Source: Pelagibius litoralis (GTDB taxonomy: Bacteria > Pseudomonadota > Alphaproteobacteria > Kiloniellales > DSM-21159). Taken from it: a stretch of DNA of 32,221 bases. The position numbers were made by a program, and so were the translations under genes. The notes below the pieces were generated by a model. It searched no databases. It was not told the DNA's origin and saw only the letters and a list, made by a program, of their open reading frames with translations. Below, in pieces: positions 1-32,221 of this stretch. The stretch lies in contig JARFRB010000013.1 in the NCBI GenBank assembly GCA_029287455.1, forward strand, positions 1 through 32,221. The letters run 5' to 3'. Every line of letters starts with the position of its first letter. Within the stretch, counting starts at the first letter, position 1.

Positions 1-3
1 CGC

Positions 4-2238
4 ATGAGGAAGACTGCCGAGAGCGCCCTAAGGATCGCGTGCTTGCTGTCTGTGGCGGCAGTGATCGCGGGGTGCGAAACGCCCGCGTCCAGCGATGCGC
101 CGTCACAAGCGCCGTTTACTTACGAAGAGGTCGACCGCGCAGCCGCGGGCCGCGTCGCCATCGGCGACATCGACGGTGACGGCCGCAATGACATCGCTCT
201 TCACACCTGGACCGAGGGGATCGCCTGGTACCGCTATCCCGACTGGGAGCGCCGCGAGATCGTCAGCGACATCGCAAAAGGCGGAGACGAGATTCAGCTC
301 GCGGATATCGACCGGGACGGGGATCTCGACCTCGTCGGCGTCTGGGAGACGAATAGCGACATCTATTGGTACGAGAACCCCGGTTCCTCGGCCGGCGCGC
401 CGGCGGCGTCCTGGAAGATCACCTTGGTCGGCAAGGGCGGTAAGGAACTGAAAGACCTATCCGTGATAGACCTGGACGGCGACGGCCGCTTGGACACCGT
501 CTCCCGCCATCACGACGCCATCAAAATCCACTTCCAGGAAAGCCCGGACGATTGGGTGCAAAGAACCATCGACATCACGGAGCGCGAAGGCATGGCCGTC
601 GGCGATCTGGATTCTGATGGCGACGCCGATATCGTCTTGAATGGCTATTGGCTGGAACACCCGGCCGACCCGCGCGGCGACCCCTGGGTGCGCCACGACA
701 TCGACTCTCTTTGGTTCGAGATGCAAGGAGGTGGTTGGCGCGACAACGGTGCCCGGGTCGTGATCGCCGACCTGGACGCGGACGGCCGAGAAGACGTAGT
801 CCTCTCCGCTTCGGAGCGCCGGAACGAGGATTGGCCCATCGCCTGGTACCGGCAAACCCCCGCCCAGGATGGTACGATCTCTTGGGAACAGAGTGTCGTC
901 GGCTACCTGCCTAATGCCCATACACTTCAGGTCGCCGACTTCGATCTTGATGGCGATCTGGATGTTCTGGCTTGCCGCCTTAGGGACTCCGATTTCCTGC
1001 CGGCCTACATCTTCTATAATGAGAACGGCGAGTGGCGCAGGGTGCAGATCCTCGAAGGCGGCTGCTACAGCGGCAAGGTTGGCGACATCGACGACGACGG
1101 GGACATGGATTTCATAAGCTCTCGGACGTGGGCCGATCCGCCAGTCTACATCTTGCGCAACACCCGCAGGTCTCCCGACCAAACGGGGGACCTTAAAATG
1201 AAGCGGGTACAGCTTGACGTGCTGCCCGAAAGGGCGATGTTCGTCGAGCCGGGCGATATCGATGGGGACGGAGCGCTCGATCTCGTGGCGGGCGAGGCTT
1301 GGTGGCGAAATCCTGGCACCCCCGAAGGCGAATGGAAGCCCACGCGCTTTGGTGCTCCGCTGAACAGCGCTATCGCGGTGCGCGATTTCGACCAGGATGG
1401 CGATCTGGACGTGCTCGGAACCCAGGGCCGTGGAGCCGAAGCGAACCATCGCTTCGCCTGGGCCCAAAACGATGGTCAGGGCGGCTTCGAGGTCTTTACG
1501 AACGTGGACAGCCCCGGCGCGGGCGATTTCCTGCAAGGGCGCGCGATCGCTGATTTCGGCTCGGGCACGGAGGTGATTCTCTCATGGCACGCCGGCGGCG
1601 GCGGCCTCCACGCCTTGCGGGTTCCGGCCGATCCGGCAAATGGTGTTTGGACCGCGCGAAAGCTCAGCCCGACGACCCAGGACGAAGACCTCAGTGCCGG
1701 CGACATCGACCGGGACGGCGATACCGACCTCCTGCTAGGAACGATCTGGCTGAGGAACGAAGCGCCCGGATGGACAGCGTTCAAGATTGGCGAGGTGAGC
1801 GAAGGGCTGCCGGATCGGAACAGTTTGGCCGACATCGATCTGGACGGCGATCTCGATGCCGTGGTCTCCCTGGAAAATGGCCGGGAGGTTTATTGGTTTG
1901 AAGCGCCGCCCGACCCGACCGCGCCTTGGGCACAGCATTCGGTCGCGGTGGTGGACGGGCAAGGCTTTAGCATGGACGTTGCCGACATGGACGGTGATGG
2001 GGACACGGATATCCTGGTCGGCGAGCATCGCGGCCGGGAGGACAATCGGGTATTGCTGCTAGAAAACCGCGACAAGGGGCGCGCCTGGACAGTTCTGGAG
2101 ATCGACAGAGGGTCCAAGGATATAATCGACCATCACAACGGCACCCAGGCGGTCGACATAGACGGCGATGGAGATCCCGACGTCGTTTCCATCGGCTGGT
2201 ACAACCCTAAACTCTGGCTTTACGAGAACCGCTCTTGA
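4..2238 (+). CDS. FG-GAP/VCBS-repeat lipoprotein
   Basis: Predicted exported lipoprotein of 744 residues. The N-terminus has a basic n-region, a hydrophobic stretch and a lipobox ending in VIAGC, so Cys24 should be lipidated. The rest is built of about 13 repeats centred on the Ca-binding loop D-x-D-x-D-G-x-x-D (for example DIDGDGRNDIAL, DLDADGREDVVL, DIDGDGDPDVVS), the hallmark of FG-GAP/VCBS blades that fold into beta-propellers. Many repeats also carry a W-Y/W-R element (IAWYRYP, IYWYENP, LWLYENR), usual in this group. No catalytic domain is visible; the likely role is calcium-dependent binding or scaffolding at the cell surface. A small hairpin follows the stop and about 200 bp separate it from the next gene, so co-transcription is uncertain. 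The start lies 3 bases into the window but encodes a good signal peptide, so the gene is probably complete. Confidence 0.85.
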   Translation: MRKTAESALRIACLLSVAAVIAGCETPASSDAPSQAPFTYEEVDRAAAGRVAIGDIDGDGRNDIALHTWTEGIAWYRYPDWERREIVSDIAKGGDEIQLADIDRDGDLDLVGVWETNSDIYWYENPGSSAGAPAASWKITLVGKGGKELKDLSVIDLDGDGRLDTVSRHHDAIKIHFQESPDDWVQRTIDITEREGMAVGDLDSDGDADIVLNGYWLEHPADPRGDPWVRHDIDSLWFEMQGGGWRDNGARVVIADLDADGREDVVLSASERRNEDWPIAWYRQTPAQDGTISWEQSVVGYLPNAHTLQVADFDLDGDLDVLACRLRDSDFLPAYIFYNENGEWRRVQILEGGCYSGKVGDIDDDGDMDFISSRTWADPPVYILRNTRRSPDQTGDLKMKRVQLDVLPERAMFVEPGDIDGDGALDLVAGEAWWRNPGTPEGEWKPTRFGAPLNSAIAVRDFDQDGDLDVLGTQGRGAEANHRFAWAQNDGQGGFEVFTNVDSPGAGDFLQGRAIADFGSGTEVILSWHAGGGGLHALRVPADPANGVWTARKLSPTTQDEDLSAGDIDRDGDTDLLLGTIWLRNEAPGWTAFKIGEVSEGLPDRNSLADIDLDGDLDAVVSLENGREVYWFEAPPDPTAPWAQHSVAVVDGQGFSMDVADMDGDGDTDILVGEHRGREDNRVLLLENRDKGRAWTVLEIDRGSKDIIDHHNGTQAVDIDGDGDPDVVSIGWYNPKLWLYENRS

Positions 2239-2256
2239 GGGCTGGCCCAGCCCTTT
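2239..2256 (+). terminator. Short hairpin after the FG-GAP gene
   Basis: Immediately after the TGA stop, GGGCTG and CAGCCC form a 6-bp stem with a 3-base loop followed by TTT. This is a weak intrinsic-terminator candidate; the T-run is short. Confidence 0.4.
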
Positions 2257-2454
2257 GCGATACCCCGATTAGGCCGCTGACCCCAAAAGTCTAGCTCCGA
2301 AAGTCATGGCGTGTCTCTTTATTTCGAGAGGAACGCTAAAGAATACTCTGCCAAAGTCTTCGTATAGATTAATTCGGATTAAATTTAATTGCCATGGATG
2401 AAGATAATTTCCGACTGTTATTATGCCAATTCTCTTAATTTAGTGAGGTTGGAA

Positions 2455-3996
2455 ATGCCTGGGAACCCAGTAAAAACGCTTTGCTTAGCGCTCGATTCCA
2501 TGGAGCCGCGGCTTTTGGAGGAATGGTGCGCCCAGGGCTTGCTTCCCAATCTCGACCGATTGTTCAAAAGCAGCGTCACTGCGCCGGTCGTCACCCCGCG
2601 CGGTTTGGGCAATAGCGTATTTTGGTCGTGCTTCTTCACCTGCAGCAATCCGGCCAAGAATAGCCAATACTATTTTCGGCAAATCGAACCGGGCAGCTAC
2701 ACAATCTCGCCGTTTCTCGAGGACAAGCACTATCTCCGCCCGCCGTTCTGGAGCGCCTTCGACAAGGCCGGCCTGCGGGTCGCGGTGATCGACCTGGTGC
2801 GCGCGCCCTTGGTGCCCGACCTTGGTGGAATCCAGGTGGTCGACTGGCTCTCTCATGACATCACGGGCGTGCCCCGCAGTTGGCCACCGAACGCGATCGA
2901 CGAGATCCACGAGAATTTCGGAACGGACCCCTTCGAAGGGAGCGCCGACGACAGCTTCAACGAGTCCACCGACATGGCCCTGTACCTGGACGACTACATG
3001 CGGCGGATCGAGGCGAAGACGGAGATGAGCCTTGCCTACATGAAACAGGGCAATTGGGATCTCTTCATCACCACCTACAGCGACCCCCACGACGTGGGGC
3101 ACAACTGCTGGCACCTGCACGACCCGTCGCACCCCTGGCACGACGCGAAAATCGCCGAGCGGATTGGCGACCCGGTTAAGCAGGTTTACATGGCGCTGGA
3201 TGCCGCGGTGGGCCGCCTGATCGAAGCCGCCGGCGACGACGCGACGATCATGTTCCTGACAGGTCCCGGCATGGGCCCGAACTACTCGGCCAACAACATG
3301 CTCGAGAAAATCCTGCTCCACTTGGAAGATCCTGGCGAGTTCAAGCGCTCCGCAAAGCTGCTGGCCCTCCAGCCCTACTACCGCAAGCTGGTACCGGACG
3401 CACTACGCAAGCGCCTGAGAAACGTCACTTTCTCTGTTCAAGACCACCTGGCGGCGACCGAAAGGGGCCGCCGCCGCTGCTTCATGATTCCGCACAACGA
3501 CAACAGCGGCGCGATCCGGATCAATCTTGTGGGGCGCGAGCCTCACGGTACCGTCCGTCCGGGCGAGGAGTTTGACAAGTACTGCGACGAGCTAACCGAG
3601 CAGCTTCTCGATCTAGTCAATTTGGAGACCGGCGGCCCCGTGGTGGACGAGGTTGTCCGGGTGGCCGAGCATTGCCAGGGTGAGAACTTGGACTACTTGC
3701 CCGATCTGCTCGTGGTTTGGAACCGGGACGCCTACATCAACGCGGTGACCTCGCCGCGCACGGGCGACATTCACGCCGACGTCCACTTGATGCGCTCCGG
3801 CGATCATACCCCCAATGGCATCTTCGCGGTCTCTTCGCCCGGCCTCGAGCCCAAGCGGATCAACGAGAAAATTTCGCCAATGGATGTCGGATCCACCGTG
3901 ACGTCTTGGTTTGGTATGTCCCTTCCCGATGCGGACGGTTCGCCGATTGCATCTCCAGTGACACCGGTCAAGGCGCGGGAAAATCTCAGCGCCTAG
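2455..3996 (+). CDS. Alkaline-phosphatase-superfamily protein (phosphohydrolase/phosphomutase-like) with an altered metal site
   Basis: 513 residues from ATG 2455, chosen over the upstream in-frame ATG at 2389 because a GAGG stands before it and the first beta-strand (KTLCLALDSMEP) begins at once. It resembles predicted AP-superfamily phosphohydrolases/phosphomutases: Asp14 in the first strand, a nucleophile-loop region GNSVFWS (53-59) followed by NPAKNSQYYF, a D210-P-H212-x3-H216 motif followed by WH, and a C-terminal GDH (His451). The segment that normally reads S-D-H-G-M-G-P-N reads T-G-P-G-M-G-P-N (269-276), so the Asp-His metal ligands appear replaced by Gly270-Pro271. No signal peptide is seen, so it is probably cytoplasmic. 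The amidotransferase gene starts 22 bp downstream, indicating an operon. The substrate is unknown; phosphotransfer on a glycan or lipid intermediate is only a guess, and activity is doubtful. Confidence 0.75.
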   Translation: MPGNPVKTLCLALDSMEPRLLEEWCAQGLLPNLDRLFKSSVTAPVVTPRGLGNSVFWSCFFTCSNPAKNSQYYFRQIEPGSYTISPFLEDKHYLRPPFWSAFDKAGLRVAVIDLVRAPLVPDLGGIQVVDWLSHDITGVPRSWPPNAIDEIHENFGTDPFEGSADDSFNESTDMALYLDDYMRRIEAKTEMSLAYMKQGNWDLFITTYSDPHDVGHNCWHLHDPSHPWHDAKIAERIGDPVKQVYMALDAAVGRLIEAAGDDATIMFLTGPGMGPNYSANNMLEKILLHLEDPGEFKRSAKLLALQPYYRKLVPDALRKRLRNVTFSVQDHLAATERGRRRCFMIPHNDNSGAIRINLVGREPHGTVRPGEEFDKYCDELTEQLLDLVNLETGGPVVDEVVRVAEHCQGENLDYLPDLLVVWNRDAYINAVTSPRTGDIHADVHLMRSGDHTPNGIFAVSSPGLEPKRINEKISPMDVGSTVTSWFGMSLPDADGSPIASPVTPVKARENLSA

Positions 3997-4018
3997 GCGC
4001 TCGTAGACGAGGTAAGCA

Positions 4019-5968
4019 ATGTCGGCGATTGCAGGGGCGATTTCCTTCGACCCTTCTCGGTTCGTTGCAAGTGAACACCACTTGGCCGCGATGCTGGAAA
4101 CCATGCGGCACCGGGGCCCAGCGGGCTCGGGCAAATGGATCGATAGCTCCGGCCGTGTCAGCATCGGCCAGAGGCGCCGGATTGCATCCACCACCGACCG
4201 CCAACCCGTGGGTTTCCGGAACGAAACCCTTTGGTTGGCCATGGACGGTTCGATTTTCAATCGAAAAGAGCTGCGCGAAGCGCTGGAGCTTGCCGGCCAC
4301 AACGGCTTGGGCGAAAACGCATGCGATGCTGAATTGGCGGTGCGCGCATTCGATACTTGGGGTATCGACTGCCTAGAGCGCTTCAACGGCACCTTCGCCA
4401 TTGCGATTTGGGATGGCCGCGAAAAGGCCCTATGGCTGGCGCGCGACCGGATCGGTGTGAAGCCGATCTACTACAGCGCGCATAACGGGCGGCTCACCTT
4501 CGCTTCGGAGATAAAGGCCCTGCTGGCGGACCCAGATCAGGCCCGCGCCGTCTGCGAGGAGGCCCTCTATCACTACCTCTCTTTCAACGTTACGCCCGCG
4601 CCCCGCACCATGTTCGAGGGCATCAAGAAGCTGGCCGGCGGCGTTTGCCTGAGAGTGGGGGCGGACGGCTCGATCCGCGAGCACCGGTACTGGGATGTCT
4701 GGGACCACACCTCGCCTGTCACCGGTCTGCCGGACGAGGAACTGCTCGATATGATCCTTGAGGATCTGGAGCGCTGCACGGCGCTGCAATCCTCCGGCGA
4801 GGAGCGGCTGGGCATGTTCTTGTCGTCGGGCCTCGACTCGAACTTGGGTGCGGCTCTACTCGCCAAACATGTCCCCGCGCCGCTTGAAACCTTCACCTAT
4901 GCGTTTCAGGTCGACTATTCCCCCTATCGACATGAAGGCGACGTTGTCCGCGAGGCCGTGCGAGACCGCGGCTTCAAAAACCACATTTATGCCCTGTCCC
5001 ACGAACAGCTTGGCCGCAGCCTACCCGATGTCGTCTACTACGCCGACGAACCGATCTCCGACCCGATACTGGTGTCGTATCACCACTTGGCGAAGTTGGC
5101 ACAGGCCCAAGGGATCGACACCACCCACCATTTCCTGGGATCCGACGAGCTATTCATGGGCAAGCCGGACATGGCGCGGCTCATTCGGCTACAAAACTTG
5201 ATCGGCCCGCCGCTTCCCAGCTTCATCGCGAGGATCGGGCAGTTCGCGCTAAGCCTCGCCGGCCGCTCGGAGAGCTTCCCCTATGATCGCCTCAGGCGCG
5301 CGGCGCGCGGGGAGCCGGTGATTTGGTCCGCCAACGAGATGTTCAACGAGGCCCAGAAAATGCGCCTGATTTCCCCCAGGCTGCGCCGACGCTTCGCCGA
5401 CTTCTACTCCTTCGAGGCGGTCGAGGCGACCCACAAGCGGTTCCTGGAAAAAGCCTGGGAAACGTCGAACCTGCATTGGATGACCTACGCCTGCCTGCAC
5501 ATCCTGACGCCCGAGCATCAGATGATGCGCAGCGACAAGATGGGCATGTCGGCAAGCCACGAGATCCGCGCGCCAATGCTGGATCATAAGTTCGTGGAAC
5601 TCGCGCTCAGCCTGCCCGCCAAGGTTCATATCCGAAAAGGCCGAACCAAGCGGATCATCGAAGACATCGCAGCGCGGATCGGTGCGGACACCTATGTCGA
5701 GCGCAGCTACGCCAACACCGGCTTCCCCTTCCCCTGGTTGTTCGGTGAGTTGGGTGAGTTCGCCCGCTCGGAGCTGGATGCCTTCTGCCAGATCACGGAT
5801 TTCTTCGATCGCGCGGAAGTCTTGAACCTGGTCGACACCATGCGGCAGACAAAGGACTACCATTTGGCCCGCCAAATGTGGTGCCTACTCACCTTCGCGA
5901 CCTGGTGGAACGGATTTATCGGCCAGCCGGCCGGCGCGAACCGCCAGAGTTTGGCCGCGAGCGCTTAG
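4019..5968 (+). CDS. Asparagine-synthetase-like ATP-dependent amide ligase lacking the glutaminase Cys
   Basis: 649 residues with the two-domain layout of class-II asparagine synthetases. The C-terminal synthetase half is intact: PP-loop SSGLDS (about 268-273), GSDELF (about 374-379) and a later RSDKMGMSASHEIRAPMLD segment. The N-terminal glutaminase half is degenerate. The protein begins MSAIAGAI where active enzymes begin MCGIxG, so the nucleophilic Cys is Ser. The glutamine-binding N-G-E-x-[YF]-N motif reads D76-G-S78-I-F-N81, and HRGPD reads HRGPA. Asp103 (DAEL) and the Arg near 54 remain. In characterised families, loss of this Cys occurs in beta-lactam synthetases and lasso-peptide cyclases, which adenylate a carboxylate and couple it to an amine other than glutamine-derived ammonia. 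Ammonia-dependent Asn synthesis is the alternative. It is probably co-transcribed with the AP-like gene upstream; the SDR gene converges 12 bp downstream. Confidence 0.85.
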   Translation: MSAIAGAISFDPSRFVASEHHLAAMLETMRHRGPAGSGKWIDSSGRVSIGQRRRIASTTDRQPVGFRNETLWLAMDGSIFNRKELREALELAGHNGLGENACDAELAVRAFDTWGIDCLERFNGTFAIAIWDGREKALWLARDRIGVKPIYYSAHNGRLTFASEIKALLADPDQARAVCEEALYHYLSFNVTPAPRTMFEGIKKLAGGVCLRVGADGSIREHRYWDVWDHTSPVTGLPDEELLDMILEDLERCTALQSSGEERLGMFLSSGLDSNLGAALLAKHVPAPLETFTYAFQVDYSPYRHEGDVVREAVRDRGFKNHIYALSHEQLGRSLPDVVYYADEPISDPILVSYHHLAKLAQAQGIDTTHHFLGSDELFMGKPDMARLIRLQNLIGPPLPSFIARIGQFALSLAGRSESFPYDRLRRAARGEPVIWSANEMFNEAQKMRLISPRLRRRFADFYSFEAVEATHKRFLEKAWETSNLHWMTYACLHILTPEHQMMRSDKMGMSASHEIRAPMLDHKFVELALSLPAKVHIRKGRTKRIIEDIAARIGADTYVERSYANTGFPFPWLFGELGEFARSELDAFCQITDFFDRAEVLNLVDTMRQTKDYHLARQMWCLLTFATWWNGFIGQPAGANRQSLAASA

Positions 5969-5980
5969 CCCTAAACGACC

Positions 5981-6814
5981 CTATGCTCTTTCCTGCCGGG
6001 CAATCACCCGGCGCATGGCCCTACCCAGCGCCCCGCTCAGCACCTGACGCGCGATCATAACGGGGCTGAGCGCCGCCTGCTCCGCACGGCCCGTGACCAG
6101 GACCTGCCGGCGGCCCAGGGCCATCAGCGCCTCACGCGCAACGGTTTCGGCTGCGGCGGCTCCGGGCAGGGAGGCTCTGGAAAAACCCGCGCGCCGGCCA
6201 AAGGCGGTGCGCGTCGGGCCTGGGCAGAGCGCCAGCACATCGATTGGCTCCCCGCGCAGTTCCTCGGCTAAGGATTCCGCGAAGACCAAGTCGAAGGCCT
6301 TGCTCGCGGCATAGGTGGCGAGATAAGGGACCGGCAGATAGGCCAGCGAACTCGACAGAATGACGAGCCCCGCCCGCCCTTGCGGTCCGCGCCTAGAGCT
6401 TTCTTTCACCCTTGACAGCATTCCGGGCAGCAAGGCCCGCGTCATGAGCACCGGCGCCACCACGTTAAGTTCCAGCGCCGCCGCTTCGCGCGAGGGATCG
6501 TTCTCGAGGAAGGGGCCCAGCGTCCCCATGCCCGCATTGGCGATGAAGAGGTCCACACCCATGGCCTCAGCGCGCTCGACCACGGTATCGCGCCCCGCGG
6601 CTGTCGTCAGATCGGCCGCAACCCACTCAACCTCTCGGCCTTCCCCGCCCAGGCGCTCGGCCGTGACCCGCAGGATCTCGCTATCGCGGCCCGTGATCAG
6701 CAGTTTGGTGTCGGCGGCAATCTGCTCGGCGAAAGCAGCACCTATTCCGCTGCTGGCACCGGTGATCAGAGCCGCCGAATAGCGGCGCGTAAGTCGGGAG
6801 TGGGCGAGTTTCAT
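5981..6814 (-). CDS. SDR-family NAD(P)-dependent oxidoreductase
   Basis: 277-residue classical short-chain dehydrogenase. The Rossmann glycine motif G-A-S-S-G-I-G follows the first strand (AALITGASSGIG, about 16-27), the NAG motif is present (IANAGMG), a Ser-rich active-site strand (VILSSSLAY) precedes the catalytic Y-A-A-S-K, and CPGPTRT follows. The basic C-terminal tail (RQVLSGALGRAMRRVIARQERA region) is longer than in minimal SDRs. It is the last gene of the leftward glcDEF run, 75 bp after glcF, and may be co-transcribed with it. The substrate cannot be read from sequence; the tail resembles DltE/YqjQ-like SDRs of uncertain function. The ribosome-binding site is weak (AGG close to the ATG). 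Confidence 0.85.
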   Translation of the reverse strand: MKLAHSRLTRRYSAALITGASSGIGAAFAEQIAADTKLLITGRDSEILRVTAERLGGEGREVEWVAADLTTAAGRDTVVERAEAMGVDLFIANAGMGTLGPFLENDPSREAAALELNVVAPVLMTRALLPGMLSRVKESSRRGPQGRAGLVILSSSLAYLPVPYLATYAASKAFDLVFAESLAEELRGEPIDVLALCPGPTRTAFGRRAGFSRASLPGAAAAETVAREALMALGRRQVLVTGRAEQAALSPVMIARQVLSGALGRAMRRVIARQERA

Positions 6815-6889
6815 ACCTAAAGAAGATGGGTGCCGTCGGCCCGCGGTCCAGGCCCAAACCCCGAGATTCGACGGTTTCTCGAAGGCCGC

Positions 6890-8245
6890 CTATTCCGCCG
6901 CGACCTCTGGGGCAAGGCCCAGCCCAGGCTCCCCGTCCCCGGCTTCGAAGCCGGGCTGGCCCTCCAGGGCGGCGGGCAAAGGGCCGCCGGTCGCCCAATC
7001 CAGCAAGGCGGCACTGTGCACCACCGGTACCTCGGTTGCCCCGGCGATCTGGGTCAAACATCCGATGTTGCCGCTGGCGATGGCCTGAGGCCGGGTCCGC
7101 TCGAGGTTCGAGACCTTGCGGTCGCGCAGCCGGGTGGCAAGCTCGGGCTGCAAAAGGTTGTAGGTGCCGGCCGATCCGCAGCACAAATGCCCTTCCAGAG
7201 GCTCTGCAACCTGGAACCCAGCCGCCTCCAGCAGGGCTTTCGGCTGCTTTCGGATTTGCTGCCCGTGCTGCATTGAGCAGGCGGAGTGATAGGTAAGCCG
7301 CTGCCCTGTGGCACGCGCAGGAGCCCTTAAGCCAAGATCGTGCAGGAACTCCGTGACGTCCTGGGTGAGGCCGGCAATCCGGCTGGCCTTTTCCGCATAG
7401 GCGGGATCTTCGCGCAGCATGAAGCCATAATCCTTAACCGTGGTCCCGCAGCCGGAGGCGTTGATGATCACGGCATCCAGGCCTTCGCCCTCGGCTTCGC
7501 GGATCCAGGCATCCACATTGCGCCGCGCCGCGCTCAAGGCAGGCGCTTCCTGGCCCATGTGGTGGACCAGCGCGCCGCAACAGCCGCCGCCCTTCGCCAC
7601 CACTACCTCCACGCCGTGGCGGGTCAGCAGGCGGATGGTGGCTTCGTTGATCTCGGGCGCCAGCACTTGCTGGGCGCAGCCGGTCATCAGCGCGACCCGG
7701 GCACGGCGCGCGCCCTCGGCGGGAAAGGTCTGCGGGCGATCCATCGGCGAGGGTGTGGGCAAGGTCTTCGGCGCCATGGCCAGCATGCCCTTCAGGCGCC
7801 CCGGCATGTGCTTGGCGAACGGCCGGGCCAGGCCCGCACCGATCAAGGCCAGCCGGAACACGAGTGGCCGTGGCAGAACCTCCGCCAATAGCCTTCTCAG
7901 CAGACGTTCCGGCAGGGGGCGCCGATAGGTCTCTTCGATATGACGGCGGCCATGGTCCACCAAGTGCATGTAATGCACGCCCGAAGGACAGGTCGTCATA
8001 CAAGACAGGCAGGATAAGCAGCGGTCGATGTGCTTGACCACTTTCGGGCTCGCGGCCCGGTCATTCTCCAGCATGTCCTTGATGAGGTAAATTCGCCCGC
8101 GCGGGCTATCGAGTTCGTCGCCCAGCAGGACGAAGGTCGGGCAGGTAGCGGTGCAGAATCCGCAATGCACGCAGGCCCTCAGGATCTTTTCTGCTTCCCG
8201 GGTATCCGGATCGGCGAGTTGGGCCAGGGTAAAGTTCGTCTGCAT
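6890..8245 (-). CDS. glcF: Glycolate oxidase iron-sulfur subunit
   Basis: 451 residues, matching GlcF. The N-terminal half holds two ferredoxin-type 4Fe-4S motifs: CVHCGFCTATCP (about 25-36) and CLSCLSCMTTCP (about 76-87). The C-terminal half has two CCG-type modules (GGGCCGAL and HLCCGSAGTY), typical of heterodisulfide-reductase-like electron-transfer subunits. In glycolate oxidase it passes electrons from the GlcD/GlcE flavin subunits towards the membrane quinone pool during oxidation of glycolate to glyoxylate. It is third in a glcD-glcE-glcF run with an 18-bp gap to glcE, and GAGG precedes the start. The C-terminal 30 residues are low-complexity (rich in Gly, Pro, Ala and Glu) and may not be conserved. 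Confidence 0.95.
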   Translation of the reverse strand: MQTNFTLAQLADPDTREAEKILRACVHCGFCTATCPTFVLLGDELDSPRGRIYLIKDMLENDRAASPKVVKHIDRCLSCLSCMTTCPSGVHYMHLVDHGRRHIEETYRRPLPERLLRRLLAEVLPRPLVFRLALIGAGLARPFAKHMPGRLKGMLAMAPKTLPTPSPMDRPQTFPAEGARRARVALMTGCAQQVLAPEINEATIRLLTRHGVEVVVAKGGGCCGALVHHMGQEAPALSAARRNVDAWIREAEGEGLDAVIINASGCGTTVKDYGFMLREDPAYAEKASRIAGLTQDVTEFLHDLGLRAPARATGQRLTYHSACSMQHGQQIRKQPKALLEAAGFQVAEPLEGHLCCGSAGTYNLLQPELATRLRDRKVSNLERTRPQAIASGNIGCLTQIAGATEVPVVHSAALLDWATGGPLPAALEGQPGFEAGDGEPGLGLAPEVAAE

Positions 8246-8263
8246 CGCGCGCCTCGATCCTCT

Positions 8264-9487
8264 TCAAACGCCGGAATACATGCGGCCAGGATTCAGGATG
8301 CGCCGGGGATCGAAGCTGTCCTTGACCCGAGCCGTCAGCGCGGCCAAGGGCTCCGGCTGGGGGTGGAAGACGGAAATCTGGCGGCGCAACGCTTCCGGCG
8401 CGCGCAGCAGGGTCGCATGCCCCCCCACCTTCGCAACGGCCCCGCGCAGTTCATCGGCCCAGCCGCCCTCGCCCGCCGGCATGGACAGCAGGATCAAGCC
8501 CCCGCCCCAATCCAGCAAGTAGCGCGCTTCGACTCGCGCCGTGATCGCGGCCACTACCTCGGGCCCATGGGTTGGGGCGACGGATACCTTCCACACGACC
8601 CGGTCCGCGGGCTCGACCAGATAGGTGACATCCGCGATCTCCCGCCACAAAGCCGCTGTATTCTTGCTGTGCAGCTCCTCGCTCTGCCCAAGATCCTTCA
8701 ACTCACCGCGCAAGGCCTCGAGCCGGGCTTCGACCGAGGGCCCGTGTCCTTCCAAGCGCAGGGCGGTGACCGCGCCACCGGCTCCGGCAATGTAGGAAAC
8801 CCCCGATCCCTTCGCGATGTCCGGCGGCAAGTGGGCCGCGCCGGAAATTTCATGGGCGGAGCCCAGGGCACGGCTCATCGCGGCCACCGCGGCCCGGTCA
8901 TCAAGTCCGAAGAGCAGGAGCGTGCGCGCCTTCTCCGCTGCGGGCAAGACCTTGAGCGTCACCTCCGTGAGGGCGGCCAGTGTGCCGAAAGAGCCGGTCA
9001 CGAGCTTCGAGAGATCGTATCCCGTGACATTCTTGACCACACGCCCGCCGGATTTGAAAACCTCGCCCCGCCCCGAAACCGCCGTGAAGCCCAAGAGATG
9101 GTCGCGCGCGGCACCGGCCTTTATCCGCCGGGGTCCAGCGAGATTGCAGGCCACCAGGCCGCCGATCGTCCCCTCTCCGGCCGGTCCGCCGAACAGCGGC
9201 CCTAAATCCCCCGGCTCGAAGGCTAGTTCCTGGCGGTTCTCTGCGAGCGCGGCCCGGATCTCGGAGAGCGGCGTCCCGGCGCCTGCGGTCATGACGAGCT
9301 CGGCCGGCTCATACAAGGTGATTCCCTTCAAATCGGAGAGGTCGAGCCCGTTTGCAGTCTGTATCGGGCGGCCGAGACCTCTCTTGCTGCCGGTTCCGAT
9401 CACCTCTAGCGGAGCTTCCTCGCCGGCGGCCCAGGTGAGCAATTCCGCTGTCTGTTCGGCGCTGGTGGGCTTGAACGTCTGGCTCAT
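8264..9487 (-). CDS. glcE: Glycolate oxidase FAD-binding subunit GlcE
   Basis: 407 residues from the ATG at 9487 (MSQTFKPTS). The longer open frame to 9565 runs into glcD and was rejected; GAGGG precedes this ATG by about 8 bp. It shows the PCMH-type FAD-binding fold: a GTGSKRGLGRP loop, LEPGDLGPLFG-like segment (FEPGDLGPLFG), GEGTIGGLVACNLAGPRR and KNVTGYDLSKLVTGSFGTL, and ends with the FDPRRILNPGRM tail shared by FAD-linked oxidases. GlcE is the smaller flavin-domain subunit that works with GlcD and GlcF in glycolate oxidase. It is spaced 10 bp from glcD, consistent with translational coupling. Confidence 0.94.
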   Translation of the reverse strand: MSQTFKPTSAEQTAELLTWAAGEEAPLEVIGTGSKRGLGRPIQTANGLDLSDLKGITLYEPAELVMTAGAGTPLSEIRAALAENRQELAFEPGDLGPLFGGPAGEGTIGGLVACNLAGPRRIKAGAARDHLLGFTAVSGRGEVFKSGGRVVKNVTGYDLSKLVTGSFGTLAALTEVTLKVLPAAEKARTLLLFGLDDRAAVAAMSRALGSAHEISGAAHLPPDIAKGSGVSYIAGAGGAVTALRLEGHGPSVEARLEALRGELKDLGQSEELHSKNTAALWREIADVTYLVEPADRVVWKVSVAPTHGPEVVAAITARVEARYLLDWGGGLILLSMPAGEGGWADELRGAVAKVGGHATLLRAPEALRRQISVFHPQPEPLAALTARVKDSFDPRRILNPGRMYSGV

Positions 9488-9497
9488 CGCCGAGCCC

Positions 9498-10985
9498 TCA
9501 GAACCTCGGCAGGTCCGGGAAGGGCATCTGGCCGCGGTGGATATGCATCCGCCCCAGTTCCGCACAGCGGTGCAGCTGCGGGAAAACCTTGCCGGGATTG
9601 AGCAGCGCGTTGGGATCGAAAGCGCACTTCACCCGCTGCTGCTGCTTCAAATCGATCTCGTTGAACATCTCGCCCATGAGATCGCGCTTTTCGACGCCCA
9701 CACCGTGCTCGCCAGTCAAGACGCCGCCAACCTCCACGCAGAGCTTCAGGATATCGGCGCCGAACTCCTCCGCCCGCTCGAGCTCCCCCGGCTGGTTGGC
9801 GTCGTACATGATCAGGGGGTGCAGATTGCCGTCGCCTGCATGGAACACATTGGCCACCCCCAGGCCATACTGTTCGCTCATCTCCCGCATCCGTTTCAGC
9901 ACCAAAGGAAGCTGCTTGCGCGGGATCGTACCGTCCATGCAGTAGTAGTCGGGTGAAATCCGCCCGACCGCCGGGAAGGCCGCCTTCCGGCCGGCCCAGA
10001 AGCGGTTACGCTCCTCTTCATCTTGGGACACCCGCTCGTAGGTCGCGCCATGCTCGCGGGCGATAGCGACCACCTGCTCGATGAGGTAATCCACCTCGGC
10101 CGCGGGCCCATCCAATTCGACGATCAGCAAGGCCTCCACGTCCCGGGGATAGCCTGCCTGCACGAAGTCGTCGGAGGCATGGATCGCCGGCCGATCCATC
10201 ATCTCCATGCCGCCGGGAATGATGCCGGCTCCGATCACCGCCGCGACGCAGTCGCCCCCCTGCTCGCTGGTGGGAAAGCCCAGAAGCAGAGCCCGAGCGG
10301 TGGCCGGCTTTTGCAGAATGCGCACCGTGACCTCGGTGACCACGCCCAAGAGCCCTTCCGAACCAGTCATCAGACCCAGAAGGTCATAGCCTTCACTGTC
10401 CAGATGCTTGCCGCCGATTCTGAGGATCGTGCCGTCGATCAGCACCATCTCCAGCCCAAGAAGGTTGTTGGTGGTCAGGCCATACTTCAGGCAGTGCACG
10501 CCGCCCGAGTTCTCCGCGACATTGCCTCCGATCGAGCATGCGATCTGGCTTGAGGGATCCGGCGCGTAATAGAATCCTTCGTGTTCCACCGCCTTGGTGA
10601 TGCCCAGATTGGTCACGCCAGGCTGAACCACCGCGCAGCGGTTCTCAAAATCAATCTCCAGGATGCGGTTGAACTTGCCAAGGCCCAGAATGATCCCATC
10701 GGCCAAGGGCAAGGCGCCGCCCGATAGCGAGGTTCCAGCGCCCCGCGGCACCACCTTGATGCCGTTCTCATTGCAATATGCAAGGACCCGGCTCACCTGC
10801 TCGACCGTTTCCGGCAAAACAACGATCAGCGGCGGCTGCCTGTAGGCCGTGAGCCCATCGGACTCATAGGCGCGTAATTCGTCCTCGTCATGAATTACGC
10901 CTTCACCGGGAACGATTCGGCCAAGATCGGCGACGATCTGGCTCTTGCGGATGACTGTCCCCTCGTCGGGCTCGGGCATCTGCAT
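9498..10985 (-). CDS. glcD: Glycolate oxidase FAD-linked subunit GlcD
   Basis: 495 residues. The FAD-linked oxidase domain has the pyrophosphate-binding segment VVPRGAGTSLSGGALP and SIGGNVAENSGGVHCLKYG, a VTEVTVRI strand, and C-terminal signature elements HAGDGNLHP and GEHGVGVEKR with FDPNALLNPGKVFP at the end. It is the catalytic subunit that oxidises glycolate (often also D-lactate) with FAD. It is the first gene of glcDEF, with a GGGGAGG Shine-Dalgarno about 10 bp before the ATG. Upstream is a strong sigma70-like promoter overlapping a palindromic operator, so expression is probably controlled by a GntR/FadR-family repressor responding to a 2-hydroxy acid. No such regulator gene lies in this window. 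Confidence 0.95.
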   Translation of the reverse strand: MQMPEPDEGTVIRKSQIVADLGRIVPGEGVIHDEDELRAYESDGLTAYRQPPLIVVLPETVEQVSRVLAYCNENGIKVVPRGAGTSLSGGALPLADGIILGLGKFNRILEIDFENRCAVVQPGVTNLGITKAVEHEGFYYAPDPSSQIACSIGGNVAENSGGVHCLKYGLTTNNLLGLEMVLIDGTILRIGGKHLDSEGYDLLGLMTGSEGLLGVVTEVTVRILQKPATARALLLGFPTSEQGGDCVAAVIGAGIIPGGMEMMDRPAIHASDDFVQAGYPRDVEALLIVELDGPAAEVDYLIEQVVAIAREHGATYERVSQDEEERNRFWAGRKAAFPAVGRISPDYYCMDGTIPRKQLPLVLKRMREMSEQYGLGVANVFHAGDGNLHPLIMYDANQPGELERAEEFGADILKLCVEVGGVLTGEHGVGVEKRDLMGEMFNEIDLKQQQRVKCAFDPNALLNPGKVFPQLHRCAELGRMHIHRGQMPFPDLPRF

Positions 10986-11048
10986 GCGCGATTGTCCTCC
11001 CCTGGCTCCCCGATGGCCTCGCAGCGCCGGTTCGGGCCCGGGCAGCGG

Positions 11049-11063
11049 ATTGGTATTACCAAT
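11049..11063 (-). promoter_or_regulatory. Putative FadR/PdhR/LldR-type operator of glcDEF
   Basis: ATTGGTA-T-TACCAAT is a palindrome with two perfect 7-bp arms around one base. It matches the TTGGT-N3-ACCAA core known for GntR/FadR-subfamily regulators such as PdhR and LldR. It starts 2 bp downstream of the -10 hexamer, so a bound protein would cover the transcription start. Confidence 0.7.
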
Positions 11064-11065
11064 CG

Positions 11066-11094
11066 ATTATGGTGACTGCCACGGGGGAGGTCAA
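11066..11094 (-). promoter_or_regulatory. Sigma70-type promoter of glcDEF
   Basis: Read on the minus strand: TTGACC (11094-11089), a 17-bp spacer, then CATAAT (11071-11066). Each hexamer matches the consensus in 5 of 6 positions with optimal spacing. It lies about 80-110 bp upstream of the glcD start. Confidence 0.7.
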
Positions 11095-11106
11095 CCGCCA
11101 AGCACG

Positions 11107-11139
11107 AAAACGCCGCCTTGGACTTCTCCAGGCGGCGTT
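11107..11139 (-). terminator. Intrinsic terminator downstream of rpmJ
   Basis: Perfect 10-bp arms AACGCCGCCT/AGGCGGCGTT around an 11-base loop. On the minus strand the stem ends in GGCGGCGTTTT, giving a T-run after a GC-rich stem. It sits between rpmJ and the glcD promoter and insulates the two. Confidence 0.75.
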
Positions 11140-11183
11140 CGGAAATTCACGTCGCGATCCCTGACGGCATCGCGCCGGCGCGC

Positions 11184-11309
11184 TTAACCCTGGCGGGCCT
11201 TGAAGCGCGGGTTCCGCTTGTTAATGACGTAGATACGTCCGCGGCGGCGCACAAGCCTGCAGTTCTTATCGCGCAGCTTCGCCGTCTTGAGCGAGTTGAT
11301 AACCTTCAT
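11184..11309 (-). CDS. rpmJ: 50S ribosomal protein L36
   Basis: A 41-residue gene found by translating the minus strand: it begins [16 protein letters not shown], continues [14 protein letters not shown] and ends [11 protein letters not shown]. This is the basic L36 protein of the large subunit, in the longer alphaproteobacterial form with a single Cys (residue 17) rather than the Zn-binding Cys3-His set of classic L36, so it should not bind zinc. It stands alone rather than in the spc operon, as is usual for this paralogue type. It ends before a clear terminator hairpin at 11107-11139. The upstream 11310-11417 segment must hold its promoter, but no convincing hexamers were found. Confidence 0.93.
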
Positions 11310-11417
11310 CGCCTGATCCTCGGGGTTCGGCCCGCTTGGTCTTTAGCCAAGCAGCCGGAAAAACGAGCACGGACCATACAGATGGGCCATTTGGCTGTCA
11401 ACGCGCGAAGCGCCACT

Positions 11418-12383
11418 CTACTTCTGCGCCAAACCGTTGATCCGGCAGACCCGCAAAGCCCCGCTGTCCAAGGCTTTGCCTAGCAGGCGCCAGCGCTCTA
11501 CCTCAGCCGCCAGCACCGCCGCGCGCTGTCCTTGCCAATGGTCGACGGGCGAGCCTTCAAGGAAGGTGGCCCAGCCTTGGTTTGCGAGGCCACGGTAGCG
11601 CTCCGTCACGTCCTCGTTGATCCGCACTTCGATTTGCATTTTCTCAAGCAAGGTGGCGTAACCCCGCGCGGTGGAAGGCGCCTCGATCACCCCCTAGGCC
11701 GCCATCCAGGCGGCGATGGGGGGAGTGATGGACGCTGCCTCGCCCCCTTCCCCGGCTAGCACGAAATCCGTGAGCGCAAGCTGCCCCTTGGGTTTTAGAG
11801 CCGGCAGCAGGCGGCGCAAGAAAGCCTCTCGCCCTGGCAACGCATAAAGGCGCTCACGCGAGATCATATGGTCAAAGCCCCGCTGCGGCGGTTCGTAGTC
11901 CGCCGGATCGACCGCCAAGATCTCGGCTTTCTTCGTTAAGCCCTGCATTTCGGAAATCTTCGCGCCGGCAACGCGGAGGTAGGGATCGCTCTCCAAGCCC
12001 GTAACCCAAGCGCCGAATTCTTCGGCAAGCGTCCTCGCGGCCCCGCCCAGGCCGCAGCCAAGCTCAAGCACGCTCATGCTTTCGTTCAAGCCGAAGGGAT
12101 TTACCGCTTCGCGCACGCAGACGGCGCCGCCCGGCACCGAGAAACCCTCGCCCCAAATCTGCTGGAATAGCTCGATCCGATCAGTTTCCCAACCCGGCTT
12201 GCCGGGCGCGTAGCGCACCTCGTGTCCGGCCGCCGCGAGCTGCGGCGGGCGCGCGCTTTCGGAAGACGCGGCTTTCGAGCGAACCGTGACGTCCTGGCCA
12301 TTCCACCAGGCCTTCAGGCGCAGACTCAAGGGCAAACGCCGCGCCGAACCTCCTCGCCCATCCAACCGCTCAGCGGCCGCCAT
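11418..12383 (-). pseudogene. SAM-dependent methyltransferase interrupted by an in-frame TAG
   Basis: The 5' part (12383-11697) encodes a class-I methyltransferase: SAM motif I VLELGCGLGGAARTL, an acidic second strand (VTGLESD), a HMISRERLYALPGREAFL segment and LALTDFVLAG. A TAG (11696-11694) stops it at PPIAAWMAA. The same frame continues at once (GVIEAPSTARGYATLLEKM...) with a stretch typical of the C-terminal substrate domain of these enzymes (IEVRINEDVTERYRG) to a stop at 11418. The two parts therefore look like one gene of about 320 codons broken by an amber codon. A GTG at 11690 could restart translation. The start was set at ATG 12383, with GAGG about 6 bp upstream, not the GTG at 12398. 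Whether the TAG is real, read through or a sequence error cannot be decided here. Confidence 0.75.
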
Positions 12384-12464
12384 CGCAAACCTCAACACTA
12401 CTCAAAGCTGAGTTTGGCGATAATTAAATCCCGAAATGGATGAAATATGGATTAAAGCCGCGGC

Positions 12465-12917
12465 CTACTTGAAAAACACCACCTCGGTGCGGCTGTTTGG
12501 GGTCACCAGGTCGACGCAATCTTGCCGGCTGGCCTCGTCGTCGGCGCAGGGGGCAACATCGTTCAGGAGGATGCGCGCCATGTCTTCGCATCTTAGATCC
12601 GCGAGATCGAAGAGCTTCACCACGGACTTGCCTGCCCGCAGCGGCGAGGAATCCACGGCGATCCGACGCATGATCACGCCATCGGCCCCGAACAGGATCA
12701 AATCAAGGCGAAAGTCGACAAACTGCTTGTCGGTCTCATTCTCGAACAGCAGGTAGGCCCGGCAGGCTTGATCCACCTGTTCAAGCTTGTTGAGTTCAAT
12801 GGCGATCCGCCCCCGCTCGCTCGCGCCCTGTTGGGCTATCGCCTTGCCCGGCACGCCGAAGCTCGCCAGGATCCCCATCGCTGCGACCGCCCCAACAACA
12901 CGACCCATTATTCGCAT
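12465..12917 (-). CDS. Conserved secreted protein of unknown function
   Basis: 150 residues. The N-terminus is a Sec-type signal peptide (MRIMGRVVGAVAAMGILASFG, cleavage probably after AIA-Q). The mature part is a compact domain: RIAIELNKLEQVDQACRAYLLFEN, then FVDFRLDLILFGADGVIMRRIAVD, KSVVKLFDLADLRCEDMARILLNDV, a Cys pair (CADD and QDCVDLV) and the ending TEVVFFK. Four Cys in the mature part suggest disulfides in the periplasm. I recall similar proteins across alphaproteobacteria, often labelled Tat-pathway signal proteins, but no RR motif is present and no function is known to me. It is divergent from the mlaC-like gene across a 350-bp gap. Confidence 0.75.
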   Translation of the reverse strand: MRIMGRVVGAVAAMGILASFGVPGKAIAQQGASERGRIAIELNKLEQVDQACRAYLLFENETDKQFVDFRLDLILFGADGVIMRRIAVDSSPLRAGKSVVKLFDLADLRCEDMARILLNDVAPCADDEASRQDCVDLVTPNSRTEVVFFK

Positions 12918-13267
12918 CGCCTCGCCCTTTCCCGTGGTTCTTATCCGTTATCGCTTCAGGCACCTTTTCCAAAGGTGTCCGCAGCTTACCGGTTCCATCG
13001 GGAAATTCCAGCACGAGGCGCCCTGTCCGCCGAGGCGCGCCCCGATGGAATTCGGCCTTCAGGCTAGCGAGAGAAGTTTGCGACGCCAGAACGCTCTAAT
13101 GTTAGGCTCCAGCAGCGTCCTGGCGGCGCTGGATAACGCGGATGTCATTTTTTCGGACCATGCGAGGCATGGTTTTTGCGTTCGTGAGGTGCTATTTGCA
13201 TGCCAGGTTTGGCCAAGCGCAACCTTGTGCGGCTTTCACCAGGCCACGTCAATCAGGGGTAGAATTC
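12918..13267. other. Divergent intergenic region with two inverted repeats
   Basis: No gene is supported here. It separates the leftward secreted-protein gene from the rightward mlaC-like gene and should hold both promoters. Two inverted repeats are visible: CACCTTT-TCC-AAAGGTG (12961-12977), and arms TTCCATCGGG (12993-13002) and CCCGATGGAA (13041-13050) 38 bp apart. The inner part of the second is also GC-rich. These could be operator or RNA structure; nothing ties them to a known family. Confidence 0.5.
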
Positions 13268-13909
13268 ATGGTGCAGACGACCTTGTCCCGCGTTTCGGCC
13301 GGTTTTCTCGCTCGCCGCGGGTTTTTAGCCGGCTTATGCGCCGCGACGCTGACGGCTTGGATGCCCTCGGCCGCAAGTGCGGATGCGAACGCGGCCCAAT
13401 TCCTCGATTCCTACGCCACGAAGGCGGTGGATATGCTGGGCGACCCGTCCACCCCGGAAGCAACACGGGTCAACAACTTCGAGATTCTGCTGACCGAAGG
13501 TTTTGATATCAACACGATCTCGCGGTTCATTCTCGGGCGCTATTGGCGCGGCGCCACGGCCGAGGAACGCGAGGAATTCATAAAGGTGTTCAGCCGCGTG
13601 CTGGCCGAACGCTACGCACCGATCTTCGAAGGCGCCGACCGCAGCCGGTTCAGCGTCGGGGGCGCCCAGCCGATCAAGGGCAAGGATAACCTCTACATGG
13701 TGGACGCCACGGTGATCAGCGACGATGGAACGCCGATCATGCTGCGCTGGCGGATTGCTCAGCGAAGCGCGGGGTACCAAATCCTCGACGTCATGGTCGA
13801 GGGGGTTTCCATGGTCATCACCTTGCGCGACGAATACGGGTCGGTGATCCGGCAAGAAGGCGTGACGGGCTTGATAGACCGCTTGAGGAAAACCTTGAAG
13901 ACGGCCTAG
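13268..13909 (+). CDS. mlaC: MlaC/Ttg2D-like phospholipid-binding ABC transporter auxiliary protein
   Basis: 213 residues from ATG 13268, preceded by AGGGG; the open frame extends 42 codons upstream but that part has no signal-peptide character. The N-terminus (FLARRGFLAGLCAATLTAWMPSAASA) is a twin-arginine-like signal peptide. The mature domain matches the toluene-tolerance/MlaC family: an N-terminal helix with AAQFLDSYATKAVDML, then FDINTISRFILGRYWRGATAEEREEF, YAPIFEG and a C-terminal beta-sheet (DGTPIMLRWRI, GYQILDVMVEGVSMVITLRDEYGSVI). MlaC ferries phospholipids through the periplasm between the MlaA and MlaFEDB complexes. Its partners are not in the window, so it is a stand-alone copy. 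A palindromic hairpin follows the stop. Confidence 0.85.
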   Translation: MVQTTLSRVSAGFLARRGFLAGLCAATLTAWMPSAASADANAAQFLDSYATKAVDMLGDPSTPEATRVNNFEILLTEGFDINTISRFILGRYWRGATAEEREEFIKVFSRVLAERYAPIFEGADRSRFSVGGAQPIKGKDNLYMVDATVISDDGTPIMLRWRIAQRSAGYQILDVMVEGVSMVITLRDEYGSVIRQEGVTGLIDRLRKTLKTA

Positions 13910-13917
13910 AGAAGGGA

Positions 13918-13937
13918 CCGCGGCTGGCCAGCCGCGG
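13918..13937. terminator. Bidirectional terminator hairpin
   Basis: A perfect 20-bp palindrome with 8-bp arms CCGCGGCT/AGCCGCGG and loop GGCC lies between the convergent mlaC-like and sulfotransferase genes. There is only a weak T-run (AATTT) on the right, so it probably serves both strands inefficiently. Confidence 0.6.
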
Positions 13938-13971
13938 GAATTTGCGCGACGGGTTCAGCGCCCCAACGCAT

Positions 13972-14955
13972 TCAGCGCCAGTGAGACAGATCACGGTTGA
14001 TCAGGGCCGAGAGCTTAGCCACTTCCGGAGCAAAGGCCGTGGCCAGCTTCTCGCGCATTCCAGCGTCCAGTGTATGGCGCTCGGCCGGCACGGTGTTGTA
14101 CCGCTTGATCTTCTTGCGCAGGGGCCGGGTCAGACGCCGGGGCAGATCCCAGTTGCTCTGATGCAGGCGGATCAGCAGCGTCATGGGCACGCCGAACTTG
14201 CCCATGAAGATGGACTGCAGCCAGGCGTGCTTGAACTCGCGGTGCTCGTTCTTGACCTTGAAGTCGCCTCGGTTGTCGGGCGGCACACCAATGAACTCCA
14301 GCACCTTGGCGTAGACGGCGGCCGGATCGCGGGCGAAATCGTCGAAGACCAGGGGCAGGACGCGCTCAGGCCCCGCCGCCTCGAATAGCGCTTCCAGGTG
14401 GGAGCCAAGGCGTCCGGCCTCGAAGTACTGCAGAACCCTGGGATCGCGGCAAGTGCTTGGGACCCGCCGGCCTTGGGCGCGTTCGGCTTGCGCATCCCAA
14501 GCTTCCGACAGATCACGAATGTCTTCCTCGCGGGTGTAAAGCAGCCGCGAATGATAAGAATGAATCATGTCCACGGGATTGCGCAGCATGACGATAAACC
14601 GGGCTTCCGGGAAGGAAACCAGGATCCGCTTGATCGCCTCGGGCGCGTAGAGGTAGGAGACCGATCCCTCGCCCACGGCTTTATGCTCCGGCCCAAGGCC
14701 AGGGAAGTGCCGCTGGAGGAAGCGCCGCGTCAGGTCCTCGGCGCTCAACTGGCGCTCCTCGATGACGAAGAAATGCGTTTCCTTGGGCTTGGCGAAGCAG
14801 ATGTCCGGGTTTTCCGCCAGGTATTTGCTTAGCGCCGTGGTGCCACAGCGCGGGGCGCCAACGATAAAGAAGGGGCGAGCCCCCCATAGCGGCCCCGTCT
14901 CGCCGGTCGTGAGAGCGAGCTTATCTTCGCTCGGGCTTTCCACCTGCGCTGTCAT
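13972..14955 (-). CDS. Sulfotransferase family protein
   Basis: 327 residues from ATG 14955; the GTG at 14988 would overlap the preceding GNAT gene. The PAPS-binding 5'-phosphosulfate loop is clear near the N-terminus (FFIVGAPRCGTTALSKYL, about 29-46), as is the 3'-phosphate-binding motif with the conserved Arg and Ser (FIVMLRNPVDMIHSYHS). The family transfers sulfate from PAPS to hydroxyl or amine groups of carbohydrates or lipids; bacterial members often act on surface glycans or Nod-factor-like molecules. The acceptor is not predictable. It forms a leftward group with the GNAT and glyoxalase genes and converges on mlaC. It differs in family from the second sulfotransferase at 23005. Confidence 0.85.
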   Translation of the reverse strand: MTAQVESPSEDKLALTTGETGPLWGARPFFIVGAPRCGTTALSKYLAENPDICFAKPKETHFFVIEERQLSAEDLTRRFLQRHFPGLGPEHKAVGEGSVSYLYAPEAIKRILVSFPEARFIVMLRNPVDMIHSYHSRLLYTREEDIRDLSEAWDAQAERAQGRRVPSTCRDPRVLQYFEAGRLGSHLEALFEAAGPERVLPLVFDDFARDPAAVYAKVLEFIGVPPDNRGDFKVKNEHREFKHAWLQSIFMGKFGVPMTLLIRLHQSNWDLPRRLTRPLRKKIKRYNTVPAERHTLDAGMREKLATAFAPEVAKLSALINRDLSHWR

Positions 14956-14974
14956 TGTCCCATGTTCCCAAGAC

Positions 14975-15481
14975 TTATCCCTGAGCACGCCGTTCCGTGG
15001 GCTTTAGCAACATGACCACGGAACGGCAGCCCCCGTCCACGGTCTGGATGCCGATCGGGCGAAATCCAACAGCTTCGTGAAAGCTGAGCGAGCCCGGGTT
15101 CGGCGGCACCTCGTTCACTTCGCAGGTCAGCGGAACGGCGTTCGCCGCCGCCCGCGCCTCGGCCTCTTCGTAAAGGCGCCGTCCCAAGCCCTTGCCGCGA
15201 TAGCGGCTGTCGACGACGACCCGGTCGATGTACAAGAAGCCGTCGAAGCGCGCCTGGAACCACTTATAGTTCGAGCTGTCATGGTCCGCGCCAGGGTCCA
15301 TGCCCAACACGAAGCCCGCGGGCACACCCTCGACCTCGACCCCGATCGCCAGGGCCGCCGCTTTCCGAACCCGGTCGAGCGCGCCCGCCTCGATGGCGGG
15401 GATGTGGGGCACAACCGCGTTGTTGAGTTGCCGCATCCAGCTCACATCGCTGGCCTGAAGATCGAAGGTCCGAACCGTCAC
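14975..15481 (-). CDS. GNAT-family N-acetyltransferase
   Basis: 168 residues if started at GTG 15481 (VTVRTFDLQASDV). The open frame continues to 15601, but that portion overlaps the glyoxalase gene and is probably not translated. The acetyl-CoA-binding motif A is present: a beta-strand FLYIDRVVVD followed by SRYRGKGLGRRLYEEAEARA, where R-x-x-G-x-G is the pyrophosphate-binding turn. A C-terminal N-P-x-S-L-S-F-H-E-A-V-G-F segment is typical of motif B. The middle has an unusual DPGADHDSSNYKWFQARFDG insertion that resembles a subgroup annotated simply as GNAT. The substrate is unknown. It lies between the glyoxalase (31 bp) and the sulfotransferase (19 bp), suggesting one operon. Confidence 0.8.
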   Translation of the reverse strand: MTVRTFDLQASDVSWMRQLNNAVVPHIPAIEAGALDRVRKAAALAIGVEVEGVPAGFVLGMDPGADHDSSNYKWFQARFDGFLYIDRVVVDSRYRGKGLGRRLYEEAEARAAANAVPLTCEVNEVPPNPGSLSFHEAVGFRPIGIQTVDGGCRSVVMLLKPTERRAQG

Positions 15482-15512
15482 CAGGCGCTGCTCGCCAGCT
15501 GGTTGCTGCTCC

Positions 15513-15953
15513 TCACCAACTGCCCGTATTCCCCATGCTTGCCCAAGGCTCCTGGCTCGGCAGGGCCTCTCCGGACTGCAACAGTTCGATGGAAATCCCA
15601 TCGGGGCTCTTGATGAAGGCCATGCGGCCGTCGCGCGGCGGGCGATTGATCGTGATCCCGCCGTCCATCAGCTTCTGGCAGGTGGCGTAAATGTCCTCTA
15701 CCCGGAAAGCCAGGTGACCGAAGTTTCTGCCGCCAGTGTACTCCTCGGGGTCCCAGTTGTAGGTGAGCTCCAGGGTCGGCGCTTTCTCGGCGGCGGCACT
15801 CGCGTGATCCGCCGGGGCGGCCAGGAAGATATTCGTGAAGCGGCCCTTATCGCTGTCGTAGCGGCTGATTTCCTGAAGGCCCAGCTTGTCGCAGAAGAAA
15901 TCCAAGGATGCATCCACGTTGCTGATCCGCACCATTGTGTGAAGGTATTTCAT
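15513..15953 (-). CDS. gloA: Glyoxalase I-like VOC protein (probable lactoylglutathione lyase)
   Basis: 146 residues with the paired beta-alpha-beta-beta-beta modules of the VOC superfamily. All four metal ligands of glyoxalase I can be placed: His5 (LHTMVRI), Glu62 (LELTYN), His80 (FGHLAF) and Glu123 (SIELLQ). Segments [14 protein letters not shown] and [15 protein letters not shown] are close to bacterial GloA. It would convert the hemithioacetal of methylglyoxal and glutathione to S-lactoylglutathione in the cytoplasm. An AGGGAG Shine-Dalgarno lies 6 bp before the ATG. It heads the leftward glyoxalase-GNAT-sulfotransferase group. The C-terminal tail is slightly longer than in E. coli GloA. 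A paralogous VOC role is possible, but ligand conservation favours GloA. Confidence 0.88.
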
Positions 15954-16029
15954 GCTCGGCTCCCTCTTCGTTTCCCCCTATCTACGGCAAGCCACGGCTA
16001 TCGCCAAGGGGCTGCCGGAGATTCGGCTG

Positions 16030-17059
16030 TCACGTTGTCTCACCGACGAGCAAGGATGTCGGCAGAACGATCTCCTTCTCCGCGAATGACTCCGTGTCGA
16101 GGCGCGCGATCAAGGCTTCGCCCGCCCGATAGCCGAGGCTATACGCCGGTGAATGAATGGTGGTCAGGGTCGGAACGCTGAAAGGCCAAGAGTCGAAGGC
16201 GTTGAAGCCGGTGATTCGGACATCGTCCGGCACACCGATGCCTTTATGCGTGAGGTACCGCAGGGCCGCGTAGGCAGTCTGTTCGTCACCCGCCATGATC
16301 GCGTCCGGCAGCGGCGCCGTGTCGAGGTAGTCGGAAAGCGCGGCCTGGACGGCTTCGCAGCCCTGTTTGGGCGCCGTCAGAACCTCGAAAACCTCGCCGC
16401 CATCGTTCTCGCGAAAAGCGGCGCGCGCCCTCCATGCGCTCTTGCAGGCCGTGACAATTTGAATTTGGCATCAGGAACAAGATACGCCGAGCCCCTTTCG
16501 AAAGCAGCAAGCGCGCGAGTTGCCGCCCGCCCCCGCGATCGTCCTTGCGCAGGACGCAGACATCCTTGCCAGCTCTGCCAAAGGGCCCCTGCAGGCTGAT
16601 CACCTGTTGGTCGATGGAAAGGAGCGAGGCTTCAATCTCCGCGTCGTGGGGTGACCGCAAGGTTTTCAGCACGCAAATCCCGTCGGTTTGCAGGCTTTGT
16701 ACGATCTGACACGAGCCGAAGTTCTCCGGCGCCACGCTCTGCAAGACAAAGGAATATCCCTGTTCGTTGGCGCTGGCGCAGATGCCGGAGGTCAGATTGG
16801 CCACGAAAGGGCGGGATAAGGCGTTGGGGTTCTCGTCGATCAGAATCATGCCGATCGTGAAGTGCCGGGAGAGTTTCAGTTTCCGGGCCGCGGTATCCGG
16901 CCGATAGTTTAACTCGTCCACGAGTTCGCTGATCCGCGCGCGCGTCGCGGGGCTAGCGGATTTCAGCCGCCCGTTCACCACGTTGGACACGGTCATCACC
17001 GACACGCCGGCGCGCGCCGCCACATCCTTCAGGGTCGTACGGGAACGCTTGTTGCTCAT
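16030..17059 (-). pseudogene. LacI-family transcriptional regulator, frameshifted
   Basis: The N-terminus (ATG 17059, AGGA 9 bp upstream) has a LacI-type helix-turn-helix TLKDVAARAGVSVMTVSNVVNG, the hinge NYRPDTAARKL, and then the sugar-binding core (IGMILIDENP, QGYSFVLQS, RRILFLMPNS). After QERMEGAR near 16430 the frame goes wrong; the frame shifted by one base carries on with RAAFRENDGGEVFEVLTAPKQG, then PDAIMAGDEQTAYAALRYL and VRITGFNAFDSW to a stop at 16030. Removing one base in the GGG/GCGCGC stretch (about 16415-16432) gives a normal LacI protein of about 340 residues. The regulator is thus either inactive or the sequence has an indel error. Its target operon is not obvious; no neighbouring sugar transporter is seen. 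Confidence 0.85.
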
Positions 17060-17264
17060 GATCACGCTTCCTTGCCGCAATCCGGCCGCAAGCCGGAATC
17101 GTCTTGATAGCGGCCTCGGCGCAGTTGTCGGTGCATTCGAGAGGAACTGTCGATTTCATACTTGCGAAGCGCCTGCGAAATCGTGCTTCGAAACTACGAT
17201 ACCGATCGGGAGGCTGAATCATCCCCGCCAGGGGACACGACTGGCGCGATGGCCGAACCGGCGG

Positions 17265-17639
17265 TCAACCCGCCTCGTGGTCGCACTCCAGCATGGCCTC
17301 GATTTCGCTAACCAGTTCGCGCAAATGGAAAGGCTTCGAAAGAACCCGCGTGCCGGCGGCGTGCTGCTGACGCTCGTTCAGGGCGACAGCGGCAAATCCG
17401 GTGATGAACATGACCTTGAGGTGCGGCCGGTCCTTGGCGGCTCGGCGCGCCAGTTCGACGCCATCCAGTCCCGGCATCACGACATCGGCCAGGAGAAGAT
17501 CCGTTTCGATTTCCGACATCTGCTCGAGGGCTTTTAGGCCGTTATCGACCGCGGTGACGTAATGACCCGCTCCGCGAAGCGCGCTGGTCAAATAGCGGCG
17601 CATAGCGTCGTCATCCTCGGCGAGCAGAATATGAGCCAT
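17265..17639 (-). CDS. cpdR: CpdR-like single-domain response regulator
   Basis: 124 residues from ATG 17639, with a GGGGG run just upstream; the longer frame to 17729 has no receiver-domain sequence. It is a stand-alone receiver domain: acidic patch EDDD (8-11), phospho-acceptor Asp52 (LLLADVVMPGLDG), Thr80 (FITGF) and Lys102 (LSKPF). The segment KVMFITGFAAVALNE and the ending LSKPFHLRELVSEIE are nearly diagnostic of CpdR of alphaproteobacteria. In Caulobacter, unphosphorylated CpdR brings ClpXP to the cell pole and primes degradation of cell-cycle substrates, under the CckA-ChpT phosphorelay. Its divergent neighbour, N-formylglutamate amidohydrolase, is a partner I recall from many alphaproteobacteria. 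The shared 186-bp gap should hold both promoters. Confidence 0.9.
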   Translation of the reverse strand: MAHILLAEDDDAMRRYLTSALRGAGHYVTAVDNGLKALEQMSEIETDLLLADVVMPGLDGVELARRAAKDRPHLKVMFITGFAAVALNERQQHAAGTRVLSKPFHLRELVSEIEAMLECDHEAG

Positions 17640-17825
17640 CACACCCCCTGAATTGCGCGTCCAAGCCCGCCCGGACACACGATAAGCGAACACTTCCTCA
17701 AGCCAGCATGGTAGAGAATAATCGAGCAAGGCTTAACATGGCATACTCCTTCATGTGCAGTACGAGCGGAGTGACATCGGCTTTGCTATGCCTTAAGTAC
17801 CAAGGGTTCGGTATGTGGAGCGGGC

Positions 17826-18725
17826 ATGAGTCCTAGGATCGAATGCGGGAAGGCCCAGGGGCCCTTTGAGGTGCGCCGGCCCGAGCGGCAATCGCTGCCG
17901 ATCGTGCTGGCCTCGCCCCATAGCGGGCGCGACTATCCGGAGGACTTCGTCGCCTCTTCCCGCCTAGACCCGCTTACCTTGCGTCGCTCAGAAGACAGCT
18001 TCGTCGACGAGATATTCGGCAGCGCCCCCGCTCTCGGCGTTCCGTTGATAAGCGCGCGCTTTCCACGCGCCTACGTCGATCCGAACAGGGAACCTTTCGA
18101 GCTGGATCCCGCCATGTTCGCCGATGTCCTGCCCGACTATGCGAATGTCCGGTCGCCACGGGTCGCGGCCGGATTGGGAACCATCGCCCGGGTCGTGGCC
18201 AACGGCGCGGACATCTACCGCGACAAACTGACCTTCGCCGAGGCCCTGAAGCGCATTCGCGGCTTCTACTGGCCGTACCACCGCGCCCTGAAGGATTTGA
18301 TCGAGCAAACCCGCGACCGTTTCGGCTATTGCGTCCTGATCGACTGCCATTCGATGCCTTCGATCGGCGGTCCGGCAGACTACGATTCCGCCGGCGGGCG
18401 CCAGCGAGTCAACCGCGTCGACGTGGTTCTGGGGGACTGCCATGGAACCGCATGCGCCACGGAGCTGATCGACACGGCTTCGGCCACCCTGGCGCGTCAA
18501 GGCTACCGGGTCACCCGCAACTCTCCTTATTCCGGCGGTTTCGTCACGCGTCACTACGGGCGGCCGTCGGAAGGCCTGCACGCCCTGCAGATCGAACTCA
18601 ACCGCATGCTCTACATGGATGAAAAGCGGATTACCCGCAAACCGGAGATCGAGGCGCTGCGCGACCGCATGAGCGAATTGGTCGCGACAATCGGCGGCCT
18701 CGCCCCTCGTCACCTGCTCCCCTAG
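17826..18725 (+). CDS. N-formylglutamate amidohydrolase family protein
   Basis: 299 residues. Family signatures are LASPHSGRDYPEDF (His in the zinc site), RRSEDSFVDEIF, SARFPRAYVDPNREP, CVLIDCHSMPS (second metal-binding segment), RNSPYSGGFVTRHYG and GLHALQIELNRMLYM. The fold is the zinc-dependent HutG/FGase family, which hydrolyses N-formyl-L-glutamate in histidine degradation, although stand-alone members may act on other formylated amino acids. No other hut genes are nearby. GGAG lies 6 bp before the ATG. The gene ends 2 bp before the start of the acetyltransferase gene, so the two are translationally linked, and it is transcribed divergently from cpdR. Confidence 0.9.
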   Translation: MSPRIECGKAQGPFEVRRPERQSLPIVLASPHSGRDYPEDFVASSRLDPLTLRRSEDSFVDEIFGSAPALGVPLISARFPRAYVDPNREPFELDPAMFADVLPDYANVRSPRVAAGLGTIARVVANGADIYRDKLTFAEALKRIRGFYWPYHRALKDLIEQTRDRFGYCVLIDCHSMPSIGGPADYDSAGGRQRVNRVDVVLGDCHGTACATELIDTASATLARQGYRVTRNSPYSGGFVTRHYGRPSEGLHALQIELNRMLYMDEKRITRKPEIEALRDRMSELVATIGGLAPRHLLP

Positions 18726-18727
18726 GA

Positions 18728-19267
18728 ATGACCGGCCCTGGAAGCCTTCGCGTCCGGGACGCGGTGGACGCCGATTTGCCAACGATTCAGAACATTTACG
18801 CCGAGCATGTACTGCACGGTTTCGGCTCCTTCGAAGAACTTCCGCCGGACCTGGAGGAAATGCGCGGGCGCTTCGAAAACATCACCCGGCGGGGCTTCCC
18901 GTATCTGGTCGCCGAGGAGGCAGGCAGGATTCTGGCCTTCGCCTACGCGGCCCCTTACCGGCCCCGGCCCGCCTATCGCCATTCGGTGGAGGACTCGGTC
19001 TACGTTGCATCCGACGCGCAGCGCAGAGGTTGCGGACGGGCTTTGCTGTCTAGCCTCATCGAAAGGATGGAGCACGCGGGATACCGCCAGATGGTCGCGA
19101 TCGTCGGCGATAGCGGGAACGCCGGCTCGATCGAGCTGCACCGCTCTCTTGGCTTCGAGCTTCGCGGCCAATTGAACGCGGTGGGCTTCAAGCACGGGCG
19201 CTGGGTCGACGTTGTGATTCTGCAGCGCGCGCTTGGCGAAGGCGCGCAAACCCCGCCGAATCTATAA
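18728..19267 (+). CDS. GNAT N-acetyltransferase, phosphinothricin acetyltransferase-like
   Basis: 179 residues. The N-terminal strand and helix RVRDAVDADLPTIQNIYAEHVLHG and the segment YLVAEEAGRILAFAYAAPYRPRPAYRHSVEDSVYV are those of PAT/YncA-type acetyltransferases. The acetyl-CoA loop is QRRGCGRALLSSLIE (R-x-x-G-x-G/A), and the C-terminal part has NAGSIELHRSLGFELRGQLNAVGFKHGRWVDVVILQRAL. Such enzymes acetylate free amino groups of amino-acid analogues (for example methionine sulfoximine or phosphinothricin). It is directly behind the N-formylglutamate amidohydrolase gene with overlapping ribosome-binding and stop regions, so the pair is an operon and may act on modified glutamate-like compounds; that link is inference. 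Confidence 0.88.
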   Translation: MTGPGSLRVRDAVDADLPTIQNIYAEHVLHGFGSFEELPPDLEEMRGRFENITRRGFPYLVAEEAGRILAFAYAAPYRPRPAYRHSVEDSVYVASDAQRRGCGRALLSSLIERMEHAGYRQMVAIVGDSGNAGSIELHRSLGFELRGQLNAVGFKHGRWVDVVILQRALGEGAQTPPNL

Positions 19268-19285
19268 CGCACCGCACAATGAAGG

Positions 19286-19383
19286 AAAAAAATGGGCCGT
19301 ACCTAAGCACGGCCCAAGTTTAGGGAGGAAACGCCCTTAGAGACGTACGACACGACGGCAGCGGACAGCCCCATCCATGTCGC
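19286..19383 (-). ncRNA. Candidate small RNA with an anti-Shine-Dalgarno motif (suhB/mmgR-like?)
   Basis: On the minus strand a strong terminator ends this segment: arms TGGGCCGT/ACGGCCCA (19293-19316) followed by seven T. Just upstream is AGGG-CGTTTCCT-CCCT, a small hairpin whose loop and 3' arm expose TTTCCTCCC (19331-19323), complementary to ribosome-binding sites. A promoter-like pair lies at 19391-19419, giving a transcript of about 98 nt. No reading frame fits. The layout resembles, from memory, the alphaproteobacterial alpha-r8 (suhB/mmgR) sRNA family, whose best-studied member limits polyhydroxybutyrate accumulation; family membership needs a covariance-model search. The remaining gap (19420-19614) shows no gene. 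Confidence 0.5.
19293..19316 (-). terminator. Intrinsic terminator (T7 tract on the minus strand)
   Basis: A perfect 8-bp stem TGGGCCGT/ACGGCCCA has an 8-base loop; on the minus strand it is followed by TTTTTTT (19292-19286). On the plus strand only AGTTT follows, so it may weakly end the acetyltransferase transcript as well. Confidence 0.75.
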
Positions 19384-19390
19384 ACTGCAC

Positions 19391-19419
19391 AATATGCTAC
19401 CGCCGTGCCCAATGGTAAA
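19391..19419 (-). promoter_or_regulatory. Possible promoter of the candidate sRNA
   Basis: The minus strand shows TTTACC (19419-19414), a 17-bp spacer and CATATT (19396-19391). Each hexamer matches the sigma70 consensus in 4 of 6 positions. The sequence just downstream (TGCAGTGCGACA) has TGC/GCA repeats reminiscent of PhaR-type sites, but this is weak. Confidence 0.35.
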
Positions 19420-19614
19420 GGGGAAAACGTATCGCTTTGAAAAAACGAACATTTATCATCCATAACCCGTGTAAAGAGACACATCTCCAGGCAGATTCGT
19501 GCTGCGCCGCAGCAGAAACCGGGATTCGTGGCCCCTTTCTTGACCGAGGCGCGTTCAGGCACGCCTTTTGCTAGTGGGCAATCTAGCAAGTTTTCTCGGC
19601 AAACGGGTGTTTGA

Positions 19615-20209
19615 ATGCATGTAATCTTGGCGACTGTTGCATTCTTTCTTCTATCCCCATTTTGCTGGCCGTCCGAAGCGGGGGCGCAGTCGGAGTGGGA
19701 GGTCTGTGCAGGCAACGCCAGGGCGGCCGAGCGGCTTCTGGTCGCTACCCGAGTCCTTGCTGCTCGCCATCCAGCGGGTGGAGGCCGGGGGGTGGAACGC
19801 GGACTTGAGCAGCGTCGTTGCCTGGCCCTGGACGATAATGGCGGAGAACAAGGGGAGATTCTTGCCTAGCAAGCGGGCCGCGGTCCACGAAGTGGCGCGC
19901 TTGCGCGCACGCGGGGTCAGGAACATCGACGTGGGCTGTATGCAAATCAATCTGCACTACCACGGCGGTGCCTTCGAAAGCGTCGAGCAGGCCCTAGACC
20001 CCGCCTTCAACGTTGCGTACGGCGCGAAGTTCCTGACCGGCCTGCAAGACCGTCACGGCGACTGGCCAACCGCGATTGCCCACTATCATTCCGCGACCCC
20101 TGGGCTTGGCGGAAAATACTTTGCGAAAGTCGAAGCCGCCTGGCGCGCGGAACGCGGTCCTAGGCCCCGAGAGGGCACCTTCCGGCCCGGCGCGGCCGCA
20201 CAATTCTGA
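19615..20209 (+). pseudogene. Lytic transglycosylase (SLT domain), frameshifted
   Basis: The first frame from ATG 19615 gives a signal peptide and mature start (MHVILATVAFFLLSPFCW...GAQSEWEVCAGNARAAER). Near 19731-19748 the coding frame jumps by one base to LPESLLLAIQRVEAGGWN and continues to 20209. The second part is a soluble lytic transglycosylase domain: catalytic Glu in AIQRVEAGG, VAWPWTIMAENKGRFLPSK, DVGCMQINLHYHG, NVAYGAKFLTGL and DWPTAIAHYHSATPGLGGKYFAKVEAAW. Such enzymes cleave peptidoglycan glycan strands in the periplasm, forming 1,6-anhydromuramyl ends. Deleting one base in the CGGCTTCTGGTCGC area would restore one frame of about 198 codons. As it stands, the signal peptide and catalytic domain are in different frames. 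Confidence 0.8.
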
Positions 20210-20251
20210 ACCGCGCAGTCCGCCTCGAAGGCTTGAGAGCATTATCTTGGC

Positions 20252-21100
20252 TTAACCGAACACCACCTGGCCCTGCATTGCGATATCACCGGCGGGATTG
20301 ACAACCCAAAGGTCCGCGCTCTCACCGAGCGGGCGGCCGGCCACGGAAAACGGCGCGGTATCGAAGATGGGGCTCAAAGCGCGGAAGCTGAAGCCGGCGA
20401 TGCGCCGGGCCGGCTGTGCCCGCCGGGCGAGATCCACCATCAGCGTGGCTAGCAACGGCCCGTGGACGATCAGGCCCGGATATCCCTCGACCTCGGTCAC
20501 GTAAGGATGGTCGTAGTGGATACGGTGGCCGTTGAAGGTCAGCGCCGAGTACCGGAATAGCAGCACAGGATCAGGCGAAATTTCCCGGCGCCACGGCAGA
20601 TCGGCCGGTGCGGGCCGGCCGGCGGGCGCCGCCTCTCCCGGCTGGGGCGCGGCGCGGTAAACGATATCGTGCTCCTCCGTCAGGGCCAGACCTGCGGCAC
20701 CAGAGATCTCGTGCTTCACAGTCACGAAGGCCAGGGGTCCGCTGCGCCCCTCCTTGGCCACCACATCCAGGATCGTGGAAACGCGCCGCGCCGGCGCGCC
20801 AAGGGGCAAGCCTTCGTGCCAGGTCACCCGGCTGCCCGCCCACATGCGCCTGGGAAGCTCGATGGGCGGCAAGAAGGCGCCGCGCGCGCCGTGCCCGTCC
20901 CGGCCGACGCCGGACAAGGGAATAGCCTGCCAGAAATAGCACCAGTGCCATAGAGGCGGTAAAAAATCCCCAGCGGCGAATTCCGGGTCCTCGCTTTCCA
21001 GGGTGGCCTGCAGCGCGTTCGCCCGCGCGACGTCCATCGCGTCCTCGGCTTCGGCGGTTCGGCCGATCCACCCGCTCCAGTCCTGTCCGCGCGAAGTCAT
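20252..21100 (-). CDS. MaoC-like/FAS1-type dehydratase (mesaconyl-C4-CoA hydratase-like)
   Basis: 282 residues from ATG 21100, with AGGGG about 6 bp upstream; the open frame reaching 21298 has no homologous-looking extension. The protein has an N-terminal hot-dog domain (PPLWHWCYFWQ, then GAFLPPIELPRRMWAGSRVTWHEGLPLG) and a C-terminal MaoC-like half with RYSALTFNGHRIHYDHPYVTEVEGYPGLIVHGPLLATLM. The latter is the hydratase motif with the conserved N-x-H-x-I-H-Y-D and HG. This layout matches mesaconyl-C4-CoA hydratase/HTD2-type proteins, which hydrate mesaconyl- or itaconyl-CoA-like enoyl thioesters. No CoA-transferase or lyase gene lies alongside, so the substrate is open. It converges with the transglycosylase gene and is divergent from the small gene at 21315. 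Confidence 0.85.
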   Translation of the reverse strand: MTSRGQDWSGWIGRTAEAEDAMDVARANALQATLESEDPEFAAGDFLPPLWHWCYFWQAIPLSGVGRDGHGARGAFLPPIELPRRMWAGSRVTWHEGLPLGAPARRVSTILDVVAKEGRSGPLAFVTVKHEISGAAGLALTEEHDIVYRAAPQPGEAAPAGRPAPADLPWRREISPDPVLLFRYSALTFNGHRIHYDHPYVTEVEGYPGLIVHGPLLATLMVDLARRAQPARRIAGFSFRALSPIFDTAPFSVAGRPLGESADLWVVNPAGDIAMQGQVVFG

Positions 21101-21314
21101 GGTAGCCCCTGAAAACTCCCGCGAGGGAGCATAGATCGGAAGTCCGGCAATTGAAATCGTCGGACGGCAACCGGCTCCGCAAGACTTTCCCTTGGCGCCA
21201 CAGTCGTGGCACGCTTCCTGCGCCCAAAGCCGCGCGGGCGGGCAAGCGGCCGGGCCGTCGGCAGCGATCCCACAGGGGTCCAACCCGGACCGACACACCG
21301 ATTGGAGGATTCAC

Positions 21315-21653
21315 GTGGCCATTCGATACACCAGCCCGCATCACAGCGAAGACGACCCGGGTGGGCTGATCCATGACAGCCTCTCGTTGGGTGAAGAGTT
21401 CACCGGCCCGGCCGAGGACGTTTTGCTGGCCTGGACCCTGCGATTGGATTCAGGCATCGATCCCGCCGCCGCGGCACGGCGCATTCTGGCGAAGCATGAG
21501 GCAAGCTCCACCGGAACTTCGCGGCCGGAAGGCAAGCAGACGCAGCGCCTGCTCGAACTGCTCCGGCAAACCGCGGCGACCACAGCGACGACCGGAGATC
21601 GGCGCCGCGGCGGCTGGCGCGGCCGCGCACGCCCGTCAAGCAGCGAGAACTAA
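21315..21653 (+). CDS. Small conserved protein of unknown function
   Basis: 112 residues from GTG 21315, selected because GGAGG (21304-21308) lies 6 bp upstream; the longer frame from 21192 runs through the divergent promoter region. The N-terminal half is acidic and well structured (AIRYTSPHHSEDDPGGLIHDSLSLGEEF, then GPAEDVLLAWTLRLDSGIDPAAAARRILAKHE). The rest is a helix TQRLLELLRQTA and a basic, Arg- and Gly-rich tail that may be disordered or bind nucleic acid. No membrane segment or known motif is seen. I recall similar short proteins in Rhodospirillales but no assigned role. It is 27 bp upstream of the SDR gene and probably shares its mRNA. Confidence 0.7.
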   Translation: MAIRYTSPHHSEDDPGGLIHDSLSLGEEFTGPAEDVLLAWTLRLDSGIDPAAAARRILAKHEASSTGTSRPEGKQTQRLLELLRQTAATTATTGDRRRGGWRGRARPSSSEN

Positions 21654-21680
21654 GCAGCAATCCCTGGAGGGCGGACCCGC

Positions 21681-22529
21681 ATGACAAAGAGGCCTGAAGG
21701 TGGCGAGATCCACGGCATGGCGCGAAAGCGCGCGGCCGGACACACAATCTTGGTCACAGGCGCGGCCGGAGGGATCGGTGGAGGCATCGCCCGGCGGCTG
21801 ATTGCGGACGGATGGCAAGTCTTCGCCAGTGACGTCGACCTGGACGGCCTTGCCCGTCTGGCCCAAGAGGTCGGCGCGGAGGACCGCCTGACATACGGCG
21901 CGCTGGACGTTCGCGAAGGTGAGCAAGCAGAGCGGCTGGCCGAGACTCTGCGCGAGAAGGGTGCCGGCCTGGCCGGTCTCGTGAACGCGGCCGGGCTGCT
22001 TCAAGATCTCTTCCCCTTGCTGGACATGGACCCCGCCCTGGAACGGAAGATCTGGGATGTAAATTATTTTGGATCAGTTACTTGCACTAAGACCTTCGCG
22101 CCTCTGATGATCGAATGCGGGGGTGGAGCCATCGTCAACATCACCTCGATCAACGAGGAACGGCCCATGCCGCTGCACGCCTACGCGCCCTCGAAGGTCG
22201 CCTTGGGGGCGCTGACCAAGCTGAGCGCAGGCGAGTTCGGGCCCGTTGGCCTGCGCGTCAACGCAATCGCCCCGGGCTTCACGCTGACACCGGTCATGAA
22301 AGAGAAAATCCGCACCGGCAAACGAGATGTCGCGGCGATCGAAGCCGCCACAGCCATGGGCCGCCTGATTGAGGTGGAGGAAATTGCGTCTGTCGCAAGC
22401 TTTCTGCTCTCCGACGATGCGCGCGCAGTCACCGGGGCAAGCATCCCGGTCGACGCCGGCTGGCTCGCCACCGCTCACTGGATGAACTTTCGCGGACTCG
22501 CCGAAGGGGGCCAAACCGAGACGGGCTAG
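21681..22529 (+). CDS. SDR-family oxidoreductase
   Basis: 282 residues. After a 20-residue lead, the Rossmann motif TGAAGGIGGGIA (about 26-37) and the acidic NAD-preference residue region (FASDVD) are clear. NAAG, the Ser strand IVNITSINE, catalytic Y-A-P-S-K and NAIAPGFTLTPVM complete the classical SDR set; the C-terminus has ASFLLSDDARAVTGASIPVDAGW. The Asp after the second strand suggests NAD rather than NADP. A GGAGG lies about 10 bp before the start. It follows the small GTG gene by 27 bp, and its end overlaps the convergent ABM gene by 4 bp (22526-22529). The ending resembles 3-oxoacyl-ACP reductase/sugar-dehydrogenase-like members, but the substrate is unknown. Confidence 0.88.
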   Translation: MTKRPEGGEIHGMARKRAAGHTILVTGAAGGIGGGIARRLIADGWQVFASDVDLDGLARLAQEVGAEDRLTYGALDVREGEQAERLAETLREKGAGLAGLVNAAGLLQDLFPLLDMDPALERKIWDVNYFGSVTCTKTFAPLMIECGGGAIVNITSINEERPMPLHAYAPSKVALGALTKLSAGEFGPVGLRVNAIAPGFTLTPVMKEKIRTGKRDVAAIEAATAMGRLIEVEEIASVASFLLSDDARAVTGASIPVDAGWLATAHWMNFRGLAEGGQTETG

Positions 22530-22819
22530 CGGGGACCGATGCGCTCGAGGGCTTGAACGGTTTTTTCCAGAGTCCATGACGCAACTTCGGCGTCGAACGA
22601 CTTGAAATGAGGGGAGTTTAAGTGATCCTGAAAAGCCTCTGCTGAGTCGTAGACTTCGTAGAGGACCACCCGGTTGGGCTCGTTCGGATCGACGCAGACG
22701 TCGAACACCCCGCAGCCCGGTTCGTTCGCCAGGCTGTCCACTGCCTGGCGCAGCACCCGAGCGCGAAATGATTCGACGTGTTCAACCGCGACGACGAAAT
22801 CAACAATAACGACGTACAT
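22526..22819 (-). CDS. Antibiotic biosynthesis monooxygenase (ABM) domain protein
   Basis: 97 residues forming a single dimeric ferredoxin-like ABM domain: MYVVIVDFVVAVEHVESFRARV, NEPGCGVFDVCVDPNEPNRVVLYEVYDSAEAFQDHLNSPHFKSF. This is the pattern of YgiN/LsrG-type proteins, with the E-V-Y-D-S-A-x-A-F-x-x-H helix and the H-x-x-S/T-x-H-F-K element. Members act as quinol monooxygenases, in (phospho)-AI-2 processing, or as small dimeric proteins of unknown role. An AGGAG lies about 7 bp before the ATG. It is convergent with the SDR gene (4-bp overlap) and stands alone otherwise. Confidence 0.88.
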   Translation of the reverse strand: MYVVIVDFVVAVEHVESFRARVLRQAVDSLANEPGCGVFDVCVDPNEPNRVVLYEVYDSAEAFQDHLNSPHFKSFDAEVASWTLEKTVQALERIGPR

Positions 22820-23004
22820 GGACCATCTCCTGGCGAATGCGCCTCCCTCTTAATGTTAGTTTACAGAGTCGCTCTTTCGCAAAATATTGACAGATCAGAG
22901 GAAGATAGCGCGGCGCTTTGAATGGACTTTATTAGTCTCTCCATTTTTGTAGCTCGGTACGATAGCATGCTGTTCCACTGACCCCGAGGCGTGAGATCTC
23001 GACC

Positions 23005-23814
23005 GTGCGACGAAGCATCACAAGAGTTATTTCGCGGCGACTAGAAGGCCGGTGGACGAACTGTATCGTCTTAAGCGATTCGGGCGTGGGATATGTGCCG
23101 ACGCCGAAGATCGGCTGCTCGACGATCAAGAATGCCTTCTATGAGCTCGCCGAGGGCAAGCCCTTCGACAAGGGCGCGATGCGTCAATTGGGATACGAGG
23201 ATGTTCACGCCTACTTCTCCCAGGACGAGTACTTCCATCGGCTCGAAGACGTCCGGGGCTTGGCGAAGTCCTATCTTTTCTGCGTCGTCCGGGATCCGGT
23301 CAAGCGGCTGATCTCCTGCTACCGGGACCGGGTGGTGCTGCGCCAAGACCTGGGCAAGGAGAAGAAGACCGCCCCGATCCTCCGGGTTCTAGGGCTTCCC
23401 ATGGAACCGGACCTCAACACCTTCGCGCTCAATCTGCGCGCCTACATGTTCTCCAACTGGCTGATCCGGATCCACGCGCGAAATCAAACGGATTTCATCG
23501 GGACGGACTTAAACCGCTATGACCGGGTGTTCAAACTGGAGGAGATGGCGGGAGTCGAAACCATGCTGCGCGATTACACGGACCGCCCCTTCTCCTTTGG
23601 CCGGCTCAAGTCGGACGGACCGAAGATCGCGCTGTCGGAGCTGGAGGAGCCGGCTTTCGAACAGTTGCTGCGCCTCTATGCCAAGGACTACGAAACGCTC
23701 GCCCCATTCTATCAGAGAGAGGCGATTATCAGCGAGTACCGGACCGCCCGCGAGGGCCGCAAGGCCCCGTCGGCCTCGGCGGGTGTGCAACCGGCTTATG
23801 ACACACGGGCCTGA
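23005..23814 (+). CDS. Carbohydrate-type sulfotransferase (sulfotransferase family 2)
   Basis: 269 residues from GTG 23005; the Shine-Dalgarno is poor (a distant GAGG), so the start is uncertain. Two nucleotide-binding motifs of the membrane-associated carbohydrate sulfotransferase family are clear: the 5'-PSB segment VPTPKIGCSTIKNAFYEL (about 30-47) and the 3'-PB segment FCVVRDPVKRLISCYRDRV (about 93-111). The family transfers sulfate from PAPS to glycan hydroxyls. Unlike the eukaryotic relatives no membrane anchor is seen, so it would act in the cytoplasm on a lipid-linked or nucleotide-linked precursor. It starts the surface-polysaccharide locus, 126 bp before the first flippase, on the same strand. 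Confidence 0.8.
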   Translation: MRRSITRVISRRLEGRWTNCIVLSDSGVGYVPTPKIGCSTIKNAFYELAEGKPFDKGAMRQLGYEDVHAYFSQDEYFHRLEDVRGLAKSYLFCVVRDPVKRLISCYRDRVVLRQDLGKEKKTAPILRVLGLPMEPDLNTFALNLRAYMFSNWLIRIHARNQTDFIGTDLNRYDRVFKLEEMAGVETMLRDYTDRPFSFGRLKSDGPKIALSELEEPAFEQLLRLYAKDYETLAPFYQREAIISEYRTAREGRKAPSASAGVQPAYDTRA

Positions 23815-23940
23815 GGTCAGCGCCCTTCGCTATCCTCGACCGCGACGGCAAAGCCTGTGGATCCGGGTTCCAGGGGCCGGAGCATTCGACGTACCCCCTC
23901 GGTTAAGGTGCCTTCCTTCGCGCCGCTGCCGTAATTTGGC

Positions 23941-25287
23941 TTGAAGGCAACGCATCTCGAACAGGAATTGGACTTGGGATTTTCGCACCACCGCTCGCCG
24001 TGGCGCTTCGCACATGGCCTTTGGCGGCGATATCATCACGTCAACTGGGCCCTGACCGACCAAGCCTTGGTCAGCGGCATCAATTTCGCGACGGGCATTA
24101 TCCTTGCCCGCGCCTTGGGCTTGAGCGAATTCGGCATGTTCGCCATGGCGTGGATGCTGATCGAGTTCGCCGCGATCTTTCAGCAGGCCGCCATCGTGAT
24201 GCCGATGATGAGCATCGGTCCCAAGCAGTCGGCGGAGCGGGAAGCCGGCTACTACGGCGCCACCATCCTGCAGCAATTGGTTTTTCTCTTCATAACGGTG
24301 CTCGGCCTGACGCTAACGGTAAAGCTGCTTTACTTCGTAACGCCGGAAATGGATCTGCGATCCATGCTGCTGCCCATCATCTGCGCGGCCTGCGCCCATC
24401 AGCTACAATCCTTGCTGAGGCGGTACTATTTCACCCGCGGGCGGCCCGGGAAGGCCTTTCTGAACGACTGCCTGCGCTATGTGGGGCAGACCACGGTGAT
24501 CCTTGCGCTCGCGCTGGGGGGTGGAATCAACAGCGTCGCGGTTCTTTGGATCATGGCAGGCTTCTCCCTGCTCGCCGTCATCCTCGGGCTGGTTGGCCTG
24601 GAGAAGGTCAACTTTAACCGCAAGGCATTGGCTGAGGTTACGGCCCGCCATTGGCACTTCTCCAAATGGATGACGCTGTCGGAGGTGATGCGCTGGTCGA
24701 TGGGCGATTTCTTCCTGATTATCAGCGGCGCCCTGCTCGGCCCAGCGATTGTCGGCGCCTTGCGGGCCACCAAGAACCTCATCGGTCTCTGCAACATTAT
24801 CGAGCTTGGCTTGGGCAACGTCATCCCAGTCCACGCGGCACGCCACTATCACGCGGGCGGAGCGCCGGAACTCAATTCCTTTGTGCGGAAAATGACCATC
24901 GCCGGAGTGCTCATGATGGGCGTCATCGTGATCGCGGCGGGCGTGGCCCCGGAATTCTGGCTGCGGTTAGTCTACGGCGAGGAGTTCGCGGGCTACGGAT
25001 ACATGGTTCAGCTCTGGGGCCTGATCCTCGTTTTGGGCTACATGGGCGGGCCGATCGCCGGCGCCCTGCAGGCAATGGAACGCACGCGGATCATCTTCGT
25101 CGCTTATTTCGTGACCGGCATCGTTTCGCTGGCGCTGGCCTACCCGCTGATCGAGCATTTCGGCGTCTCGGGGGTTCTGTGGGGCTTGGCGCTGCTGGTG
25201 ACGATCCGCAACGGCATCCTTTTCGCCAACTACCGCCGCCTTTCCTTTCGCGACCACGGTCGAGCGGTCGCGGCGGAGAGTTCCTAA
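23941..25287 (+). CDS. Wzx-like polysaccharide flippase (copy 1)
   Basis: About 448 residues with 12 or more hydrophobic helices, typical of the MATE/MVF-type oligosaccharide flippases that move undecaprenyl-linked repeat units or similar lipid-linked glycans across the inner membrane. The N-terminal segment VNWALTDQALVSGINFATGIILARALGLSEFGMF is the usual flippase start. The start used is TTG 23941, but a second in-frame TTG at 23974 has AGGA 7 bp upstream and gives the same N-terminal length as copy 2, so it may be the true start. It is paralogous to the protein at 30602. It follows the sulfotransferase gene and converges with the GT2 gene. Confidence 0.88.
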   Translation: MKATHLEQELDLGFSHHRSPWRFAHGLWRRYHHVNWALTDQALVSGINFATGIILARALGLSEFGMFAMAWMLIEFAAIFQQAAIVMPMMSIGPKQSAEREAGYYGATILQQLVFLFITVLGLTLTVKLLYFVTPEMDLRSMLLPIICAACAHQLQSLLRRYYFTRGRPGKAFLNDCLRYVGQTTVILALALGGGINSVAVLWIMAGFSLLAVILGLVGLEKVNFNRKALAEVTARHWHFSKWMTLSEVMRWSMGDFFLIISGALLGPAIVGALRATKNLIGLCNIIELGLGNVIPVHAARHYHAGGAPELNSFVRKMTIAGVLMMGVIVIAAGVAPEFWLRLVYGEEFAGYGYMVQLWGLILVLGYMGGPIAGALQAMERTRIIFVAYFVTGIVSLALAYPLIEHFGVSGVLWGLALLVTIRNGILFANYRRLSFRDHGRAVAAESS

Positions 25288-25348
25288 CCCGTCCGTCCGG
25301 AGAGCCACTCGCGAATTTCGTGATCGGCGCGGGCCGCGCGCCTAGTCG

Positions 25349-26350
25349 CTAGCTCTTGGGCTTATCGACCGCGCGCGCGCCCATGGAGCCGTCCTTCATA
25401 TGCAGGAAGTTGGCCAAGAGCGAGCCCACGCCGAGGTAGCTTGACGAGCGCCACTTGTCCAACCGCAGCCCTTGCTTGACGACAACTATTCTGCAGCGCA
25501 GTTTCGCGAAGGCACTGATCGGGGCGCTGCTTATGACATCGTTATAAGCGCGGAGCGCCATCATCTGCGGCGAGACCGTCTTCTCGCCGCCATCAGTCAC
25601 AAGCCAACGGATCTTCTCGTTGAAGGGCAGCACGCCGGCCTGGGTTGGGTGGCAGCGTCTGAGGAAGAGCTTTTCCGGCACGATGCGGATCTTATTCCGC
25701 AGTGCCATGTCGGAGATGAAGGTCTTGTCGGAGCCCCAGAAAGGCAGATGCAGACAGGATTTCGCCATGTCCGCGCGCCGGTACAAGCCGAAAACCGTGT
25801 CGTAGCGCTTGCCTTCGATCACGCCCTGAAAGCGCGCCACGGCCGAGTCCCGCTCGGTGGGCGCTTCCATCCCGACGCCATCGGTGTCCGCCGGAAAATG
25901 CCATGACTGGCCTTGGCTGTCGAAATAGCAGCCTTGCTCCTGGTCAAACACCATCGGCTTGCTTTCCAGGTCGATGATCTCGGTCCAGGTATGCGCACCG
26001 ACCGCGCCCGGATCGGACTCCAGCACCTCAACGCAGCGCGAGATGTAATCGGGATGCAGGATATCGTCATGGGCCGACCACTTGAAATAACGCCCCTCGG
26101 AGAGGTGAAACGTCCGGTCGTAGTTGGGCGCGGCCCCCAGATTCTTCTCATTTCGGAAGTATCTGAGCCGCGAATCCTTTGCGGCGAAGTCCCTGCAAAT
26201 CGTCTCTGTGGCGTCCGTCGAAGCGTTGTCCGAAACGATCACTTCCAGGTCAGTGAAGCTCTGACCCAGAAGGGACTCCAAGCATTCCCCCAGGTAACGG
26301 GCACCGTTGTAGACGGGAACACCTATACTCACGACAGGCCTTGTTTGCAT
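25349..26350 (-). CDS. Glycosyltransferase family 2
   Basis: 333 residues from ATG 26350, preferred because GGGA lies 6 bp before it; an upstream in-frame ATG at 26362 has no Shine-Dalgarno. The GT-A fold begins with PVVSIGVPVYNGARYLGECLESLLGQSFTDLEVIVSDNASTD and has the metal-binding D-x-D-like region AHDDILHPDYI. Such inverting transferases move sugars from nucleotide donors to lipid-linked or growing glycans at the cytoplasmic face. The rest (WGSDKTFISDMAL, then the C-terminal helices) suggests a soluble enzyme without membrane segments. It is the last gene of the leftward trio GT4-epimerase-GT2. Donor and acceptor are not predictable. Confidence 0.9.
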   Translation of the reverse strand: MQTRPVVSIGVPVYNGARYLGECLESLLGQSFTDLEVIVSDNASTDATETICRDFAAKDSRLRYFRNEKNLGAAPNYDRTFHLSEGRYFKWSAHDDILHPDYISRCVEVLESDPGAVGAHTWTEIIDLESKPMVFDQEQGCYFDSQGQSWHFPADTDGVGMEAPTERDSAVARFQGVIEGKRYDTVFGLYRRADMAKSCLHLPFWGSDKTFISDMALRNKIRIVPEKLFLRRCHPTQAGVLPFNEKIRWLVTDGGEKTVSPQMMALRAYNDVISSAPISAFAKLRCRIVVVKQGLRLDKWRSSSYLGVGSLLANFLHMKDGSMGARAVDKPKS

Positions 26351-26522
26351 TTCCAATCCCATGGCGAAGACGATTTGCGAGCGATGGCGACGGGCGCCGA
26401 CTAGGCCGAATCCTGTCCGACGTCCCTGACTGACTATTCCTCAAGAAGCCCATGGCGGCGACGGCGCAAAGGAGTTAATTGCGACCGAGCGCTCGTCCAA
26501 GGGTCGGGGTGAGGGTCTGGAC

Positions 26523-27437
26523 CTAGCGTCCAAGCAACAGCGAAAGGCCATCGCGAAGCTGGGTCTCGGCACGCCAATCCAAGACGCGATCGGCTTTCGC
26601 CGGCGACCCGCGCGAGTAGCGAATATCCCCCAGCCGCGCATTGGCGTGGGTGATCGGGACTTCGCAGCCCATGACATCCATCATGATGCCGGCCAGGCCA
26701 AGGATACTGGTGGGCTGGGCCGTGCACACATTAACCACCGGCGCCGAAGGCGCGGCCGCGCCCATGGCCGCCAGCAGCGCGCGGACGACGTCGCTCACGT
26801 GAACGAAATCACGCACCTGCTCACCGTCGCCATTGATATTCAAGCCTTGGCCTTGCCGAAGCCGGTCCGCGAAGACCGAGATAACCCCGGAGTACGGGGA
26901 AGACGGATCCTGACGAGGCCCGTAGACATTGAAAAAACGCAACCCGCAGGTCGGCAAGCCGCGATTGCTTCCAACGATGCGGGCGTTCATCTCGCAGCCA
27001 GCCTTGTCGCATCCGTACGCGGTCCGCGGCATTGGCAAGGCATCTTCATCGGCGAGGTTCCTGCCCAAATCGCCGTAGACCGCCGCCGACGAGGCGTAGA
27101 CCACCGGCACGCTTGGCTTCGCCATGGAGGCCGCGTCGAGAATGTTTACCGTCCCGCCCAGGTTCACCTGATGGGTCCAGTACCACTCCTGGTTCGATTT
27201 CTCCACGGAGGCAATCGCGGCAAGATGAAAGCAGCCGTCAACATCTCGCAAGGCCGACGACACCGCGGCACGGTCGGTTATGCAACCGAGCCGCAGCTCG
27301 ACGCCCGGTGGCAGATTGTCTCGCGACCCGCCGGACAGATCGTCTAGGACCACAACCCGGTCGCCCCTTGCCAGCAAGGCATCGGCCAGATGGCTTCCGA
27401 TAAAGCCACACCCCCCGGTCACGAGATACGACGCCAT
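26523..27437 (-). CDS. NAD-dependent epimerase/dehydratase (nucleotide-sugar type)
   Basis: 304-residue extended SDR. The glycine motif TGGCGFIGSHLADALL is at the N-terminus, then DDLSGGSRDNLPPGVE, the Ser strand VVYASSAAVYGD, catalytic Tyr-x-x-x-Lys in YGCDKAGCE, and RFFNVYGPRQDPSSPYSGVISVF, with the NIDGDGxQxRDFVHVxDVV element present as NINGDGEQVRDFVHVSDVV. These define UDP-glucose 4-epimerase-like enzymes, which supply activated sugars such as UDP-galactose or a UDP-uronic acid for glycan assembly. The substitution C in YGCDK, normally S/A, is a minor change. It sits between the GT4 and GT2 genes, all leftward. Confidence 0.9.
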   Translation of the reverse strand: MASYLVTGGCGFIGSHLADALLARGDRVVVLDDLSGGSRDNLPPGVELRLGCITDRAAVSSALRDVDGCFHLAAIASVEKSNQEWYWTHQVNLGGTVNILDAASMAKPSVPVVYASSAAVYGDLGRNLADEDALPMPRTAYGCDKAGCEMNARIVGSNRGLPTCGLRFFNVYGPRQDPSSPYSGVISVFADRLRQGQGLNINGDGEQVRDFVHVSDVVRALLAAMGAAAPSAPVVNVCTAQPTSILGLAGIMMDVMGCEVPITHANARLGDIRYSRGSPAKADRVLDWRAETQLRDGLSLLLGR

Positions 27438-27611
27438 TCCTCAAGATCCAGTCTTGCGAGGTTTCCTCGCCCAGCCCATTCGGCGGCGGCGCGGAGCCTA
27501 GCATAATAGCAGTACTATGGAGTGCAGATAATGGCGTGAGCGATGTGTAGCCGGGCACTCCCTCCCAACGCGGTCCTTCCCGCGACGGCAATCCGGCGAA
27601 GCCGAAGAGGT

Positions 27612-28859
27612 CTAGCGCGCGTTAACCATCGCGCGCTTTTCCGCGATTACCGCCCCGTAGATTTCCATCAAACGCGCGTAGTTGCGCGACGCGGTAAACT
27701 GCTCCTCGAAGCGCTTGCGGCCCCGCCGGCCCAGCTCCTGGAATTCCGCGGGGTGGGAGAGCGCCCAGCGGGCGCGCTCGGCCAAGGCGGCGCTGTCACC
27801 GGGGGGAAACTGCAGACCGGTCTGTCCATCGATCACCAACTCCGCCATCCCACCAAGGTTGGTCGTGATGATGGGCGTGCTCTGGGACATGGCTTCGATC
27901 AAGACCATCGGGCAGGCTTCGTACCATTCGGATGGCATGATCAGCGCCTTGGCGCTGCGCATCATCGCCACGGTTTCCTCCCGGCTCTTACGCCCGTGAA
28001 CCGTCACGTTCGGCAAGGTTGCGCGCTGCAGTTCCTCGAGCAAGGGGCCGTCGCCGACGATATCGAGCGGCATCCGTAAATCCTGCCAGGCCCGCAGCAT
28101 CGTAAGAACGCCCTTTTCCGGCGTGAGCCGTCCCACGAAGACGGCGCGCGTGCGCGAAGCGACAACTTCGCCGCGAGCTTGGGGATTCTCGAGATCTTTA
28201 GACACGAAGTTGTGCTTGACCTCAATCTGGTCGGGCCGGAAGCCGCCTTCGACGTATTTCCCCTTGGCGAAGTTCGACACCGCGATGAACCGATCGACCT
28301 TGCGTGCCCAGGTTCCCTTGTGCTCGTGCGTCGTTAGCATGTGAGCATGCAACAGCGATTGGACCGCCGAGCCGCGATAGCACCGGTGCAACACGGCCTG
28401 ATAGTGGCTGCCCGCGATGCAGTCCTCACAAACCCGCCCGGCCCGGAATAAGGAGGAGGCGGAGCACAGATAGCGAAAGTTGTGCAGCGTCTGCACCACG
28501 GGAACGCCGCTTTCCTGACAAGCGTCGAACACCGAGGGGGTCAACAGGGGAACAAAGTTATGGACGTGCACGACGTCCGGCCCGACCCGCCGGATCTCTT
28601 CGATCACAGCCTGCTTGGACGACTCCGAGTAGGTCAAATTCCGGGCGGCACGCAGCTTGTCCATCGGGCTCTTGAGAGACTTCGCCGACATCTTGAAGAC
28701 TTCAACCCGGTGCCCGTAGGCGCGAAGCAAATCTCGTTCCGATTCCAGGACGGAATCTTCCCCGCCCCGGTTCAAGTATTCGTTATGCACGATGAGAACC
28801 GTCAGGGCGGGCGCCGTGACGTCCGACACGGTTCTGTCTTGCACGTGAGCAAGTGTCAT
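27612..28859 (-). CDS. Glycosyltransferase family 4
   Basis: 415 residues with the GT-B fold of GT4 enzymes. The N-terminal half starts TVLIVHNEYLNRGGEDSVLESERDLL and contains DVVHVHNFVPLLTPSVF. The C-terminal donor domain has VFVGRLTPEKGVLTMLRAWQDL, VGDGPLLEEL and the E-x7-E nucleotide-sugar motif in MPSEWYEACPMVLIEAMSQSTPII. The region GSHYQAVLHRCYRGS with flanking Cys (CEDCIAGSHYQ) is seen in GT4 proteins of exopolysaccharide clusters. A GGGA lies 9 bp before the ATG. It is first of the leftward trio and divergent from the VanZ-like gene across 268 bp that must hold both promoters. Confidence 0.92.
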   Translation of the reverse strand: MTLAHVQDRTVSDVTAPALTVLIVHNEYLNRGGEDSVLESERDLLRAYGHRVEVFKMSAKSLKSPMDKLRAARNLTYSESSKQAVIEEIRRVGPDVVHVHNFVPLLTPSVFDACQESGVPVVQTLHNFRYLCSASSLFRAGRVCEDCIAGSHYQAVLHRCYRGSAVQSLLHAHMLTTHEHKGTWARKVDRFIAVSNFAKGKYVEGGFRPDQIEVKHNFVSKDLENPQARGEVVASRTRAVFVGRLTPEKGVLTMLRAWQDLRMPLDIVGDGPLLEELQRATLPNVTVHGRKSREETVAMMRSAKALIMPSEWYEACPMVLIEAMSQSTPIITTNLGGMAELVIDGQTGLQFPPGDSAALAERARWALSHPAEFQELGRRGRKRFEEQFTASRNYARLMEIYGAVIAEKRAMVNAR

Positions 28860-29127
28860 CGCATGGCTTCCCTTGGATCGAAGGCCGCCCGGGCACCCGC
28901 GGCTGTTCTCTACACGTAGGCAGTCAAAAAAATGCGGTCTAGCGCCCTTTCGAGGGTGACCGAAGGAGGGCGCTGCGGCGCGGGGCTCTAACTTGACTAT
29001 CCACTATGATTGCCTTTCTTCAGCCGTTGAACTGCTGGAAGGTTTGCCTCCGAAGGGTAGCTTTACGCGCTCCTGCCCCCGGACGCATTCTGGAGCCTGC
29101 GGGCAGAGAGGAAGAAAGGTGATTTCG

Positions 29128-30495
29128 ATGCGGCCGGCGCTCGTCTTTCCAACATCTCCCGGACAGCGCGAGGCAGCCTCGAACGTTTTGCTCGTCTGCT
29201 TCCTCACCGCAGCTGCCGGCTTCCTGGCCGCGAGCTTCTGGCCCCTTACCGAGGCGTTCCCGCGGCTCCCAACTGCCCACGAATACGGCGAGAACGTCGG
29301 CGTTGGCCTCAGCCATCTGCGTCCAACGCCACAGGGTTGGTTGGAAAGGTTGGCCGTCTGCGTCCCTGTCGGCCTCTTCCTGGCCCTCTATCTTCGTTCG
29401 CGCGGCGTGGCACGCGCCACCTTGCTTGCCAGCGGGATGGTGGCCTGCCTTTTCGTTGCGGTCGAGTTTCTGCAGCCGCTTTTTTGGCGGCATTGGCGCG
29501 TTTCGGACTTGATTGTCGCCATAACTCTCGGGTGGTTCGGCGTCGCACTCTCGGGATTGAACTGGCGGCGCGCTTCCTTTGCCTGGCTGGGAGCTTTGGC
29601 CATCGGCCTCAATCTCATCGCGGTGGGGGCCATTTGGGTCACCCACCAGGGCCTGTCCTTCGCTCAGTGGAACTGCAGCTTTCCCCTTGTAATCGGTGAT
29701 GAGTCCTCTGGAGGGCGCGCATGGCGCGGCGAAGTGCTGGATCTGGCCATCTTCGACCAGGCGGCCTCCCCCGCTCTCTTGCGCGGCCTGGAGCCCATCG
29801 CCCAGGTGCGGGGCCCGATAGGGGGCGCCAGCGCTTTGAGCCCAGAGATGGGGGCGGATGTCTGTGAGGCGCTGAAGAGGTCGGGCGAGTTCACGCTCTT
29901 GGTCACTCTGCGGACCAGCGAGCCCAAGCAGCGCGGGCCGGCGAGGATCGTCACTCAGTCCGAAGGCTTCTACACCCGAAACTTCACGCTCGGTCAGCAA
30001 GACGAAGAATTAGCTTTGCGGCTGCGCACGGACCGCAATGGCCCCAACGGCGATAGGATGGAGATCCGCCGGAAGGCCAATTTCGCGGACGGGCAGGCCC
30101 ACGATGTCGTGGTCACTCACCGGGGTGGAACGAGCCGCCTTTGGTTGGATGGCGCGCTATTGGGCAAAGCGGATCACTTACACGCAAAGCTCTTAGTCGG
30201 AGAGTTCTTCGCCTTGCCCGTGGCGCTCGTTCTGGGGGGGCTGCTTTTCGTAAGCGGCCTTATCTTCGGCCTCCGGCCGAGCAAACCCGGTCCGTACGCG
30301 GCACTTTGGGCTCTGACGGCCTCCGCGCCTCTGTTCCTTGGCCTTGGCCTGCAGATCGCCGCGGGCTACGAGATCTTGCCTGCCCTGCTCGCCGTGACCG
30401 CCTTGGCGCCGCTGCTCGGCGCCTTTACGACGAGCGCTATCCGGCACCAGGCGAGCCGGCGGTCGGTCTGGAACGCCGATGTCGCCCGGTCCTAG
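29128..30495 (+). CDS. VanZ-like membrane protein with a LamG-like insert
   Basis: 455 residues from ATG 29128 (AAAGG 8 bp upstream); the frame open from 28993 gives an unstructured extension and was rejected, although GTG 29119 is possible. The N-terminal third has about five membrane segments (VLLVCFLTAAAGFLAASF, VCVPVGLFLALYL, LLASGMVACLFVAVEFLQ, DLIVAITLGWFGVALSGL, WLGALAIGLNLIAVGAIWV). The E-F-L-Q-x6-W-R-x-S-D motif is that of VanZ-family proteins. Residues about 180-355 form a concanavalin/LamG-like domain (SGEFTLLVTLRTSE, VVVTHRGGTSRLWLDGALLGK), presumably outside the membrane. Two or three more helices end the protein. It lies between GT genes and flippase 2; a role in polymer assembly or surface attachment is inferred. 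Confidence 0.8.
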   Translation: MRPALVFPTSPGQREAASNVLLVCFLTAAAGFLAASFWPLTEAFPRLPTAHEYGENVGVGLSHLRPTPQGWLERLAVCVPVGLFLALYLRSRGVARATLLASGMVACLFVAVEFLQPLFWRHWRVSDLIVAITLGWFGVALSGLNWRRASFAWLGALAIGLNLIAVGAIWVTHQGLSFAQWNCSFPLVIGDESSGGRAWRGEVLDLAIFDQAASPALLRGLEPIAQVRGPIGGASALSPEMGADVCEALKRSGEFTLLVTLRTSEPKQRGPARIVTQSEGFYTRNFTLGQQDEELALRLRTDRNGPNGDRMEIRRKANFADGQAHDVVVTHRGGTSRLWLDGALLGKADHLHAKLLVGEFFALPVALVLGGLLFVSGLIFGLRPSKPGPYAALWALTASAPLFLGLGLQIAAGYEILPALLAVTALAPLLGAFTTSAIRHQASRRSVWNADVARS

Positions 30496-30549
30496 GCGCA
30501 CAGGGCCGCAAGCTGCCAAAGTGTTACTTCCAGTGAGACCAACAAAAAT

Positions 30550-30573
30550 GGGCCGCTTCGGTTAGCTTGGCCC
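30550..30573. terminator. Weak hairpin between the VanZ-like gene and flippase 2
   Basis: GGGCC-GCT and AGC-TT-GGCCC arms form a stem with a 2-base bulge. The plus-strand tail (CTCTCTC) is poor, while the minus strand has TTTTT after the stem. It could attenuate rather than end transcription into flippase 2. Confidence 0.35.
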
Positions 30574-30601
30574 CTCTCTCACAATCCTCTGGGGCCTAGG
30601 C

Positions 30602-31924
30602 TTGAAGATACTGATTGATAATCGGCCAATTCGCGCAGCGCGCGCGTTTTGGACCCGTTATAGCCAGGTCAACTGGGCCCTGGTTGACCAAGCCTTCGTG
30701 AGTGGCTGCAACTTCCTGACCGGAATTCTGCTTGCGCGCTATCTCGGCATCGAGGAGTTCGGTAGCTACGTGCTGGCCTGGATCTTCGTCGAGTTCGCCG
30801 CGATGCTGCAGCACTCGCTCATTATCAGCCCCATGATGAGCATCTCGCCAAAGCAAGAGCGAGACAGGATACCGAGCTATTTGGGATCCTTGATGATCCA
30901 AAGCGGGATCTTCCTGGTGATTGTTTTCGTCACCTTGCTCGCCGGGGTCTTCGTCCTGAACTGGATTCAGCCGGAACAGGATTTGAGAGACATGGCCCTG
31001 GCCCTGGGCTGCGCGGCCTGCGCCTATCAGTTCCAGGATTTCCTGCGCCGCTATTTCTTCGCCCGCTTTCGGCCCGTGCTCGCTCTTGTAAGCGACGTCC
31101 TGCGCTACGGCTCGCAGATGGCGGCGATTTTCGTGCTGGTCTACATCGACAGCCTCAACGCGGTCGGCGCGCTTTGGGTGATGGCCGGGTCCGCGCTGCT
31201 CGGCGGCCTGGTGAGCCTGCCTTTCGTGGAGAAGCTGACCTATAGCCTGCGCGACCTGAAAGCCACGACCTCGAGGCACTGGCGGTTCTCGAAATGGATC
31301 ACCCTGTCGGAGCTGATGCGCTGGACGTCCGGCGACCTCTTCTTCGTGATCAGCGGTTCCTTGCTGGGGCCGGGCTCCGTCGGCGCCCTTCGGGCGTCCC
31401 GCCATCTGGTCGGGGTCTGCCACATTTTCACGCTCGGGCTCGATAACGTGATCCCCGTGAAGGCGGCCCATCACTTCCATGTTGGCGGCTATACTGCGCT
31501 AACAGCCTATCTGCGCAAGATGTCCGCAGCCGGCGGAGGTTTGATCCTTTCGGTCGCAGTGGTCGCTAGCGCGGCGCCCGAGTTCTGGCTTAACCTCATC
31601 TACGGTCCCCAGTACCAAGGCTACGGATACCTCGTACAGCTCTGGAGCCTGGTCTATCTGCTTGCCTTCCTGGGGCGGCCGCTGATCGCTGGCTTGAGGG
31701 CGATGGAGCAAACGCGGCTGATCTTCCATGCCTATTTCGTGACCAGCGTCATTTCGGTCGCCCTCGCTTTTCCGCTGATCCAGTGGTTCGGCATTGCCGG
31801 CATGATGTGGGGGATTGTCGGTATTCAGTTGCTGCGTCTTATTGTATTGCTAATCGGGTTCAAGATGAGAGACTCCAACGGTGAATTGGCCGAGGAAGCA
31901 AGCCACGGGAAACTACAATCGTAG
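30602..31924 (+). CDS. Wzx-like polysaccharide flippase (copy 2)
   Basis: 440 residues with a dozen predicted membrane helices. It is a clear paralogue of the protein at 23941: shared blocks include VNWALVDQAFVSG with TGILLARYLG, SRHWRFSKWITLSELMRW followed by SGDLFFVISGSLLGP, and APEFWLNLIYG with GYGYLVQLWSL. The start is TTG 30602 (ATG-less N-terminus; GGGG about 8 bp upstream), giving 27 residues before the NWAL block. It would flip lipid-linked oligosaccharides to the periplasm. Two related flippases in one locus suggest either two glycan products or a duplicated unit. Its 3' end is followed after 86 bp by another glycosyltransferase gene. Confidence 0.9.
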   Translation: MKILIDNRPIRAARAFWTRYSQVNWALVDQAFVSGCNFLTGILLARYLGIEEFGSYVLAWIFVEFAAMLQHSLIISPMMSISPKQERDRIPSYLGSLMIQSGIFLVIVFVTLLAGVFVLNWIQPEQDLRDMALALGCAACAYQFQDFLRRYFFARFRPVLALVSDVLRYGSQMAAIFVLVYIDSLNAVGALWVMAGSALLGGLVSLPFVEKLTYSLRDLKATTSRHWRFSKWITLSELMRWTSGDLFFVISGSLLGPGSVGALRASRHLVGVCHIFTLGLDNVIPVKAAHHFHVGGYTALTAYLRKMSAAGGGLILSVAVVASAAPEFWLNLIYGPQYQGYGYLVQLWSLVYLLAFLGRPLIAGLRAMEQTRLIFHAYFVTSVISVALAFPLIQWFGIAGMMWGIVGIQLLRLIVLLIGFKMRDSNGELAEEASHGKLQS

Positions 31925-32010
31925 GTTCCACCTGGCCCAAGGAAAAGCGTGGCTGTGTTCGGAGCGATGACCGATTGGAGTTAGGCCGAAGGACTGGATA
32001 GTTGCCGCGC

Positions 32011-32221
32011 TTGAAGATATTGATTTCGGCGTACGCCTGGAACCCAAGCCAAGGGTCCGAACCTGGAACCGCCTGGAATTGCGCCTGCGCAATGGCCCAA
32101 TATCATGATGTTTGGGTCATCACGCGCCACATCTGGCGCGATCAGATCGATGCGGAGCTTGCGCGCAACCCAGCGCCGCGGCTGAATTTCATCTACGTGG
32201 ACGCTCCGAATCGGCGGGTGC
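32011..32221 (+). CDS. Glycosyltransferase, N-terminal part (cut by the window end)
   Basis: The last 211 bases encode an open frame from TTG 32011: MKILISAYAWNPSQGSEPG, TAWNCACAMAQYHDVWVITR, HIWRDQIDAELARNPAPRLN, FIYVDAPNRRV. The start MKILISAYAxNPxxGSEPGxxW and the V-x-V-I-T-R strand are the typical opening of GT4-like glycosyltransferases of exopolysaccharide clusters. The gene continues beyond the window, so its donor domain is not seen. Its start, like those of both flippases, is TTG followed by AAG; no strong ribosome-binding site is visible. It extends the polysaccharide locus to the right. Confidence 0.75.
   Translation, partial: MKILISAYAWNPSQGSEPGTAWNCACAMAQYHDVWVITRHIWRDQIDAELARNPAPRLNFIYVDAPNRRV

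Follow-up and report, generated by a model that had tools for sequence, protein, structure and literature searches.

The AsnB-like gene and its surroundings

The window is one entire contig of 32,221 bases, belonging to a 3.6-Mb draft genome in 141 contigs. It carries a gene for an AsnB-fold protein, referred to below as the window protein, which is preceded on the same strand by a phosphodiesterase-like gene and by a gene for an FG-GAP repeat protein. The features are listed here in order, with residues in the numbering of the window protein unless AS-B numbers are indicated.

4-2238, + strand: FG-GAP repeat protein, upstream of the phosphodiesterase-like gene (Pfam)
2389-3996, + strand: type I phosphodiesterase/nucleotide pyrophosphatase-like protein, likely start ATG at 2455 (Pfam Phosphodiest, 56 bits); 22 bases upstream of the AsnB-like gene
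4019-5968, + strand: AsnB-fold protein of 649 aa with glutaminase and synthetase sites both altered (sequence, Pfam, alignment, predicted fold)
4022-4024, + strand: Ser2 codon TCG in place of the Cys nucleophile (sequence and alignment)
4244-4252, + strand: Asp76-Gly-Ser78 in place of Asn-Gly-Glu, Asp76 being common to all three Ser2 proteins (alignment)
4823-4840, + strand: PP-loop SSGLDS (269-274), second residue changed from Gly to Ser (alignment)
5129-5164, + strand: residues 371-382, HFLGSDELFMGK, in place of (S/V)GEGADELFxGY, with Gly347 to Phe, Glu348 to Leu and Tyr357 to Lys in AS-B numbers (alignment)
5708-5710, + strand: Tyr564 in place of the catalytic Lys, AS-B Lys449 (alignment)

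An in-frame TAA one codon 5' of the ATG at 4019 fixes the start codon of 4019-5968, since none can lie farther 5'; a GAGG ends six bases 5' of this ATG. The Ser2 codon TCG is two base changes away from a Cys codon, and Ser2 recurs in two relatives (L042 and L046, encoded by TCT and TCG), which makes a simple sequencing error unlikely. That the unusual motifs stem from sequencing or frame errors was likewise rejected, since five stretches of the gene read in both other forward frames held no hidden canonical motif, and G+C by codon position is steady along the whole gene, with a strong third-position pattern throughout. Given this intact frame and codon pattern, the window protein has probably been kept by selection. 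Among 98 related genomes, 385 of the class and 61 of the order, no relative was near enough to allow a dN/dS estimate: the 61 genomes of the order returned, at E 1e-75 or better, just the gene itself and one canonical 41% match (G050), and the orders of G150, which carries L046 (5 genomes), and of G067 (1 genome) returned their own copies only.

From 23 kb on, the window holds a weak flippase match, glycosyltransferases, an epimerase and a sulfotransferase, and the stretch 23005-31924 is probably a surface-polysaccharide locus. Within it lie a flippase-like protein with a weak Pfam match (23941-25287), a second one recognized by eye (30602-31924) and a LamG-domain protein (28993-30495). Elsewhere in the window, matches to GlcF, GlcE and GlcD of glycolate oxidase follow in series at 6890-10985, the GlcE and GlcD ORFs overlapping at 9498-9565, and a LacI-type regulator recognized by eye (16286-17080) has a C-terminal part that is seemingly out of frame, possibly because it is broken or misassembled.

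Residues of the glutaminase and synthetase halves

The family set was aligned with E. coli AsnB and positions were read in AS-B numbering. The comparison comprised 42 homologues, namely 36 Cys2 family members, two additional AsnB proteins encoded at the family loci, the two paralogues in this genome, and a pair of AsnB proteins adjacent to phosphodiesterase-like genes; E. coli AsnB, which likewise has Cys, and both Ser2 relatives were left out. All 42 share Cys1, Arg49, Asn74, Glu76, Asp98, Gly235, Gly347, Glu352 and Tyr357. Lys449 is found in 41 of 41 (one homologue is incomplete), and Glu348 in 38 of 42, among them all 35 full-length Cys2 family members.

The window protein begins M1-S2 and reads H31-R-G-P-A35, D76-G-S78, S269-S-G-L-D-S274 and G374-S-D-E-L-F379. 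The original prediction had picked out the Ser at position 2, the D-G-S at 76-78 in place of N-G-E and the HRGPA in place of HRGPD, and all three hold: with Cys in 42 of 42 homologues the Ser is not due to chance, and Asn and Glu are equally invariant at the second motif. At the five glutaminase places (Cys1, Arg49, Asn74, Glu76 and Asp98) the window protein has Ser, Arg, Asp, Ser and Asp, so that the counterparts of Arg49 and Asp98 are retained. The glutaminase site is thus not canonical, as had been proposed, and the protein, judged by its residues, is not a glutamine-dependent asparagine synthetase.

The ATP/PP-loop half had been described as kept. The SSGLDS and GSDELF motifs behind that description are present, but alignment with AsnB, which the original prediction had recommended, reveals that the synthetase half is altered as well as the glutaminase site. 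At positions 235, 347, 348, 352, 357 and 449 the window protein carries Ser, Phe, Leu, Glu, Lys and Tyr, with Gly235, Gly347, Glu348, Tyr357 and Lys449 replaced. The Glu348 counterpart is Leu373 and the Lys449 counterpart is Tyr564, and no Lys occurs within residues 545-580. The counterparts of PP-loop Asp238, Asp351, Glu352, Arg387 and Lys429 are still present, and some nucleotide chemistry is therefore conceivable. The two Ser2 relatives each lack Cys1, Arg49, Asn74, Glu76, Asp98, Glu352 and Tyr357, and both retain the PP-loop, Gly235, Glu348 and Lys449.

The weight of these replacements can be gauged from studied enzymes. PMC6748925 describes the human ASNS variants E364A and E364Q as inactive with ammonia and the Lys466 counterpart as essential in AS-B; human Glu364 and Lys466 were equated by motif with AS-B Glu348 and Lys449. 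In the nitrile synthetase PesC, according to PMC13060819, there is a Glu363-Tyr368 pair shared by five AS-like enzymes, E. coli AS among them, and Tyr368Phe is inactive while E363A is reduced. By its spacing, the pair would correspond to AS-B Glu352-Tyr357. If so, the Tyr of a PesC-type pair would be absent in all three Ser2 proteins, and the window protein additionally lacks two ATP-side residues. Beta-lactam synthetase uses another Tyr/Glu pair, and a substrate-side pair can therefore move; loss of Tyr357 alone is thus compatible with a ligase.

The change is not confined to the active sites. Among 90 columns that are invariant in the 35 Cys2 members, 27 are changed in the window protein, 19 in L042 and 25 in L046, while a leave-one-out control on the 35 Cys2 proteins gave a median of 0 changes and a maximum of 6, with at most one in the listed active-site set (a list without Glu348). 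Of the 65 invariant columns outside the active sites, 47, 55 and 50 are kept in the window protein, L042 and L046, respectively. All three Ser2 proteins differ in 29 of the 229 columns that are at least 80% conserved in the 35 Cys2 proteins, and in three of these 29 they have one common new residue: Ser2, Asp76 and Leu357 (window numbers). The common Ser2 and Asp76 fit a single ancestral glutaminase-site change that has been kept since; this is the chief argument for a repurposed site, and it is a suggestive one, drawn from three sequences.

The Ser2 clade and its phosphodiesterase-like neighbour

The genome encodes two other long AsnB-type proteins, both Met-Cys, and two weak partial matches just above the Pfam cut-off. 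Nine full-length relatives of the window protein, with 31-43% identity, were found in the 98 related genomes and 385 genomes of the class, and a scan of named genomes yielded 31 loci from many phyla; as that scan used just two peptide patterns, members may have been missed. The family comprises 39 loci after removal of the duplicates L057 (identical to L042) and L071 (identical to L046), with L054 and L070 nearly identical and L081 incomplete. Ser2 occurs in three of them: the window, L042 from the alphaproteobacterial MAG KW1-S21_141 and L046 from the alphaproteobacterial MAG IP29b_bin.177. The other 36 have Cys2, RGPD and NGE. A profile of the three proteins, run against 398 genomes of the phylum at E 1e-140, recovered the gene itself and three matches in two genomes, all Met-Cys and not counted in the 39 loci, so that Ser2 proteins number only three in what was searched.

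A careful tree, computed on 25 selected members of the family after the motif columns had been taken out, unites these three in a clade (96/86) whose sister is L052 (99/96), a canonical Cys2 protein from a Poribacteria MAG. Quick trees of 45 rows and of 38 rows without motif columns agree: the three Ser2 proteins group with support of 96 and 90, respectively, and the four including L052 with 97 and 95; the 45-row tree is a quick tree only, its careful search being incomplete. The end branches measure 1.87 changes per column for the window protein, 1.75 for L046, 0.72 for L042 and 0.44 for L052, and the two long ones place some risk on the topology. Divergence is unevenly spread over the two halves. 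The window protein is 38-41% identical to L042, L052 and L062 in the synthetase half and 51-53% in the N half (33 and 39% to L046), whereas L046 reverses this, with 36-39% in the N half and 46-50% in the synthetase half to the same three proteins. Pfam scores of the window protein are 160 bits for Asn_synthase against 292-293 in the canonical L052 and L062, and 110 against 152 for GATase_7. If the window protein is a pseudoenzyme, the clade offers a graded series: a Cys2 sister with the same neighbour, two copies that keep ATP-side residues and one with both sites altered.

The neighbour in question is the phosphodiesterase-like gene. An HMM search at E 1e-10 finds it in four of the 39 family loci, which are the three Ser2 loci and L052, three of these four proteins having served to build the model, and the homologues at L042, L046 and L052 are 42-51% identical to that of the window by BLAST. 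None was found in the flanks examined at the other 35 loci, several of these flanks being short. As the four loci make up one clade, they represent one association that has been kept and not four independent ones. Its arrangement varies: at L042 the gene adjoins the AsnB-like gene on the opposite strand, divergently; at L046 it lies about 3 kb away on the opposite strand; at L052 it is downstream on the same strand, the contig ending inside it. Only in the window and at L052 are the two genes co-directional and close. In 21 stretches around other members of the phosphodiesterase-like family, an AsnB-type ORF adjoins in three (L131 and L135, both Met-Cys, and L132) and is absent in 18, although one of the latter, a stretch of contig C36 in the genome of the window, has a canonical AsnB about 7 kb off, beyond its limits. 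On that contig (L119, L133) the Cys2 AsnB occupies 20114-22108 and the phosphodiesterase-like relative 11385-12941, and the surrounding ORFs resemble, by eye, a second polysaccharide cluster. Taken together, the loci hint weakly at a partnership of the AsnB-like and phosphodiesterase-like proteins. Among the matches listed in the open-licence literature, as covered by titles and the starts of abstracts, no paper describes an AsnB relative with altered catalytic residues that is paired with a phosphodiesterase-like gene.

The phosphodiesterase-like family itself (window 2389-3996, L042, L046, L113-L132 and L135) seems, by alignment, to have neither Ser nor Thr at the place that, judged by eye against the motifs of the known phosphodiesterase family, would hold the nucleophile. 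An HxxGH stretch is found in most of its rows, and GPGMG stands, by eye, at the presumed place of the DHG motif in the three partners of Ser2 proteins. The family is possibly a non-hydrolytic or one-metal variant. A structure model of the window member, built from four rows, has a mean pLDDT of 50.8 and is too poor for use.

Polysaccharide genes accompany both Ser2 relatives. L046 lies in a polysaccharide cluster with a GDP-mannose dehydratase, a bacterial sugar transferase, group 1 glycosyltransferases and an export protein, and at L042 a polysaccharide flippase-like protein and a glycosyltransferase adjoin the genes. This link is weaker in the window, where the polysaccharide genes are about 17 kb from the AsnB-like and phosphodiesterase-like genes. 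The FG-GAP protein of the window has no match in the compared stretches of the two Ser2 relatives or L052.

Interpretation and comparison with known systems

The window protein scores 294.2 bits against TIGR01536 (glutamine-hydrolysing asparagine synthase), above the cut-off of 267.1, and departs from this family in its residues at the N-terminal Cys (Ser2), at Asn74 and Glu76 (Asp76 and Ser78) and at Glu348 and Lys449 (Leu373 and Tyr564). Genome annotation would thus call a working enzyme although neither half keeps all its catalytic residues, and the label of glutamine-hydrolysing asparagine synthase that the automatic route assigns is therefore probably wrong. It falls below the cut-offs of other models, with 272.3 bits against 816.9 for TIGR03108 (XrtA/EPS amidotransferase, eps_aminotran_1) and 132 against 499 for asparagine synthase B. 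The lasso-peptide cyclase to which the protein had been likened fares no better by score (NF033535, 191.4 bits against 525), and a lasso-peptide or natural-product cluster was rejected on such scores and on the lack of a tailoring set in the Pfam matches of the 19 window ORFs scanned. P0001 gave a 296-bit match to one phage-library family of unknown function. The AlphaFold2 model of the window protein (30 rows) has a mean pLDDT of 90.1 and a pTM of 0.92, with less certain segments at 551-560 (mean 77), 561-570 around Tyr564 (mean 68) and 51-60 (mean 68). Its best fold matches are TsnB9 (Z 35.5 over 550 residues), AS-B (32.4), human ASNS (30.9), beta-lactam synthetase (29.5) and carbapenam synthetase (26.5). 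The fold is thus predicted to be retained over both domains, a prediction that is silent on activity.

By its residues, the window protein is probably not an ordinary amide-forming enzyme. The reading preferred here, tentatively and at somewhat short of an even chance, is that it is a pseudo-amidotransferase linked to surface-glycan assembly. Under this model, it would descend from a canonical group of AsnB-type amidotransferases of many phyla, with the WbpS type as its best-known likeness; enzymes of that type amidate the uronic acids of surface polysaccharides, giving uronamides. Within a small clade that has a divergent phosphodiesterase-like gene close by, the glutaminase nucleophile would have become Ser and the Asn of N-G-E Asp; the substrate-activating Tyr would have been lost in all three members, and in the window copy the ATP-side Glu and the catalytic Lys as well. 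Since the AsnB fold is retained, a role as partner or scaffold appears most likely, perhaps still with nucleotide or glycan binding, in making or decorating a surface polysaccharide and perhaps together with the phosphodiesterase-like protein. A bolder form of this proposal, in which the Ser2/Asp76 site of the AsnB fold and a seemingly nucleophile-less phosphodiesterase fold make up a two-protein module that modifies a surface glycan by neither glutamine-dependent amidation nor phosphoester hydrolysis, is speculative and has a slim chance of being right.

It had been suggested that the protein may be a new amide ligase, and such an enzyme would use free ammonia or another amine, having given up glutamine hydrolysis and adapted its ligase site, as beta-lactam synthetase has, to a new acid/amine pair. 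The predicted fold matches beta-lactam and carbapenam synthetases over 455-481 residues (Z 25.5-29.5), as it also does asparagine synthetases, and PesC accepts ammonia instead of glutamine, as reported in PMC13060819. The proposal is more tenable for L042 and L046, which keep the PP-loop, Glu348 and Lys449, albeit without Glu352 and Tyr357. For the window copy it is unlikely: the Glu348 and Lys449 counterparts are missing, residues 545-580 offer no substitute Lys, and Tyr357 is gone from all three Ser2 proteins. Work on a Campylobacter glucuronamide suggests amide formation with an amino alcohol as a possible model. Other Ntn hydrolases use Ser or Thr, and the Ser2 exposed after Met removal could, with Asp76, likewise replace the Cys, so that the N domain would hydrolyse or transfer another amide or ester and the C domain would be structural. 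Ser2 and Asp76 are indeed among the only three common new residues in the 29 differing columns, and the window protein is better conserved in its N half, where it keeps the Arg49 and Asp98 counterparts. Against this, L042 and L046 have lost both of the latter, the N half is the more diverged half of L046, and the changes from C to S and from N to D are conservative, perhaps inherited once, and known from three sequences; a Ser-type N-terminal-nucleophile hydrolase is accordingly judged improbable.

A decaying gene, not yet interrupted in a draft genome, would account for the long end branch (1.87 changes per column) and for the alteration of both active sites. The full-length frame with its third-position G+C pattern, the confident predicted fold (mean pLDDT 90.1) and the two further uninterrupted members of the clade speak against decay, which is judged quite doubtful. 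If the pseudo-amidotransferase reading is right, the clade would lend itself to studies of how chemistry is lost or altered in a two-site amidotransferase; if one site has been repurposed instead, a new activity in surface-glycan assembly would be at hand.

Among known systems, the polysaccharide amidotransferases WbpS, WbqG and PGN_1234 resemble the window protein in their similar length over both domains. Each of the 30 proteins in alignment A3 matches TIGR03108 with an E-value of at most 1e-20, this model has the best E-value of any in the set (3.9e-164), and surface-polysaccharide genes are near both Ser2 relatives. In Porphyromonas gingivalis, a glucuronamide was lost when WbpS (PGN_1234) was deleted, as reported in PMC7468200. 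The window protein differs from this type in falling below the TIGR03108 cut-off and in lacking the glutaminase nucleophile and the synthetase residues. AS-B (1ct9) and human ASNS (6gq3) share the fold over 473-478 residues (Z 30.9-32.4), but Cys1, Asn74, Glu76, Glu348, Tyr357 and Lys449 are all replaced in the window protein. The hydroxyamidotransferase TsnB9 (7ylz) is the top fold match, with 24% identity over 550 residues, and it retains Met-Cys-Gly and the Glu of the SGE motif, unlike the window protein. Beta-lactam synthetase (1m1z, Z 29.5 over 455 residues) and carbapenam synthetases have the AsnB fold as well (Z 25.5-29.5), a likeness that is not specific, as AsnB relatives give it too. 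Like the window protein, these synthetases have no Cys nucleophile. They are active ligases, however, and carry a Tyr at the position of Glu348 as well as a catalytic Lys, where the window protein has Leu373 and Tyr564.
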